Shown in pieces: positions 1 through 64,000 of a stretch of DNA of 64,000 nucleotides; the stretch's first letter is position 1; every line of letters begins with the position of its first letter. The DNA is from Planctomycetota bacterium. GTDB lineage: Bacteria; Planctomycetota; Phycisphaerae; Phycisphaerales; UBA1924. The notes under the pieces are model-generated. The model was not told where the DNA came from and did not search any database. It saw only the letters and a program-made list of their open reading frames with translations. The position numbers and the translations under genes are program-made. The stretch lies in the NCBI GenBank assembly GCA_003696675.1, contig RFGH01000117.1, positions 1 through 64,000 on the forward strand. Reading direction: 5' to 3'.

Positions 1-633
1 CCCCACCACACCCACCGGGGCCGCGCGCTGAACCCGCGGACCGACGAACCCGCGTTCGTCTCACGCGGCGGGCTGAAACTCCATCACGCTCTCACCGAGT
101 TCAGCCTCGACGCGACCGGCCTTACCTGCGCTGACCTCGGCTGCTCCACCGGCGGCTTCACCGACTGCCTGCTCCAGCACGGCGCGGCCAAGGTCCACAG
201 CGTCGACACCGCCTACGGCGAACTGGCGTGGAAACTCCGCAAGGACGATCGCGTCTCCGTCCACGAACGCTCCAACGCCCTGCACTTCGAACCCGTCGCC
301 GCCGTCGATCTCGTCGTGATCGACCTCGGCTGGACGCCCCAGCGCCTCGCCCTTCCCGCGGCCGCCAAGTGGCTCAAGCCCGGCGGACGCATCATCACCC
401 TCGTCAAGCCCCACTACGAAGCGGACAAGTCCGAACTGGGCGACAAGGGCGTGCTCGACCCGGCCCGCGCCGAGCAGATCGCCGAACAGGTGCGCGACGC
501 GATGCCCGCGATGGGCTTCGAGGTCCTGGGCTGGACCAAGAGCCCCGTCCTCGGCGGCGCGACCGGCAAGATGAAAAAGAAGGGCAGCGGCAACCCGGAG
601 TGGCTCGCGCTCGTGACCCCGCGCAGTGGCTAA
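1..633 (+). CDS. TlyA-family rRNA methyltransferase (FtsJ fold), 5' truncated
   Basis: The reading frame is open from the window edge to a stop at 633, giving 210 residues. FVSRGGLKLHHAL followed by DLGCSTGGFTDCLLQHGA is the TlyA/hemolysin A signature, in which the second stretch is the SAM-binding glycine loop. GELAWKLRKDDRV and DLVVIDLGWTPQ follow in the usual order, and PHYEADKSELGDKGV matches the family's late lysine-containing region. TlyA proteins are about 270 residues with an N-terminal S4 RNA-binding domain, which would lie upstream of this window. Known members 2'-O-methylate rRNA. The gene runs convergently into obg, with 14 nt between the stop codons. The family call is firm; the exact rRNA target is not visible. 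Confidence 0.85.
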   Translation, partial: PHHTHRGRALNPRTDEPAFVSRGGLKLHHALTEFSLDATGLTCADLGCSTGGFTDCLLQHGAAKVHSVDTAYGELAWKLRKDDRVSVHERSNALHFEPVAAVDLVVIDLGWTPQRLALPAAAKWLKPGGRIITLVKPHYEADKSELGDKGVLDPARAEQIAEQVRDAMPAMGFEVLGWTKSPVLGGATGKMKKKGSGNPEWLALVTPRSG

Positions 634-647
634 AGCGAATCGGGAGT

Positions 648-1709
<1,062 letters not shown>

Positions 1710-1752
1710 GGGCCCGAGGCGTGATTCTCCTAACAAACCGGATGATCTTCGG

Positions 1753-2151
1753 TCATGCCGCCCGCAGGTAGCGCCCGCTGCTCAGCGACCGGATCAGCCG
1801 CTCGCGGTCGCCCGCCCGGTCGTACCGGGTGATGGCCACCGCCATCCGGGACGCCCCTGGCTCGTCCAGATCGCACCAGACCACATTGCCGGTCACAAAC
1901 ACGGCCCGCCCAGGCCCGATGTCCCTGCCCGATTCGAACAGGTGACCCGGCAGATCGATCTTCAGTGAGATCCGGGTGCCCGGCTCGATCGGACGGTCCA
2001 ACTCGAAGCACACGCCACCCTCGGAAAGGTCGTAGATGTGCCCCTCGAAACTGAACGATTCCTCCGGATGGATCCGGGCGGCGACCGGGGCATAGCCCGG
2101 GTTCATACGGAAACGCTCGTGCACGCGACGCTCGATGGGGTTGCTGTTCAT
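1753..2151 (-). CDS. PilZ-domain protein
   Basis: 132 residues from the ATG at 2151, which is preceded by GGAAGG at a good distance; an in-frame ATG at 2205 would add 18 residues. RRVHERF near the N-terminus and DLSEGGVCFEL about 30 residues later are the RxxxR and (D/N)xSxxG motifs of PilZ domains, which bind cyclic di-GMP. There is no other domain, so it is a stand-alone PilZ protein that may act as a c-di-GMP-responsive adaptor for motility, adhesion or polysaccharide export. It lies 125 nt downstream of the Fur-family gene on the same strand. A second, more diverged PilZ-like gene is at 4182-4769. The target is unknown. Confidence 0.8.
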   Translation of the reverse strand: MNSNPIERRVHERFRMNPGYAPVAARIHPEESFSFEGHIYDLSEGGVCFELDRPIEPGTRISLKIDLPGHLFESGRDIGPGRAVFVTGNVVWCDLDEPGASRMAVAITRYDRAGDRERLIRSLSSGRYLRAA

Positions 2152-2276
2152 GTCTGGCCCTTCCGACGGCCTGTGACGCACCGCGTCCGCCGCCGGATGA
2201 TCCATCGGCCCGGAAACCCCGCTTCTTGATTCTCGGTCGTCGATTCCCCGAATCCGGGTCTTCGGCCAAACGCCCG

Positions 2277-2762
2277 TCAGGCGGATGACTCCCCGCTGAG
2301 TTCGATGTGGACCCCAGTGATCTGCCCGCCCGACACCCCCAGATGCCCCATTTCCGCACCGTCAAGGGCGCTCAGAATGGCATCGGACACCGATTCCGGG
2401 GCATCGACCACCCGCCCGTCGGGCAGGGTCAGGTGGACATGGGGGTGCACATCGGCGTCGTACCGGCAGGGCCCACCGGCCGACCGGGCCGGGAGCCGGC
2501 GGGCCAGCCCGCAAGCGACCAGTGTGTCCAAGGTGTTGTAGACGGTGGCCTGCGATATGCCCGGGTCAGCCGCCCGAACCCCGACAAGCAGGTCCTCGAC
2601 CGTGGGGTGGGTGTCTGTCGATGCCAAGGCGGCGTACACCAGCTCCCGTTGGCGGGTGCACCGGACGCCATGAACGCGGAACACCGACCGGGCCTGTTCC
2701 ACCCAGGGGGTCAGGTCGTTGCCGATGGGCCGGGATGGGGCGAAATCCGCCATAAGTCGCAT
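2277..2762 (-). CDS. Fur-family transcriptional regulator lacking the CxxC zinc pairs
   Basis: 161 residues (ATG 2762; a second in-frame ATG at 2753 is possible). The winged-helix part is clear: VHGVRCTRQRELVYAAL, THPTVEDLL, and the recognition-helix region GISQATVYNTLDTL. The dimerisation part has CRYDADVHPHVHL, where Fur and PerR have the HHH metal site, and ends in ITGVHIELSG as in Fur-like proteins. No C-x2-C structural zinc motif is present after the HxH region, which is unusual. Fur-family proteins repress iron, peroxide or zinc genes with metal as co-factor; PerR-like or BosR-like divergence is possible here. No target genes are obvious next to it. Confidence 0.85.
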   Translation of the reverse strand: MRLMADFAPSRPIGNDLTPWVEQARSVFRVHGVRCTRQRELVYAALASTDTHPTVEDLLVGVRAADPGISQATVYNTLDTLVACGLARRLPARSAGGPCRYDADVHPHVHLTLPDGRVVDAPESVSDAILSALDGAEMGHLGVSGGQITGVHIELSGESSA

Positions 2763-2804
2763 TGTTGCAGGCCGATGGGCGGGATGCCAGCCCCGGGTCG
2801 TGAA

Positions 2805-3314
2805 TCAATCGAGTTCGAACTCCAGCTCGGGATCGACCGGATCGCCCATGACCGGGGCGTAGACGACCATCTTCCGGTGTTTGATCCCCGCCTCGATGAA
2901 CACATCCGATGCGATCGACCACCCGATCCGCTCGTAGAACGGCACCGCGACCAGCTGGGCGTGGCAGTACAGCCCCGCCAGCCCCAGTTCCCCGAAGGCC
3001 CGGGCCTCGATGGCGGCCATCAGCTTCTGCCCGATCCCCTCGTTCTGGCGTTGGGGGTCGACACAGACCTGGCTGACCTTGGCCAGCCCATCCGGCTCGG
3101 CGGGGGGCAGCATGGTGGCCGTCCCCACGACCCGGTCGCCCGTCGGGTGGTCGAAGACCGCCACGAAGTGCTCGCACCGCTCCTCCGCCCCCTCTGCATG
3201 GCGGTAGTAGTCCTCGATGGTCATCCCGATGGGGGCCAGCAGCACGCGGGTGCGCAGGTCCACCTCCTGAGCGTAGAGCGGGTCGGACATCTGAATGCGT
3301 CGGATGCGGATCAC
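2805..3314 (-). CDS. GNAT-family N-acetyltransferase
   Basis: 169 residues from GTG at 3314, with GAGGGA upstream. VSQVCVDPQRQNEGIGQKLM is the acetyl-CoA-binding motif A of GNAT enzymes (Q/RxxGxG/A form), and AQLVAVPFYERIGW is the usual late motif B segment. The family transfers acetyl groups from acetyl-CoA to small amines or proteins; the substrate cannot be told from the sequence. It is transcribed divergently from the gene at 3380, with 65 nt between the starts. TACATT about 15 nt upstream of the start on this strand could be its -10 element. Confidence 0.85.
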   Translation of the reverse strand: MIRIRRIQMSDPLYAQEVDLRTRVLLAPIGMTIEDYYRHAEGAEERCEHFVAVFDHPTGDRVVGTATMLPPAEPDGLAKVSQVCVDPQRQNEGIGQKLMAAIEARAFGELGLAGLYCHAQLVAVPFYERIGWSIASDVFIEAGIKHRKMVVYAPVMGDPVDPELEFELD

Positions 3315-3367
3315 GGGATTCCCTCGGCGACCAATGTAGCACCAAATCAGCCCCCGGGCGACGCCGG

Positions 3368-3373
3368 TACGCT
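3368..3373 (+). promoter_or_regulatory. Candidate -10 element for a leaderless mRNA
   Basis: TACGCT is followed by exactly 6 nt and the ATG at 3380. There is no Shine-Dalgarno sequence, and the -35 region is weak. The identical hexamer and spacing precede the gene at 10991. Confidence 0.5.
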
Positions 3374-3379
3374 TGGCCC

Positions 3380-4201
3380 ATGGGCGAACGCCGGGCCTGG
3401 GACGACGAGTACACGCTGCTCTGCGAGCGGTGCGGCTATGTCATCGAGGGCCTACCGAAGGACGGGGCCTGCCCGGAGTGCGGCAAGCCGATCGCGGAGA
3501 GTCTGCCGGAGCGGCGGGTGGGGACGCCGTGGCAGCAAAGTCGGAGCGTCGGCAATCTAGCTCGGACGTGGAGGGTGTCGCTACTTCATCCAGTCCGAAC
3601 GCTGGATGTGCTCGCCGAGTCCCCCTTATCCGACAGACGGTTGAGACGCTGGACAACTTTGGCGGCCGCGCTGCTGCTTTCGGCCGGCTGGTGGCATTAT
3701 GGTGCGATCTCGGTCGTTCGCGAGCAACCAATGTCTTTTGTGGTTCTAGTCGCCCTGGTTCTGGTCTGCACAATGGCGGTGTGGCCTGTTCTCCTGGTCC
3801 TGACACAGGTCGAAACTTGGGGGCTGGGTGTCATCGCCAAGACGCGCGGCTTGAGGATGCCTACCAACGCACGACGCGCCATCACGGCGCATGGATGCGT
3901 CGGTTGGCTTCTCGCGGGCGCCGCCGCATGGTTGACGATGGCTGGCCTTGACTTCCTGCACGCCGCTGTGACAAAGCCTTACATTGAGTATGACCCGAGC
4001 ATGACACGAGCCGAAAGCTTCGAGGTCGTGTTCGGTCGTCGCACGCCGTTGTGGCTCGACCTGTTGAGCATGGCGACGCGTTTGATCTGCGTGCTCGCCG
4101 GCTTCCTCTTCTTCGAAACCTTCGCCTGGCTCGGCCTCCGCCGTCTCAAATACGCCAATCGTGTCCGCCCCGCCGATGCCGTCACGCCGCCCGACGCGTG
4201 A
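3380..4201 (+). CDS. Zinc-ribbon multi-pass membrane protein, function unknown
   Basis: 273 residues. The N-terminus carries a rubredoxin-like zinc ribbon, CERCGYVIEGLP then CPECGKPI (two CxxC pairs about 16 residues apart). After a linker come about four hydrophobic segments (around residues 93-110, 118-142, 172-192 and 233-255). Proteins with this ribbon-plus-membrane layout are frequent hypotheticals in Phycisphaerae genomes; no function is known to me. Base composition from about 3540 to 4100 is less GC-rich than the neighbours. The 3' end overlaps the convergent PilZ-like gene by 20 nt. The start is fixed by the promoter-like TACGCT 6 nt upstream and by the ribbon beginning soon after. 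Confidence 0.7.
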   Translation: MGERRAWDDEYTLLCERCGYVIEGLPKDGACPECGKPIAESLPERRVGTPWQQSRSVGNLARTWRVSLLHPVRTLDVLAESPLSDRRLRRWTTLAAALLLSAGWWHYGAISVVREQPMSFVVLVALVLVCTMAVWPVLLVLTQVETWGLGVIAKTRGLRMPTNARRAITAHGCVGWLLAGAAAWLTMAGLDFLHAAVTKPYIEYDPSMTRAESFEVVFGRRTPLWLDLLSMATRLICVLAGFLFFETFAWLGLRRLKYANRVRPADAVTPPDA

Positions 4202-4769
4202 GCGATTCCAGCGAGCCGAGTTCATCCAGCAGGGGCAGCACTTCCTCGGCTCCGGCATCGTCCTGGATCAGGCGGCGGACCTGCTCGGTCAGTTCGGTGC
4301 AGCGGGCCATGGCCGCACGCAGGCGCGTCGCCTCGTCGCCGTCCGGCAGCGCGACCGAGCCGGACGGCACGCACAGCCGCTCCGCCTGCGTCTCGCTCAG
4401 CGGCTCGACGAACAGCAGACCGAGTTCATGAATGGCGCCCTCGACGTGGTGGCACCGCACCACGGTGGCGTCGGCCGCGATCGGCTCGCGCTGGTCTGTG
4501 ATCAGCACCAGCGTGCAGGGCGCGTGGGTCGGCAGGAAGACCGCGTGGAGCACCGACGATCCCGTGACGCTCACATTGCGGACGAACACCTCGTACCGCC
4601 CCGTCTGTCGGGTGCCCTCGCGGGTCACCAGCACGCCCGGCCGGCAGCACGGGCGGCGCACCCCCGAACGAGCGCCCTGGTACTGCGAATCGCACCGGTC
4701 CAGTTCCTCAATGACGGTCTCGAGACGGGGGCGGGGCACCCGCAGCCGCTGGATCGGGATTGGCGTCAT
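4182..4769 (-). CDS. PilZ-like domain protein, diverged
   Basis: 195 residues from the ATG at 4769, which has CCGGAG 9 nt upstream; the open frame continues to 4859 but the extra residues are low-complexity Arg/Gly. The middle of the protein (RYEVFVRNVSVTGSSVL, then a beta-rich stretch ending in ELGLLFVEPL) resembles a PilZ barrel in which the second motif has become VSVTGSS. The C-terminal 50 residues are predicted helical and acidic. If the fold is right it may have lost c-di-GMP binding. It reads away from ispG (divergent, 221 nt) and overlaps the 3' end of the zinc-ribbon gene. The PilZ assignment is tentative. Confidence 0.6.
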   Translation of the reverse strand: MTPIPIQRLRVPRPRLETVIEELDRCDSQYQGARSGVRRPCCRPGVLVTREGTRQTGRYEVFVRNVSVTGSSVLHAVFLPTHAPCTLVLITDQREPIAADATVVRCHHVEGAIHELGLLFVEPLSETQAERLCVPSGSVALPDGDEATRLRAAMARCTELTEQVRRLIQDDAGAEEVLPLLDELGSLESLTRRAA

Positions 4770-4990
4770 GGGCACGACTCCGGCAGATCCTCGGCCCCGG
4801 CGACCCCGCCGGCGACCTTCCCGCCATCGGGCCGCCCGGTCGCCCGCATTCGCCCCCACTTCCGTGTGTCGGGAAATTTACCTGTGACACCCCAGACGCC
4901 GGCGGGATGCCGCTGATTCTCGGAAGTGACGACCCCCTGCCTAGGGGATGCCACATCTCCGTTCGTCCTCCCGTCGTACCCTTCCCTGCC

Positions 4991-6295
4991 ATGCAACCAC
5001 GACGCCCGACCCGCCAGATCCGACTCGGCAATGACAAAACCGGCATCGTCCGCGTGGGGGGCGGATTGCCCCCCGACCATCCGATGGCCGACGGGTCGGT
5101 CGCCCCCGCCCCGGTGTCGGTCCAGACCATGACCGCCGGATACACCTGGGATGTGGATAAGTGCGTCGCGGAGATCCACAAGCTGCACACCGCCGGGGCC
5201 GATGTCGTCCGCGTCGCGGTGCCTGAGAAGAAGGACACTCAGGCCCTCAAGGAGATCCTCGCCCAGACCTCGGTGCCGATCGTCGCTGATGTTCACTTCC
5301 ACTTCCAGCGGGCGCTCGAGGCGGTCGAGGCCGGGGTGCACAAGATCCGGCTCAACCCCGGCAACATCAACGACCGGGCGCAGGTGGAGGATGTGATCCG
5401 CGCCTGCAAGGACGCCGGCATCCCTATCCGCGTCGGCGTGAACGAGGGCTCGATCATCGAGCGCAAGGACAAACAGAAGCGGGCCAAGGAACTCGGCGCG
5501 GTTTTCAGCAACCACAAACACGGTTACATGCTGGCGATCATGATCGCCAAACTTGAGGAATACCTCGACATCTTCTACGAGAATGATTTCTTCGATATCG
5601 CCATCTCGGCCAAGTCCATGGACGCGACGCTCGTCATCGACGCTTACACCGAGATCGCCAAACGCTTCCCCCACCCCCTGCACCTCGGTGTGACGCACGC
5701 CGGCCCGAAGGAGACCGGCTGCATCCGCTCGGTGGTCGCGCTGGGCACGCTGCTGGCCAACGGAATCGGCGACACCATCCGCATCTCCTACGCCAACGAC
5801 CCGATCTATGAGGTCCAGGACGGACTGGAGCTGCTCTACACGCTCGGCCTGAGGGAGCGCAAGGGCGCTGAACTGATCGCCTGCCCCACCTGCGGACGCA
5901 TCCAGGTGGACCTGTTCACCCTAGTGCAGGATGTGAACAAGAAGCTCGCCACCGACATCCGTGTGCCGATGAAGGTCGCGGTGATGGGCTGCGTGGTCAA
6001 CGGTCCGGGCGAGGCCGAGGGCGCGGATGTGGCCGTCTTCGCCGGCGACCGAAAGGGCATCATCTATGTTCAGGGCGAGCGCGTCGCCACCGTGCCCGAG
6101 ACCGAGATCCTCGACCGTCTGCTGGCCGAGTGCCTGTCATTCCAGGCCCGGGTCGAATCCGGCGAGGCCAGGCTCGGCGAGAAGAAGGTCGACATCGTCC
6201 CGCCGGACCCGCTGGGCGAACTCGGCAGCGGCTGGGAGAAGATGGCCGCCGAGCGGATCCGCGGCGTGACGGATCTGACCATCGGGAAGACCTGA
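4991..6295 (+). CDS. ispG: 4-hydroxy-3-methylbut-2-enyl diphosphate synthase IspG (GcpE)
   Basis: 434 residues from the ATG at 4991. The TIM-barrel part has APVSVQTMT, ADVVRVAVP, IVADVHFHFQRALEA and KIRLNPGNI, all typical of IspG. The C-terminal 4Fe-4S domain has CPTCGR (C298, C301) and GCVVNGPGE (C334), the three cluster-ligating cysteines. The enzyme reduces methylerythritol cyclodiphosphate to HMBPP in the MEP isoprenoid pathway. The protein is longer than the roughly 370-residue E. coli enzyme, mainly through N- and C-terminal additions. TACCCT lies 8 nt before the start and no Shine-Dalgarno sequence is seen, so a very short leader is possible. No other MEP gene is adjacent. Confidence 0.97.
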   Translation: MQPRRPTRQIRLGNDKTGIVRVGGGLPPDHPMADGSVAPAPVSVQTMTAGYTWDVDKCVAEIHKLHTAGADVVRVAVPEKKDTQALKEILAQTSVPIVADVHFHFQRALEAVEAGVHKIRLNPGNINDRAQVEDVIRACKDAGIPIRVGVNEGSIIERKDKQKRAKELGAVFSNHKHGYMLAIMIAKLEEYLDIFYENDFFDIAISAKSMDATLVIDAYTEIAKRFPHPLHLGVTHAGPKETGCIRSVVALGTLLANGIGDTIRISYANDPIYEVQDGLELLYTLGLRERKGAELIACPTCGRIQVDLFTLVQDVNKKLATDIRVPMKVAVMGCVVNGPGEAEGADVAVFAGDRKGIIYVQGERVATVPETEILDRLLAECLSFQARVESGEARLGEKKVDIVPPDPLGELGSGWEKMAAERIRGVTDLTIGKT

Positions 6296-6372
6296 CCCCC
6301 GGCGTCTTCGTCGGGAGGCGTGGTCCGCTACCATCGCCACGATTCTCGGACCCGAGAACGGAGGCGATCCCG

Positions 6373-7680
6373 ATGCGTGTTTCTTTCTTTGCAGGACTGC
6401 TCGCCGCGGCCGCGTCCGCCCCTTCGCTCGCGCAGCCATGCCCGGCCGATCTCGGGCGCCCGTTCGGCGTGCTCAATCTCTTCGACCTCACCGCGTACCT
6501 CGATCTCTTCCAGGCCGGCTCGCCCGTCGCGGACACCGCCGAACCCATCGGCACACTGAACTTCTTTGACCTCGCCGCGTTCCTCGACAGCTATCTCGTG
6601 GGATGCCCGCTCGACTCGGACGGCGACCGCATCGCGGACATCCACGAGACCGGCAACGGCGTCTATCTCGGCCCCACAGCCACCGGCACCGATCCGTTCA
6701 ACCCCGACTCCGACGGCGACGGCATCATCGACGGCGACGAAGTTTTCGGCACCGTCGAGGGCCTCGACCTGCCCGCTATGGGGGCGCTCCCGGTGATCAA
6801 GGACATCTTCATCGAGTGTGATTGGTTCGAGGGCTTCTTCATCGGACGCGAGCGGAACTACCGCCCCACCGCCGATTCGATCGCCCGGGTCGTCGCCTCG
6901 TTCGCCAACGCGCCCGTCCCCAACCCCGCCCCGAACCCGAACGGGATCGCGATCCATCTCGATTACGGGCAGGGCGGCGCGTTCACCGGCGGCAACAGGA
7001 TCCCAGGCGAACCCGCGTTCGTCGTCTTCGGCGACCAGTTCTACCAGTACAAGGCCGACCACTTCGACCCGCGACGCAAAGGCTACTTCCACTACGCGAT
7101 CTTCGCAAGCCGTCACTCGGACGACACCAACCGATCTTCCGGCATCGCGGAGATCAACGGCGACGACTTCATGGTCACGATGGTCGATTACCTCAGCACG
7201 AACAACCAGTCGAACACGATCGTCCACGAGCTGGGCCACAACCTCGGGCTGCGTCACGGCGGCTTCGAGAACCGCAACTACAAGCCCAACTACAACTCGG
7301 TGATGAACTACCGCCACCAGTTCCCGGGTGTGGACACCAACGGAGATTCCCGCGGCGACGGCGTGCTGGACTACTCGCGGGGGCTCAACTTCGATCTCGA
7401 CGAATCATCGATCTTCGAGCCCGACGGCGTGATCGGTTTCCCGATCGACTTTGACCGCGACGGGCTGATCGACACCCTGCCCTACGCCCTGAATCTCAAC
7501 TGCTCGGGCACCAACACCAGCCCGTGCGGCTCGAACGCGGACGGCGCGTGCGCCGACTCATCGTGCTCGGTGCTGCTGGACTTCAACGACTGGGCCAATA
7601 TCAACTGGGGCCGGCTCGCCGATACCGCCGACCGCCGACCGGAACAGGAAATCGCAACCTGCGAGAACGAGCCCGAGTGA
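6373..7680 (+). CDS. Secreted zinc metalloprotease with dockerin-like repeats
   Basis: 435 residues from the ATG at 6373, preceded by GGAGG at 6360-6364. A signal peptide ends near APSLAQ. Next comes a duplicated module (CPADLG...LNLFDLTAYLDLF, then LNFFDLAAFLDSYLVGCP) of the kind found in many Phycisphaerae secreted proteins, followed by Asp-rich calcium-type repeats (DSDGDRI, PDSDGDGIIDGDE). The catalytic motif is HELGHNLGLRH, with H285, E286, H289 and H295 (metzincin-like HExxHxxGxxH). A methionine in SVMNYRH about 23 residues later is a plausible Met-turn. Substrate unknown; likely extracellular. The stop codon abuts the convergent gene at 7681. Confidence 0.85.
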   Translation: MRVSFFAGLLAAAASAPSLAQPCPADLGRPFGVLNLFDLTAYLDLFQAGSPVADTAEPIGTLNFFDLAAFLDSYLVGCPLDSDGDRIADIHETGNGVYLGPTATGTDPFNPDSDGDGIIDGDEVFGTVEGLDLPAMGALPVIKDIFIECDWFEGFFIGRERNYRPTADSIARVVASFANAPVPNPAPNPNGIAIHLDYGQGGAFTGGNRIPGEPAFVVFGDQFYQYKADHFDPRRKGYFHYAIFASRHSDDTNRSSGIAEINGDDFMVTMVDYLSTNNQSNTIVHELGHNLGLRHGGFENRNYKPNYNSVMNYRHQFPGVDTNGDSRGDGVLDYSRGLNFDLDESSIFEPDGVIGFPIDFDRDGLIDTLPYALNLNCSGTNTSPCGSNADGACADSSCSVLLDFNDWANINWGRLADTADRRPEQEIATCENEPE

Positions 7681-8013
7681 TCAGGGCCGGACCCGGGCCC
7701 GCGTCTGGCGTCGGACGGCCTGCTCGATCAGCGCGGGGCTGAGCGCCAACCCGACCGGCGACGACAGCCCACGCGCCGCTGCTTCGCGACGCAGCGCTCG
7801 CACCTCGCGTCGGCCCAGCCCTCTCGCAAGCCGCCGGAACGCCAGCTCTCGCGGATCGACCAACCGCCTGCGCCGCCCCGCCCAGAGAACCCAGACCGCC
7901 GCCAGAGCCAATCCCGCGAGCGCAAACGGGGCGAACTCCGTCGCCCAGCCCGGCAACCCTTCGGAGACCGGCTCCGGCATTCCGGGCACCACGATGACCG
8001 ACGCCCCGCTCAC
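7681..8013 (-). CDS. Small single-pass membrane protein, unknown
   Basis: 110 residues from GTG at 8013, which overlaps the stop of the HEAT-repeat gene by 4 nt (GTGA), so the two are probably translated together. One hydrophobic segment (APFALAGLALAAVWVLWAG) is followed by a basic, Arg-rich cytoplasmic tail of about 65 residues. No family recognised. Coupling to the HEAT-repeat protein suggests a membrane partner or anchor, but that is inference. Confidence 0.6.
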   Translation of the reverse strand: MSGASVIVVPGMPEPVSEGLPGWATEFAPFALAGLALAAVWVLWAGRRRRLVDPRELAFRRLARGLGRREVRALRREAAARGLSSPVGLALSPALIEQAVRRQTRARVRP

Positions 8014-10085
8014 GCTGCCTCCGGCGCCGGGGATCTAGGCTCGATCAGCCGCATGCAGCGTCCCGCCCGCACCCGGACACGCGGATCGGGATCCGACTGA
8101 GCCGCCTCGATCACACGCCGCACCGCGCTGCGCCATCCGGGGCCGATCGCGTCGCGCCGGCTCGGACGCAGCGCCCGCTCGGCCGCCCATGCACCGCTGA
8201 GTCGGTGCGCCGCCCGATCATCGCTGAGCATCCGCGCGAGCGCTTCGCCGGCCGCCCCGCCGGCGTCGGGCGACAGCCCGTCGAGCATCAGCACCCGCCG
8301 GACCGCGCTGCCGCGCACCCGATGGCTCGCGTCGTTCTTGTACTCCAGCAGCACGCCCGGGTCCGGGTCCACAGATTCGAGCGCGTTGGACCGCACCCGC
8401 GGGTCGGGGGCGTTCAATGATGCCCGCACGACCCGTCGCGCCGGCTCGCTGTCCACGCCCGCCAGCGCCGCCACCGCAGTCGCACGCACCCGATCGTCCG
8501 TGTGGGTGGTCGCCAGATCCACCAGATCCATCTCGAACCGCTCGGACAGCCGCAGCCCTCGCACCAGCATCAACGCGTTCATCACCGACGAAGAATCCGC
8601 CAGCCGCTCCCGCACCGACTTGACGAACGAGATGGGATCACGCTCGAACACCCGACGCGCGGCCAGCCGCGACGCCGCCGTGCCGGCGAACGGATCGATC
8701 CGCTCCCGCTCGGCCCGCGCGATGTCGCGGACCTCCGCGTGCGGCGACCGTGCCAGCGTGCCGGCCAAAGCGATGCGACGCTGCCCAGATGCCATGGTCA
8801 CCAGCGGCGCCGCCACCCCCAGCGTCGCCCATCGGACAGCCGCGGATCGCGCGATCGCCGGGTCGGGGTCGTAGATGAAATCCGTCAGGTCCGACGGATG
8901 CGCCGCGTGCACACCCGCCAGACGCACCAGCGCCGATTCGTCCGCCAAGGTCGGCTCGATCGCCGCCCGCCGCGCGTCCTCGTCCAGCCCGATCAACTGC
9001 ACGAAACGCACCATGCCCCGGCGTGCCTGCGACGAGAGCCTGGCGAGCGTTGCCGCGTCAGGCACCGGCGCGTGCTCCCGATCGCCCACGGAACGCACCG
9101 CACGCAATCGCCGCGCCCTGGACGGACGCATCGCCAGATACGCCCGCCGGAGAAGAATCTCGTGCTCATGCACCGAGTCCGCGCTCGAGAGCCGATCCAC
9201 ACAGGTCGACGCCACCGGCTCGATGTTCAGCCAGCGCAACGCACGCTCGCGGAGCAAAGGCGACGGTGTCCCACGCAGCACCGTCCGAATCGGGGTATGG
9301 CTCGGGTGATTCCGCTCCTTCAGCAGCCGCCGGATCCGCTCGGCCACCGCTCGCTCTAGGACGGTCCCCGGCACACGGTCGAGCACGAGCAGCGACCCGA
9401 TCAGGGGCGAGCGACAGCGATGATCCGCGAACCGCCACGCCGCATCCGACAGCCGCCGACACAGCTCGACCCGCTCGAGTTCGAGCACCTCCCGCTCGAT
9501 CGGCAGCGGGATGCGCGGGCGGGCCGCGACCGCGGCGAACTCCGACCCGAGCATCTCGGGGGGCAGGTGCGACAGCAGCGTCATCACCAGACGAAGCAAC
9601 GCCCGGTCCGCACGCAGTCGCACCGTCGGGTCCGGATCACACAGCAGACCGCACACGATCCCGGCAAAGCCGGGGTCGGCCGTATCCTCGGCAAAGCCCG
9701 CCACCGCCGACCGCACGCGTGGCGTCTTGCTCGCAGCCGCACGCTCACCGACGCGGATCCACCGGTCACGCGCCAATCCACCGATCAACGGACGCACCGA
9801 CGCCGGTATCACATCCCAGCCGGACATGATCGCGAGCATCGCGTCTTCGCCCGTCCGCTCGCGCCGTCGGGTGGCGAGGTCCGTCAGCAGCTCGATCGGA
9901 CCGGCCGCCCCGGCCCGGCGTGCCGCGCGTGCGCTCGCCGCCACCTCGAACAGCCGCAAGACGATCGGTTCACGCTCCTGCTCGGGCACCAGCGGCAACG
10001 CTTCGCCGTAAGCGGCGACGCGCTCGCGTGCCGGCGCTCGTTCCAAGGCTCGCATCGGATGATAGGGCTTTGGCTGGGATTGCAC
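8010..10085 (-). CDS. HEAT-repeat protein
   Basis: 691 residues from GTG at 10085; an in-frame ATG at 10055 would give 681. Most of the protein consists of helical repeats with the HEAT/PBS-lyase-like pattern D(P)xxxVRxxAxxAL, for example DPDPTVRLRADRALL, HTDDRVRATAVAAL, APDPRVRSNALESV and DPDPRVRVRAGRCM. There is no signal peptide or catalytic motif. Such solenoids serve as protein-binding scaffolds. It is the first gene of a two-gene unit with the membrane protein at 7681-8013. The partner and pathway are unknown. Confidence 0.75.
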   Translation of the reverse strand: MQSQPKPYHPMRALERAPARERVAAYGEALPLVPEQEREPIVLRLFEVAASARAARRAGAAGPIELLTDLATRRRERTGEDAMLAIMSGWDVIPASVRPLIGGLARDRWIRVGERAAASKTPRVRSAVAGFAEDTADPGFAGIVCGLLCDPDPTVRLRADRALLRLVMTLLSHLPPEMLGSEFAAVAARPRIPLPIEREVLELERVELCRRLSDAAWRFADHRCRSPLIGSLLVLDRVPGTVLERAVAERIRRLLKERNHPSHTPIRTVLRGTPSPLLRERALRWLNIEPVASTCVDRLSSADSVHEHEILLRRAYLAMRPSRARRLRAVRSVGDREHAPVPDAATLARLSSQARRGMVRFVQLIGLDEDARRAAIEPTLADESALVRLAGVHAAHPSDLTDFIYDPDPAIARSAAVRWATLGVAAPLVTMASGQRRIALAGTLARSPHAEVRDIARAERERIDPFAGTAASRLAARRVFERDPISFVKSVRERLADSSSVMNALMLVRGLRLSERFEMDLVDLATTHTDDRVRATAVAALAGVDSEPARRVVRASLNAPDPRVRSNALESVDPDPGVLLEYKNDASHRVRGSAVRRVLMLDGLSPDAGGAAGEALARMLSDDRAAHRLSGAWAAERALRPSRRDAIGPGWRSAVRRVIEAAQSDPDPRVRVRAGRCMRLIEPRSPAPEAA

Positions 10086-10348
10086 TGTTGAGTCCCTGTG
10101 TAATTCGTTCCGACTTACCCCATTCTCTGACGAATTACTCTAACAGTTGTGGACTGATCTTGCCGGATCCGGATATGTTGGGGGTCAACCCCGGGACACC
10201 GATCCTGGCTGGCGCACCGGGCATGGTCCGAGAAAGAGCATGCCACCCAACGGTGCATCGGCCAACTCGTCGGATCGGCGAGAGTTTCCGGCATCGACCA
10301 GCGCCCCCGTCCCCCGGGGGCCCTTTTCAGGGGAAGGACTCTCCCGCC

Positions 10349-10903
10349 ATGGCTCCCACCCGTGCTGCACCACCAACATCGACCTCACTCCAGACCTACC
10401 AGTCCGTTTTGTTCTCCCGCGGCGTGCATCCCGAGCTGTTCGATATCCGCGACCGTCGCCCCATCCACCACGGCCAATACCGCTTTGAAGCCTGGGTCCT
10501 CCCGGGACGCCATGTCCTCCGCTTCGAGCACGCCGGGCACTGCATCACCGAGCTGGTCACCGACCAGGAACGCGGCCTGCCCGACGCAGGTGTGGTCGAA
10601 TCCTTCCTATGCGCTGGCGAACGCGAGCTGGAAAAACGGTTTGAGAGCGCCGGCATTGGCTTTATGACCTCCGCCCAGACCGAGCAGCTCGGCGAGAATC
10701 TGTACCATGCCACCTTCGAGGAACTCGACGAACTCGCCCGCGAGACCCGCGCCCTGACCCACCGTTGGACCGATGAGGCCGGGTCCTGCATGTCCATCAT
10801 CGACACCCAGCGCTTCGCCCGCGAGGTCCATGTCCAGTGCTACCACCTGATCGCCCGCGAGGGGCTGGTCCTGCGAACCCAGTCGATCTTCGAGCACTTC
10901 TGA
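10349..10903 (+). CDS. DUF2617-like protein
   Basis: 184 residues from the ATG at 10349, with GGGGAAGGA about 11 nt upstream; the open frame runs further upstream but the extra part has no coding character. The sequence SRGVHPELFDIRDRRPIHHG and VLPGRHVLRFEHAGHCITEL resembles what I recall of the uncharacterised DUF2617 family, an assignment made from memory and therefore tentative. It appears soluble, with no signal peptide and no catalytic motif I can name. A strong intrinsic terminator follows 35 nt after the stop. Confidence 0.65.
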   Translation: MAPTRAAPPTSTSLQTYQSVLFSRGVHPELFDIRDRRPIHHGQYRFEAWVLPGRHVLRFEHAGHCITELVTDQERGLPDAGVVESFLCAGERELEKRFESAGIGFMTSAQTEQLGENLYHATFEELDELARETRALTHRWTDEAGSCMSIIDTQRFAREVHVQCYHLIAREGLVLRTQSIFEHF

Positions 10904-10937
10904 AGCGTGGGGATCGGCTCCCCTGCAGAAAACTGAA

Positions 10938-10975
10938 CAAGGCCCGGGCGAGTGAGTCCGGGCCTTGCCTTTTTC
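10938..10975 (+). terminator. Intrinsic terminator after the DUF2617-like gene
   Basis: A perfect 10-bp stem (CAAGGCCCGG / CCGGGCCTTG) with a 10-nt loop is followed by CCTTTTT. It lies 35 nt after the stop at 10903 and only a few nt before the -10 element of the next gene, so the two units are separated. Confidence 0.85.
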
Positions 10976-10978
10976 GGC

Positions 10979-10984
10979 TACGCT
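10979..10984 (+). promoter_or_regulatory. Candidate -10 element for a leaderless mRNA
   Basis: TACGCT, then exactly 6 nt, then the ATG at 10991. It sits directly behind the terminator's T-tract, so any -35 element would have to lie inside the terminator stem; none is convincing. Same layout as at 3368. Confidence 0.5.
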
Positions 10985-10990
10985 CGGCCC

Positions 10991-11383
10991 ATGCCGCCCA
11001 AAGCCGACCCCGACGCCTTCATGGCGGCCCTTCAGCATCCCCTCCGCTCCGATATCGACTTCGTCCGGGCTGTCATCCGAAAGGCAGTCCCCGCGGCGAC
11101 GGAAGGCATCAAGTGGAACGCCCCCAGTTTCCGTTTGGAGGACGACTTCGCCACCTTTCACCTGCGTCCCACGGACTCGGTGTGCGTGATCCTTCACACC
11201 GGGGCGAAGAAACGACCGAAGCCTCTGGACATGGCGATCGAAGACACTTCGGGGCTGCTGGAGTGGTTGGCGAAAGACCGGTGCCTGGCCCGGCTCGGGG
11301 CGGGCAACGCGGTCCGATCGAACCGCACCCTTTTCGAGGCCGTGCTCAAGGCGTGGGTGTCCCGGCTGACCGATCGGGCGTGA
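10991..11383 (+). CDS. DUF1801 (YdhG-like) protein
   Basis: 130 residues. EGIKWNAPSFRLEDDFATFHL matches the DUF1801/YdhG core (kWgaPsf pattern), followed by the basic segment GAKKRPKP. The family is small, soluble and of unknown role. The start at 10991 is preferred over the longer frame beginning at 10952 because the longer version would read through the terminator stem and because TACGCT is placed 6 nt before this ATG. Confidence 0.75.
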   Translation: MPPKADPDAFMAALQHPLRSDIDFVRAVIRKAVPAATEGIKWNAPSFRLEDDFATFHLRPTDSVCVILHTGAKKRPKPLDMAIEDTSGLLEWLAKDRCLARLGAGNAVRSNRTLFEAVLKAWVSRLTDRA

Positions 11384-11673
11384 GTATCCGTCCGTGTCCG
11401 ACGCGGCCTGATCCCAACAGGGCTGCTGTCCCGGGAAGATTTCGCCGATAGACTTGGGGCATGACGAAGGTCGCCGGCCAGTCCGGGGTGGTGCAGAGCC
11501 GCCGAATTAACACGCCCCGCTGAGGGGCGCCGGTATCGATCCGGACCGACCCGCCAGCGGGGCCACCGACCGAACCCGGTCGGACCAACCCGTCCGAGCT
11601 TTCCGCTCTCCCACCATTTCCGACCAATCATGAATCCCCGGGCTGATCCCGCCCGGGCGCGAGGTGACCACCG
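11384..11673. other. Leader region upstream of ileS
   Basis: This 290-nt gap holds two short GC hairpins (GCCCC...GGGGC near 11514 and GACCGAACCCGGTC near 11568). I looked for a T-box (a conserved specifier stem and a TGGNACCGCG element) and did not find one. No promoter stands out. Confidence 0.4.
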
Positions 11674-14571
11674 ATGTCCGGCACGGCCGAGAAGCCCAAC
11701 TACAAGAAGACCCTGAACCTGCCCAAGACCTCGTTCGCCATGAAGGCGAACCTCGTCCAGAACGAACCGGCCAGCCTCAAGCGATGGGCCGGACTCGCCG
11801 GAGGCAAAGGCCTCTACAATGCGATGCGCGAGGCGAGCGCTGGACGCGAGCGGTTTGTCTTCCATGACGGTCCGCCCTACGCCAATGGCTCGATCCACCT
11901 TGGGCACCTGATGAACAAGTGCCTGAAGGACTTCGTCGTCCGCAGCCGCTTCATGATGGGCCAGGACTGCCCCTTCGTCCCCGGCTGGGACTGCCACGGG
12001 CTGCCGATCGAGCACAAGGTGATGACCGACCTCGTCGAATCCGGCAAGGCCAAGAAGCTCGACGGGCTGGACGAGGACACCCGTCGGATGGCCGTGCGCC
12101 GCGAGTGCAAGGCCTACGCCGACAAGCAGATCGACCTGCAGCGTGGCCAGATGCAACGCCTGCTGACCGTGGGCGACTACGACGACCCGTACTTGACCAT
12201 GGCCCCCGACTACGAAGCGGCGGTGCTGGAGGTGCTGGCGGAACTGTGCGCCCAAGGACTGGTTTACAAGGCCCTCAAGCCGGTTCACTGGTCGGTCGCG
12301 AACGAAACAGCCCTCGCCGACGCGGAACTCGAGTACGAGGACCGCGAGGATCTGTCGGTCTATGTCGATTTCGAGGGCGCGGACGCCGAAGCGATCTACG
12401 CGGCGTTCGGCGTGTCGGAGGACGAGCGGGAGGACAAGGACCTCCACGCCACGCCCAGCTTCATGATCTGGACCACCACCCCGTGGACGCTGCCGGCCAA
12501 CCTGGCCATCGCGGTCCACGAGAAGTTCGAGTACGCGCTGGCGAAGATCGACGGCAACCTGACCGTGCTGGCAGCCGAGCTGCTGCCGAAGGTCGTCAAA
12601 GCCGCCAAGGCCGAGGATGTCGAGGTTGTGGCCACCACCACCGGCGACCGGCTGCTCGGGCTGCGCTATAAGCACCCGTTCCGCGACGCCGCGCCGGAAG
12701 TCGGAAACACTTCCAAGTGCTACACCATCGTCTCGGCGGACTATGTCACCCTCGAAGACGGCACCGGGCTGGTCCACACCGCGCCCGGTCACGGCACCGA
12801 GGACTACCAGACCGGCCTGCGGGTCGGTCTGCCGGTCTATTGCCCGGTCCAGGGCGACGGCTCGTACGACGACACCGTCCCAGAGTGGCTGCGCGGCGTG
12901 AACATCTGGAAAGCCAACGAGATGATCGCCAAGCACCTGACCGACTCGGGACACATGTTCTATCAACACAAGTTCATGCACTCCTACCCGCACGACTGGC
13001 GGAGCAAGACCCCGGTCATCTTCCGCTGCACCGAGCAGTGGTTCGTGAGCGTGGACACGCCGACAAAGCGGGACGGCAAATCCATGCGCGAGATGGCGCT
13101 GGCCGCGACCGGTGAGGGCGGTACGGTCTCGTTCGTGCCCGCGTGGGGGCGCAACCGGATGCGGGGAATGCTCGAGTCCCGCCCGGACTGGTGCATCAGC
13201 CGCCAGCGGGCATGGGGCCTGCCGATCCCGGGGTTCACCATGCCCGACGGCTCGGCGTTCATGACCGCCGCGTCGGTCAAGGCCGTCGCCGATGTGGTGC
13301 GTGCGAAGGGCTCGGACGCCTGGTTTACCATGTCGCCCTCGGAACTGCTGGAAAACTACGACGCGAAGGCCGACACCGACGCGCCGGAATCGTTGCGCTC
13401 CGGCTCGGTCACCTTCGCCGACCTCAAGAAAGGCCGGGACATCCTCGATGTCTGGTTCGAGTCCGGCTCATCTTGGAACGCGGTCATGCGCCAGCGCTTT
13501 GGCGACGCGGCGTACCCGATCGACCTCTATCTGGAAGGCTCAGACCAGCACCGCGGCTGGTTCCAGCTGTCGCTGCTGCCTGGGCTGGGCGTGACCGGGC
13601 AGGCCCCTTTCAAAACACTGCTGACCCACGGCTTCATGGTCGACAAGGAGGGCAAGAAGCTCTCCAAGTCCAAGGGCGCTGCACTCAAAGATCTGTTCGA
13701 CCGATACGGCGCCGATGTGCTCCGCTGGTGGGTCTGCTCGCTGGCGTACGAGAACGATGTCAAGGTCGACGAGGAGTTCTTCGCCCTCGCCGGACAGAGC
13801 TATGTCAAGGTCCGCAACACGCTGCGCTTCATGCTCAGCAACCTGGGCGACTACAGTCATCAGCCGGTTACCCACGCCCCCACTTCGCTCGAAGCCTGGG
13901 TACTGAGCGAGTTCGACGCGCTGACGGCCAAGGTCCGCAAGGCCTTCGAGAAGTACGCCTTCCATGAGGCCCACAAGCTCCTCTACAACTTCTGCAACAC
14001 AACGCTCAGCAGCGAATACCTCTCGGCGGTCAAGGACCGGCTGTACTGCGACGCCCCCGGCTCCGAACGCCGGCGGCGGACGCAGGCATGCCTGTGGACC
14101 CTGACCGAGGGGCTGTGCCAGCTGCTCGCGCCCGTGCTGTGCCACACGGCCGACGAGGCGTATCGCGCCCTCCTAAACGCGGAGGACGATACCTGCGTGC
14201 ATCTGACGGGGTTCCCGTCGCCGTCCGGCGTTTCGCCCGACCCGCGCTGGGCAAAGGTCATGGACCTGATCACCCAGGCATCACGCTCGCTCGAGCAGGC
14301 GAGGTCCAACCGAGGCATCGAGAACCCCCTCGATGCCGGGCTGGCTGTCGCCAATACCGAGGGGCTCCTCGACGGCTTCGACCTCTGCGACCTCGCGGAC
14401 TTCTGCGGCGTGTCGCGTTTCGAGATCAAGCCGGACGGACCGATCGAGGTGCTCGACCTGCGGGACGAGCCGCGTTGCGAGCGGTCGTGGAAGCGCGACG
14501 GCACAGTCAAACTCCGCTCCGACGGTGGCATGCTGTCCGACCGGGACGCGCAGGCGGTGGGCGTCGCCTGA
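11674..14571 (+). CDS. ileS: Isoleucyl-tRNA synthetase
   Basis: 965 residues, ATG 11674 with GAGGTG upstream. Class I signature HLGH in PPYANGSIHLGHLMNK; the CP1 editing domain has WTTTPWTLPANLAIAV and GTGLVHTAPGHGTEDY; the catalytic WCISRQRAWGLPIP segment and the second signature KKLSKSKG are present. It charges tRNA-Ile and edits mis-activated valine. The C-terminal zinc-binding module of bacterial IleS is degenerate: the usual CERCW reads CERSW and the second Cys pair reads LSDRD, so zinc is unlikely to be bound there. The gene stands alone, with a 290-nt leader before it. Confidence 0.97.
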   Translation: MSGTAEKPNYKKTLNLPKTSFAMKANLVQNEPASLKRWAGLAGGKGLYNAMREASAGRERFVFHDGPPYANGSIHLGHLMNKCLKDFVVRSRFMMGQDCPFVPGWDCHGLPIEHKVMTDLVESGKAKKLDGLDEDTRRMAVRRECKAYADKQIDLQRGQMQRLLTVGDYDDPYLTMAPDYEAAVLEVLAELCAQGLVYKALKPVHWSVANETALADAELEYEDREDLSVYVDFEGADAEAIYAAFGVSEDEREDKDLHATPSFMIWTTTPWTLPANLAIAVHEKFEYALAKIDGNLTVLAAELLPKVVKAAKAEDVEVVATTTGDRLLGLRYKHPFRDAAPEVGNTSKCYTIVSADYVTLEDGTGLVHTAPGHGTEDYQTGLRVGLPVYCPVQGDGSYDDTVPEWLRGVNIWKANEMIAKHLTDSGHMFYQHKFMHSYPHDWRSKTPVIFRCTEQWFVSVDTPTKRDGKSMREMALAATGEGGTVSFVPAWGRNRMRGMLESRPDWCISRQRAWGLPIPGFTMPDGSAFMTAASVKAVADVVRAKGSDAWFTMSPSELLENYDAKADTDAPESLRSGSVTFADLKKGRDILDVWFESGSSWNAVMRQRFGDAAYPIDLYLEGSDQHRGWFQLSLLPGLGVTGQAPFKTLLTHGFMVDKEGKKLSKSKGAALKDLFDRYGADVLRWWVCSLAYENDVKVDEEFFALAGQSYVKVRNTLRFMLSNLGDYSHQPVTHAPTSLEAWVLSEFDALTAKVRKAFEKYAFHEAHKLLYNFCNTTLSSEYLSAVKDRLYCDAPGSERRRRTQACLWTLTEGLCQLLAPVLCHTADEAYRALLNAEDDTCVHLTGFPSPSGVSPDPRWAKVMDLITQASRSLEQARSNRGIENPLDAGLAVANTEGLLDGFDLCDLADFCGVSRFEIKPDGPIEVLDLRDEPRCERSWKRDGTVKLRSDGGMLSDRDAQAVGVA

Positions 14572-14779
14572 TTGAATCATGCTCCGCGGTCATCGTTCGT
14601 TGCGCGACGGCTCGGTTTGTGTCCGATCCAGCGGTGCGTCCGAGAACCTCCCGGTGTTGCCGCTGAGCCGCGCGTTTGTAGGGTGTGGCGGGAACACAAC
14701 GGCCGCGTGTGCGCCGGGTGTTGCCGTGCGGCATCACTCAGCATGACATCGCCCGGAGCAGGGTCGATTCTTGGGTGTG

Positions 14780-15658
14780 ATGAGCGACGCCCTGCCCCCC
14801 CACCGCGACGATGTCCCGACACCGACCCCCCGACGACAGACGGTGCGTCCACCCGGGGCGTACGCGCCGAGCGATCCATCGTCCGGCCCGCAGGCCGCCG
14901 ATCAACTGACCGCCGTCGCCCACGAGCTGCGGAACATGCTCGATGGGTCGATGCGCTGGCTCGGTCTCGCGGCGGCGGTGCTTCCCGGGGACGACCTGCA
15001 AGCCGATGCCGAGAAACTGCACACGGCCCGCGAGCAGATCCGGTTGGTCCAGGGAACGCTCGAACGGATGAGCTCCATGGTGAATGCCGCCCTGCGGACG
15101 CGGACCGTTCCGATCGGCTCTGCGCTCCTGGGCGTGTCGGAGGCGGTCTCGCTCGGCATGGCGATCGACCACGCCGTGGATGTGGTGCGCCCTCTGGCCA
15201 ACGACCGCGGGGTGCAGATCGCGCTGACCATCCACGCGGACGCCGGCTGCGTGCCGGCAGGGGCCATGTACACCGTGGTCCTCAACGGGCTGATGAACGC
15301 CATTCAGTCCATCGGGCGTGCCGCCGAACGCGACACGCTGAATCCGGGGGGGCTGGTCGAGGTGCTCGCCACGGTCGACCCGTTGCATGCCGAAGTCATC
15401 GTGGATATCCGCGATGACGGGGCGGGCATCGACCCGAAGGTGAAGGGTGAGAACGCGTTCCGTCACGGCGTGACGACGAACGAAAACGGCTTTGGGATCG
15501 GGCTGGCGCTCTCGCGCCAGATCGTCGAGGGCATGGAGGGTGTGATCTCGCTTGCCGAGCGGGAGGACCGGGAAGGCTCACACAGGCCCGGCGCGGTGCT
15601 GCGTGTTCGGATCCCGCTGCACCAGAAGGCGGACGAACTCGACCGCAGGGTGGGCTGA
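14780..15658 (+). CDS. Soluble sensor histidine kinase (NtrB/FlgS-like)
   Basis: 292 residues from the ATG at 14780 (a TTG at 14771 in frame is less likely). The dimerisation helix has AHELRN with the phospho-accepting H48; the ATPase domain has the N box LNGLMNAIQS, G1 DIRDDGAGI and G2 GFGIGLALSRQ. No transmembrane segment or PAS domain is visible; only about 40 low-complexity residues precede the H box, so it senses something in the cytoplasm. Its stop shares one base with the start of the sigma-54 activator (TGATG), making a cognate pair. Soluble kinases of this design control flagellar genes in several phyla. Confidence 0.85.
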   Translation: MSDALPPHRDDVPTPTPRRQTVRPPGAYAPSDPSSGPQAADQLTAVAHELRNMLDGSMRWLGLAAAVLPGDDLQADAEKLHTAREQIRLVQGTLERMSSMVNAALRTRTVPIGSALLGVSEAVSLGMAIDHAVDVVRPLANDRGVQIALTIHADAGCVPAGAMYTVVLNGLMNAIQSIGRAAERDTLNPGGLVEVLATVDPLHAEVIVDIRDDGAGIDPKVKGENAFRHGVTTNENGFGIGLALSRQIVEGMEGVISLAEREDREGSHRPGAVLRVRIPLHQKADELDRRVG

Positions 15659-17097
15659 TGGAGAACCAGACCCGCGTCATCGTGATCGACGACGACCCGA
15701 TCGTGGCCGATTCTCTGGCCGCGTTCTTCGAGCGGGAGGGCTGCCGATCGCTCGCGGTCTATGGCTCGCAGGAGGCGCTGGCCGCGCTGAAGTCGGGCGA
15801 CGAGGCTGGCGACCCGTTCGGGGTGGCCGTGTGCGATATCAACCTGCCCGGCAAGGATGGGCTGGAACTCCTGGGCGACATCGTCCGCAAGCACCGTCAG
15901 ACCGCGGTTTTGATGCTGACCGGGTACGGAACCGTCGAGTCGGCGGTCGAAGCCCTGCGTCGTGGGGCGATCGACTATCTGACCAAGCCCCTCGTCGATG
16001 ACGAGCTGCGCATCGCGTTGCAGAGGGCATTGCGCCATCAGGCGTTGCAAAGCGAGAACAAACGACTGCGCGATCGCATCGAGCACGAGTACGGGCTGGG
16101 TGGGATCGTGGGCCATGATCCGCGTATGCAGCGGATCTTCGAGGTGGTCCGGGCGGTGGCGGCCAGCCGCACGACCGTGCTGATGACCGGCGAGTCCGGT
16201 GTGGGCAAGTCGCTCATCGCCGGCGCGATCCACCAGGCCAGCCCGCGGGCGGATAAGCCATACATCGAACTGTCGTGCGGTTCGATCCCCGAGACGCTTC
16301 TGGAAAGCGAGCTGTTCGGGCATGTGAAGGGCGCCTTTACCGGGGCTCATGCCGATAAGCCGGGGCGGTTTCTGGCGGCCAACGGCGGGACGCTGTTTCT
16401 GGATGAGATCAACTCGGCGTCGCCCGGGATGCAGCTCAAGCTGCTGCGCGTGCTGCAGGAGCGTAAGTTCGAGCCTGTGGGGTCGAATGAGACGATCGAG
16501 GTGGATGTGCGGGTGATTCTGGCCAGCAACCAGCCGCTGGAAGAACTGGTCAACCAGGGCAAGTTCCGCCAGGACCTCTACTACCGGATCAATGTGGTGA
16601 AGATCGAGGTGCCTCCGCTCCGGGAGCGTGTGGGTGATATTCCGGCGTTGGCCGAGCGGTTTCTTGAAACTCAGTCCGAGCAGTTGGGGCGGACATTCGC
16701 GGGGTTCGCTCCGGAGGCGATGGATGCGCTCCGGAGGTATCCGTTCCCGGGTAATGTGCGTGAGCTGGCGAACATCGTCGAGCGGGCCGCGGTGCTTGCT
16801 CGTGGGCAGACGATCACGCTCGAGGACTTGCCGGCCCAAGTGGTCGATGCCGATGCGCCGCACCCCCTGATGCGGGCGCGCGGCGCCCGACCAGACGGAG
16901 ATGACGCTCCGTGGGTGCCGATGACGCTGGCGGACGCGTTGATCGAGCCGGAGCGCCGGATCATTCTCAAAGCGTTGGAGGCGAACGGCTGGAACCGGAC
17001 CGCGACCGCGGATCAGTTGGGCATCAATCGGACAACGCTTTACAAGAAGATGCGTTCGCTCGGGATTGATCCGGACGATCACGCCAAGGCGGGCTGA
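15658..17097 (+). CDS. Sigma-54-dependent response regulator (NtrC/FlgR-like)
   Basis: 479 residues. The receiver domain (1-120) has IDDDP and the phospho-acceptor D60 in VCDINLPG. The AAA+ domain has Walker A GESGVGKS (178-185), ESELFGHVKGAFTGA with the sigma-54-contacting GAFTGA loop at 225-230, and GTLFLDEI as Walker B. A Fis-type helix-turn-helix closes the protein (NRTATADQLGINRTTLYKKM). It would activate RNA polymerase-sigma54 promoters when phosphorylated by the kinase encoded just upstream. A sigma-54-like promoter precedes fliM at 44153 in this window, which makes flagellar control a reasonable hypothesis. Confidence 0.92.
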   Translation: MENQTRVIVIDDDPIVADSLAAFFEREGCRSLAVYGSQEALAALKSGDEAGDPFGVAVCDINLPGKDGLELLGDIVRKHRQTAVLMLTGYGTVESAVEALRRGAIDYLTKPLVDDELRIALQRALRHQALQSENKRLRDRIEHEYGLGGIVGHDPRMQRIFEVVRAVAASRTTVLMTGESGVGKSLIAGAIHQASPRADKPYIELSCGSIPETLLESELFGHVKGAFTGAHADKPGRFLAANGGTLFLDEINSASPGMQLKLLRVLQERKFEPVGSNETIEVDVRVILASNQPLEELVNQGKFRQDLYYRINVVKIEVPPLRERVGDIPALAERFLETQSEQLGRTFAGFAPEAMDALRRYPFPGNVRELANIVERAAVLARGQTITLEDLPAQVVDADAPHPLMRARGARPDGDDAPWVPMTLADALIEPERRIILKALEANGWNRTATADQLGINRTTLYKKMRSLGIDPDDHAKAG

Positions 17098-17106
17098 CCG
17101 CGTGAA

Positions 17107-17523
17107 TCAGGGCCTGTTGCCGGGGAAGCGTCTGAGGTAGGCGATCACATCGCGGATCTGGTCGTCGGTGAGCTGATCCTCCGGGAAGCCGCCGCGGGGC
17201 GGCATCGAGACGCCGCCCGGGACTTCGCGGCCCTGGATGACATATTGAAGGAGCTGCTCGTCCGTCTGGGACTTCACGAACTCCGACGCGGTGAGGTCCT
17301 TGCCGTTGTTGGGCATGCCCTTGGCATCGGTGCCGTGGCAGGCGGCGCAGGTTCGCAGGAAGGTGTTGCGACCGTTGACGATCTGTGTTTGAGAAACCGC
17401 CGGGGTGACGGGCGCATCGGCTTTGGGGGTCGCGGCGTCTTTCTCTTCCCCGCCGCAGCCGGTGGCGGCGAGAACGACGGCGAGAAGGCTGGCGGTGGCG
17501 ATGGAGTAGATCTGCTGGCGCAT
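17107..17523 (-). CDS. Lipoprotein c-type cytochrome
   Basis: 138 residues from the ATG at 17523, which has AAGGAGG 7 nt upstream; the frame extends to 17580 but this start fits the signal. The leader ends in a lipobox, AATGC, with lipidated C23. The haem site is CAACHG (about residues 59-64), and the likely distal Met is in GVSMPPRGGF. Length and layout fit a monohaem class I cytochrome c anchored to the outer face of a membrane, carrying electrons between respiratory complexes. The nearest neighbours (regulator, pilT) give no hint of its partner. It converges on the activator gene with only 9 nt between. Confidence 0.88.
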   Translation of the reverse strand: MRQQIYSIATASLLAVVLAATGCGGEEKDAATPKADAPVTPAVSQTQIVNGRNTFLRTCAACHGTDAKGMPNNGKDLTASEFVKSQTDEQLLQYVIQGREVPGGVSMPPRGGFPEDQLTDDQIRDVIAYLRRFPGNRP

Positions 17524-17541
17524 GGGGTGCCTCCTTATCCT

Positions 17542-17570
17542 GCTATACAGTATTCTGTCCTGTTCAACAA
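17542..17570 (-). promoter_or_regulatory. Candidate sigma-70 promoter of the cytochrome c gene
   Basis: On the minus strand TTGTTG, a 17-nt spacer and TATAGC lie just before the AAGGAGG of the cytochrome gene. The spacer contains the AT-rich, partly symmetrical stretch AATACTGTAT, a possible operator. Hexamer matches are partial. Confidence 0.4.
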
Positions 17571-17620
17571 GCCTAGTCAAGTGATACGGGATGAAGACAT
17601 CGCCTTTGGCTCCTTGGGCG

Positions 17621-18763
17621 TCAGGCGTTCTTGATGCGTCCGACCAGGGAGGCAGCTTTCACCTCCACGCCCTTGAGGATGGAGTTGAGCATGTCTCGGT
17701 TGGGGGCGAACTCGCGGGCTGTGGAGACGGTGACCCATTCCTTGTTGACCAGGTCGGCGAAGGACTGGGTGAAACTCATCATGCCGTCGGAGCGGGAGTT
17801 GGCGATGACGGCGGGCAGGTCGCTGTCGCGCTCGTCGCGGATGAGTTCCTTGACGGTGGGCGTGGTCAGCAGCACCTCGGTGGCGGGGACAACGGACACG
17901 CCGGTGACCTCCTTGTTGGAGGGAACAAGCTTCTGGGCGCAGATGGCTTTCATGGTCGCGGCGAGCGAGTTGCGGATGAAGCCTCGCTCGTCCTGGGGGA
18001 AGAACTCGAGCATGCGTCCGAAGGCGCCCATGGTGTCCATGGTGTGCAGGGTCGCGAAGACGAGGTGCCCTGTCTCGGCGGCCTGGATGGCGGAGAGGAC
18101 GGTCTCCTTGTCACGCATCTCACCGATGAAGATCACATCAGGGTCCTGGCGGACGACATGGCGGAGGGCCTCGTGGAAATCGAGGACATCGATGCCGATC
18201 TCGCGCTGGGAGATGATGGACTTCTTGGGCGTGAAACGGTATTCGACCGGGTCCTCGATGGTGATGATGTTCTCCGAGCGGGTGCGATTGATCTCCTCGA
18301 TCATGGCAGCGAGGGTGGAGCTTTTGCCCGATCCGGTGATGCCGACGATGAGCACGAGGCCCTCGCGCTCTGTCTGCACGATGTGGGAGTAGACAGGGGG
18401 AAGGTGGAGGTCCTCGTACGAAGGAATCTCGGCCTTGACGCGCCGGATGGCGGCGTGGGTGTGGTTGCCCGAGCGGAGCATGTTGATGCGGAAGCGGTCG
18501 GCAGGTGTCCCGTCGGCGGATTCGAGGTGCCAGGCGAAGTCGAGGTCGCCGGACTCCTCGAACTTTTTTTTCTGGGCCTCGGTGAGGAGCGGGTCGAGGA
18601 GGTGGTCGGCCTCCTCTTCCGAGACGGGGTCGGCCTGGATGGGATGCAGCTCTCCTCCGATGCGGTAGGTGGGCGGGATACCGACCTTGATATGGAGGTC
18701 GGAGGCGTCGAGCCTTCGCATCGCGGCGAGGAGCTTCTTGATGTTCAGGGCGCCGTGGATCAT
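17621..18763 (-). CDS. pilT: PilT-family type IV pilus retraction ATPase
   Basis: 380 residues from the ATG at 18763, with AAGGGGG upstream; the frame opens at 18820 but the added residues look non-coding. ASDLHIKVG and PTYRIGGEL mark the N-terminal PAS-like domain. The core has Walker [10 protein letters not shown], the Asp box TIEDPVEYR, Walker [11 protein letters not shown] and the His box [10 protein letters not shown]. PilT hexamers depolymerise the pilus and drive twitching. The C-terminal part ([14 protein letters not shown]) differs from the AIRNLIRE motif of canonical PilT, so it could be a PilU-like paralogue. No pilin or assembly gene is adjacent. Confidence 0.9.
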
Positions 18764-18958
18764 CGGTGCCAACCCCCTTCGTTCGAGCGGGCCCGGAGAA
18801 GACCCGGCACAGCCTACCACGGGGTTGGTGATCTGGGAATCGTCGTCGGGCGCATGACATCAAAACAGCGCACAAACCCGGTCACTATGGGGAAACAACT
18901 CCGGCATGGGCGTCGTTTGCCCCTCATCCGGGACGCCCTTCGGAGCGAACAATCAGCC

Positions 18959-20386
18959 ATGACCACCGCCATCGTGACCGACAAGCCGAAGACCCTTGGA
19001 GACCTCCGTGCGAGCGGGTGGCGATCGCGTTCCGTGAAGGCGGAACTTCGGGAAAACCTGACGCGGGCGTTGGCGGACGGCGAGGACCTGTTCCCCGGCA
19101 TCGTCGGGTATGACGCGACGGTCATCCCCGAAGTGGTCAACGCGGTGCTGGCCGGGCACGACATGCTGTTCCTGGGCGAGAAGGGGCAGGGCAAGAGCCG
19201 GCTGATGCGCCAGTTGGTGCGTTTTCTGGACGCGGAACTGCCGTACTTGGACATCCCCGGCTGCCCGGTGCACGAGGACCCGGATCGCCCGATCACGGAG
19301 ATGGGCAAGCGGTTCGTCGCTGAGCACGGTGACGACGCGCCGATCGCGTGGTGGCGTCGCGAAGACCGCTACGCCGAGCGCCTGGCTCCCGGCACCAGGT
19401 TCGCGGATGTCATCGGCGAGATCGACCCGGCCAAACTCGCCCGGGGTGTCTCGCTGGGCTCGGAGGACTCGCTGTTTTTCGGCCTGATCCCCCGCATGCA
19501 CCGCGGGCTGTTCGCTATGAACGAACTGCCCGACCTGGACGACTCGGTGCAGGTGGGCCTGTTCAACATCCTCGAAGAGCGCGATGTGCAGATCCGCGGC
19601 ATCCCGGTCCGCTTCGATCTGGACATCATGGTCATCTTCTCGGCCAACCCCGCCACCTACAACCGCTCGGGCAAGGTCATCCCCCAGCTCAAGGACCGTA
19701 TCGGCTCGACCATCCAGACGCACTACCCGCGCGAGCGTGACTTGGGCATCGAGATCACCGAGCAGGAGGCTTTGAAGAGTGTGGATCTCGGCGGCGAGTA
19801 TCCCGTGCTGGTGCCGCGGTTCATGAAGGAGATCGTCGAGGAGATGGCGGTTGTTGCCCGGCGGAGCAAGTATGTCGACCATGCCTCGGGCGTGTCGGCC
19901 CGGTTCTCGATCGCCAACTACCGCGTGATGATCGCCTCGGCCCGACGCCGCGGTGTTGTGCTGGGCGAGAAGCCGGCGGTGCCGCGGATCAGCGACCTGG
20001 CGCACTTCCACTCGACGGCGGCGGGCAAGGTGGAGCTGGACCTGATGAGCAGCCACCAGCTCAGCGAGACGCAGGCCTTGGACGCGATCTTCGCCGAGGC
20101 GATCGGCAATGTGTACAAGGAGTACGCCGACGAGCACGGGGCGGCGGAGATCGGCGAGATCTTCGCCAAGGGCGTGAAGATCGAGGTGGGTGACATGCTG
20201 CCGAGCAGCCACTACGAGAGGCTGCTCCAGCGTGTGCCGCCGGTGTGGGATAAGGCGTTCGAGGTCAACGCGTCGGAAGATCCGGCGGTGCGGGCGAGTT
20301 GCGTGGAGTTCGTGCTGGCCTGGCTGTGGGCCAACGATCGCATCAGCCGGGCGGTGCGGCACGGGCGGGTGGAGTTTGAGGTGTGA
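18959..20386 (+). CDS. MoxR/magnesium-chelatase-like AAA+ ATPase
   Basis: 475 residues from the ATG at 18959. Walker A is GEKGQGKS (73-80); the Walker B-like strand reads [11 protein letters not shown], and sensor 1 is IVIFSANP-like ([12 protein letters not shown]). An insertion between Walker A and B carries ITEMGKRF and [22 protein letters not shown]. It resembles BchI/MoxR chaperone-type ATPases that work with a VWA-domain partner, and the next gene, overlapping by 4 nt (GTGA), is exactly that. Such pairs insert metals or remodel protein complexes; the client is unknown. It lies divergently from pilT with 195 nt between the starts. Confidence 0.85.
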
Positions 20387-22152
20387 CCACGCCGAAGCGC
20401 CATGACCGGGGCCTCGTTCACGCCTATCTCGGCTACGACCCCAAGAACTTCCCCTCGCCCACGGCCCCGCCGCCTGATGTGGCGGGGGCGGCGTTCGACT
20501 ACGCCATGCACTTCGGCGACCTCGACGGCCTGACCGAGGAGCAGCTCGCCAACGCGATCAAGATCGACGCTTCGCAGATCCAGGGGCTGGGGCCGAGCCT
20601 GAACGCCCTGATCGCGATGCTCGAGGAGCGCAAGGCCCGGTTGCTGGCGACCTACGAGACCGAGACTGCCCGGAAGGCGGCCGAGAAGGCGTACCACGAT
20701 CAGGCCGCGGCGATCGAGCCGAAGAAGGAACAGCGGGACATGCTGGCCAAGGCGGTGCGGGAGGAGCAGGTCCGCGACCTCGAGCGCCTCTGGTATATGC
20801 AGAAAAACGAGCACTCGCAGGTGTCGCGGGGGCTGATCAAGCTGATTGAAAGGCTCGGTGAGAAGTATCAGATCGAGAAGATGTCGGGCGAGTACGCGTT
20901 CACCGGGCGCGAGCCGCTGACGCCGGCTGAGGCGGTCGAGCTGTACGAGGAACTCAAGACGATCGACAAACTGCTCGAGCAGCTCCGCGAGGCGATGAAG
21001 ACCGCCCAGCTCGCCATCATCGACCTCGACGAACTGTCGGAGATGGCTGACGAAGAGGGCCTGGGAGAGCAGATCCAGAATCTGAACCAGATCCAGCAGC
21101 AGTTGGAAGAGTTCGTCCGCCAGGAGGCCGAGCGGCAGGGGCTGGAGAAGACGCGGTCGGGCTACCGGCTGAGCCCCAAGGCGTTCGCCTTGGTGCGGGG
21201 CAGGCTTTTGAGCGAGATCTTCGCGGATCTGCAGGCCGCCCGGAGCGGGCGGCACGACGCGGTGACGGGCGAGGGGCCGGTCGAGACGACGAAGACGAAG
21301 GAGTACGAGTACGGCGACAGTGTCTCGAATCTGGATGTCGGGGCATCGTTTGTGAATGCGGCCCTGCGGACGGCGAGAGATGGAGAGACGCGGTGGGGAA
21401 GAGACGAAGAGAAGGAGAGACGAAGAGACGAAGTTGGCGGAGGCATCACGCTTACGCCAGATGATTTGGTCATTCACAGGACCCGCAACACACCCAAGTG
21501 CGCCACCGCCATCCTTATGGACATGTCCGGATCGATGCGACACGGTGGGCAGTATGTGCATGTCAAACGCATGGCCCTCGCCCTCGACGCGCTTATCCGC
21601 CAGGAGTATCCCGGCGACCACCTCTCGTTCGTCGAGATGTACTCCTTCGCCAAACTGAAGCGCTCCAGCGAGATCGTGGGACTGATGCCCAAGCCGGTGT
21701 CGATCCACAACCCGGTGGTCCGTCTCAAGGCCGACATGAGCGACCCGACCGTGACCGAGGGGCGCATCCCCCAGCACTTCACCAACATCCAGCACGCCCT
21801 GTCGCTGGCCCGGCGCGTGCTCAGCGGGCAGGACACGCCGAACCGGCAGATCACGCTGATCACCGACGGGCTGCCGACCGCCCACTTCGAGGGGCCGGAG
21901 CTGTACCTGCTCTACCCGCCCGACCCGCGGACCGAGGAGGCCACCATGCGGGAGGCCTTCGCGTGCGCCCGCGAGGGGATCACGATCAATATCTTCCTGC
22001 TGCCGAGCTGGAGTCAGACACGGGATGATGTGGCGTTCGCCCAGCGGATGGCCGAGGCGACGCGGGGGCGGGTGTTCTTCACGGGGGGCAAGGACCTGGA
22101 CCGGTTCGTGCTGTGGGACTATGTGAGCATGCGGCGGAAGGTGTTTGGGTGA
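20383..22152 (+). CDS. VWA-domain partner of the MoxR-like ATPase
   Basis: 589 residues, GTG 20383. The first half is charged and helical, with probable coiled coil around residues 85-270. The C-terminal VWA domain starts near residue 365 and has the MIDAS motif DMSGSM, with the supporting threonine in ITDGLPT. Between the two halves, residues about 330-358 are a low-complexity Arg/Glu stretch ([14 protein letters not shown]) encoded by a purine-rich direct repeat (see the repeat entry), unlike the rest of the gene. The protein probably binds the AAA+ ring made by the preceding gene. Eighty-two nt separate it from the first glycosyltransferase of the glycan region. Confidence 0.85.
21401..21433 (+). 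repeat. Purine-rich direct repeat inside the VWA gene
   Basis: GAGACGAAGAGA occurs at 21401-21412 and 21417-21428, with a partial third copy (GAGACGAAG) at 21425-21433, inside a wider almost pure-purine tract (21374-21442). It keeps the reading frame and encodes [11 protein letters not shown]. Composition and codon use differ sharply from the flanking sequence. Confidence 0.8.
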
Positions 22153-22234
22153 GGGCAGGAGCGGGCGAAGGCTGCACGGGCTGGAGGGGAATGGCCGATG
22201 GATGAGGAAATCCGCCTCGAACGGGAGGTTTCTG

Positions 22235-23278
22235 ATGTCCATCAGCGTGATCATCCCCAGCCGGCCCAGGAGCGACGGTGTGCTCGAGCGGTGTCTCGGC
22301 TCGCTGCGCGACCAACTCGGGCCGCGGGACGAGGTGATCGTGTCGATCGACGGCCCGGACCTGCCCGCATCGGCCGGGCTGTTTCCGGAGGTGCAGTTCC
22401 TGACGGGTCCCAGGGTCGGACCCGGCGGGGCCCGCAATCGGGGGATCGACATCGCCCGGGGCGACCTGATTCTGTTCCTCAACGACGATGTGGAGGCCGA
22501 CCCGAGGTTGCTCGATGCACACCGCACGGCGCACATAGACGGATCCGCGCGGATGGTGCTGGGATCGGCGCCATGGGCAATCCCGGCGGATGATCGGGTG
22601 ATCGACCGGCTGCTGCGTGAGACCTCACTGATCTTCTTCTACAACAAGATGGATGACGCGGATCCGGATAGAGATTGGGGATTCCGGCACGCGTGGACGC
22701 TGAATCTGTCACTGCCAAAGACGATCGTGTCCCGGTTTGACGCGCGGCTGGCACAGCCGATGTTCGACGATCTGGAGTGGGCGTCGCGGGTACGGGCGGC
22801 GACCGGGGCACCGATCGTGTACCGGCCAGCGGCGCGGGTCACACACCATCATCGGTACACGCCGGAGATGCTGCTGCGTCGCGAGGCGTTGCTGGGGCAT
22901 CAGGCGGCGCGGCTTCATGAGGTCAATCCGGGCTGCGCGGGTGCGGTGTTCGGGGAGCGGTATCTCGCAGACATGGACGAGGTCTGCCGGCATGAGCACA
23001 CGGTAGCGGACACGCTTTCGAAGGCGAGGCGGGCGTTCGCCGACCTGCGTGCTGTTGCGGATGCTCCGTCGGGAGCCGTGGATCGCTGGGGGCTCGGGAG
23101 GCTGTTCGAGACATGCCGGGTTTGGCGTGAGGCGGCGCGGTCGATCGGGTTCCTCGGCTTTGTGAACGGCACGGACGCGGCGGGTGTTCAGGATGAAGCG
23201 CTCGCCCGGCTGGGGGGCGGCGTCGGGCGGACGCCGATCGTGGTGCCCGGGCCGGAGACGCTCCGCTCGGCGTCCTGA
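22235..23278 (+). CDS. Family 2 glycosyltransferase
   Basis: 347 residues; the ATG at 22235 has GGGAGG 7 nt upstream, better than earlier in-frame starts. MSISVIIPSRPR opens a GT-A fold, ARNRGIDIARGDLILFLNDD contains the DxD-type motif (NDDV), and the acceptor half ends around RVTHHHRYTPE. The C-terminal third is helical. It would transfer a sugar from a nucleotide donor onto a surface glycan. It is the first gene of the plus-strand glycan run and is followed by a kinase 4 nt after its stop. Confidence 0.85.
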   Translation: MSISVIIPSRPRSDGVLERCLGSLRDQLGPRDEVIVSIDGPDLPASAGLFPEVQFLTGPRVGPGGARNRGIDIARGDLILFLNDDVEADPRLLDAHRTAHIDGSARMVLGSAPWAIPADDRVIDRLLRETSLIFFYNKMDDADPDRDWGFRHAWTLNLSLPKTIVSRFDARLAQPMFDDLEWASRVRAATGAPIVYRPAARVTHHHRYTPEMLLRREALLGHQAARLHEVNPGCAGAVFGERYLADMDEVCRHEHTVADTLSKARRAFADLRAVADAPSGAVDRWGLGRLFETCRVWREAARSIGFLGFVNGTDAAGVQDEALARLGGGVGRTPIVVPGPETLRSAS

Positions 23279-23282
23279 TCGG

Positions 23283-24443
23283 ATGGGCAAAAACCGGCGT
23301 TCAAGGCCCGTTTACAGGTGGAGCGCAGGGCAAGCCGATAGTGGCAGGGTGAAGGAAACAGCGGCTTGCAGCCGGGATGACGACCGATCCGCGAGGGCGG
23401 GTGTGCTGCTGCGCGGGTTTTCCGGGGCGCGGCTGGAGATCGTGCGGCGGGACGGGCGGTCTTGGGTCCGCAAGTGGGCGGTGGATGGCGGGAACGAGCG
23501 GCTGAACGCCGAGCGTCGGCGGCTGGGGTGGCTTGCGAGCGTTGGGGCGGCCAGCGGGCTGTTTGAGGTGCCGCGGGTCGGCGCGGGCGGGGTCGACGGC
23601 GGGCGGGCGTGGTACGAGATCGAGTACGTGCCGGGGCGGTCAGTCGAATCGGTGGCCGCGGCGGACGGGCACGCGAGCGGGATCGACCTGGGCATCCGGC
23701 TGGCGCGGATCGCGGGGGTGCTGCGTGACGGAGCCCGGGGACCGGACGCCGAGGGGCATGCGGCGTTCCTGCGTGGCAAGCTGATGCAGACGGCGGCGTC
23801 GCTGCTTGGCCGGTGCGGGGCGGTTGGGCTTGGCGAGGCCGGGGCGACGTTCGAGCGCCTGACGGCGGGTCTGGACATTGATCGGGCGGCCGAGGTCGCG
23901 TCGGGAATCGGCGGGGGTTGCCACGGCGATCTGGCGTTGGACAACGCCCTGATCGATCGCAGCGGGCGGATCGTGCTGATCGACCCGCTGGCGAGCGATT
24001 CGGAAACGGCTTACTGGGACGCGGCCAAGGTGCTGCAGAGTTCGCTGGCGTGCTGGGGCGGGATCAAGTCGGGCGAGGTGCGGATGGTCGGACGCTCGTA
24101 CGGCGTTGCGAGGCCCGGCGGGCTGGCGGCGTTGCACCGGGCGTTTCTGACGTCCGTACTTGCTCAGGGCATGGACGAGCGGGCGCTTGCGGTGCATCTG
24201 GTGGTGACGCTCGCGCGGGTTATGCGATATGTGGATGGTGTAAGGCTGGGAGCGCTGCTGGGCGCGTCGATCGAACTGATGTACCGGCTGGAAGCCGGAG
24301 GGACGGTGCTGGATGAACCTCTTGATTCCCTGCGCGGGACGCTCGAGCCGGTACTCGACGGCGGCGCCGAAATACCTGCTGGCGATGCCGGACGGGCGGA
24401 CAATGCTGGAGCATGCGGCGGAGCGTTTCGTCGCGTCGGCTGA
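23283..24443 (+). CDS. APH/choline-kinase-like small-molecule kinase
   Basis: 386 residues from the ATG at 23283; a GTG at 23349 is also possible and the first 40 residues look poorly conserved. CHGDLALDNALID is the Brenner/catalytic loop (HGDxxxxN) and IVLIDPLAS supplies the metal-binding Asp, as in aminoglycoside and choline/ethanolamine kinases. Located between a glycosyltransferase and a nucleotidyltransferase, it more likely phosphorylates a sugar or amino-alcohol for glycan decoration than an antibiotic. The last 43 codons overlap the next gene by 131 nt and have no family character, suggesting the original stop was lost. Confidence 0.7.
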   Translation: MGKNRRSRPVYRWSAGQADSGRVKETAACSRDDDRSARAGVLLRGFSGARLEIVRRDGRSWVRKWAVDGGNERLNAERRRLGWLASVGAASGLFEVPRVGAGGVDGGRAWYEIEYVPGRSVESVAAADGHASGIDLGIRLARIAGVLRDGARGPDAEGHAAFLRGKLMQTAASLLGRCGAVGLGEAGATFERLTAGLDIDRAAEVASGIGGGCHGDLALDNALIDRSGRIVLIDPLASDSETAYWDAAKVLQSSLACWGGIKSGEVRMVGRSYGVARPGGLAALHRAFLTSVLAQGMDERALAVHLVVTLARVMRYVDGVRLGALLGASIELMYRLEAGGTVLDEPLDSLRGTLEPVLDGGAEIPAGDAGRADNAGACGGAFRRVG

Positions 24444-25380
24444 TCGGGTCGTCGTTGGCGTGCTGCGCGAGCATGACGAGCGGTTCGGGGTGGCCCGACT
24501 GGTCGGTGATTTCTTTCCCAGGGCGGAGGTCGTAGTCTTTAACGAGGTCACCTCGGGCCAGGCGGAAACGGTGGCGGAGATGATCGCCCGCTCGGAGATG
24601 ACCGGGCCGGTGCTGGTGAAGGACTCGGACTCGGCGTTTGTGCCGACGGCGGGGTACCCGGGCAACGCCAACGCGGTCAGCGTCTGCAGCGCTCGGAAGG
24701 TGCGGGGCGTTCGCCTGGACAACAAGGGCTTCGCCAGGCTCAACGAGCAGGGGCATATCGTCGCGACGGTGGAGAAGCAGATCAGCTCGGAGTGGTTCAG
24801 CTGCGGCGGATACTGGTTCCGCGAGGCGGGCGACTACGAGCGGGCCTTCCGCGAGCACGTGCGTGGCGGCGATGGACGCGAGTGCTACCTCACGCACGTG
24901 ATCGATCGGATGATCGGGCGCGGCGACCCGTTCGTGCCCGTTGAGTGCGAAGCGTACGAGGACTGGGGCACCGAGGCTGAGTGGATCGCGTACCGCTCCC
25001 GATTCGGCACCTACATCATGGATATCGACGGCGTGCTGTACGAGAACGGGCGGCGGCACTGGGCGCCGAGATGGGGTGAGTCCGCACCGATCCCCGGGGC
25101 CGTCGAGGCTTTGCGGGACCTCAAGGGACGCGGGCAGCACATCGTGCTCATGACCAGCCGCCCGGAGTCGTTCCGCGATGCGACAGAGCGGCAGCTGCGC
25201 TCGGACGGGGTCCCATTCGACCAGCTGGTCATGGGCGTGTTGCACGGGACGCGGGTGGTGGTGAATGACTACGCGGCGTCGACGCCCTTCCCGGCGGCGG
25301 TGGCGGTGAACTCGAAACGCAACAGCGGCGACTGGATCGGCGCGATCGGTCGGTCGATGGACGCAGCAGAAGGGAGCTGA
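24313..25380 (+). CDS. Nucleotidyltransferase fused to a HAD-type phosphatase
   Basis: 355 residues. LLIPCAGRSSRY...PKYLL (residues 3-23) is the signature of the NTP-transferase fold, placed at the very start, so the ATG at 24313 is well supported even though it lies inside the kinase gene. VLVKDSDSAF and SCGGYWFREAGDYE continue that domain to about residue 235. From MDIDGVLYENG (HAD motif I, DxD) through LMTSRPESF (motif II) to VVNDYA runs a HAD domain similar to polynucleotide-kinase 3'-phosphatase and capsule phosphatases. The enzyme would activate a phosphorylated compound with CTP or another NTP, with the HAD part removing or proofreading a phosphate. The exact product is unknown. Confidence 0.8.
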   Translation: MNLLIPCAGRSSRYSTAAPKYLLAMPDGRTMLEHAAERFVASADRVVVGVLREHDERFGVARLVGDFFPRAEVVVFNEVTSGQAETVAEMIARSEMTGPVLVKDSDSAFVPTAGYPGNANAVSVCSARKVRGVRLDNKGFARLNEQGHIVATVEKQISSEWFSCGGYWFREAGDYERAFREHVRGGDGRECYLTHVIDRMIGRGDPFVPVECEAYEDWGTEAEWIAYRSRFGTYIMDIDGVLYENGRRHWAPRWGESAPIPGAVEALRDLKGRGQHIVLMTSRPESFRDATERQLRSDGVPFDQLVMGVLHGTRVVVNDYAASTPFPAAVAVNSKRNSGDWIGAIGRSMDAAEGS

Positions 25381-25382
25381 TC

Positions 25383-26081
25383 ATGGCGGGCGTGCTCGAA
25401 GCCAAGGCGATCCGGAGTTATCTCGATGAGTTGTCCAAGACTCGGCAGGACTATCAGTCCGGCGGGTTGCGAGACCCCAAGACCATTTTGTGCAGTGATC
25501 TGACCGACGGTGAGCGGTTCGGGCTGCTGGCGGTGCTGCGCGAGGCGGAGCGCCGGGCGGAGGCCGAAGGACGGCGGGCCCGTTACCTCGAGATCGGCGT
25601 GCTGGCCGGCGGGACGATCCACTTCCTGAAGCAGAATGCCCAGAAGACCGAGTTCACCGGCGTGGATCTGTTCGAGGACTGGCAGCCGGAGGAAACCAAC
25701 ACGCACATGAGCGGCTCTTTCCGGGCGGCGGATGTGCAGGCGGCGCTCGGTGATGACGTCCGCCTGATCAAGGGCGCGTGGGAGTCGGTGGCAGCGTCGC
25801 TGGCGGAGGAACGGTTCGACGTGGTGTTCATCGACGCGAACCATGCCTACGCCGCGGTGCGGCAGGACTTCGAGCTGGTCCGGCCGCTGCTGCACCCCGG
25901 GGCCAGCGTGGGATTCCACAACTGCTCGTTCGATCGCGAGCCAGATATTCTGTATGTCGACGACGACGGCGGGCCTTGGAAGTTCACACAGGAGCTGCGA
26001 CGAGACTCCGGCTGCTGGATGGAGTTGGAGCGTGATCGTCTGCGGGTGTTCCGCGTGGACGAAACCGGCACGGATCGCTGA
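25383..26081 (+). CDS. Class I SAM-dependent methyltransferase
   Basis: 232 residues; ATG 25383 is 2 nt after the previous stop, with GGGAG upstream. YLEIGVLAGGTIHFL is the SAM-binding motif I, FTGVDLF the acidic motif II, and RFDVVFIDANHAYAAVRQDF a motif of the TylF/Methyltransf_24-type families. It probably O-methylates a sugar or the group attached by the preceding kinase/nucleotidyltransferase pair. The substrate cannot be told from the sequence. Confidence 0.8.
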   Translation: MAGVLEAKAIRSYLDELSKTRQDYQSGGLRDPKTILCSDLTDGERFGLLAVLREAERRAEAEGRRARYLEIGVLAGGTIHFLKQNAQKTEFTGVDLFEDWQPEETNTHMSGSFRAADVQAALGDDVRLIKGAWESVAASLAEERFDVVFIDANHAYAAVRQDFELVRPLLHPGASVGFHNCSFDREPDILYVDDDGGPWKFTQELRRDSGCWMELERDRLRVFRVDETGTDR

Positions 26082-26103
26082 GGATCGATAAGGGAGCCCC
26101 CCA

Positions 26104-26709
26104 ATGAGCACCGCGACGATTGAGAAGACCGGATCCATGCCCGACTGGCTGGGTCACGTGGACAGAGCCGAGGGCTGGCTGAGCCTGGACGAGGCTCGGC
26201 TGCTTCACACGCTTGCCGGCGAGGTCGCGGAGGGATGCATCGTGGAGGTTGGGGCCTACCGCGGGCGATCCACGATCGCCCTGAGCGCCGGTGCCCCGGA
26301 GGGGATCCCGGTCTACTCGATCGATCCGCACGCGGAGATGTGGGTGAACGGCAAGCTCGCGTACGCCGGACCGGACGATCGGGCCGCGTTCTATCGGGCG
26401 ATGCTGGACAGCGGGGCGACTCGGAATGTGCATCTGCTCAACTCCACGAGTGAGCGGCTGACGCCCGGATGGGACATCCCGGTCGGGCTGCTTTGGATCG
26501 ATGGCGATCACTCGTACGAAGGCGTCGCCCGAGACTGGGCGTGCTGGCGGCCGCACCTGATGCCGGGATGTACGGTGGTGTTCGACGACGCACACGACCC
26601 GGCGGTCGGGCCTCATCGCCTGATCAGCGAGCTGCTGGCGGCGGGCGAAATCGTGCACCGCAGGAATGTGGGCAAAGTGAGGAGCGTGGTGTTTCAGCCT
26701 GCCGGCTGA
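26104..26709 (+). CDS. Class I SAM-dependent methyltransferase (Methyltransf_24-like)
   Basis: 201 residues, ATG 26104 behind AAGGGAG. IVEVGAYRGRSTIAL is the SAM motif I, VYSIDPHAE motif II, and LLWIDGDHSYEGVARDW the conserved Asp/His motif of this branch; a second Asp pair occurs in VVFDDAH. It belongs to the same broad family as the preceding gene but shares little detailed sequence, so it is not a recent duplicate. It is the last gene of the plus-strand run and ends 16 nt inside the convergent GT4 gene. Confidence 0.8.
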   Translation: MSTATIEKTGSMPDWLGHVDRAEGWLSLDEARLLHTLAGEVAEGCIVEVGAYRGRSTIALSAGAPEGIPVYSIDPHAEMWVNGKLAYAGPDDRAAFYRAMLDSGATRNVHLLNSTSERLTPGWDIPVGLLWIDGDHSYEGVARDWACWRPHLMPGCTVVFDDAHDPAVGPHRLISELLAAGEIVHRRNVGKVRSVVFQPAG

Positions 26710-28211
26710 ACCTCGGCTATCGGCGCATAGATCCGTCGAACAACGAGCCCCTGTGCCTCGTAGACGCGACGACGACGCCAAATCTGCTCTTCATGCAGCC
26801 ACGAACTGATGACCACGCATCGTGATCCGGCTATTCCGGCGCTGTGGGGTGCTAGAACTGGCACTCCGCACACGCTACGCCCCCACTGCTGCGGATCATC
26901 GTCCGTTACGGCGACGACGCGGACACCCAGCCGGCACAGTGGTTCCCAGATTGCGATGGTGTGGGCTCCCGCACCGTGAAGAACGATCGGCTGCCCCGCG
27001 AGGTCCGCGAGAGATGAGTGCAGTGTTTCGACCAAGTTGTCCGGCACGGTAAAGCTGGCGTAGCGGTGCGGATCGCTCGCGACCCGGCGCCAGGCATGTC
27101 GATGGGGCTCCGCCGCCCGAACATCGGTCAGCGCGGAAACAAGCGCGGACGCGTAGGCCCCCATGCCGAACATCGATCGGCTGGCCCGAACTGCCGCGCT
27201 GCGCATCGGGTCGAGCGGGCGGGCCAATGCTTGCGAGACGACACATGCGAATCGCTCGGCAGCTTGATCATCATCAAGATCCGCGGGGCAGTCGGCGACG
27301 AAACCGTTGTGGCCGTGCCGGATCCCTTCGGCCGACCCGCCCGGAGTCACGACGGGCACGCAGCCGTGCATGGCCGCCTCGATACGCGCCAGCCCGAGGC
27401 CTTCGGAGCGTGAAGGCAGAAGCAGCATGTCGTGGGTTGCATACAGAGGGGGCAGATCGCTGTGTGTGACGGCGTTTTGCAAGGCGATTCCTTCCACGCC
27501 GGCCGCACGCTTGGCAAGCTCTGTGCGGGCCGGTCCATCGCCCACAATGGTCAGGGAGACAGAGGCGCCGGCATCGCGGAGTCGTTCGACAATGGCCGGC
27601 AGGGCTAGGACGCGCTTCTGGAATGCTTCGAGCCGACCGACATAGAGCAATCGGACAGGATCATGAGCCGGGCCGTGCGCGGCTGGAACCCGACCGCTAA
27701 AAGGAACACCCGTCCTCGCTACGCGCAGCATCGCGGGCGGGCATGCCGAGGAGCCCGCGAGTTGATCGGCGGCGGCTTGACTGACACAAATCACACAGGA
27801 GAGGCACGGCGCGAAGCGGCGGATAAGCTCGGTGTCGTAGCGGATATCGGTGTGCATCCATCCCACGATCGAGATTCCCGGATCGTCTATCGCATGCGCG
27901 GCGGATGCGGCTGCAGCGTAGGCCTGGCCCGAGAGTTGCGGCGCGAGAACGACCCGATCGACGCCAGTGGCACACAATGATCGACTGGCTTCGATGATCA
28001 TGTCTACGAGCGGTCGACTGGAGTCGGCCGGGGAGGTGCAGAGCCCTGGACCGATTGTCGTGCAACGGCCGCCGGCGGCCTTCACGGCTTGGGTGGTGTG
28101 TTCGGCCCAGACAGTCACACCGCCGAGCTGTGGGCCGGTGGGAAGGATGATGACGCACCCGAGCCCGCGGAGTGCGCCGGATCGAGGGTGTTTGACATCG
28201 GACTTAGACAA
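26694..28211 (-). CDS. Family 4-type glycosyltransferase with C-terminal Rossmann-like domain
   Basis: About 505 residues if it begins at TTG 28211; the open frame extends to 28382 but overlaps the upstream gene, and no ATG or GTG is well placed, so the start is uncertain. GPQLGGVTVWAEHT begins the N-terminal GT-B half. The C-terminal half has LLYVGRLEAFQKRVL, LTIVGDGP and SEGLGLARIEAAMHGCVPVV, the classic GT4 donor site. After it comes an extra domain (VLHGAGAHTIAIWEP...VTDDDPQQWG...VVISSW) that also ends the protein at 30870-31985. It is the last gene of a five-gene minus-strand operon. Confidence 0.8.
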   Translation of the reverse strand: MSKSDVKHPRSGALRGLGCVIILPTGPQLGGVTVWAEHTTQAVKAAGGRCTTIGPGLCTSPADSSRPLVDMIIEASRSLCATGVDRVVLAPQLSGQAYAAAASAAHAIDDPGISIVGWMHTDIRYDTELIRRFAPCLSCVICVSQAAADQLAGSSACPPAMLRVARTGVPFSGRVPAAHGPAHDPVRLLYVGRLEAFQKRVLALPAIVERLRDAGASVSLTIVGDGPARTELAKRAAGVEGIALQNAVTHSDLPPLYATHDMLLLPSRSEGLGLARIEAAMHGCVPVVTPGGSAEGIRHGHNGFVADCPADLDDDQAAERFACVVSQALARPLDPMRSAAVRASRSMFGMGAYASALVSALTDVRAAEPHRHAWRRVASDPHRYASFTVPDNLVETLHSSLADLAGQPIVLHGAGAHTIAIWEPLCRLGVRVVAVTDDDPQQWGRSVCGVPVLAPHSAGIAGSRCVVISSWLHEEQIWRRRRVYEAQGLVVRRIYAPIAEVQPAG

Positions 28212-29229
28212 CCGCCGCCCCCGCGTCCAGAGTTGCAACGGGAGAAATCCAGCCCAGACCCGATGACCGGGCGGCTTCCAACGCCCGGGCGAAACGATCG
28301 CCGAGGTGATCCGGAGGAAGATGGCCCGCGAGCAGACGATGCAGCCAACGATCATGTCGGCAGAACAGGTGCCCGTGCGCAAGACCGGCCTGGCTTGGCT
28401 TGAACGATGCGGCCATCGGGGCGTCGAGAGGCTGTGGCGTACCCGATGACCAATCTCGGAACTCGATCAATCCGTCCGGGCTGTTAAAGCGAAAATGCGA
28501 CGCATAGACCGCGTACGCGCTGGCTAGCGTTTCCAAATACGCGTCATTTGCAAGAAGTTGCTCTACACGCTCCCAGCGGTTGGATTCACCGAGTCCAGTC
28601 TGGGTGAACTTGGTGAGGAACGGTTCGAATCGATCGGTGATCTCACGGAATGGATGGACAAAGCGGCGATAGTGGGTGATGCCGCATCCGACTGGATAAC
28701 GCAAGGAGTACGACTCATCGTAGTTGATCAGTTTGCGGAGATCTGATGCTCGCCCGATGAAGCATTCATCAGACAAATAGAAGGGGGTGGTCAGCTCAAA
28801 CCATGGCACCCAGACACGGTGGTCGAACACGCGCCCTGCGCCGGGTGGCACGCCGGCGGACAGGTAGTCCGATGAGCTTGCGATGGACTGGAGCACTGCG
28901 GGATCCAGCCACAGGTCGGCGCGTGTCTTGAATACCAGGGCGTTCTCTGGAAGTCGGTCGAGCCCGATCTCCATCGCCAGCATCTGTGGCCAAACATTAC
29001 CGATGCCGCGGACGGCTGGATCTGGACGGATTGTGAGTTCGACGCCAGCGTGCTCGAGCGCTCGAACGAGACTCGGTTCGCGATCGGCCTCACTTGTCCA
29101 GGTGACCATCAGCACGCGATCGACCGCACCACGCACGCGGAGCTCATTCCATGACGCAACGCTGCGCAGCAGCAGCTCGGGCGTTCGGAGCATGCCTGTG
29201 ACGAGGATGATCAGCGGAGTTGCGGTCAT
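28204..29229 (-). CDS. WavE-like glycan biosynthesis protein
   Basis: 341 residues from the ATG at 29229, which overlaps the upstream stop by 4 nt (ATGA). LIILVTGMLRTPELLLRSVASW, ALVFKTRADLWLDPAVLQSI and DECFIGRASDLRKLI resemble WavE-type lipopolysaccharide synthesis proteins, including the KTRxD motif; they are thought to be GT-A glycosyltransferases. The family call is from memory and is moderate. The gene is translationally coupled to the GT2 before it, and its stop overlaps the likely start of the GT4 after it. Confidence 0.6.
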   Translation of the reverse strand: MTATPLIILVTGMLRTPELLLRSVASWNELRVRGAVDRVLMVTWTSEADREPSLVRALEHAGVELTIRPDPAVRGIGNVWPQMLAMEIGLDRLPENALVFKTRADLWLDPAVLQSIASSSDYLSAGVPPGAGRVFDHRVWVPWFELTTPFYLSDECFIGRASDLRKLINYDESYSLRYPVGCGITHYRRFVHPFREITDRFEPFLTKFTQTGLGESNRWERVEQLLANDAYLETLASAYAVYASHFRFNSPDGLIEFRDWSSGTPQPLDAPMAASFKPSQAGLAHGHLFCRHDRWLHRLLAGHLPPDHLGDRFARALEAARSSGLGWISPVATLDAGAAVV

Positions 29230-30125
29230 GCCGCGGTCTCCTGGGCGGCGAGTCGCTCGGGCAGACCCCAGAGGTTCAGTCCCTCGAATGCTGCGGGGCC
29301 ATGCTCGATCCAGAAACGGAGCACCTCCGTCTCGTGCCATGGCTGGTCGTCCCATTGGATGAGGGACCGGATGTGGCCGTACGGAGACCACCACTCCGGC
29401 GGGACCTGAGCCAGGCGGAGGTTGTTTGCGTCGAGTGCCTGGTTGTACATGGCGTCGATCGCCTGGGGCGTTTTGCGTCCGGGGAAACGCACAGTTTCAG
29501 ACATCTTGTACCAAGCGTGTTTCGCGATGAGTCGGCGTCGGTTGGCGAACTGTAGATGCATCACCCCGCCCATCGATTGTTCCGCGAGCGGTCTGACGGG
29601 CTTGGCACGCACCCCGTTCGGAGTCTGTTGATGCATGTCGTAGCCGTCTCGTTGAGCGCGATAAGCAATGTCCGGATGGTCTGCGAACGCAAAGACCTTG
29701 AAGTTGTTCGTCCAGACGCTCGAATCAGACCGGAAGCGATCTGGACTCTCCCACATCGCCAGCCATGGAAGTTCCAGCGTCCGACCAGGCTCAAGCCCCG
29801 CGATCCAACCTCTGACATCCGCGATGATGTTGGCGGTCAGAATTTCATCCGCGTCGACCCAAAAGAAATGCGTTCCGCCGGCGGCACGCCCGGCGCCGAG
29901 TGTGCGTTGACGAATTTCCATCTCGTTGTAATGCCGGCCTGTCCACTCGGCCCTGTGAACCCGACCCGGATGGTCCCGCTGAACACGATCGATGATGCCG
30001 GGTGTGTCGTCGGTGGAATCGTGGTCGAGCACGACAATCTCGTCGACGAAACGAAGTGCCGCCGGGAGGCTTGCACCCAGAATCCATTGCTCGTTGCGGA
30101 CATGCATCAGGCCGATCAGTTTCAT
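29226..30125 (-). CDS. Family 2 glycosyltransferase (GT-A)
   Basis: 299 residues, ATG 30125 overlapping the previous stop by 4 nt. MHVRNEQWILGASLPAAL and VDEIVVLDHDSTDDT are the nucleotide-binding start of a GT2 of the WaaE/KdtX-like branch, and FFWVDADEILTANI carries the DxD-type metal site. The C-terminal part is rich in Trp and His and has no membrane segment. It probably adds one sugar to a surface glycan in the cytoplasm. Confidence 0.8.
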   Translation of the reverse strand: MKLIGLMHVRNEQWILGASLPAALRFVDEIVVLDHDSTDDTPGIIDRVQRDHPGRVHRAEWTGRHYNEMEIRQRTLGAGRAAGGTHFFWVDADEILTANIIADVRGWIAGLEPGRTLELPWLAMWESPDRFRSDSSVWTNNFKVFAFADHPDIAYRAQRDGYDMHQQTPNGVRAKPVRPLAEQSMGGVMHLQFANRRRLIAKHAWYKMSETVRFPGRKTPQAIDAMYNQALDANNLRLAQVPPEWWSPYGHIRSLIQWDDQPWHETEVLRFWIEHGPAAFEGLNLWGLPERLAAQETAA

Positions 30126-30868
30126 GCCGTCCCCTTCTCGGCTGGCTCAAGAGATAGGCGGTAGCCATGGCTGGTCAACCACGCACCCGCAATTGTTTCA
30201 ATGGCCCGAACGGCATCGGGCGACAGATCGGTGATCCACTGCCCAGTCCGGCCATCTCGGACATGATTTGGGTGGAGCAGATCGCCTTCCGCGTGGAGTC
30301 GCTTGTCGCCCGGGATCGCTGGCCTCATACGTCCTTCACGGATTGCGGAATCGATGCGCTTGCGCTGGCGTTCCGGACTGAACTCCTCAGCGAGTTGACG
30401 CGCGGTTTGCAAGTCGCAGGGCACACGGATGTGTTCGGCCATCTCCATGATACAGTCGGCCGTTTCATCCACGAACCGGTCATAGGCCCACCAACGCACG
30501 GCCTCGCACACGGGCCAACCGTTGTAACAGGCTAGGCAACCTTTTGTCATTTCGCTGCAGTAATCCGGCGTTGGACTGATACCGTCCTTGTGCGCACCGC
30601 TGACAATGACATCTCGCAGATCCCGGTGCACCGCGACTGCCCTGGCCCTGCCGTCCAGCAGGCGTATCCGCATCGGATGTTTGCACACATGCGTCTTGAA
30701 CACCAGCATCTCGCTCGGATCGCCAAGCTGTTCGGCAAGACCGGCAAAGTCTTCGGGCGTACGCCACTCGAGGCGTCGTCCGAGGGACGACCGCTCGATC
30801 AGCGTGGAGATGAGCTGAAACTGCAGCGTCGATCCGGAGCGAAACATGCCACCTGCGAAGATCCACAT
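30122..30868 (-). CDS. Sulfotransferase-family protein
   Basis: 248 residues from the ATG at 30868, 1 nt after the upstream stop. GGMFRSGSTLQFQLI is the 5'-phosphosulfate loop and AVHRDLRDVIVSGAHK the 3'-phosphate-binding motif of PAPS-dependent sulfotransferases. The family moves sulfate from PAPS onto carbohydrates, lipids or proteins. In this operon a glycan hydroxyl is the natural target, giving a sulfated surface polysaccharide. Several cysteines lie between the two halves (CSEMTKGCLACYNGWPVC), which is unusual; their role is unknown. Confidence 0.78.
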   Translation of the reverse strand: MWIFAGGMFRSGSTLQFQLISTLIERSSLGRRLEWRTPEDFAGLAEQLGDPSEMLVFKTHVCKHPMRIRLLDGRARAVAVHRDLRDVIVSGAHKDGISPTPDYCSEMTKGCLACYNGWPVCEAVRWWAYDRFVDETADCIMEMAEHIRVPCDLQTARQLAEEFSPERQRKRIDSAIREGRMRPAIPGDKRLHAEGDLLHPNHVRDGRTGQWITDLSPDAVRAIETIAGAWLTSHGYRLSLEPAEKGTA

Positions 30869-30869
30869 G

Positions 30870-31985
30870 TCATGCCCTAACCTTTGCCGGCGTGACCGCA
30901 CCATAAAGCCCGATGATCCGGACGCCGCGCTGCTCGAACCCGGAGGCCCGTGTTCTCAGGCGGGGTTCCATGGCATCGGACGAGAGGATGATGGCGTCGA
31001 GCTCCAGATCGATTGCCTGCTCCCGCGAGACCACCGGGAAGTTCCAGAGGCGGCCACCAACCCGTGCCGGATCGTCGTCCACGATTGCGACGATCTCTAC
31101 TCGCGGGCTGCGGAGCGCCTGACCGGCACGCGCCGTGTGTTGCCCTGCGCCATAGATCGCCACACGCCGCCAACCGTTCTGAGCGCATCTCGAGAGTGCA
31201 TCACCGAGGCGTCGGGCGGGCTCCTGATCGGACGCCGCACCGTAGCGATGTCGGTACCAGGCTTCCGCACGGCCGGTGTACTCGGCTGCGAAGACAGATA
31301 GATCGAGCAGATCCGGCTGATCGCTGGGTGCAGCGCCGGGGAATCCGGTCCGGCTTCGTGCGATGAAGGTCAGGCAGTCTGATTCATCGTGCGATGCCGC
31401 GGAATCCACCCAGTAGGCCGGAGCCGGCTCGCCCATTCGGCGGAAATGCTGGTGGTACTGCGTCAGATCCGGACGGGCCCAGAACCTGCCAGCGCACCGG
31501 CTGACCCAGTAGAGTTCGTCGTCGGCATACTGCTGGAAGTACGCCGTGCATAAACCGCCGCGGCCCGCATACATCCGCTCCATCCATGACCGGCCCAGCC
31601 AAGGCGAGCCACAGATGGTATCGGTGGCCTCGAAGCCATCGCCTGTTGGCTGCATGACGCCGAAGTCGCCACCGAAGTGATCGAGGAACTCGGTGGCGAT
31701 CTCGGCGGCTCGCTTGTTCGGATCGGGGAGCATGTCATCCCCGCCACAAACCACGACGCGGCAGGTAGCCGGAACTACCTCCCGGAAGATGGTGTTGATG
31801 GAGCTGGCCCAGCCGGGGTACCGGTCCCTGACCAGCACAGCATCCGCACTGACCTCGAAACGCTCGCGATCCTGCAGAACAGCGACTCGATAGCCCTGAT
31901 CCCGCCACGTGGGAAGGTTGCGCCGACATTTCTCCGCGTTGGCGCTGGGGAGCACGAACCAGACCTCGGGCGATGTGCCTGCCAC
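30870..31985 (-). CDS. Glycosyltransferase-like protein with C-terminal Rossmann-like domain
   Basis: 371 residues from GTG at 31985. The N-terminal 230 residues look like a GT-A enzyme (WFVLPSANAEKCRRNLPTW, VVVCGGDDMLPDPNKRA with a DD metal pair). The last 105 residues (VAIYGAGQHTARAGQAL...IVAIVDDDPARVGGRLW...DAIILSSD) form a separate dinucleotide-fold-like domain shared with the GT4 at 26694. It is the first gene of the minus-strand glycan operon, which is oriented divergently from the large gene at 32088. The donor and acceptor are unknown. Confidence 0.65.
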   Translation of the reverse strand: MAGTSPEVWFVLPSANAEKCRRNLPTWRDQGYRVAVLQDRERFEVSADAVLVRDRYPGWASSINTIFREVVPATCRVVVCGGDDMLPDPNKRAAEIATEFLDHFGGDFGVMQPTGDGFEATDTICGSPWLGRSWMERMYAGRGGLCTAYFQQYADDELYWVSRCAGRFWARPDLTQYHQHFRRMGEPAPAYWVDSAASHDESDCLTFIARSRTGFPGAAPSDQPDLLDLSVFAAEYTGRAEAWYRHRYGAASDQEPARRLGDALSRCAQNGWRRVAIYGAGQHTARAGQALRSPRVEIVAIVDDDPARVGGRLWNFPVVSREQAIDLELDAIILSSDAMEPRLRTRASGFEQRGVRIIGLYGAVTPAKVRA

Positions 31986-32087
31986 GCTCCGGGTATCGGC
32001 GGATCGGGCCTGAGATCGGGAGTTTTGGGCACCTCGACCACGCCCGAAATGTGCCGTGGATCAGTCGATTCGGCCGATCCGCCTCCC

Positions 32088-34547
32088 ATGCCTCTCGCCG
32101 CTGGCCATGACCGAGCAGTGATCCCCTCGACCCCCCAGCCGGCGCCCGCCAACCCGTGGACAATCGCGGCCAACGCGATGGGCCAGCTCCGCAAGGGTGG
32201 TCCCGACCACCTCCGGGTGCTCATCGCCAGGGCGATGGGCGGGTTGGGGTTGCCCGAGCTGGCCGAAGCATGGGCGACCACCGTGCCCCAGACCGCCGAG
32301 CTGGCACCTCTGGTCAATCAGATCCGAGACGCGCTGCCCGGGCTCAAACCGTCTGAAAGATCCGCTGCCGAACGGGTCGCTACCTTGGAACTGAACCTAG
32401 CGGCCAACCCCTCGCTCGCCGCGGACCTTGCCCCATTCATCGACGCGTGGCGGAGCAGAGCGAACGATCATCGCTGGTTCCGGACCCGCGATGGCCAGAC
32501 GGTCATTGTGGACAGCCGGCTCCCCATCGATCACCCGCAGAGCCTTGTGCGGTTCGGCGACGAGCGGACACGGTGTGCGGGCCGCTCACTGCCTCTGAAC
32601 CGACCGGACGCGGCGGGGCCTCCACCTCCGGTGCTGGTGGATGGGCTGCGGAGCGCGGATTCCGTCATCGATCTCTGCGCCCGCTATCCGAGGCTTGAAA
32701 GCAGAGCCTGGGCAAGGCTGCTCATTGTCGAATCGAACCCGGACATCGTCCTCGATGTTCTCAGCGAGCGTGATCTCCGATCATTCATTTCCCAGGAGCG
32801 GATGCATATTTTCACCGGACCGGATTGCAAGGATCGGGTAACCGAGTTCCTCCGTGAACGCATGGCGGATTGGGCCTCGGTTTCCTACATCTCCGAGAGA
32901 CCGGATGGACCGGACCGTGCCCTGGAGGCCAGACTGAAGGAACTCACCGCGGCGCGAGCAGGTGAGTATCGCGCTCTATTGGCCAGAAACAACGCGGCTT
33001 ATGCGGACCGTGATGCCGCATGGTGGGCGAATCGCTATCAGAAAGCACGCGACGGCACCGCCGATCCCCTGAGAGCACTGGTCGTCACCACCCGGTTCTC
33101 AACTTACATCCAGCACGCATCCCGCGATCTGTGCAAGGCCTTCGAGGCCTGCGGCATGGTCTCCATGCTTTTGATCGAACCAGACGACGCCAGCCGGACA
33201 GATGGGCTCCGCATCGCTCGGGCGATCGATTCATTTCGCCCGGACCTGTTTGTGGTCATCAACTACACGCGCGGACAGTTCGCCGACTCCGTCCCTCGGC
33301 AGGTTCCCCACTGCTGCTGGGTGCAGGACGCCATGCCGCACCTGTTCTCACGGACGGCGGGGGCGGACATCGATGCACTGAGTATTGTTGTTGGCAGCGT
33401 TTTCAAGGAGTTTGTTGAAACATATCGGTATCCACGCGATGCGTGCCTGCTCTTCGATGTGCCCGCGTTGGGGGCATGTTTCGACGCCAAGCCCCGCCGG
33501 TTCTGCGACATCGATGTGCTCATCGCGACAAACCACGGTGAAACACCCGAAGCAATGGCCGCCAGGCTCGATCGGGAGTGCACAGACTCGGGCGGCCCCC
33601 CCGGACTCATGCACGAGATCTACGAGGCGCTTTCGGCAAATCTGGTCCATTGGAAGCACGGCTTTTTGCTCTACTGGATTGAAGACACCCTTCGGCCGGT
33701 CTTCGATCGACACGGCTACGACCCCCGCGCCGACAATGCCCGCACGATCATTCGGGACGCCGCGACGCCCATGGTCAATCGGATGCTCCGGCACCGGGTG
33801 ATCGGATGGGCCGCCGAACTGGCGCGAGATCACGGTTGGAACCTGGTCCTCGCCGGGCGGGGCTGGCAGGACCATCCGAGTCTTGGTGCTTACGCCATCG
33901 GTGAAGCCAACCACGGATCGGAACTCCGCGATCTGTACAACCGCTCGCTTGTGACACTTCATGCCAGTTCGGCATGGATTTTTCACCAACGCATCTATGA
34001 AAGCCTCCTCGCAGGTAGCATGCCGGCGATGTTCTTCAAACCGGACGATCTCACCGGGCTGCTTCGTCCGGCGCGTGTGATGACGAGACTCGGGCTTCGC
34101 CCCTGCTGCACCATGCTCGACGACCGGCGGCTCCACGCACACGCACTTGATCATCCGATTGGCGGGCTGGCGTTGTGTCTGGCCCAACGGCTGGCACCGC
34201 ACGGTACGCCCCCGATCCAACCGGGTCGGAACTGGAAGACCGAGGTCGCTCTGCAAACCGGCTTCTTCCCGTGGCGTGATGGTGTCGCAGACCACTCCGA
34301 ATACATTGCCGAGTTGCACACTCCGGAAGAGCAGGTGCGACTCATGTGGGCGGTGAGTGATGGCTTCTTCCGCGACAAACTGGAACTTGCATCCCTGATC
34401 GAGCGAGGCCGCAACGACCCCGACTGGCGTCTCGCCAATATCCGCCACGCGTCCTCGATCGTTCGCGAATCCTTCACCCTTGAGCGAACGGCCAAAGGGA
34501 TTGCGGAGTTCATGCAAGACCGTTTTGCGTCCCGGGAACCTGGATGA
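32088..34547 (+). CDS. Large glycosyltransferase-like protein
   Basis: 819 residues if started at the ATG at 32088; an in-frame ATG at 32049 and a GTG at 32118 are alternatives, and no Shine-Dalgarno sequence settles it. The N-terminal 300 residues are helical with no recognised family. From ALVVTTRFSTYIQHASRDL a GT-B-type region follows, with HCCWVQDAMPHLF, a WNLVLAGRGW strand, and SLVTLHASSAWIFHQRIYESLLAGS, the usual donor-site helix in CgeB-like and DUF3880-like transferases. It probably acts on the same glycan as its neighbours. Codon use is less GC-biased than in the housekeeping genes nearby. Confidence 0.6.
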   Translation: MPLAAGHDRAVIPSTPQPAPANPWTIAANAMGQLRKGGPDHLRVLIARAMGGLGLPELAEAWATTVPQTAELAPLVNQIRDALPGLKPSERSAAERVATLELNLAANPSLAADLAPFIDAWRSRANDHRWFRTRDGQTVIVDSRLPIDHPQSLVRFGDERTRCAGRSLPLNRPDAAGPPPPVLVDGLRSADSVIDLCARYPRLESRAWARLLIVESNPDIVLDVLSERDLRSFISQERMHIFTGPDCKDRVTEFLRERMADWASVSYISERPDGPDRALEARLKELTAARAGEYRALLARNNAAYADRDAAWWANRYQKARDGTADPLRALVVTTRFSTYIQHASRDLCKAFEACGMVSMLLIEPDDASRTDGLRIARAIDSFRPDLFVVINYTRGQFADSVPRQVPHCCWVQDAMPHLFSRTAGADIDALSIVVGSVFKEFVETYRYPRDACLLFDVPALGACFDAKPRRFCDIDVLIATNHGETPEAMAARLDRECTDSGGPPGLMHEIYEALSANLVHWKHGFLLYWIEDTLRPVFDRHGYDPRADNARTIIRDAATPMVNRMLRHRVIGWAAELARDHGWNLVLAGRGWQDHPSLGAYAIGEANHGSELRDLYNRSLVTLHASSAWIFHQRIYESLLAGSMPAMFFKPDDLTGLLRPARVMTRLGLRPCCTMLDDRRLHAHALDHPIGGLALCLAQRLAPHGTPPIQPGRNWKTEVALQTGFFPWRDGVADHSEYIAELHTPEEQVRLMWAVSDGFFRDKLELASLIERGRNDPDWRLANIRHASSIVRESFTLERTAKGIAEFMQDRFASREPG

Positions 34548-34556
34548 AGAAATGTC

Positions 34557-35069
34557 TCAGTGAGGAGCGACACTGCCGATCAGCTTCTCACCGTCCGGAC
34601 GGGTGATCTCGATCCACCAGAGCGTGGGCTCGGGCAGGGGGTCCGGTGCGACCACATGGACATCGTATGTTCCGCTCGATGCGCTGTAATCCGCCCTCGA
34701 TACCACGGATGAGAATCGGTCATCGGTTCCGAGCCACGCCCTGATCACGGAAGATCCTGCGTCAGATTCCGGGAGCCGGATGACGAGATGCAGCTCCTTG
34801 CCCGGCTCGAGCTGCCCGTGCCCCTGGGCGAGGCGGACTTCCATCCCGCCCAACTGGATTGATCCGATGTCGACCTCGTCGTGGTGATCCTCGTCCATCT
34901 GACCCGAATGATCGTGCTCGGCGTGATCATGATCATCATGGGAATGATCGTGACCATGGCCGCCGGCCGGGTCGGCGGGCTGAGCCTCTGAGCTTCCTTG
35001 CCCACATCCGGCACACCAGATCGCTGTTGCGAGGCACATCCATCCTGTGATCATCTTGAGCTGAAACAT
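34557..35069 (-). CDS. His-rich lipoprotein of the metal-efflux operon
   Basis: 170 residues, ATG 35069, directly after the RND gene. A lipobox ends in WCAGC (C22). Residues 36-65 hold ten histidines among Asp and Glu (GGHGHDHSHDDHDHAEHDHS and onward), a typical zinc, nickel or cobalt-binding run. The rest is a beta-rich domain (about 75-170) of unknown family. It would sit in the periplasm on a membrane and could buffer or hand over metal to the efflux pump. It is the last gene of the operon. Confidence 0.7.
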   Translation of the reverse strand: MFQLKMITGWMCLATAIWCAGCGQGSSEAQPADPAGGHGHDHSHDDHDHAEHDHSGQMDEDHHDEVDIGSIQLGGMEVRLAQGHGQLEPGKELHLVIRLPESDAGSSVIRAWLGTDDRFSSVVSRADYSASSGTYDVHVVAPDPLPEPTLWWIEITRPDGEKLIGSVAPH

Positions 35070-35070
35070 A

Positions 35071-38000
35071 TCAGTTACCCTTTCCTCTTTGTGCGAGTGC
35101 CGCGAGAATGCGAATCCCGACGATTCGCGTCGGCCTCTTTTCCCGAGCGGGAGTCTTGTATCCGAACACGAGAGAGTACCCTGCCGGGACCACGATGAGA
35201 TTCAAGAACGTCGATGTCAGAAGACCACCCAGCGTCACAACCGCCAGGGGGGCGAGCAGCTCGCTGCCCGGCTGTCCACCCGCGATCGCCAGCGGCAGCA
35301 GCCCGAGGGCCGCGGAGATCGCTGTCATCAGGATTGGCACAAGCCGCTCCATCGAGCCCTGCACGATGGCCTCGCCGAGCGGAACACCTTCGGCATGGAT
35401 CAGATGGTTGTAGTGGTTGATGAGGAGAATGCCGTTGCGAACGGCGATGCCAAAGAGTGTGATAAACCCAACCATGCTCGCGATGGAGATCACCGGCGGA
35501 ACGTACTGGCCGCCGATATTCAAGAGTGCAAGCGTGTTCCGAATGGGGCCTGCACCCTCGGTGAGATAGATCGCCACAATCCCGCCGATGAGCGCAAGCG
35601 GCATATTGAGCATCACGAGGAGCGAAGCCCGGATCGATCCGGTGGAGATCTGCAGCAGCATCAGCATCGCGATGGCTACCGCCACACCCGCAAGCCCGAT
35701 GGTCCTGGCCGCGGATTGCTGCGCTTCAAACTGGCCGTCGTAGCTCACGGTCATCCCCGTGCCCGCGACAAGCGGATCGACGCGAGACCGAACCTCGGCC
35801 ACCAGGTCGCCCAGATTCGATCCCTCCGCCACGTTGAGCGAAACAACCGCCTTGCGCCGGGCATTCTCGCGAGCGATCAGATTGCTCGAGCGCTCCGGCC
35901 CGATATCCGCGACATCGCTCAACCGCACAATCGCCCCTCCCCGCCCGGTCAGCAACAGGTCCTTGACATCCTGGATCGTCGCCCGCTCCTCAGGTGCTAA
36001 CCTGACAACGAGATCATACTGCCGGATGCCCTGCTTGACCGTGTCGACAACTTCTCCGTACAAAGCTTCTCGAACTTGCTCTGCCGCATCGGCCGGGCTG
36101 AGTCCGACAGCTGCCAGATCAGGATGCCGGTAGCGGATCGGCAGAGAAGTGATCATGACCTCCCTGTTCGCGTTCACGTCCCGTGCGCCGGGCAGAGTGC
36201 GCAGCTCGCCCTCGATGGACTTGGCAACCCGGCGCAGCTCGGCGAGGTCCTCTCCGTAGATGCTGATCGCGATGGCCGCAGGTGTGCCGGACATGATGTG
36301 GCTGAGCCGGTGCTCGATCGGCTGGCCGACCATGGTGGTAATGCCCGGAACCGATGCAAGCACGCGATCGATATTGTTCCTGACCTTCCTGCGATCTTGC
36401 CCCGGATCGACAGTCACCTCGATCTCGGAACTGCTCACCGGTTCCGCATGCTCGTCACGCTCGGCTCGCCCTGTGCGGCGTGAGACAGAGCGAACTCCCG
36501 GAATGTTCACGAGCTGCTTTTCGACCTCCGTGGCCAGCCGATCGCTCTCCACAATCGATGTGCCTGGGGGGGCGATCAGGAAAACGGTGTATGTACCCTC
36601 GTTGAATGAAGGGAGAAAAGAGGTTCCGAAAGTGCCGGCGAGCCAGAGTGACCCTGCAGTCGCGAGGCCCGCACCGCCCAAGACCCAGGCTCGCCCGCGG
36701 ATCGCCGAGCGCAGCGACGGCTCGTAGGCCCGCTTCAGCAAGCGGACCAACCATGCATCGGCGTGGCCGCGATCCGAGCCCAGTCGCCCCTGGAGCAGGA
36801 AACGGCTCATGGCCGGAACTACAGTCAGCGCCACCACCAGTGAAGCAAGAATCGAGACCATGTATGTCAGGGCCAGCGGCTGAAAGAATCGGCCCTCGAG
36901 CCCCCGCAGGAACAGCAGCGGAACAAAGACCATCACGATGATCACGGTTGCGAACACCATCGCGGGACGGATCTCGTTGCTCGCATCAAAGACCACTTGC
37001 GTGATCGGCTTCCGCTCGCCTTCCGCGAGTGTGTTGTTCTGCTTCAGCCGCCGGTAGACATTTTCCACATCGATGATGGCGTCGTCCACGAGCACCCCGA
37101 TCGCCACGGTCAATCCGCCCAGCGTCATCACGTTCAGACCAAGGCTCAGCCCGTCCATCATCAGCAGGCCCACCGCAAGGGAGATCGGAATAGCGGTGAG
37201 CGTGATGACGGTCGTCCGGACGTTCATCAAGAAAAGAACCAGAACCACCAGAACGATCACGACGGCTTCGCCGAGCACCTTGGTGACATTGTGGACGGCA
37301 CGATCGATAAAATGCGATTGCCGCATCACATCGCGGTTCAGATCCATGCCTGTGGGCAACCCCGGCTCGATCTGATCGAACAGCGAGTCGAGCTGCCTGG
37401 TGAGTGTCAATGTATTGGTACCAGGCGACTTCTGAATCGACAGAATCACGGCGGGCCGGCCGCTCTCGGAAGCGGTGCCGCGCTTCATCGCGGGCCCGAT
37501 CCGCACGTCCGCCACCTGGCCGATCGTCACCGGCGTTCCGTCGTGATACTTGATGATCGTGCCCGCGATGTCCTCCGGTCGGGTGACCCGGCTCTGTTGA
37601 CGCACCGGGATCTCAAAGTGCTCCACATCGACCAGGTAGCCGCCGCTCGCCGTGCTGTGGGCGCCCCCCGCCGCTTCGACGACATCCGAGATCGTCAGTC
37701 CGTACAGACGCAGGCGTTCTTGGTCAACATTGACCTGATACTCGGGAAGCTCGCCGCCGATGGCGACGACCTGCGCAACCCCCGGCACGGCCAGAATCTG
37801 ATTGCGCAGCTCGAACTCAGCATACGAACGCAGCTCCATCGGGCTAATCGATGAATCAGGCGAGGAAATCGCGATCAGCATGATCTCCCCAGCGATCGAG
37901 GTGATCGGCGTGATGAACGGATCAACATCCGGCGGCAAGGAGTCTCTCGCCGCTACCAGCCGTTCGGCCACCAACTGCCGCGCCCGATAGAGATCCGCCC

Positions 38001-38298
38001 CCCACTCCAGATCGACCCACACGATGCCTAGGCCGATCGCGCTCGCGCTCCTCACACGCCGGACACCGGTCATCCCGTTGACCGCCGACTCGATCGGGAA
38101 GACTACATACTGCTCGACCTCATCCGCAGCCAGCCCGCCAGACTCGGCCATGATCGTCACAGTCGGTGCGTTGAGTTCCGGGAATACATCGACACTCATC
38201 CTCGGAAGCCGATAGCCCGCGTATCCCACAACGAGCGCGGCGGCGATCAGGACGAGCGAGGAATACCGGAGCGAGAATCCGATGACAGCCTTGAGCAT
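35071..38298 (-). CDS. czcA: CzcA-type heavy-metal efflux RND transporter
   Basis: 1075 residues. It begins with a transmembrane helix followed by RMSVDVFPELNAPTVTI, typical of HME-RND pumps. Twelve membrane segments in the 1+5+1+5 arrangement can be traced; the helix near residue 405 carries VDDAIIDVENVYRRL, the acidic proton-relay motif of CzcA/CusA proteins. The protein takes metal ions from the periplasm and drives them out through the membrane-fusion and outer-membrane partners encoded just upstream. Its start shares one base with the stop of the adaptor gene (TGATG). Metal specificity (Zn/Co/Cd versus Cu/Ag) cannot be fixed from sequence alone. Confidence 0.93.
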   Translation of the reverse strand: MLKAVIGFSLRYSSLVLIAAALVVGYAGYRLPRMSVDVFPELNAPTVTIMAESGGLAADEVEQYVVFPIESAVNGMTGVRRVRSASAIGLGIVWVDLEWGADLYRARQLVAERLVAARDSLPPDVDPFITPITSIAGEIMLIAISSPDSSISPMELRSYAEFELRNQILAVPGVAQVVAIGGELPEYQVNVDQERLRLYGLTISDVVEAAGGAHSTASGGYLVDVEHFEIPVRQQSRVTRPEDIAGTIIKYHDGTPVTIGQVADVRIGPAMKRGTASESGRPAVILSIQKSPGTNTLTLTRQLDSLFDQIEPGLPTGMDLNRDVMRQSHFIDRAVHNVTKVLGEAVVIVLVVLVLFLMNVRTTVITLTAIPISLAVGLLMMDGLSLGLNVMTLGGLTVAIGVLVDDAIIDVENVYRRLKQNNTLAEGERKPITQVVFDASNEIRPAMVFATVIIVMVFVPLLFLRGLEGRFFQPLALTYMVSILASLVVALTVVPAMSRFLLQGRLGSDRGHADAWLVRLLKRAYEPSLRSAIRGRAWVLGGAGLATAGSLWLAGTFGTSFLPSFNEGTYTVFLIAPPGTSIVESDRLATEVEKQLVNIPGVRSVSRRTGRAERDEHAEPVSSSEIEVTVDPGQDRRKVRNNIDRVLASVPGITTMVGQPIEHRLSHIMSGTPAAIAISIYGEDLAELRRVAKSIEGELRTLPGARDVNANREVMITSLPIRYRHPDLAAVGLSPADAAEQVREALYGEVVDTVKQGIRQYDLVVRLAPEERATIQDVKDLLLTGRGGAIVRLSDVADIGPERSSNLIARENARRKAVVSLNVAEGSNLGDLVAEVRSRVDPLVAGTGMTVSYDGQFEAQQSAARTIGLAGVAVAIAMLMLLQISTGSIRASLLVMLNMPLALIGGIVAIYLTEGAGPIRNTLALLNIGGQYVPPVISIASMVGFITLFGIAVRNGILLINHYNHLIHAEGVPLGEAIVQGSMERLVPILMTAISAALGLLPLAIAGGQPGSELLAPLAVVTLGGLLTSTFLNLIVVPAGYSLVFGYKTPAREKRPTRIVGIRILAALAQRGKGN

Positions 38299-39734
38299 CA
38301 GTCTTCTCCTTCGTGGAAGGTGCCGTCCGCGTGGAAGTGCCCGCCCTTTTGAATGCTGCCGCTGGTCGCCAGCATGAGCTGGAACGCCCCGTCGAGCACG
38401 ATCTGGTCGCCCTCACGCACCCCGCTCAGTATGGCCACCCAACGCCCGTCATCAGACCCGAGATCCGCCTCCATGCGGACGACCTCGTCGGGATTCTTCG
38501 GATTGCGGCGGAAGATCACGGGCGTCAACCCGTCCCGTTGAACCGCGGAGAGCGGGATCGCGAGCACCGGATCCGTCGATTCGTCCGTGACGATCTCCGC
38601 GTGCGCGGTGACGCCGGCCTTCGCCCACGCCTTGATGTCGCCCAGCGTAATGAAGAGATCGATCGTCCGATCCTCCGGATCAGCCGTCAGGCCCAGTACG
38701 AGCGTTCCATGCATCGCCTCGGTGATGCTCATCAAGCCGGGGGAAGCGGTCAAGTTCGGCGGAACCACCCGTGCGGCCAAGCCGTTGCGGAACAGCCCAA
38801 GATCGCTCTGGAGCCCCGAGGCACGGAACCGCAGCATCTCGGGCCTGACCACCGAAACAACGGGCACATCCTGCGTCACCCAAGCACCGCCCGTGACACC
38901 CAACCGATCTACAACACCGGGCGCCTTTGCACGGACTTCGATCCGAGAGACCGTTCTCCATCGCGGGCGTCCATCCTCTTCGACGAGCAACGAATCCGCC
39001 GATTGGCCCAGGATCGCGGAGGCCGCTTCAAGGAGAAACTCGAATCTCGCCTCGGCCGCGGCGAGATCGGCCCGCGCTTCCGCCTCGTCGGCTTCCAGTG
39101 TTGCTTCTTTCTCCAGAACCTCTGTCAACTCCGCTTCAGCCGTTGAGAGAGCATCCCGTGCCACGATCAGCTCCGGCCGCCGCCCTCCGCCGGCTTCTGC
39201 AAGCCCCTCCAGCTGCCGGATGCGCTCTCGCCGGATCGCAATCGTCTCTTCAAGCTGCGCCTCGTGCGCCCGGTGCGATGCCCGAAGCGGCTCGAAACTG
39301 GCCACACGAGTCCGGAACTTACCGATCGAAGCGAAAGCATCGGTCATCTTCTCTTGGTGCTCACGCCAGGAAGGCGAATCGATCCAGTACAGGACATCGC
39401 CAACATCGACGCGATCGAACTGATCGACAGCAAACTCGACTCGCCCCGGCAGCATCGCGTGATAATCGCGCCGGGCGGTCGGTAGGTACTCAAACCGGCC
39501 GGGGACTCGCAGCGTCTGCTCGATGCGGCGTCGCTCCACACCAACGAATGTGATGCCGAGGTTCGACCGGACCGACGGTGGTATCGCCACGACATTCGAA
39601 TTGACCCCGCCAGCAGACTCCTCGTGGCTCTCGCGGACGGGTGAGACATGATCCTCCTTCCTGGCGCATCCCGGATCGGCCCCGATGGTCAGCAGAATCC
39701 CGATCCCGACAGTGAATGAGCAAAACTGTCTCAT
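38298..39734 (-). CDS. czcB: CzcB-type membrane-fusion (adaptor) lipoprotein
   Basis: 478 residues. A signal with lipobox ADPGC (C23) leads into a barrel (RVPGRFEYLPTARRDYHAML), a lipoyl half-motif (GRVEFAVDQFDRVDVGDVL), a long alpha-helical hairpin (about residues 150-250) and a second barrel with HGTLVLGLTADPEDRTI. These are the parts of RND adaptors, which bridge the inner-membrane pump and the outer-membrane channel. Its start overlaps the stop of the channel gene by 4 nt (ATGA). No His-rich metal-binding N-terminus of the CzcB kind is present; that role may have moved to the His-rich lipoprotein. Confidence 0.9.
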   Translation of the reverse strand: MRQFCSFTVGIGILLTIGADPGCARKEDHVSPVRESHEESAGGVNSNVVAIPPSVRSNLGITFVGVERRRIEQTLRVPGRFEYLPTARRDYHAMLPGRVEFAVDQFDRVDVGDVLYWIDSPSWREHQEKMTDAFASIGKFRTRVASFEPLRASHRAHEAQLEETIAIRRERIRQLEGLAEAGGGRRPELIVARDALSTAEAELTEVLEKEATLEADEAEARADLAAAEARFEFLLEAASAILGQSADSLLVEEDGRPRWRTVSRIEVRAKAPGVVDRLGVTGGAWVTQDVPVVSVVRPEMLRFRASGLQSDLGLFRNGLAARVVPPNLTASPGLMSITEAMHGTLVLGLTADPEDRTIDLFITLGDIKAWAKAGVTAHAEIVTDESTDPVLAIPLSAVQRDGLTPVIFRRNPKNPDEVVRMEADLGSDDGRWVAILSGVREGDQIVLDGAFQLMLATSGSIQKGGHFHADGTFHEGED

Positions 39735-41182
39735 TGATTCACCTCCGCATGGAACGGCACACCGCCGAGGCCGCGGCTTGTCTCGTCCTGCACTCTGATG
39801 GCGCCTTGTGTGTGGTCGGGCCCGAGAATGCGGGCCACTTCGATCGCCGCACGCACCTCGGCCGCACGGTGGTCCAGCCAGAGCGATTTCGCTTCCAGCA
39901 TGCGCGTCACGGTCTCAAGAAGAATGATCGTGTCCACTTCCCCCAGGCCCGCGAGCGCTTCCACCTCGGCGGCCTGCGCATCGAGCATCGGGATCAGGGA
40001 TGATTCGATGACTTCTCGCTGCGCACGGGAGGCTTCCAACGCCGCCCGAGCCGCTGCGAGCTCTCGCAGGAGCCGCTCAAACACGGTCTCGACCGCGCCC
40101 GCGGCCCGGTCCCGCTCGGCCCGGGCGTCGGCGATACCAGCCCGGTTGGCGTTGAAGATCGGGATCGGCAACGACAGTCCGAACAGCAGCCGGTCGTCGC
40201 CCTCGTCTCCAAAGCCACCGCCGATCTCGATGTCCGGGTACTGCCGCCGCACCTCGAGACGAAGCGACTCTTCAGCAACCTCGTACACCGCTCGCTCAGC
40301 ATCAAGAGTGATGCTCGCGGCGAGCAACCGGTCGGCGTCACTTTTCACGACCGGAACATCCACGGTCGGAAACCGATCCGAGATATCGATCTGTGCATCC
40401 GGGGCCAGTCCCATCAACCCGAGCAACTTCATCCGGGCTTCACCCAAGGAACGCTCAGCCCCGATCTTTCCGATCCTGACCGAAACCGCTTGCGACTGAA
40501 TCAGTCGCGACTCAAGCCGAGTCAGCTCGCCCGCGGACTCCAGCCGGTCCGTCAATGCGGTGACACGATCGATCTGATCGATTGCTTCGCGGAACAACTC
40601 AACCCGGGCCACCGCCGCCGCCCAATCCGTCCAGGCCGATCGGACTTTGGCACGCACATTCCATTCCGCATCCGCCACCCGTAGGAGCTCGGCTCGCAAG
40701 GCGGCAGATGCGCGATCCTTCTCAACCTCAAGCCGCCCCGATACAGGGATCGTCAGACCCAGCGTCAACCCGTACTCGAGCCCACGACCACCTGACAGAA
40801 TCTCGGCCCCATCGAAGCCGAACACAGGATCACCCCACAACCCGGCAGTCCGCATGTCGGCCAGCGCAATACCCGCGTCAAGCCTCGCCATGCGCAGGTC
40901 TGCGTTGTAGAAGAGCGCGAGCACTTCCCCCTCGCCCGGCGAGAGCCCATCGCTGAGATCGAACCGAGCCGGGAGCGTCGAGTCGCCCGACGAGATCCGG
41001 CGAGCGAAGGACTCGATCGCTTCGAACGCGACTCCCCGCTCGAGAATCGCCCCATGATGGCCGGAGAGATCCAGCGGCCGACGCTCGTACGACTGGCACC
41101 CGAGAGTGCCAACGCACCCCAGCGCCAAACCCGAGCTGGCCCAAATCGCCCGCCGCACGCGAGCATGCTTCCTGTTGAACAT
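39731..41182 (-). CDS. czcC: TolC/CzcC-type outer-membrane channel lipoprotein
   Basis: 483 residues from the ATG at 41182 (AGGAAG upstream; the frame opens at 41245). The leader has two possible lipoboxes, ALGC (C23) and TLGC (C29). Two copies of the outer-membrane efflux domain follow: LALFYNADLRMARLDAGIA with the DPVFGFDG strand, and VYEVAEESLRLEVRRQYPDI with IGGGFGDEGDDRLLFGLSLP. It forms the exit duct of the tripartite pump. It is the second gene of the operon, 78 nt after the small exported protein. Confidence 0.87.
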   Translation of the reverse strand: MFNRKHARVRRAIWASSGLALGCVGTLGCQSYERRPLDLSGHHGAILERGVAFEAIESFARRISSGDSTLPARFDLSDGLSPGEGEVLALFYNADLRMARLDAGIALADMRTAGLWGDPVFGFDGAEILSGGRGLEYGLTLGLTIPVSGRLEVEKDRASAALRAELLRVADAEWNVRAKVRSAWTDWAAAVARVELFREAIDQIDRVTALTDRLESAGELTRLESRLIQSQAVSVRIGKIGAERSLGEARMKLLGLMGLAPDAQIDISDRFPTVDVPVVKSDADRLLAASITLDAERAVYEVAEESLRLEVRRQYPDIEIGGGFGDEGDDRLLFGLSLPIPIFNANRAGIADARAERDRAAGAVETVFERLLRELAAARAALEASRAQREVIESSLIPMLDAQAAEVEALAGLGEVDTIILLETVTRMLEAKSLWLDHRAAEVRAAIEVARILGPDHTQGAIRVQDETSRGLGGVPFHAEVNQ

Positions 41183-41260
41183 CCGTCTGCTTCCTGTCGA
41201 GATGCAAATGAGCCACGCCGCGGCGGGAACCGTCGCGGCACGCACACTGGAAGCCGGGAT

Positions 41261-41683
41261 TCAGAGAAGGAGTTGGGTGCTCGCAACAATCGCCAGATTG
41301 CTGGCCTCACGCGGGTCGAACCATGTAGGTAGAGCCGGCGGCCCGCGCCGACCGAGCCCGGCGTCGACGAGCACGATCGCCCATGCGGACACCGGAGCCG
41401 CACACAGAACGACCAACGGCGCGGCATCGCTCCGCGTGTGAGAGAACCATTCGCCGACAGCGAACTCGATATCGGTGCAACCGCAGTCCGGGGCATGCTC
41501 CCCCGCCCGGACGCCCGTGGGCCAAGACATGTCATGGCCGCAGGCGTGCTCCCAATCCGTCTGCGAAGACGGAGCATGACGGTCACCGCCCCCAAGGCAC
41601 CACACCGCCCGCTCACCCTGCAACCCCGCCATCGCGTGCCACGCGAGGGCCAGAGACAGCAGGATGGAGACAAGCTTGGTCAT
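41261..41683 (-). CDS. Small exported Cys/His-rich protein heading the efflux operon
   Basis: 140 residues from the ATG at 41683. A signal peptide (MTKLVSILLSLALAWHAMAG) precedes a Cys/His-rich segment (CLGGGDRH, HACGHDMSW, EHAPDCGCTDIEFAVGEW) and a C-terminal hydrophobic stretch near APLVVLCAAPVSAWAIVLV. The cysteines and histidines could bind metal. No family is recognised; its place before czcCBA suggests a metal-sensing or metal-chaperone role, but this is inference. The open frame runs back to 41854 without signal-peptide character, and a promoter-like sequence at 41694-41722 supports the shorter start. Confidence 0.65.
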   Translation of the reverse strand: MTKLVSILLSLALAWHAMAGLQGERAVWCLGGGDRHAPSSQTDWEHACGHDMSWPTGVRAGEHAPDCGCTDIEFAVGEWFSHTRSDAAPLVVLCAAPVSAWAIVLVDAGLGRRGPPALPTWFDPREASNLAIVASTQLLL

Positions 41684-41693
41684 CGGCAACGGA

Positions 41694-41722
41694 ATCATAC
41701 TGATCGGCGGGACATTCGGAAA
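41694..41722 (-). promoter_or_regulatory. Candidate promoter of the metal-efflux operon
   Basis: On the minus strand TTTCCG, a 17-nt spacer and TATGAT stand 10 nt before the ATG at 41683, so the leader would be only a few nt. The -10 match is good and the -35 weak. No clear palindromic operator of the ArsR or MerR kind was seen in the 200 nt upstream. Confidence 0.45.
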
Positions 41723-41854
41723 CCAGGGCGCCAGACAGGTCGTCAAACATGGCGTCTGACGGCGATATTCCGGCGCCCTCCAGCATGCGATCAACCGGTG
41801 ATTCCCGCCGTCACGATCAACGGCAAACTCCGTGTCGCCAGCTGACAAGGGCAT

Positions 41855-41893
41855 TCAAAAAGGGCAACGCCCGGCACCGTATGGCACCGGGCG
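41855..41893 (-). terminator. Terminator of tRNA-Gly
   Basis: Minus strand: CGCCCGG (41893-41887) pairs with CCGGGCG (41874-41868) around a 12-nt loop, followed by TTGCCCTTTTTG. It starts 7 nt after the tRNA 3' end. Confidence 0.8.
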
Positions 41894-41899
41894 TCGAAA

Positions 41900-41970
41900 G
41901 CGGGTGATCGGATTCGAACCGACGACATTCACGTTGGCAACGTGACGCTCTACCACTGAGCTACACCCGC
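41900..41970 (-). tRNA. tRNA-Gly (anticodon GCC)
   Basis: 71 nt. The acceptor stem is GCGGGTG / CATCCGC-type pairing (GCGGGTG with CACCCGC); the D arm has GCTCAGTGGTAGAGC, the anticodon loop TTGCCAA reads GCC, and the T arm is GTCGGTTCGAATCCGAT. CCA is not encoded. It lies between the efflux operon and the DsbD gene. Confidence 0.97.
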
Positions 41971-42125
41971 ATGTCTCCGTCTCGGGCTGACCCGGTCCGG
42001 CGGGGTGAAAGATAGGCCCGACCCCGCCGGGCGTCAAAGGAGTTCACGGATCAAGCCGCTGAAAGGCGCTCGAACCGACATGTCAGTGACCGGCAAGGAC
42101 TCATAAATCCAGTCTAAACAATGCC

Positions 42126-44093
42126 TTATGGCTCCATCACTGCCTGAGAAACCTCGCCCTTGGCTCGCAGGATCGCGTCCACCACCTGCGTCGGCGTATA
42201 GGCGTTTCCCATCCAGACCGGGCGGTCCGGCCCTCCCTGGGGGCTGAACACCGCTAGGAGCGGGATGCCGGTTTGGCCGAGCTCTCGGAGGGTGTCCCAT
42301 CCGGGCGAGTCGGTGCTTGTCAGGTCCGCGACCATGGGCACAACCCCGGACGAAAGAAGCTGACCCCGGACAGGCTCGCGGCTGAGCACGGTCGCTTCGA
42401 GGGTCTTGCAGTTCAGGCACCACTCGGCGGTGAAGTCGAGCACGACCACCCTGCCCGCGTCGAGCTCCCGGGCCAGCGCCTCGGGCGAGAAGTCCACCCA
42501 GAAGTTGTGGCGGAGATGGTCCGTACGGTTCCAAGCGGCACCGATGCCCACCGTCATCAAGAGCGCCGCCACGAGGGCGAACGCGACACGGTTCAGCGGC
42601 TTGCGGCTGATCTGGAAGGTACGAATCAGCAGCCAGCCACCCGCCGCGGCCATCGCCACCGCAATCGCCCACCAGTGCACCGACTTGACCCACCAACCCA
42701 TCCCCGCCAGCTTGCCCGCGCCGGACAGCAGCGCGAGCACGCCCGCTCCGATGAAGTAGCACGCCGCGGCGATCATCAGCAGACCCATCACCTGCTTGAC
42801 GAGTTCGGACGCGGGCCCTGTCTTTGGCAGCTTCTTGATCAGCCCCGGCATCGCGGCCAGCACCAGGTAGGGAAACGCCATCCCAACCCCCATCGAACCA
42901 AAGATGACCATCACAACGGAGGGCGGCATGGCCGCCGCCCCGGCGAGCAAGGCGCCGGCCACGAAGCCGAAGCACGGCAGACCGAGCACCGCGGTCATCA
43001 CCCCGAACATGAATGACCCGTGGGGCGAGTCCGCCTTCGGATTGACGGCATAAATCTGCTGTGGAAGCGTGATCTGGAACAGGCCCATGATCCCGATCCC
43101 CATCACGAGAATGACCAAGCCGATGCCGAGCGTGACCCACCAGATACCGAAGATGATGGAGGGATCCGTGACAGTGGCAAGAAACGCCACCGGAATCCCG
43201 ATGCCGAGCCAGAAAGCCACCACTCCGGCAGCCATCCAGAGCCCCAGCGTCAACGCACGGGCCCTGCTCTCGCCGGCATGGTGAGAAATCGTCATCACTT
43301 TGATCGGGATCACAGGAAGCACACACGGTGTCAGGTTCAGCACAAAGCCCCCCACCGCCGCGAACAGAGCCAGACCGAGGATCCCCCCCAGCGTGCCCGG
43401 GCCGGGCAGATCCACAAGGCCCAGAAACTTGCTCTTCGGAGCCCCCGCGTTCACGGGTGCCAGCGCTCGCTCTCCCCAGGCCCCGGCGTCCGCGAAGACC
43501 GAGGGATCAAACCCTGCGAACAGATCCGGTGGCGATCCGGGCTCGGCGGCCGCGTCCACCGTGACAACGACCGTTCGCTCGACGATCTCGGGCTGAAGGC
43601 AGACCGAATCGTCACAAGCCTGGAAACCAACGCGGACTGTGACCGTGCGCTCGCCCGGCGCGGCGTCGTCGGCGATCCGGACCGGGACGAATGCTACCGC
43701 CCGCCCGGCATAGACCTGATAATCGATCGGCGTGCCCGTAAACAGGAAGTCGACCTTCGCGGTGTACGGGACAGGCCACTGGATCCGCCCATAGCTCAGA
43801 CCCTCGGCCGGCTCGGGCCGGATGGTGGTCGGGCTGGGAACAAAGCTTCCCATCTCCGGCGGGACCACAGGATCATGCAGGTTGATGTGCCAGTTCTCGG
43901 CGTGATCGAACACCACCGCCAGAACGAACTGGTCGCCCGGGCGAACAGACTCGGCCGACCGCTCGACGGAGATAGAGACAGGGTCGTCCGCCGGCGAGGT
44001 GACTACGGAAAATCCCCCAAAGTCTTGTGCCCGCAGTCCCGTCGTCGCGACCAGCATGGAGAGAAGAGCGAGGAGGAGAGCAATCGGCCGCAT
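42126..44093 (-). CDS. dsbD: DsbD-type thiol:disulfide interchange protein
   Basis: 655 residues, ATG 44093 with GGAGG 9 nt upstream. A signal peptide (to about GLRAQD) precedes the periplasmic alpha domain with its cysteine pair ACDDSVC. The membrane beta domain has eight hydrophobic segments and the two buried cysteines in NLTPCVLPVIP and GLPCFGFVAGALL. The C-terminal gamma domain is a thioredoxin fold with FTAEWCLNCKTLE (WCxxC). The protein carries reducing power from cytoplasmic thioredoxin to the periplasm, for cytochrome c maturation or disulfide repair. The arrangement is canonical and complete. Confidence 0.92.
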   Translation of the reverse strand: MRPIALLLALLSMLVATTGLRAQDFGGFSVVTSPADDPVSISVERSAESVRPGDQFVLAVVFDHAENWHINLHDPVVPPEMGSFVPSPTTIRPEPAEGLSYGRIQWPVPYTAKVDFLFTGTPIDYQVYAGRAVAFVPVRIADDAAPGERTVTVRVGFQACDDSVCLQPEIVERTVVVTVDAAAEPGSPPDLFAGFDPSVFADAGAWGERALAPVNAGAPKSKFLGLVDLPGPGTLGGILGLALFAAVGGFVLNLTPCVLPVIPIKVMTISHHAGESRARALTLGLWMAAGVVAFWLGIGIPVAFLATVTDPSIIFGIWWVTLGIGLVILVMGIGIMGLFQITLPQQIYAVNPKADSPHGSFMFGVMTAVLGLPCFGFVAGALLAGAAAMPPSVVMVIFGSMGVGMAFPYLVLAAMPGLIKKLPKTGPASELVKQVMGLLMIAAACYFIGAGVLALLSGAGKLAGMGWWVKSVHWWAIAVAMAAAGGWLLIRTFQISRKPLNRVAFALVAALLMTVGIGAAWNRTDHLRHNFWVDFSPEALARELDAGRVVVLDFTAEWCLNCKTLEATVLSREPVRGQLLSSGVVPMVADLTSTDSPGWDTLRELGQTGIPLLAVFSPQGGPDRPVWMGNAYTPTQVVDAILRAKGEVSQAVMEP

Positions 44094-44152
44094 CTAGGAA
44101 TACCTCCGGGGCTGCTCCGCCCAAACGGGCGAAGACCCCGGATTGTTCCCGC

Positions 44153-44168
44153 TGGAACGGGCATTGCC
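44153..44168 (+). promoter_or_regulatory. Sigma-54-type promoter upstream of fliM
   Basis: TGGAACG, 4 nt, TTGCC matches the sigma-54 consensus TGGCACG-N4-TTGCW at nine of the ten most informative positions I could score by eye, and keeps the essential GG (44154-44155) and GC (44166-44167) exactly 10 nt apart. Transcription would start near 44179, giving a leader of about 86 nt before the fliM ATG. Confidence 0.6.
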
Positions 44169-44264
44169 TGCGTCCCGGGTCAAGGAATCCCGCCAACAGG
44201 GCCGATAGACCGGGGGTCCGGCGGGCGGTCTGCCGGCGTTGTCGTGCGCCACGCGGAGCCGGGC

Positions 44265-45302
44265 ATGCTTGACCAGAGCGAGGTCGACGCACTGCTGGCC
44301 GCCGTGGACTCCGGCGAGGTCCAGGAGCAGCAGAACTCCAGCCGGATCTTCAGCCGCCATCGCCGGGATGCCAAGGACATCGAAGTCCGGGCGTATGACT
44401 TCAAACGCCCCGAACGCGTCGGCAAGGACCAGATGATGGCCCTGCAGACCCTCCACGAGTCGTTCGCTCGAAACTTCGGGGCCTCGCTCTCCGGGTTCAT
44501 GCGGACCATCGTCGAGGTCCGCGTCGCGACCTGCGAGCAGATGACCTACGGCGAGTTCATCGGAGCTTTGCCCAACCCCACCAGCTTCAACCTTGTCCAG
44601 AGCAACGCGCTCGAAGGCCAGATGTGCCTCGAGATCTCTCCGCTCATCATTTATCCAATCATCGACCGGCTGCTGGGCGGCAACAATCAGGATCTTTTTA
44701 TCCCACAACGCCCGATGACCCCCATCGAGCAGCGGTTGATCTCCAATGTGATCGTCCGCGGCCTATCCGCGCTCGGCGAGGCATGGGAATCGGTCCGCCC
44801 GATGAAGTTCAGCGTGGTGGCCCAAGAATCCAACCCCCAGCTCGTCCAGATCGTCCCCCCGAATGAGGTGGTCATGGTGATTGGGCTCGAGCTCCGGATG
44901 GGTGCCCGGGCCGGCACCATGAACCTGTGTATCCCGTACAATGTCATCGAACCGGTCATGGAGGAACTGAGCAGCCAGAGCTGGTTCGCGGTATCGCGGA
45001 ATGAGAGCTCGAGTGTCGCGACGGCCCGGCTCCAGAGGAATCTGGATCAGGCCGGGCTTCAGCTCTCGGCCGTTCTGGCTGAAACCACTATTACGCTACG
45101 GGATCTTGCCGAAATGCAGCCCGGGGATGTCATCGTGACCACACAGCACCACGCCCTGCCCGCGACCCTCCTGATCGAGGGAGAGCCGAAGTACCAGGCC
45201 GAAATCGGCCAGCATCGCGGGCGGCGGGCGGTCAGGGTGATCGCCCCCCTGCCCCGGGGAGCCCGTCGGGATCGTCCGATCCGCACGAACTCGGGAAGCT
45301 GA
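44265..45302 (+). CDS. fliM: Flagellar motor switch protein FliM
   Basis: 345 residues from the ATG at 44265, with GGAG 6 nt upstream; the much longer open frame back to 43020 is antisense to dsbD and not coding. MLDQSEVDALLAAVDSG is the CheY-P-binding N-terminal helix. The middle CheC-like domain has RTIVEVRVATCEQMTYGEF and NALEGQMCLEISPLI, and the C-terminal SpoA domain has VRDLAE-type sequence (LRDLAEMQPGDVI). FliM forms the C ring that sets rotation direction. No other flagellar gene is adjacent, so it is an orphan; a sigma-54-like promoter precedes it. Confidence 0.95.
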   Translation: MLDQSEVDALLAAVDSGEVQEQQNSSRIFSRHRRDAKDIEVRAYDFKRPERVGKDQMMALQTLHESFARNFGASLSGFMRTIVEVRVATCEQMTYGEFIGALPNPTSFNLVQSNALEGQMCLEISPLIIYPIIDRLLGGNNQDLFIPQRPMTPIEQRLISNVIVRGLSALGEAWESVRPMKFSVVAQESNPQLVQIVPPNEVVMVIGLELRMGARAGTMNLCIPYNVIEPVMEELSSQSWFAVSRNESSSVATARLQRNLDQAGLQLSAVLAETTITLRDLAEMQPGDVIVTTQHHALPATLLIEGEPKYQAEIGQHRGRRAVRVIAPLPRGARRDRPIRTNSGS

Positions 45303-45674
45303 CCCCCGCGAGCTTTGCGGGCCGGGTTGATCGGACCTCGGTGTCATATCTAGGATTCAGGAGAAACACGGGCGATGGTCGTCCGTGAGGAGCGTTCGGT
45401 GTGACCATGGTCCTCCGCGATGCTGGCTGATCGGGGCTCGACGATGTTCGAGCGCCCCCTGCCCGGGGTGATGGCGATGCGGTGAGCGTCTGTCCATCCT
45501 GTTCCGGGCTGGCGGGGTGTTCCCCCCGCTAGTCGGCGCGACGGACCGCGGTCAGCCTCGACCCGCGGTTTCTGTTTTTTTGCGTCGGACGGCAAGGGCG
45601 TCTCGGCGAGCGACAACCAGACATCAAGACAACCCATACGGGAAGCCGCACGAGGCGGCGACAGGAGCGACACG
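45303..45674. other. Leader region between fliM and nusA
   Basis: 372 nt without a gene. It holds a terminator hairpin (45545-45581, separate entry), a short hairpin CCCGC...GCGGG just after fliM, and no rimP gene, which usually precedes nusA. TATCTA near 45345 could be a -10 element for a long nusA leader, but its -35 is poor. A minus-strand open frame here has no coding character. Confidence 0.5.
45545..45581 (+). terminator. Intrinsic terminator or attenuator in the nusA leader
   Basis: ACCGCGG (45545-45551) pairs with CCGCGGT (45563-45569) around an 11-nt loop, followed by TTCTGTTTTTTT. It ends 93 nt before the nusA start and 240 nt after fliM. The 5' arm is also part of the perfect palindrome GACCGCGGTC (45544-45553), which could form a competing structure. 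Confidence 0.7.
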
Positions 45675-47033
45675 GTGAACACCCAGGAAATGCTGCGGAT
45701 CCTTGATTCGATCGCCCGCGACCGCGGGATCAGCCGCGAGTTGCTGATCGCTGACTTGGAGCAGGCGATGGTGACAGCGTGCCGCAAGTTCTTCGGCACC
45801 CTCGACGCCGAGGAGTTTCAGTGCACCGTCGATCCGGTAACAGGTGAGATCAGCGTGTTCCGGTACGGCGAGCCGTTGAACCTCAAGCCCGAGGATCTTG
45901 GCCGTATCGCTGCCCAAACATTCAAGCAGGTCATGATCCAGCGTTTCCGCGACGACGAGCGTCAGTCGCTCATCGACGAATACGGCGGACGCGTGGGCAC
46001 CATTGTCAACGGGGTCGCTCAGCGATACGACCACGGCGCCCTGATCGTGCAGGTCGACCGGGCCGAGTGCGTCATGCTCCGCAGCGAGCAGATTCCGGGC
46101 GAGCAGTTCGGACCGGGCGACCGTGTGCGTGCCATGATCCTGGATGTCAAGGACATGGGCAATCAGGCCAAAATCTACCTGAGCCGCGCCCATCCGGATT
46201 TCATTCGCCGCCTTTTCGAGGTCGAAGTGCCCGAGGTTTCGGAACGCACCATCGAGATCAAGGCCATAGCCCGCGAGGCCGGCTATCGCACCAAAATGGC
46301 GGTGTCCTCGATCGACTCGAAGGTCGATGCCGTCGGCGCGTGCGTCGGCGTTCGCGGTGCGCGGATCAAGACCATCGTTGACGAACTCAACGGTGAGAAG
46401 ATCGACATCGTCCGCTGGAATGAGTCAAGCCAGATACTGATCGCGAACGCGCTCAAGCCGGCCGAGGTTGAGGAGATCTCGCTTTGCTTTGAACTTGGGC
46501 GTGCCACCGTCGTCGTCCGCGACGATCAGCTCAGCCTGGCGATCGGCAAGCGCGGACAGAATGTTCGCCTGGCGGCCCGATTAACGGGCTGGGATATCGA
46601 TATCCTAACGCCGGAAGAGTTCAACAAGGGTCTGGAAATCCTTTCCACGACGCTCACGAGCATTGAGGGTATCTCCGACGAGATGGTCGACCGTCTGGCG
46701 GCCCTCGGCATGGTCAGCGTGTTCGATATCGAGGAAATCGGCGCCGATGTGCTGGCCGAGGAACTCGGGATCGACGCGGAGGTCGCGGCCCAGGCGGTCG
46801 AGGTCGCCGCGGCCCGGGCTAAGGAAGTCGCTGCCCAACAGCAGGCTGAGAAGGAAGCCGCCGAGCGAAAGCGTCAGGAAGAGCAGGACGCGGCCGCAGC
46901 GATCCTCGCCGGCGCGACCGAGGGCGATGCCGATCCGGACGCCGCCGCGGCGGCGATCCTGGGAGCCGGCCAATCGACCGACGACGAGTCCGAATCGCGT
47001 GCCGACGACATTCTCGGCGGCGGCTCGAACTGA
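45675..47033 (+). CDS. nusA: Transcription termination/antitermination factor NusA
   Basis: 452 residues, GTG 45675 behind ACAGGAG. The N-terminal RNA-polymerase-binding domain is followed by an S1 domain (GTIVNGVAQRYDHGALIVQV), two KH domains (DAVGACVGVRGARIKTIVDE and LSLAIGKRGQNVRLAARLTG) and a helix-hairpin-helix region (EGISDEMVDRLAALGM) tied to C-terminal acidic repeats. The tail is an Ala/Glu/Gln-rich helix then an Ala/Asp-rich end, different from E. coli. NusA controls pausing, termination and antitermination. It heads the operon with infB, ylxP and rbfA. Confidence 0.96.
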   Translation: MNTQEMLRILDSIARDRGISRELLIADLEQAMVTACRKFFGTLDAEEFQCTVDPVTGEISVFRYGEPLNLKPEDLGRIAAQTFKQVMIQRFRDDERQSLIDEYGGRVGTIVNGVAQRYDHGALIVQVDRAECVMLRSEQIPGEQFGPGDRVRAMILDVKDMGNQAKIYLSRAHPDFIRRLFEVEVPEVSERTIEIKAIAREAGYRTKMAVSSIDSKVDAVGACVGVRGARIKTIVDELNGEKIDIVRWNESSQILIANALKPAEVEEISLCFELGRATVVVRDDQLSLAIGKRGQNVRLAARLTGWDIDILTPEEFNKGLEILSTTLTSIEGISDEMVDRLAALGMVSVFDIEEIGADVLAEELGIDAEVAAQAVEVAAARAKEVAAQQQAEKEAAERKRQEEQDAAAAILAGATEGDADPDAAAAAILGAGQSTDDESESRADDILGGGSN

Positions 47034-47158
47034 TGGAAAAAACCGGGCCGGCGTCGGAGCACGCCCGCCCGGATGGACGGATAGACACGCCCCCCGGCCT
47101 TGATTCAGCCGGGCACGGCGACGACGGATGACACTCGGGATCGAACCCGGAGGACGAT

Positions 47159-49963
47159 TTGGCTAGCAAGCGCGTATTCGAGATCGCCAAGGAGCTGGGC
47201 GTGAAGTCCAAGTCCATCGTGGACAAGTGCCACGCCGAGGGGATCCCCTCGGAGGTGATCAAGAACCACATGTCCACGGTTTCCATCGGTCTCGAGCAGA
47301 CCATCCGCGAGTGGTTCACCGCCGAAGAGGGCAGCAGCACGGCTGTCGAGCAAGCCGATAAGGTCGATCTCGACAAGGTCCGTGAGGACAAGCCACGCAA
47401 GGCACGGAAGGCTGCCGGGAACGACGGCGATGCCGAGGACGAAACAGGGACTACCACCGCCGTCGTCGACGCTCCCAAGGCGACCCCGCTGAAGGCACGC
47501 CCCGCAAAGCCGGCGACCGCGACGACCGCCGCCCCCGCCGAGGAGCCCGCGACTGCGACCACCGCACCCAAGCCGCCCGCTCCCGGCAAACCCGCTCCGG
47601 CTCGCATCCCTGCGGGGCTGAACGCACGCCCCCCGGCCGCCGATCAGCCCGAGACACCCGCACGCCCGGCCGCATCGGACGAGCGTCCGGATGCAGGCAA
47701 ACCAACGCGCGTCGTCCGTCCGCCCACCCCCAGCATCAGGGGTCCAGAGGCCCCCCCGGTGATGAATGTCCCGACGCGGCCGAAGGTCATCACCCCCGCC
47801 GGTCCCAAGCTGGAAGAGATCAAGAAAGACAAAATCAAGCTGTCCGGCCCGAAGGTCGTCCGCGTCGAAGCACCGGAGCGTCTCGAGCCCCCGCGTCCCC
47901 CTCGCGGACCGCGCCCCGGCGGTGGACGGGGACCGAGTGGACCAAGCTTCATGGATGGCCCGATCCCCGGACGCGCTCCGCGAGGAGGCAACACCCGCCG
48001 TCGCGGCGGCGATCGTCGCCGAGATGACGGGCTTGGCGAAGGTCCCGGCGGCTGGTCGCAAGCAGATCTTGCCGAGCGTGAGGCACGCTTGCAGCGATCC
48101 GGCGGGTATCTCAAGCAGAAGCGTCAGCAGCTCAAGAGCGGCACCAAGGCCCCCCAGGCGGCCGTGCCCGCCACGGTCGGTGGCAAGGTCACCATCGCCG
48201 AGCCTTTCACCATCAAGGAACTCTCCGCGGCCACCGGCGTCAAGGGCGCCGACATCGTCAAGAAGCTCTTCATGCAGGGCATCATGGCGACAATCAACTC
48301 GGGCATCGACGCCGAGAAGGCCCAGGAGATCATGATCGACTGGAACATCGAACTCGAGGTCACAGAATCCAAGACAGCCGAGCAAGCCGTAGCCGCTCAG
48401 TTCGAGGACCGCGAGCGCAAGGACGAGCGGCCCCGCGGCCCGGTGGTCACGATCCTGGGCCATGTCGACCACGGCAAGACCAGCCTTCTCGACAAGATCC
48501 GCAACACCAATGTGGCCGCAGGCGAAGCGGGCGGCATCACGCAGGCCACGAGTGCCTTCCGCGTGCCGGTCAAGCTCGGCTCGGACGAGAAGCAGGTAGT
48601 GTTCATCGATACGCCGGGCCACGAGGCATTCACCGCCATGCGTGCCCGCGGTGCGCAGGTGACCGACATCGTGGTGCTCGTGGTGGCGGCCGACGACGGC
48701 GTGATGCCGCAAACCAAAGAATCGATCAGCCACGCCAAGGCGGCGGGCGTCCCGATCATCGTGGCACTCAACAAGATCGACAAGCCCGAGGCAACCGAGA
48801 GCAACATCACCAAGATCCTCGGCCAGCTGGCCGAACAAGGACTCAACCCCACGGAGTGGGGTGGCGACACCGAGGTCGTCAGGGTCAGCGCGCTCAAAGG
48901 CCAGGGTATCCAAGAGCTGCTCGAGATCCTCGACCTGCAAGCCCAGGTGCTCGAGCTGACCGCCGACTTCGACGGGCAGGCGCAAGGCACGGTGATCGAG
49001 GCACGCCCGGAAGAGGGACGCGGCAATGTCGCCAACATCCTGATCCAAGAGGGCAAGCTCAAAGTCGGCGACTTTATCGTCCTTGGCCGCGCATTCGGAC
49101 GCGTCCGCGACATCACCGACGACCGTGGGAACAAACTCCGCGAGGCGTTCCCCCCCATGCCGGTGCAGATCTCCGGCATCAACGATCTGCCGGACGCGGG
49201 CGACAAGTTCTACTGCGTGCCGTCGCTCAAGGAGGCTGAGAAAGCCGCCGAGCAGCGCCGCGAGCGCGAGCGCCACGAGCAGCTCGCCCAGCCGAAGGCC
49301 ACGCTGGACCGTATGTTCAGCCAGATGGCCGAGGCGGATGTCAAGGAGATCCTGGTCGTCCTCAAGGCGGATGTGCAGGGCTCGGTCGATGTTCTCAAGA
49401 GCGAGATCGAGAAGGTCGGCAGCGAGTCGAGTGAGGTCAAGGTCCGGGTCATCCACGCCGCGGTCGGTGGGATCACCGAGTCGGATATCCTGCTGGCGAA
49501 CGCATCGGGCGGCCTGATTATCGGTTTCAATGTCATTGCCAACGCCAAGGGCCGGGCACTCGCCGAAGCCAAGGGCGTTGAGATCCGCAACTATCAGGTG
49601 ATCTACGATATCGTGGACGACCTGAAGAAAGCCGCCGAGGGCCTGCTGGCCCCGGAACTGCGTCAGGAGGTCTTGGGCCACGCCGAAGTCCGCCAGGTCT
49701 TCAAGATCACCCGTGTGGGCATGATCGCTGGCTGCTATGTCACCGACGGCGTCGTCCAGCGAGACGCGCTCATCCGCGTGACGCGCAACGGCGTGGTGAT
49801 CGAGAACGACCGTCGTCTCGAACAGCTCAAGCGGGTCAAAGACGATGTCAAGGAGGTCCGCTCGGGCACGGAGTGCGGCATGAAGATCGCCGGCTACGAC
49901 GACATCAAGGTCGGCGATGTGCTGGAATGCTACAAGCAGGTCCAGGTCGCCCGGACCCTCTGA
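47159..49963 (+). CDS. infB: Translation initiation factor IF-2
   Basis: 934 residues from TTG at 47159, which has GGAGGA 5 nt upstream and gives the expected N-terminus KRVFEIAKELGVKSK. A long Pro/Ala/Arg-rich linker (about residues 60-330) leads to the second IF2N-type domain (FTIKELSAATGVKGADIVKK). The G domain has GHVDHGKTSLLD (G1), DTPGHEAF (G3) and NKIDK (G4). The C-terminal domains IF2-C1 and C2 are complete to VGDVLECYKQVQVART. IF-2 places initiator tRNA on the ribosome. A 963-residue open frame on the other strand is only a shadow. Confidence 0.96.
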   Translation: MASKRVFEIAKELGVKSKSIVDKCHAEGIPSEVIKNHMSTVSIGLEQTIREWFTAEEGSSTAVEQADKVDLDKVREDKPRKARKAAGNDGDAEDETGTTTAVVDAPKATPLKARPAKPATATTAAPAEEPATATTAPKPPAPGKPAPARIPAGLNARPPAADQPETPARPAASDERPDAGKPTRVVRPPTPSIRGPEAPPVMNVPTRPKVITPAGPKLEEIKKDKIKLSGPKVVRVEAPERLEPPRPPRGPRPGGGRGPSGPSFMDGPIPGRAPRGGNTRRRGGDRRRDDGLGEGPGGWSQADLAEREARLQRSGGYLKQKRQQLKSGTKAPQAAVPATVGGKVTIAEPFTIKELSAATGVKGADIVKKLFMQGIMATINSGIDAEKAQEIMIDWNIELEVTESKTAEQAVAAQFEDRERKDERPRGPVVTILGHVDHGKTSLLDKIRNTNVAAGEAGGITQATSAFRVPVKLGSDEKQVVFIDTPGHEAFTAMRARGAQVTDIVVLVVAADDGVMPQTKESISHAKAAGVPIIVALNKIDKPEATESNITKILGQLAEQGLNPTEWGGDTEVVRVSALKGQGIQELLEILDLQAQVLELTADFDGQAQGTVIEARPEEGRGNVANILIQEGKLKVGDFIVLGRAFGRVRDITDDRGNKLREAFPPMPVQISGINDLPDAGDKFYCVPSLKEAEKAAEQRRERERHEQLAQPKATLDRMFSQMAEADVKEILVVLKADVQGSVDVLKSEIEKVGSESSEVKVRVIHAAVGGITESDILLANASGGLIIGFNVIANAKGRALAEAKGVEIRNYQVIYDIVDDLKKAAEGLLAPELRQEVLGHAEVRQVFKITRVGMIAGCYVTDGVVQRDALIRVTRNGVVIENDRRLEQLKRVKDDVKEVRSGTECGMKIAGYDDIKVGDVLECYKQVQVARTL

Positions 49964-49982
49964 CCTTGCGTGAGAGCCGCCG

Positions 49983-50384
49983 ATGATCGTTGGCATTGTT
50001 CAGGCCGAACTGCGGATCGACTGGGCGCGGTCGCTTAAGGACAAGCGGTCCGTCGCCCGCTCGCTCAAAGATCGGCTGCACAGGGACCACCAGGTGTCCG
50101 TCGCCGAGGTCGGGGCGCAGGATGTCCACAACGCACTCCTGCTCGGTGTCGCGGCGGCAGGCTCCTCCGCCCACCAGGTGCTCGCAACGCTCGATGCGAT
50201 CGAGCGCAAACTCGGGTCTCATGCGGAAGCCGATCTGGTGTCCTGCCAGCGCGAGTTGCTGCACGGATGGGCGGGAGAGCTGGCGGGAGGAGCGTTTTCC
50301 GCCCGCCAGGCTGAGGAACTGGCCGTTGAAATGCTGACCCGAGCGGATGACCCCGACGGCAGCGGGAACGAGGACGCGGCGTGA
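49983..50384 (+). CDS. ylxP: YlxP/DUF503 family protein
   Basis: 133 residues, ATG 49983, 19 nt after infB. MIVGIVQAELRIDWARSLKD followed by KRSVARSLKDRL and VSVAEVGAQDVHNALLLGVA is the DUF503 (YlxP) pattern. The family is found between infB and rbfA in many bacteria and has been linked to ribosome assembly. The C-terminal 40 residues are an extra acidic tail. The stop overlaps the rbfA start. Confidence 0.85.
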   Translation: MIVGIVQAELRIDWARSLKDKRSVARSLKDRLHRDHQVSVAEVGAQDVHNALLLGVAAAGSSAHQVLATLDAIERKLGSHAEADLVSCQRELLHGWAGELAGGAFSARQAEELAVEMLTRADDPDGSGNEDAA

Positions 50385-50779
50385 TCGGGGAACGGCGCAA
50401 GAAGCAGATCGAGTCCATACTTCTGCGTGCGGTGCAGCAGCGCATGGCGCGCGGGCTGAGCGACCCGCGCGTGCGCGGACTGATCACGGTCACGCGCGTC
50501 GAGCTGACCGACGATGGCAAGCGTGCCAGAGCGTATGTGACGGTGATGCCCGCCGAGCATGCCGAGCTGACCCTCCACGGGCTCAAAGCCGCGACCGCCA
50601 AGCTCCGTCGGGATGTGATGGATCTCGTCCATCTTCGCGACATGCCGGCCCTCGAGTTCGTCTACGACGAGGGTCTGAAAGCCCAGATGGAAGTCATGTC
50701 CCTCCTCACCAAAGACAAACTCGAGCGGGAGGCCAGAGAAAACACCGCGAACGACCGACCGGGGGAGGAGCAGGGGTGA
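50381..50779 (+). CDS. rbfA: Ribosome-binding factor A
   Basis: 132 residues, GTG 50381 overlapping the ylxP stop (GTGA). RRKKQIESILLRAVQQRMARG, LITVTRVELTDDGKRARAYV and DLVHLRDMPALEFVYDEGL follow the RbfA KH-like fold to the end. RbfA binds immature 30S subunits and helps 16S rRNA 5'-end processing. Its stop overlaps the HhH-GPD gene by 3-4 nt, so the operon continues. Confidence 0.93.
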   Translation: MIGERRKKQIESILLRAVQQRMARGLSDPRVRGLITVTRVELTDDGKRARAYVTVMPAEHAELTLHGLKAATAKLRRDVMDLVHLRDMPALEFVYDEGLKAQMEVMSLLTKDKLEREARENTANDRPGEEQG

Positions 50780-51471
50780 GCGACGATCTCGGGCAATCGG
50801 TGCTTGCCGCAGCGGACGCGATCGAGCAGTCTTTGGGGGCGCCGCCCCCTGATGCTTCCTTTGCTCTCTGCCCCGAAGGTGAGGACGCGCTCGTCCACCA
50901 GCTTGTGTACTCGCTGCTACTCTGGGAATCGTCGCATGAATCCGCGGGCAAATCGCTCGATGCGTTCCGCTCCGAACTCACCGGCTACAACGAACTCAGA
51001 GTCTGTTCCGCCGACGAGATCGCGCGCATGCTGCCCCGCGAGCCACGACGCGATGAGCGTGCCGCTCGTTTGATCGCTACTCTGAATGATGTGTTCGAGA
51101 AGTACCACGGGTTGTCCCTCGCCAGCATCGCGGCGATGCCCAAGCGTGAGGCCCGACAGGTTCTGGATGGCATCCACGGCCTACCTTCGTTCTGTGCGTC
51201 CAGAATGATGGTGCTGACCTTGGGGGGCCATGCGTTCCCGCTCGACGATCGGCTGGCGTCGGTGCTCGGTTCATTCGGGATCGCGCCCGCCGCGAACGAA
51301 ACGACGCCGGAGTTCGCGAGTCGCTTGGAGCGTGCCGTGCGTGCCGCGGATGCGCCGCGTGTCTATGCCCTCCTGGAGTTGCAGGCCGCGACCGGCATCG
51401 GCCAGACAAAGACCGCGGCCCGCAAGTCATCCCGCAGGTCAGGCAAAACGAAGGCTGGGCAGGAAACATGA
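50776..51471 (+). CDS. Endonuclease III-like HhH-GPD protein lacking key catalytic features
   Basis: 231 residues from GTG at 50776, overlapping the rbfA stop. The fold of HhH-GPD glycosylases can be traced (LVYSLLLWESSHESA, then LDGIHGLPSFCASRMMVLTL and AFPLDDRLASVLGSFGI). In endonuclease III the hairpin reads GVGRKTA with the catalytic Lys; here it is LPSFCAS, so the Lys is missing, while the downstream Asp is kept (LDDRL). The C-terminal four-Cys 4Fe-4S loop is absent and replaced by a Lys/Arg tail. It may be a monofunctional glycosylase or a DNA-binding relic. A true nth is at 58888. Confidence 0.7.
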   Translation: MSDDLGQSVLAAADAIEQSLGAPPPDASFALCPEGEDALVHQLVYSLLLWESSHESAGKSLDAFRSELTGYNELRVCSADEIARMLPREPRRDERAARLIATLNDVFEKYHGLSLASIAAMPKREARQVLDGIHGLPSFCASRMMVLTLGGHAFPLDDRLASVLGSFGIAPAANETTPEFASRLERAVRAADAPRVYALLELQAATGIGQTKTAARKSSRRSGKTKAGQET

Positions 51472-54400
51472 CTTTCCGTGTCGGAAGGGTCGCGATCACG
51501 GCGGTGCTTTGCACGCCGCTGCTCTCCTGTACCACGCCCCCCACCGATCGGGTCGACCGGGCTCTCATGGCCACTGAGGGGATCGATTCGGCACGCCGTC
51601 GCCTTGAAGCCATAGCCGAACTCGAAGCCTTCGAGCCACGAACCGGGTCCTTCGCGGCAGCCGCAGCGCGGATCGATCCGACCATGCCGAAGCCGATCAC
51701 ACCCGGATCGATCGGATACGCGGACGCGACAGTCCCGCTCGACGAGGTGCTCGAGGTCCTCCGGCCCGGCACACCGATCGGTGCTCTGCCCACTCCCTCA
51801 TCAGAGAATGCGCGGCAGGCAGCATCGCTCTATGCCGCTGCGCGGTCCGCAAAGCTGTCGGACGACGCCGCCAAGGCCGCAGAAATGCTCGATCGGGCGG
51901 TCGATCTTGATCCGTCTTCCGCCGTGCTTTGGAACGAACTCGGCGAGGCTCGCTACATGATCGGCGACCGGGTCGGCGCCGTGGATGCATGGCAGGCTGC
52001 GGCCGAACTCGGTGGGACCTCGATCCGCCCGCTCTTGCTGCTCGCCAGTGATGCGTCCCAGCGTGGCGAGGTGGATGACACCGTGCGTTGGTCCGGTGCC
52101 GCCTGGTCGCGGGCCGAGCATGCACCGGACCGCTTGCTTGCAGGCTCGATACTGGGAGCCGCGCTCGTGGACCGTGGAAGTTTGCGAGCGGGTGCAGAAG
52201 TACTCGAGCAAACCCTGCAGGAACTCGGCCAGCATGCGCCCGTCCCGGGTGAACCTACCGAGCTGACCCGGCTGCGGACCCGTGTCCCCGAGCTCGCGAT
52301 GCGTCTCGGGGACGCCTGGCTGCGCCTCGCCCAACCGGCACGCGCCGCCGACGGCTATGCAATGGGAATGCCCAATGGCGGGCGCGTCTCCGTGCCCATG
52401 CTCCAACGGACGCTCGCTGCAAGGGTGCTCGCCGGACAACCCGCCACGGCCAGCACGCTGCTTCTGGAGCATCTGCAATCGAACGCGGGCGATCTGGCTG
52501 CGGAAGAAACCCAGTGGCTCGCTGGCTGTGCTGGTTTAGCTGGGGTGGGACCCGCCGTGATCGCCGCAGCCGAGTCGCTGCTGGAGGTGCCGACATACAC
52601 CGAGACGCAGCGCCGTCAGATCCTCAGAACGGTCATCGGCGCGACTCTGTCCGATGAAGACGCGGCGAGCACGGCCATGCGTCGGCTCACACTGATGGCC
52701 AATCCCGTGCTCGTCGGTGACTTGCTCATGCGTTTCGATCCTGAAACACGCGAGTCATTGACTCTGAAGGCTGTCGCACGCGAGCCGCGGTTCGTCCGCG
52801 CTTGGGCCGCCGCCCTTGCCAGGCTGGATACATCGCCGCGGGCTCTGGCGGATCGATTGATCTCGGCAGGTGAGCCTGCCGACCGAACGCTCGGGATCGC
52901 GATCGCCGCGGAATATCAACTCAGAATGACCCCGCCCACCGACGCCGCATCCGAGACACCCATAAACGCGGTGATGCTGGCGGAACTGGCTGGCCGATCC
53001 GGACGCTGGGACGAGGCGGCACGGCTGCTCAGCAGATCCGTGCCGGCTCCTCGACCCGATCGGATCGCGGCCCTTATCGCCTGCCAGCGCCTCCAAGATG
53101 CCCGGCAGCTCGCAAGAGAGATCGATGACGATCCCGTCGCAACGGTCGATGATCTTCTCGCCTCCGCCGAAGTAGCTTTTCTCTCCGGCGACACAGACAC
53201 CGCCGCCCACCGCGTCATCCGTGCGAGCGAAATCGACCCATTCGACGAGCGTGTATGGGAACGCCGCATCGCGCTCGTGTCCGGCGGAGACGCGACCCCT
53301 GAACGCGTGAGAGCGGTCGGGCGAGCGCTGTCGGAACAAAGAGGCCGAAGCGCCCTGTTCGGCCTGTTGCGGGCAAGAGACCTCGCCGGGCAATCACGGT
53401 TTCGTGATGCCTGCGAACTGATCATGCTGCTCAACGAGCGCGAACCGTCGAGGGATCTGGGGCTCGCCATGCTCGCGCAGTTCTCGACCGCGGGGTCGGA
53501 GCAAGATCCGGGGCTTGCCGATCGCGTGGCGGATTGGCTGGCCGCACGGCTGCGTTCTGTGCCGGGTTCGGTCCCCAACGCCGTGGCGCTCGCCGAGACG
53601 CTCACTCCATCGAACCCTTCCAGAGCACTAGAAGTCTTGGACCGTTCACACCGGACGACCGGGCATCCGGAGATCGCCCGGGCCGCCGAACTCCTGCTCA
53701 TGAGCCACCCCGACCTCGGCGAGCGTGCCGAGGATCGAGTGCTCGACCGCACCGAGGGCCCCATCGGCGTCGATGCCTCGCTGGAGCGGGTCGAAGCCTG
53801 CCTCCGGCTCGGGCGGTGGTCCGAAGCCGTCGAAACGACCCTGAACGCGATCCCACCCGAAGGCGAGCTGACGCTTCAGCAAGCCGAGCAGTGGCGAGCC
53901 GCCGCCGGGGCCTTGTCGCGGCTGCCCGAAGACCGCGGGGTCCTCGAGCGGGTCCTTGCTGTCTATGACGCGGGCGAGGCCCGGGCGTTGCTCGATGACA
54001 GCCTTGAGCGGCAGCGGACGCTGGTTCTGGCCAGACTCGGACGGACGAACCGGCTCGAAGCATTGGTCCGCAACGGTTCACTGGGTTCGGACAGCGGTGT
54101 GATCGTGGTTCAGGCTCTGCTCGCCGCCGGACGCCAGCCAGATGCCATCGATCTGCTTGGGAATCTCGCCATCCAAGCCGACCATCCCGACGCCGAACTT
54201 CTCAGCGAATGGGCACGGCTCGCCGGCGCGGCCGGGGATGCCGATCGCGTGCGCGCGATGCTCGCCCATATCGACGATCGTGCGCGTCCGGCATTGCTTG
54301 CCGAGGTATCCAAGACGCTCCGGGAGGCCTTCGGATTCAACGAATCCCCGGGCGAGGCGAACGACGCACGCCACCGGGCCGACATCGCATACGCGGCTGC

Positions 54401-54983
54401 GCTCGTCGCGAATGTGTTCAACCGCGTCCCCGAGAGCGAAGCCATGTACCAGCTCGCGCTCGAGCATGACCCGTCTCACGCCTGGGCATGCAACGATCTC
54501 GGCTATGCCTTGGCAGACCGTGGCGAGTCGCTGGGTGAAGCCGAGGAACTGATCCAGCGTGCCGCCGAAGCGCTCCCGCAACAGGCGAGCATCCTCGACT
54601 CGCTCGGCTGGGTGAGGTACAAGCTCGGTGTGTTCCTCGATGAAGTCGGGCCCGATGGCTCAGTGAAGCGTGAGGGCGCGGTCACGATCCTGACCCGGGC
54701 ACTGGCGGCCGAAAACGGCGAAGAGAACGCCACCCTCCACGAGCACCTCGGAGACGCGCTGGCCCGGGCCGGGCGTCTTGAACAAGCCGCGGCGTCCTGG
54801 CGTTCGGCAGAGGCACTTCTTAGAAAGCGGGCCATGGAGCTGGCCGCCCAGCCCCAGCCCAATCAATCACGCATCGCCGAGACGCAGGACAGGCTCAACC
54901 AGATCCGGCGTCGGCTCGAAGCCCTTGAGCAAGGGCAAGAACCGCCCCTCGCGCCCCTCGGCACGGCCCCGGACCCAGGCTGA
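51468..54983 (+). CDS. Very long TPR-repeat lipoprotein
   Basis: 1171 residues, ATG 51468 overlapping the previous stop by 4 nt (ATGA). A leader with lipobox LLSC (C21) predicts an exported lipoprotein. The body is a helical solenoid with TPR-type repeats, for example AAEMLDRAVDLDPSSAVLWN, SEAMYQLALEHDPSHAWACN and AGRLEQAAASWRSAEALLRK. There is no enzymatic motif. TPR lipoproteins serve as assembly or docking platforms in the periplasm. It is the last gene of the nusA operon by spacing, which is an odd partner for ribosome genes. Confidence 0.8.
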   Translation: MTFRVGRVAITAVLCTPLLSCTTPPTDRVDRALMATEGIDSARRRLEAIAELEAFEPRTGSFAAAAARIDPTMPKPITPGSIGYADATVPLDEVLEVLRPGTPIGALPTPSSENARQAASLYAAARSAKLSDDAAKAAEMLDRAVDLDPSSAVLWNELGEARYMIGDRVGAVDAWQAAAELGGTSIRPLLLLASDASQRGEVDDTVRWSGAAWSRAEHAPDRLLAGSILGAALVDRGSLRAGAEVLEQTLQELGQHAPVPGEPTELTRLRTRVPELAMRLGDAWLRLAQPARAADGYAMGMPNGGRVSVPMLQRTLAARVLAGQPATASTLLLEHLQSNAGDLAAEETQWLAGCAGLAGVGPAVIAAAESLLEVPTYTETQRRQILRTVIGATLSDEDAASTAMRRLTLMANPVLVGDLLMRFDPETRESLTLKAVAREPRFVRAWAAALARLDTSPRALADRLISAGEPADRTLGIAIAAEYQLRMTPPTDAASETPINAVMLAELAGRSGRWDEAARLLSRSVPAPRPDRIAALIACQRLQDARQLAREIDDDPVATVDDLLASAEVAFLSGDTDTAAHRVIRASEIDPFDERVWERRIALVSGGDATPERVRAVGRALSEQRGRSALFGLLRARDLAGQSRFRDACELIMLLNEREPSRDLGLAMLAQFSTAGSEQDPGLADRVADWLAARLRSVPGSVPNAVALAETLTPSNPSRALEVLDRSHRTTGHPEIARAAELLLMSHPDLGERAEDRVLDRTEGPIGVDASLERVEACLRLGRWSEAVETTLNAIPPEGELTLQQAEQWRAAAGALSRLPEDRGVLERVLAVYDAGEARALLDDSLERQRTLVLARLGRTNRLEALVRNGSLGSDSGVIVVQALLAAGRQPDAIDLLGNLAIQADHPDAELLSEWARLAGAAGDADRVRAMLAHIDDRARPALLAEVSKTLREAFGFNESPGEANDARHRADIAYAAALVANVFNRVPESEAMYQLALEHDPSHAWACNDLGYALADRGESLGEAEELIQRAAEALPQQASILDSLGWVRYKLGVFLDEVGPDGSVKREGAVTILTRALAAENGEENATLHEHLGDALARAGRLEQAAASWRSAEALLRKRAMELAAQPQPNQSRIAETQDRLNQIRRRLEALEQGQEPPLAPLGTAPDPG

Positions 54984-55072
54984 CTTTTCAGCCCCGCCAG
55001 TCAACAATCCCCCACCACCACACTTCGGATGCCCAGGTCATCGCCCGGGCGATGCAGAGCAGGAGCCGACGA

Positions 55073-55840
55073 ATGGCCGGTCATAGCAAATGGGCGAACA
55101 TCAAGCACCGCAAGGCCGCCCAGGACAAGAAGCGGGGCAAGATCTGGACCAAGTGCTCCAAAGCCATCATGGCCGCCGCCCGGTCCGGCGGCCCCGACCT
55201 GGACACCAACCTCGCCCTGCGGTACGCCGTGGACGAGGCGAAGTACGCCAATATGCCCAAGGACACGATCCAGCGGGCGATCGACAAGGGCGCTGGTAAC
55301 ACCAGCGGTGAGGACTTCAAGCCCGTCGTCTTTGAGGGCTACGGGCCAGGCTCAACCGCGATAATCGTCGAGGGCCTGACCGACAATAACACCCGCACCG
55401 TCAACGAGATCCGCTCGATTTTTAACAAGCTCGGCGGAAACATGGGCAACTCCGGCTCGGTCGCGTTCATGTTCCAGACCAAAGGCCAGATCATCCTCGA
55501 CGCCGGCAAGCACTCCGAGGAACAGGTCATGGAAGCCGCCCTTGAAGCCGGAGCCGAAGATGTCCGGGCTCCGGAAGGCGCCACCGACGACGAGCCGGGC
55601 GTGTGGACCGTACTGACGGACCCAACCGAGTTCCAGCAGGTCAAGGACGCCTTGGAGAAGGCCGGGCTTGAGATCATGGAAGCGGAGATCGCCCGCATCC
55701 CGGAGACTACCGTCCTCGTCAAAGGCGAGGACGCCCGCAAGCTGCTCGCACTGATCGAGGCGCTCGAGGACAACGACGATGTGCAAAAAGTCTTCTCGAA
55801 CGCGGACATCCCGGCCGAAGAGATGGCGAACCTAGGCTGA
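55073..55840 (+). CDS. yebC: YebC/PmpR-family regulator (TACO1-like)
   Basis: 255 residues, ATG 55073 with AGGAG 12 nt upstream. MAGHSKWANIKHRKAAQDK, NMPKDTIQRAIDKGAG, YGPGSTAIIVEGLTDNNTRT and LGGNMGNSGSVAFMF are the landmarks of the family, at the usual length of about 245. YebC proteins act as transcription regulators or, as shown for TACO1 and bacterial YebC2, help ribosomes translate proline-rich stretches. A separate TSS is likely because 89 nt separate it from the TPR gene. Often next to ruvC, but not here. Confidence 0.93.
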   Translation: MAGHSKWANIKHRKAAQDKKRGKIWTKCSKAIMAAARSGGPDLDTNLALRYAVDEAKYANMPKDTIQRAIDKGAGNTSGEDFKPVVFEGYGPGSTAIIVEGLTDNNTRTVNEIRSIFNKLGGNMGNSGSVAFMFQTKGQIILDAGKHSEEQVMEAALEAGAEDVRAPEGATDDEPGVWTVLTDPTEFQQVKDALEKAGLEIMEAEIARIPETTVLVKGEDARKLLALIEALEDNDDVQKVFSNADIPAEEMANLG

Positions 55841-55861
55841 TCGCCCCGCGGGTCCGGGCGG

Positions 55862-55867
55862 TACACT
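55862..55867 (+). promoter_or_regulatory. Candidate -10 element for a leaderless mRNA
   Basis: TACACT, then exactly 6 nt, then the ATG at 55874; no Shine-Dalgarno sequence. Same arrangement as at 1704, 3368 and 10979. Confidence 0.5.
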
Positions 55868-55873
55868 CCGCCC

Positions 55874-57343
55874 ATGCCCCGCCCCCGCCTGATCGCGATC
55901 CTGACCCTTCTGCTCGCTCCGCTGGCATGGGCCACGGAACCCGACACGGCCGGGATGGACGCATCCGAGCTCGAGCGAGCCGGGCTGCGTGCCTTTGCGG
56001 AAGGCCGCTACGACGACGCCGAAGCCTACCTGAACGCCCAGGCAGAAGCCGCCCCCGAGTCCTTTGAACCGTGGTACAACCTCGCCGTGGTCGCCTGCGC
56101 CCGCGAGGATGCTGATCTCGCGGTCACATGCCTGCAGCGTGCCATCATTCTGGGATTCACGGACTTCCGCGCGCTCTCCGACGACCCCGATATCGCCTGC
56201 GTGCGATCGAGCGATTTCTACCAGCAGACCGTTACCCGCTGGCAGGAGGTCCTCGACGCACGCCGGGCGGCCGACCTCACCGTCGCCCGCCGGCTCGTGC
56301 CGTCGAAATGGGAAGAACGAACAATCGAACCACTGAAGCTCGAGGTCATCAGCGCCCACGACTCCGTGAGCACCGACCAGTGCCGCGAGGAAATCGAAAT
56401 CATCGCCGCTTGGGCGCACACACATCTGTTCCCCGATCTGATCGCACCCGGAGCCGTCCTGGACGACCCCTGGGTCTCAATCATCCTTCCCGATCGTGCC
56501 GAGTTTGCCCGATGGGCCATCGCGGTGTTCGGACCGGGGGCACGGAGCGGGCTGTCCTCCATCGGTGGGGCGTACGACCACAATCGACGCCGCCTAGTCG
56601 CGCAGGACCTCGGAGCAACCCTGCGTCATGAGCTGATCCATGTCCTCCACTGGCGCGATATGTCCCGGCTGGGCCAGCAACACGCGCCCTGGATCCAGGA
56701 AGGCCTTGCTTCATTGGTCGAGGACTACGATCTCGAAGACGGCTGGCTGGTGCCCGTTCCCTCTTGGCGGACCAACATCGTCAAGCGTCTCAACGACTCC
56801 GACCGGCTGACCCCTATCGACCGGCTCGCCGCGACGCCCATGGATCGGTTCGTGATGTCGCGCCCGCTCGCCCAATATGCGCAGTCGCGGGCCGTGATGC
56901 TTTTTCTGCTCGACCGGGGCAAGCTGTCGGAGTTCTACCGCGCCTACACCGAGTCGTTCGACGACGACCCGACCGGGCTGGCCGCCCTGCGCCGGACATT
57001 GGCAATGGAGCAAGGCGAGCTGGAAAAGGCGTACCGCGAATGGCTGGACACCCTGCCGATGGTGGCCGAGACCGGCACTGACCTGCCCGCGACCCTCGGC
57101 ATCGAGATCGAGAACGGAACCGGGGACGGCGTCCGCGTCACCGGTCTCCCCCCCGGATCCCGGGAGCGGACCGGCCTGCGGATCGGATCGTTCATCACCG
57201 CCATCAACGGGCGACCCACCCGCGACCTGAGCGAGCTGATACGGGTGCTCTCCGACTACCTTCCCGGAGAGTCGGTCACGCTTTCCCACCGCCGGGGGCG
57301 GGTCCACGCGACCAGCGAGGTTGAACTGCTGCCCCGCAAATAG
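55874..57343 (+). CDS. Exported gluzincin-type metallopeptidase with TPR and PDZ domains
   Basis: 489 residues. A signal peptide ends near LAWATE. TPR-like helices (AFAEGRYDDAEAYLNAQAEA, FEPWYNLAVVAC) occupy roughly residues 30-110. The peptidase domain has LRHELIHVLHW (HExxH) followed about 25 residues later by WIQEGLASLVEDY, the third-ligand Glu of gluzincins (peptidase MA-like). A PDZ domain closes the protein (TLGIEIENGTGDGVRVTGL, FITAINGRPTRD). It probably degrades or processes envelope proteins. The start is supported by TACACT 6 nt upstream. Confidence 0.8.
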   Translation: MPRPRLIAILTLLLAPLAWATEPDTAGMDASELERAGLRAFAEGRYDDAEAYLNAQAEAAPESFEPWYNLAVVACAREDADLAVTCLQRAIILGFTDFRALSDDPDIACVRSSDFYQQTVTRWQEVLDARRAADLTVARRLVPSKWEERTIEPLKLEVISAHDSVSTDQCREEIEIIAAWAHTHLFPDLIAPGAVLDDPWVSIILPDRAEFARWAIAVFGPGARSGLSSIGGAYDHNRRRLVAQDLGATLRHELIHVLHWRDMSRLGQQHAPWIQEGLASLVEDYDLEDGWLVPVPSWRTNIVKRLNDSDRLTPIDRLAATPMDRFVMSRPLAQYAQSRAVMLFLLDRGKLSEFYRAYTESFDDDPTGLAALRRTLAMEQGELEKAYREWLDTLPMVAETGTDLPATLGIEIENGTGDGVRVTGLPPGSRERTGLRIGSFITAINGRPTRDLSELIRVLSDYLPGESVTLSHRRGRVHATSEVELLPRK

Positions 57344-57379
57344 CCTGTCCCGGCCGCCTCTCGCATTTCGCGGAGTTTT

Positions 57380-57559
57380 CTGGCCGAGACCTTGACGAAA
57401 CGGACCGACGGCGTGCTGGCCATTGGCCAGTCGACCCTGTACCCGATGCGGTACAACATCGAGGCCAAGGGTCTGATCAAGCCCGAATGTCGCAAAGGAA
57501 ATACCGGACGCGAACGCAAGCACTACCGCCTGACGGGCAAGGGCAAGACCAGGCTTTAG
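57380..57559 (+). pseudogene. Remnant of a PadR-family regulator
   Basis: An open stretch without a usable start reads LAETLTKRTDGVLAIGQSTL, then YPMRYNIEAKGLIKPE, then GRERKHYRLTGKGKTRL before TAG. This is the winged-helix half of PadR regulators (ALYPxLxRLExxGLI...RRKYYRLT pattern). The N-terminal 25-30 residues, including the usual start and first helix, are missing; the preceding 36 nt to the stop of the metallopeptidase gene cannot supply them. It is therefore a truncated, probably inactive copy, next to another broken gene. Confidence 0.7.
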
Positions 57560-57628
57560 ACCGACTTCGAGCACTGGGACCGTCTGCCGGTGCGCTGGCC
57601 TCCCTTGGAGTGTTGAGGGGGCTACCGC

Positions 57629-58277
57629 ATGAGCGAGTCCGCGTTCAACCCATGGACCTAGTCGGTGCGACACTCTCCGATTCTTCGGATCGAAAGGTGG
57701 ATGGCGGCCCGCGTCCGTCCGCATGCCGAATCGGGGCGGCTCCTCGCCGCGTCCGATCGCCCGGAGACATCGCGTCGGACCTCGGAAATGCCCAAGCCGT
57801 GGCCCGCGTCGCGCCCAGCGGTCCATCGGATCGGGTCTTTGCGGCGGAGGTCGAAAACAGACCCAGGGTCTGGCTTCTCGAGATCCTGCTGCCAAGCGCT
57901 GCCGCATTCCCGCGATGGTTCGTGCGTCGGACGCTTGCACGGGCGCGGCCTGCGTCGCGCTGTCGTCACAGATCCACCGTCGCCGGGCGGGTCATTGGCC
58001 GCAAGCGATCGACGAACTTGTCCCGAAGTTGGCCCCCGCTGCTCCGGAAGATCCATCCGATCCCGAGCACCCCCTCCGGCTCGCGGTGCGAGAGGGCCGC
58101 CTGATCATTTACTCCGTCGGAACCGACGGGGACGATGACCGCGCCACGCCGCCCGCGGTAGGCCGAACCGAAGACGCGCGGGATCTCATGAAGCGATTCG
58201 CCGGGCTCGGAGTTTTACCGATTGCGAACGATCCTGTCTCGGACGGCGACTGGATCCTCTATCCGCCCACCGACTGA
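57629..58277 (+). pseudogene. Decayed membrane-protein gene formerly linked to PadR
   Basis: ATG AGC GAG... reads MSESAFNPWT and then stops at 57659. Downstream, one frame (about 57770-57910) reads VFAAEVENRPRVWLLEILLP, and after a shift near 57900 another frame reads AACVALSSQIHRRRAGHWPQ, LDELVP-like IDELVPKLAPAAP, then RLIIYSVGTDGDDD and DWILYPPTD to a stop at 58277. The last part matches the C-terminal pattern of a common planctomycete membrane protein (LxxYxxxxGxYPxxLxxLVP...YSVGxDxxDDGG...DWxLxPP). It has an early stop, a frameshift and a shortened middle. The parent function is unknown. Confidence 0.6.
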
Positions 58278-58294
58278 TCCCGCTACAGTTCAGC

Positions 58295-58891
58295 GTGTCA
58301 AGGCGGCTCGCATACCAGATCGGCGAAACCGTTCACCTGGCCGCGCTGGGGGTCTGGGCGGGCGCGTTGTTCGGAGCGGGTCTTACCGCCGCGGTGACCT
58401 TCCCGACGATGCGGGATCTCGATCCGACGCTCGGGGCCTACCCGGACTACACGGGCGAACATTGGATGCTCGCCGCAGGGCAGGTCGCTTCACGGGTCTT
58501 CCTGGGCACGGACATCGTGCAGTTTGTCTGTGCATTTCTCACTATCGTGGGCTTCACGATCGCGGTCATTGCCGGAGCGAAGCGCCGATCGTGGTTGCTG
58601 TTTTTCCGGGCAGCGGGCACCGGCATCGCATTCCTGCTGGTTTCCTACCACTTGCTCCTGCTGATGCCGCCCATGCAGAATGACCTGCGGGCGTATTGGG
58701 ACGCCGCTAAGGCCGGCGATACCGCCACCGCCGAGGTTCATCGCCAGGCTTTCAGCGATCGGCACGGGGAAGCCTCCCGATCCATCGGCTCCACCGCCGT
58801 CGTGACCCTTGTCACGCTCGGTCTCGGGCTCTGGTCGGTCAGCGGGATGGCGTACGGCGAGAAACCTGTCCGGGACGGAACACCTTCATGA
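58295..58891 (+). CDS. Four-helix membrane protein (DUF4149-like)
   Basis: 198 residues from GTG at 58295. Four hydrophobic segments can be traced (HLAALGVWAGALFGAGLTAA, VQFVCAFLTIVGFTIAVIAG, SWLLFFRAAGTGIAFLLVSY and STAVVTLVTLGLGLWSVSGM). The arrangement with a conserved acidic/His loop after the third helix resembles DUF4149-type proteins; the match is approximate. TACAGT 5 nt before the start could be a -10 element for a near-leaderless mRNA. The stop overlaps the nth start by 4 nt, so the two are co-expressed. Confidence 0.65.
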   Translation: MSRRLAYQIGETVHLAALGVWAGALFGAGLTAAVTFPTMRDLDPTLGAYPDYTGEHWMLAAGQVASRVFLGTDIVQFVCAFLTIVGFTIAVIAGAKRRSWLLFFRAAGTGIAFLLVSYHLLLLMPPMQNDLRAYWDAAKAGDTATAEVHRQAFSDRHGEASRSIGSTAVVTLVTLGLGLWSVSGMAYGEKPVRDGTPS

Positions 58892-59613
58892 CCGAGACCG
58901 TCCACCCAAAGGGCAAGGGCAACCCGCGCGGTCTCCGCGACATCCCCTTCGCGCTGCCAGAAGCGACCAAGGCCGAGAAATCACGCGCCAGACGCATCGC
59001 CGACGCTCTCGAAGAGCACTATCCGAACGCCCATTGCGAACTCACCCATTCCAACGCCCACGAGCTCTTGATCGCAACGATCCTCAGCGCCCAATCCACG
59101 GACGCAGGCGTCAACAAAACAACTCCCAAACTCTTCAAGGCGTTCCCGCGGCCCGATGACTACGCGGCCGCTTCACCAGAAAAGATCGAGCCTTACATCA
59201 AAACAATCGGACTCTATCGCAGCAAGGCGAAGGCCATTCATGAAGCCATGACCCGCATCGTTGAAGTGTACGGCGGCCAAGTGCCGGCAAACATGGACGA
59301 CCTGCTCACCCTCCGTGGTGTGGCGAGAAAGACCGCAAATGTCGTCCTCGGCAACGCGTTCGGCATCAATGTCGGATTCGTTGTGGACACCCATGTGCAG
59401 CGCCTCTCGTGGCGATTGGGACTGGTTGATGAGCCCAAAATGAACACGGCGGTCGTCGAGAAACGCCTGATGTCCCTCTTCCCAAGAGACCGCTGGAGCC
59501 GACTCGGGCACCAACTGGTCTTCCACGGCCGTTATGCTTGTACCGCCCGCCCGAACTGCAAGCACGATCACCCCATCTGCCGCTCGTTCGGGGTCAACTG
59601 CCCCAAGCCTTGA
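58888..59613 (+). CDS. nth: Endonuclease III
   Basis: 241 residues, ATG 58888. ILSAQSTDAGVNKTTPKLF, then LLTLRGVARKTANVVLGNAF with the catalytic Lys in ARKTAN, and VVDTHVQRLSWRLGL with the catalytic Asp. The C-terminus has the four-cysteine 4Fe-4S loop (ACTARPNCKHDHPICRSFGVNC). The enzyme removes oxidised pyrimidines from DNA and nicks the strand. The first 35 residues are an extra N-terminal extension. It follows a membrane protein with which it overlaps by 4 nt. Confidence 0.95.
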   Translation: MTETVHPKGKGNPRGLRDIPFALPEATKAEKSRARRIADALEEHYPNAHCELTHSNAHELLIATILSAQSTDAGVNKTTPKLFKAFPRPDDYAAASPEKIEPYIKTIGLYRSKAKAIHEAMTRIVEVYGGQVPANMDDLLTLRGVARKTANVVLGNAFGINVGFVVDTHVQRLSWRLGLVDEPKMNTAVVEKRLMSLFPRDRWSRLGHQLVFHGRYACTARPNCKHDHPICRSFGVNCPKP

Positions 59614-59629
59614 ACGCCCCGCAATGAAA

Positions 59630-59658
59630 CAGCCCCGCCGCGATCTGCGGCGGGGCTG
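59630..59658 (-). terminator. Terminator of tRNA-Arg
   Basis: A 12-bp GC-rich stem (CAGCCCCGCCGC / GCGGCGGGGCTG) with a 5-nt loop lies 10 nt after the tRNA 3' end on the minus strand and is followed there by TTTCATT. It also sits 16 nt after the nth stop and may stop transcription from both sides. Confidence 0.7.
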
Positions 59659-59668
59659 ATCCCTCGAA

Positions 59669-59742
59669 CGATCCCGACAGGATTCGAACCTGTAACCTCT
59701 GGCTTCGGAGGCCAACGCTCTATCCAGTTGAGCTACGGGATC
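59669..59742 (-). tRNA. tRNA-Arg (anticodon CCG)
   Basis: 74 nt. The acceptor stem is GATCCCG with CGGGATC and discriminator G; D arm GCTCAACTGGATAGAGC; anticodon loop CTCCGAA reads CCG; T arm ACAGGTTCGAATCCTGT. CCA is not encoded. It is convergent with nth and divergent from the MFS gene. Confidence 0.97.
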
Positions 59743-59807
59743 TTTGTTGTCATCCGCCCGCCACCTTTGGAGCGGGCCGGGCGGGAGTCTACGATCGCCG
59801 CTCGCCG

Positions 59808-61103
59808 ATGGCAACGCCCGCTACCATCCAGACACCCTATCAGGATCCCCCGACAGGCCGCCCCGACCATGCCGGGAGAGCCGTGGTGCTTTCCCGGGTC
59901 CTGGCGCTGACCTTCCTCGGATCAGTCGGCACGGGAGCCGTCACCAACGGCATCTACTTCATCACCAAGAACGGGCTGGGTTACGGGCGGCTGGAGAATC
60001 TGTGGCTGGGCGTGGCGTTCGGCGCGACCTACATCGCCGCCGCACTGACGGCCGGGCCGATGCTCCGACGGGCGGCAGCCGTCTCGGATCGGATCACCAC
60101 CCGCGTCGCCCTCGCAGGGATTCTTCTCGTCATGGCGGTCGTCTGCCAGCTCCCCCTGCTCGCCGAACGCGTCGCCCCATCACTCCTCGGTCCGAGCATC
60201 TGGCTGATGGTGCTCGTCTATTCCCCGGCATCGGGCGCGCTCTGGCCGATTGTGGAGTCCTATCTCTCGGGCGGCCGGCGTGAGAAGGACCTGCGGGCGG
60301 CAATCGGACGATTCAACATCGTCTGGTCTTTCGCCCTCGTCGCCGCCTATTGGGGCATGGCCCCGCTCCTGGAGCGGTTTCCGTTCAGGATCCTGGCTCT
60401 GCTCGGCGTGCTCCACCTGCTAATGGTCGCTATTGCATGGACATTCCCGGTCGAACCCGCACGCCACGATCACGCCGAGCACACCCATCCCCCCGTCTAC
60501 GAGGCTCTGCTCTCGCTGTTCCGTGTGCTGTTGTTTACCAGCTATCTTGTTGTCTCGGCAGTGAATCCGATCCAACCGATCATCCTCGACCGCATCGGCG
60601 TGGCGGTCGCATGGCAGCTCCCGGTCGCGAGCTCCTGGCTCATCGCCCGCGTGCTGATTTTCGCGCTCTTCGAGCGGTGGCACGGCTGGCACGGCAGGTG
60701 GTGGATGCCCTGGACCGGGCTCGGCGTGCTGTTTTTCGGCTTCGCGTTCACCGTCGGATCCCCGGCGTTCGGCGGGCAAGCGGTCCCGGTCTTTATCCTC
60801 GGACTGGCTGCGTTGGGTGCCGGGCTTGCCGCGATCTATTGCGGGGCGCTCTACTACGCGATGGCCGTCGGGACCGCCGGGGTGGATGCCGGGGGCAAGC
60901 ACGAGGCGGTCATCGGCACGGGCTACACTATCGGACCCGGCATCGCGCTGATCGCTCTGGCCATCAGCCATGCCTCCAGCCCGCCAGGATCCGAGGCGGA
61001 TCCGGAGGTATTTCGTATCTGGACCATCATCCTGACCGGGCTGGCCGCCGGCGGACTGGGGCTTTGGGGCTGGCGAGTCGCCCGCAAGCGGATCCGGCCC
61101 TGA
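59808..61103 (+). CDS. Major facilitator superfamily transporter
   Basis: 431 residues with about twelve hydrophobic segments in two halves separated by a cytoplasmic loop ([20 protein letters not shown], His-rich). [20 protein letters not shown] opens helix 1, and [20 protein letters not shown] sits in the helix 4-5 region where MFS proteins have a conserved basic loop. The substrate is unknown. TACGAT lies 12 nt before the ATG at 59808, so the leader would be a few nt. A tRNA is transcribed divergently 65 nt upstream. Confidence 0.8.
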
Positions 61104-61356
61104 CCCCCCCGATCCGGGCCCGTGCGGGCAACCCCCGAATACGGGGCCTCCTCCGGTCCCGGCGGAATAGAAACTTTCCGGTCCGTTGCTCGTAGATATC
61201 GGGGCGGGACACACGGCCCCGCCCGCCCAGCCCGGCGAGGACGCCGTTGCTGTGGCCGGCCGCACGCGGGGTTTGACCGAAACGCCCCGTCCGAGGCCGA
61301 TGAAACTGAGAATCACCCCGGGCGGCTCCCGCCCGGACAACACGAACGGAGTTGGC
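61104..61356. other. Leader region before the C-terminal processing protease
   Basis: 253 nt, GC-rich, with a possible hairpin (GGGCGGG / CCCGCCC near 61203-61226). No promoter hexamers match well. The protease frame is open back to 61186, but the signal peptide begins at 61357, so the upstream in-frame codons (including ATG at 61300) are probably not translated. Confidence 0.4.
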
Positions 61357-63606
61357 ATGACGCGATTCACACGGGCGGCGGGCATCGGGATGGCGATTGT
61401 TCTCTCCACCGGGCTGCCCTCGGCCGCGATGAGCCTGGATCCGGGAACCACCGGCTCGGTCGTCGCCGACCGTGTATGGGAGTTGGCCAAGGTCGGCGAT
61501 GAGTCGACCCTGCTCGAACTGCTTCGCCCCGATGCCCTGTCGGCCTCCGGTCTTGACCCCCACATCCGGGCATCGCTGGAACTCTTCCAGTCCAACTTCG
61601 CCAAACGCGAGACCGAGCGGGCCCAGAAGCTCAAGGAAGCCCGTGAGGAGTTTGAGGGCCACTTGGCCGCCTACGACGCCGACCGTTCCATGGTCGCCCT
61701 GAGCAAGGCCCTGTCCGGTGTGGTGGAGCTGCAGTTGCTCGCGCCGGATGACGACGCGCTGCTCGGCGATCCCAAGATCGCGGGGTTGCTCAAGAGCGCC
61801 GAGCAGGCCGCCCACGACGCCGAACGACGCGGGGAATGGCTCTTCGCCTCGGAGATCTTCTACCGGCTCGAGACCATCTTCGACCCCGCCGGAACATACA
61901 AGGATGATGTCGACCGCCTGACCAAGCGTCTGGCCATGATCCGTATGTACGCCCCCGAACGGTTGTGGGAACTCCGCAACGCCCGCCGGCTCGCCGAAGG
62001 TCTGGACGGACTGCCGCCGTACAACCCCTACGGCGACGACTACCGCGCCAAGCTCGCCGGCGTGACCTCGACCGCGGTCCGCACCGCGATTCAGCGTGCG
62101 GCCCAGCAGCACATCGGACGACAGAGCCGCGACAATCCCAACGGCGTAACGATGAATCGGCTGATCCTTGGCGGCATTGATGCCGTGCGCACCATGGTCA
62201 CCACGACCGATCTGGCCGCGACCTTTCCCGGGCTCGGCAACGCGTCAAAGCGCAACGCCTTCCTGGCACGGCTCGACGAACGCCGGGCCACGGTCTCCGG
62301 CTGGGACCGGGACGCCAGCGCGTTCGATCTCCGCCGCGTGATCGACGGCGTGCTTTCTGACGCCCAAGAGACGGTCAACATCCTCCCCGAGGCCATCCTT
62401 CACGAGTTCGGCAACGGCGCCATGGGTGAGCTGGACGCGTACTCGGCGGTCATCTGGCCGGACGAGGTCGCCCGATTCCGCCGCTCGACCGAGGGGGAGT
62501 TCACCGGCGTCGGCATCCAGATCCAGCTGGACGAACTTCAGAACATCAAGGTGGTCACCCCGCTGGAGGGCACGCCCGCCCAGCGTGCGGGCGTGCGATC
62601 CGGCGACATCATCAAGAAGATCGACGGCATCTCCGCCGTCGGCCTGGACCTGGATCAGGCCGTCGAGGTCATCACCGGACCGGCCAACACCACCGTGGAC
62701 ATCACCGTCGAACGCACCAACGAAGAAACCGAAGAGGTTGAGGAGATCGTCTTCAAGCTCACCCGCCAGCGGATCGACCTGCCCAGCATCAAGGGCTGGG
62801 AGAAAACCGGCCCGGGCGACCGCGATTGGGACTGGTTCATCGACAAAAACGCCGGCATCGGCTATGTCCGCCTGACCGGCTTCACCGCCGACAGCGCCCG
62901 CGACTTCGATATGGCCATCCGCGAGATGCGCCAGCAGGGGCTCAACGGACTGATCTTCGACCTGCGCTACAACCCCGGCGGGCTGCTGGATCAGGCAGTC
63001 GAGATCGCCAGCCGCTTCATCCCCGAAGGCATGGTCGTCCGCACGGTCGACGCCAACGGCGTGCCGCAGGAACAGCAGAACGCCCGCGGCATCAAGGACT
63101 GGCGTGACCTCTCCGACTTGCCCGTGGTGATCCTCGTCAACGAGGGCTCCGCGTCCGCCAGCGAGATCGTCGCCGGCTCGGTCCAGGCGGCGGCCCACCA
63201 GGGCAAGTCCAAGGCCCTCATCGTCGGCCAGCGGTCCTTCGGCAAGGGAAGCGTCCAGAATGTCTACATGCTGCCCGGCGGCATGTCGGCGATGAAACTG
63301 ACCACCCATTACTACCGCGTCGACTCGCCCCGCATGATCCACAAGCTGCCCGGCGCGACCGAGTGGGGCGTGGACCCCGATCTGGCGGTCGATATGCTGC
63401 CCAGCCAGCAGGCCGACGCCCTGCTGCTCCGTCGCGACGCCGATGTCCTGCCGCTCGACGAGACCGGGGCCATTATCCCCGACGCCGAGCACCCCGACCC
63501 GGACACTCTCTTGACCGACGGCATTGACCTGCAAGTCCAGACCGCGCTGGTCATCCTGCAAACGCAGAACCTTCCGGTTGGGGCGACCACATCAATGAGT
63601 GATTGA
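61357..63606 (+). CDS. S41-family C-terminal processing protease
   Basis: 749 residues from the ATG at 61357. A signal peptide ends near GLPSAAMS. A long helical N-terminal region (about residues 25-330) precedes a PDZ domain (STEGEFTGVGIQIQ, GDIIKKIDGISAVG) and the S41 protease domain: GIGYVRLTGFT, DLRYNPGGLLDQAV, then NEGSASASEIVAG with the catalytic Ser, and SFGKGSVQ with K630. The Ser-Lys dyad is complete. These enzymes trim proteins from their C-terminus in the envelope. The roughly 300-residue N-terminal extension is longer than in CtpA and closer to Prc-type layouts. Confidence 0.92.
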   Translation: MTRFTRAAGIGMAIVLSTGLPSAAMSLDPGTTGSVVADRVWELAKVGDESTLLELLRPDALSASGLDPHIRASLELFQSNFAKRETERAQKLKEAREEFEGHLAAYDADRSMVALSKALSGVVELQLLAPDDDALLGDPKIAGLLKSAEQAAHDAERRGEWLFASEIFYRLETIFDPAGTYKDDVDRLTKRLAMIRMYAPERLWELRNARRLAEGLDGLPPYNPYGDDYRAKLAGVTSTAVRTAIQRAAQQHIGRQSRDNPNGVTMNRLILGGIDAVRTMVTTTDLAATFPGLGNASKRNAFLARLDERRATVSGWDRDASAFDLRRVIDGVLSDAQETVNILPEAILHEFGNGAMGELDAYSAVIWPDEVARFRRSTEGEFTGVGIQIQLDELQNIKVVTPLEGTPAQRAGVRSGDIIKKIDGISAVGLDLDQAVEVITGPANTTVDITVERTNEETEEVEEIVFKLTRQRIDLPSIKGWEKTGPGDRDWDWFIDKNAGIGYVRLTGFTADSARDFDMAIREMRQQGLNGLIFDLRYNPGGLLDQAVEIASRFIPEGMVVRTVDANGVPQEQQNARGIKDWRDLSDLPVVILVNEGSASASEIVAGSVQAAAHQGKSKALIVGQRSFGKGSVQNVYMLPGGMSAMKLTTHYYRVDSPRMIHKLPGATEWGVDPDLAVDMLPSQQADALLLRRDADVLPLDETGAIIPDAEHPDPDTLLTDGIDLQVQTALVILQTQNLPVGATTSMSD

Positions 63607-63630
63607 GAGAGGTTCCGAACACACACCACG

Positions 63631-63662
63631 ACCGGGCTTCCCACGGGGAAAGCCCGGTTTTC
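63631..63662 (+). terminator. Terminator after the processing protease
   Basis: ACCGGGCTT (63631-63639) pairs with AAGCCCGGT (63650-63658) around a 10-nt loop, followed by TTTCG. It lies 24 nt after the stop. Confidence 0.75.
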
Positions 63663-63763
63663 GTTCGCCTGGGCCATGCATGGCAACCACCCACCCCGGT
63701 CAGGGCCCCCGACGGCCAGAAATCGCCACTGACGCGACCCTCTTTGGCGTCACGGCTGAATCA

Positions 63764-63792
63764 TTGTCGCCCCCTTGGCGATCCCCTACAAT
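63764..63792 (+). promoter_or_regulatory. Sigma-70-type promoter of the last gene
   Basis: TTGTCG, a 17-nt spacer and TACAAT. Transcription would start near 63799, giving a leader of about 115 nt before the ATG at 63913. This is the best -35/-10 pair in the window. Confidence 0.6.
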
Positions 63793-63912
63793 GCCCGGAC
63801 TGGCCACCGCTCGGCTGCGGTGGCCTCTGCGCCCGCCCACCGGCGGACGCGGCCCGGGCGTCCGTTCGATGGACGCCTCCCTCCGAGACCGTTCGTCGAA
63901 CCCGAGGACGCG

Positions 63913-64000
63913 ATGACCCAGGCCCCGACATCGAACACCCCCATGACGAAAGCACATTCTAAAGCGAATCTCGCCGCCGAACTGCCCAAAGCCACGCAAC
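63913..64000 (+). CDS. 5' end of a gene running out of the window
   Basis: 29 codons are visible from the ATG at 63913 (GAGGACG upstream), reading MTQAPTSNTPMTKAHSK and onward to the edge without a stop. The N-terminus is hydrophilic with no signal peptide. Too little is present to assign a family. It is placed behind a clear promoter, so it is likely to be real. Confidence 0.55.
   Translation, partial: MTQAPTSNTPMTKAHSKANLAAELPKATQ

Follow-up and report, generated by a model that had tools for sequence, protein, structure and literature searches.

The window, a stretch of 64,000 nucleotides of contig RFGH01000117.1 from a Planctomycetota bacterium, contains a glycan gene island at positions 22235–34547 (Table 1). 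According to ORF translations, a MoxR/VWA-like gene pair lies on one side of the island, and an RND-type efflux operon lies on the other. The GC content of the island was ordinary. An earlier note had listed a plus-strand GT2, an APH-type kinase, a nucleotidyltransferase (NTase) fused to a HAD domain, two methyltransferases, two minus-strand glycosyltransferases, a sulfotransferase and a large GT-like gene. Pfam analysis recovered this gene set, but the label 'WavE-like' for ORF 28204–29394 did not hold. The ORF had no WavE match in Pfam and NCBIfam up to E 0.5; when four sequences were compared, it showed only weak similarity to a single protein of the WavE family (24% over 137 aa, E 1e-3). 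The WavE identity was dropped because profile support was absent. The minus-strand ORF 30870–31985 had no glycosyltransferase match in Pfam. The true start of the large GT-B-like protein is probably located after position 31985.

Table 1. Genes and domains of the island, with coordinates in the window.
Feature	Position	Strand	Profile match and remarks
GT2 glycosyltransferase	22235..23278	+	PF00535, E 2.4e-15; first gene of the plus-strand run
APH-type small-molecule/sugar kinase	23283..24443	+	PF01636, E 2e-11; start at 23283, 23349 or 23403
NTase domain of the fusion (residues 1–235)	24313..25017	+	PF12804, E 1e-7 at residues 4–112
Capless HAD phosphatase domain of the fusion	25012..25380	+	PF13344, E 1e-6 at residues 235–304
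Methyltransf_24 class I methyltransferase	25383..26081	+	PF13578, E 4e-17
Second Methyltransf_24 methyltransferase	26104..26709	+	PF13578, E 1e-20
GT4 glycosyltransferase with NeuD/PglD-like C-terminal domain	26694..28382	-	PF13692, E 2e-21; neighbour of the kinase/NTase–HAD module
Uncharacterised protein ('WavE-like' in the earlier note)	28204..29394	-	No profile match
GT2-type glycosyltransferase	29226..30125	-	PF13704, E 1e-8
Sulfotransferase	30122..30904	-	PF00685, E 2e-6
Uncharacterised protein sharing one domain with the GT4 at 26694..28382	30870..31985	-	
Large GT-B-like protein	31677..34547	+	PF13524, E 7e-7 at residues 714–781

The kinase reading frame extends 131 nt into the NTase–HAD fusion gene. 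The start of the fusion (24313, MNLLIPCAGRSSRY) was at the same position as in its relatives in the alignment, which makes a genuine overlap probable and suggests translational coupling. PF01636 was the only Pfam match of the window kinase. Catalytic motifs were intact in both the kinase and the NTase, and the kinase motifs HGDxxxxN and ID were kept in a 20-sequence alignment. The HAD motifs of the fusion are DIDG (237–240), TSRP (281–284) and ND (318–319). The HAD domain aligned with phage HADs and EcbF-type HADs, and it had no TIGR01689 match in NCBIfam. It contains the DxD and threonine motifs, with ND as motif IV. Its predicted catalytic activity is not assured, because the usual lysine of motif III is not conserved.

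Single-sequence searches of bacterial genome contigs and viral contigs found no close relative of the fusion. A full-length fusion with 32% identity was present in Marine virus AG-345-E15, with an APH kinase immediately upstream. A two-sequence profile retrieved ten viral contigs and the genome of a Candidatus Bilophila, and a search with the phage protein retrieved 38 viral contigs. The kinase was directly upstream of the NTase in all 46 loci with enough flank, usually with an overlap (10–116 nt). These loci were mostly on marine phage contigs; several contigs were retrieved by both searches, and two of the 46 were copies of a single contig with a broken frame, where the fragmented genes yield a negative overlap figure. 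The NTase sequences of the retrieved loci fell into 20, 11 and 4 clusters at 95%, 80% and 50% identity, respectively, indicating that the adjacency did not come from one recent copy. In Candidatus Bilophila, the kinase was again upstream of the fusion, with an overlap of four bases. The neighbours differed in loci L047 and L049, where radical SAM and aminotransferase genes were observed, and L049 had no HAD part. Within the family to which the window belongs, the fusion was missing from the members sampled, which is consistent with lateral transfer.

A profile search over planctomycetes identified a 633-aa protein in genome G383 (locus L109, 5309–7210) that carries all three domains in one chain: NTase (about 13–245), HAD (about 250–370) and APH kinase (about 380–620). 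A WavE-family gene comes after it. In small-set comparisons, this protein aligned with the phage fusion (7e-17) and with the window fusion (5e-10) across NTase and HAD. Its NTase also weakly matched 6jq8, a 6-deoxy-heptose pathway enzyme (E 0.03). That the domains are encoded separately in some genomes but joined in a single chain elsewhere is strong evidence of a shared pathway. All three superfamilies (APH, NTP_transferase and HAD) have many members and occur frequently in glycan loci, and the kinase and the NTase–HAD might thus be unrelated neighbours, or the HAD a general housekeeping phosphatase. This reading is very improbable, being already largely refuted by the natural three-domain protein and the invariant, usually overlapping gene order. 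The kinase and the NTase are a true unit. The earlier note had looked to conserved synteny across Phycisphaerae; it was found far outside that class, in the 46 loci and Bilophila, and another planctomycete carries kinase and NTase within one chain. A lack of co-occurrence in other genomes, which the note had named as contrary evidence, is thereby excluded.

The three domains were also found in other arrangements. HAD, NTase/kinase protein and NTase were arranged together in E. coli (plasmid and chromosomes), Phaeobacter and Caballeronia. An NTase, an LPG-synthase-TM (flippase)/kinase fusion and a HAD_2 protein were encoded together on a Pseudochrobactrum plasmid, on a faecal contig and in genome G113. 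In its layout, one of the E. coli loci (L095) corresponds to the K4 capsule locus. The primers published for deleting kfoE (PMC7429809) matched L095 exactly with both of their arms, one on each side of a 522-aa ORF, indicating that this ORF is kfoE. Deletion of kfoE abolishes fructosylation of K4 chondroitin (PMC7429809, PMC7925653), and KfoE is termed a fructosyltransferase in the field. KfoE-type proteins were accompanied by EcbF-type HADs and 4evw-type NTases, both on chromosomes and on plasmids. The K4 neighbours of kfoE are called orf1 and orf3 here. E. coli locus L094 is perhaps of type K52, a typing given no weight in the analysis.

The single-chain protein connects the window genes with the K4 trio. 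In the small-set comparisons, it aligned with K4 Orf1 (2e-13) and with the C-terminal half of KfoE (9e-13). Its HAD part aligned best with EcbF-type HADs (2e-9) and also with K4 Orf3 (5e-5). The window-family profile strongly matched the Orf1-type NTase (4e-26, 24-sequence set). In both systems, homologous NTase, HAD and APH-type kinase are encoded together. The fusions differ: KfoE combines its kinase half with a second, NTase-like half at the N-terminus, and the K4 HAD is a separate protein. The window instead joins the HAD to the NTase, and its kinase is free-standing (at most about 419 codons), without the NTase-like half. These alignments indicate that the window module is a distant relative of a trio with one member required for fructose decoration. 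Among genetically studied systems, the K4 fructose gene set is the nearest relative of the window pair. The group that the module activates, which the earlier note expected to be new, need not be wholly new, as capsule and O-antigen loci of E. coli contain relatives.

The kinship with K4 alone does not show that fructose is the substrate of the window module. A universal rule that the trio means fructose was rejected. In C. jejuni HS1, the single gene HS1.08 accounts for the fructose branches, and the published list of genes of the locus shows no trio (PMC7901785); fructose therefore does not always need the trio. Strain IA3902 has genes of 240, 507 and 132 aa, which correspond in size to those of the trio, and no new sugar was seen there. 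The trio is also present in an O78-type O-antigen locus, and we know of no fructose in the O78-type O-antigen.

The structure models were compared with solved structures. The NTase model (pLDDT 83) was closest to V. cholerae 4evw (Z 25.8), followed by UDP-glucose pyrophosphorylase (23.2), inositol-1-phosphate cytidylyltransferase 4jd0 (22.6), GlmU (22.4) and the LicC-like PntC (21.8), the last two being tied. 4evw was also the best PDB match of the NTase family profile (E 1e-15). For the HAD part, the fusion profile matched Pnkp1 4xrp (5e-5) and V. cholerae 1xpj (0.025) in the PDB. The EcbF/BcbF capsule phosphatases (TIGR01689; 1xpj) and 4evw are homologues of the window HAD and NTase parts; they stand alone, whereas the window domains are fused. 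LicC and MurU were not among the fold-search matches listed, and this carries no evidential weight.

The kinase model had modest confidence (pLDDT 68). Its best match was 5-methylthioribose kinase (Z 17.8), followed by PsiK (17.5), glucosamine kinase (16.4) and maltokinase (16.0). Two of these, 5-methylthioribose kinase and maltokinase, transfer phosphate to an anomeric hydroxyl. PsiK, which was tied with 5-methylthioribose kinase in this comparison, has an aromatic alcohol amine as its substrate. The kinase family profile weakly matched S. pneumoniae LicA choline kinase 4r77 (E 6e-5) and choline kinase 3c5i (0.009).

The kinase matches bear on the proposal of the earlier note, which had compared the pair with the activation of phosphocholine by LicA/LicC or of the Campylobacter phosphoramidate group. 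In a LicA/LicC-like route, the kinase would act on choline, ethanolamine or another alcohol, the NTase would produce a CDP-alcohol, a transferase would add the phospho-group to the glycan and the methyltransferases would modify it. The LicA and choline kinase matches agree with this route. So do the membership of LicC and PntC in PF12804 (PMC6697681), the Z score of PntC near those of sugar NTases, and the CDP-glycerol glycerophosphotransferase-family genes that adjoin certain related trios. However, the unit includes a phosphatase, for which LicA/LicC chemistry has no need, and the NTase is nearest to 4evw, not to LicC, by both sequence and structure. An SDR epimerase lies beside the phage copies, and kfoE, the kinase-bearing gene of a related trio, is required for fructosylation rather than for a phospho-substituent (PMC7429809). 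The LicD-type phosphotransferase PF04991 was not found in the whole assembly (92% complete), so the earlier statement that no LicD-type transferase was found holds genome-wide. We consider a LicA/LicC-like route unlikely. The general logic of a kinase plus NTase making an activated group stood, but phosphocholine and phosphoramidate are not favoured, given the phosphatase in the unit, the sugar-type NTase and the sugar-kinase-like model. A phosphonate (PntC-type) route was also considered and rejected: the only PEP_mutase-family (PF13714) protein found in the genome lacks the EDK of the EDKxxxxxNS motif.

The kinase and the NTase might instead make an NDP-polyol or NDP-alditol, such as a CDP-polyol from which polyol phosphate units would be added; the HAD would then trim a phosphate from a precursor. 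Inositol-1-phosphate cytidylyltransferase was among the closest NTase structures, and CDP-glycerol glycerophosphotransferase-family genes are neighbours of trios in E. coli and Phaeobacter. On the other hand, trios are also found in O-antigen loci of the ordinary Wzx/Wzy kind and in the K4 locus, which is non-teichoic, and Pfam recognised no such phosphotransferase in the window's island. Polyol activation therefore appears quite improbable.

Together, the sugar-type NTase, the sugar-kinase-like kinase model, the built-in phosphatase, the lack of LicD and the precedent of MupP/AmgK/MurU favour a nucleotide-activated sugar. The kinase and the NTase–HAD probably form one three-activity pathway to such a sugar, for a surface glycan built by the neighbouring genes. 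Plain sugar activation, which the earlier note had named as an outcome against its proposal, is now the best reading. In Pseudomonas, MupP, AmgK and MurU recycle MurNAc-6-P to UDP-MurNAc, a proven case of a HAD phosphatase, an anomeric sugar kinase and a small GlmU-like NTase acting on one sugar, with adjacent kinase and NTase genes (PMC5371407). Differences are that MupP is a HAD_2-family protein and the window HAD is capless, and that the window context is a glycan island and not cell-wall recycling. No match to MurU or AmgK was among those listed in NCBIfam up to E 0.5 or in the PDB profile searches of the NTase and the kinase. The GDP-heptose pathway (GmhB, HddA and HddC) likewise combines a kinase and an NTase with a HAD phosphatase, but its kinase is of the GHMP type, not the APH type.

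In the proposed pathway, the APH-type kinase would phosphorylate the anomeric hydroxyl of a sugar or sugar phosphate, perhaps of a ketose such as fructose. The HAD domain would take off the other phosphate, either before the kinase step, as MupP does, or after it, in the manner of GmhB of the heptose pathway. The NTase would join the resulting sugar-1(2)-phosphate to an NTP, and a neighbouring glycosyltransferase would use the activated sugar; the GT2 that opens the plus-strand run is a candidate. A GalE-like SDR gene follows the fusion in most, indeed nearly all, phage loci, as expected for an NDP-sugar. It was not beside the kinase/NTase pair in the window, Bilophila, L047 or L049.

A narrower reading is that the product is a nucleotide-activated ketose, for example NDP-fructofuranose, made via an anomeric ketose phosphate. 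The trio would then be the missing donor pathway for fructose or related furanoses in bacterial capsules, some O-antigens and phage-encoded glycans. We found no paper naming an NDP-fructose donor for capsules in the literature searched. We put this reading forward tentatively, as a possibility with the odds against it.

If the pathway to a nucleotide-activated sugar is correct, poorly defined capsule genes (kfoE, its HAD and NTase neighbours and the 4evw and 1xpj relatives) would gain a testable role, with one activated sugar as the product of three enzymes. The planctomycete protein that holds all three domains in a single chain lends itself readily to enzymology. The presence of the module in many marine phages suggests that phages carry their own supply of activated sugar. 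The two methyltransferases and the sulfotransferase of the island may decorate the glycan. A Methyltransf_24 gene was also located directly upstream of the kinase in the phage contigs L061 and L065–L067, which belong to one phage group.

A membrane domain of the lysylphosphatidylglycerol-synthase type is fused to an APH kinase in three retrieved loci (L022, L024 and L038), and genes for an NTase (nucleotidyltransferase) and a HAD_2 phosphatase adjoin the fusion in each. This is a fourth layout of the same three activities. In the single-chain protein of another planctomycete (L109), HAD motif I reads DLEG, versus the usual DxDG. On the Rhizobium plasmid locus L037, a HAD_2 phosphatase gene lies immediately upstream of the tandem NTase-NTase gene.

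KfoE of E. coli K4 appears to consist of an NTase-like half and a kinase-like half, and does not look like a classical glycosyltransferase. The NTase-kinase fusion of marine phage L021 was similar to KfoE-type proteins. Among the other phage loci, L047 also carries a carbamoyltransferase-like gene.

A NeuD/PglD-like domain is common to the window's GT4 and an unassigned protein, both encoded on the minus strand (27% over 129 aa). An RND-type efflux operon immediately adjoins the glycan island.

Coordinates of the module relatives and window neighbors
Feature	Location	Strand	Source or basis
NTase-HAD-kinase, one natural chain	L109:5309-7210		another planctomycete
Membrane domain-APH kinase fusion	L022:3964-5973; L024:9121-11073; L038:9726-11660		
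Tandem NTase-NTase, 497 aa	L036:8242-9735; L037:8239-9732		Rhizobium plasmids
KfoE	L095:7270-8838		E. coli K4
Second set: stand-alone HAD, cupin, NTase-kinase fusion	L021:22794-25025		marine phage
Kinase-NTase pair, then genes for radical SAM proteins and class I/II aminotransferases	L047:9014-13148; L049:8295-11251		phage loci
GT4	window 26694-28382	-	
Protein sharing NeuD/PglD-like domain	window 30870-31985	-	
RND-type efflux operon: CzcA-like pump, membrane fusion protein, TolC-like outer membrane protein	window 34557-41245	-	ORF translations
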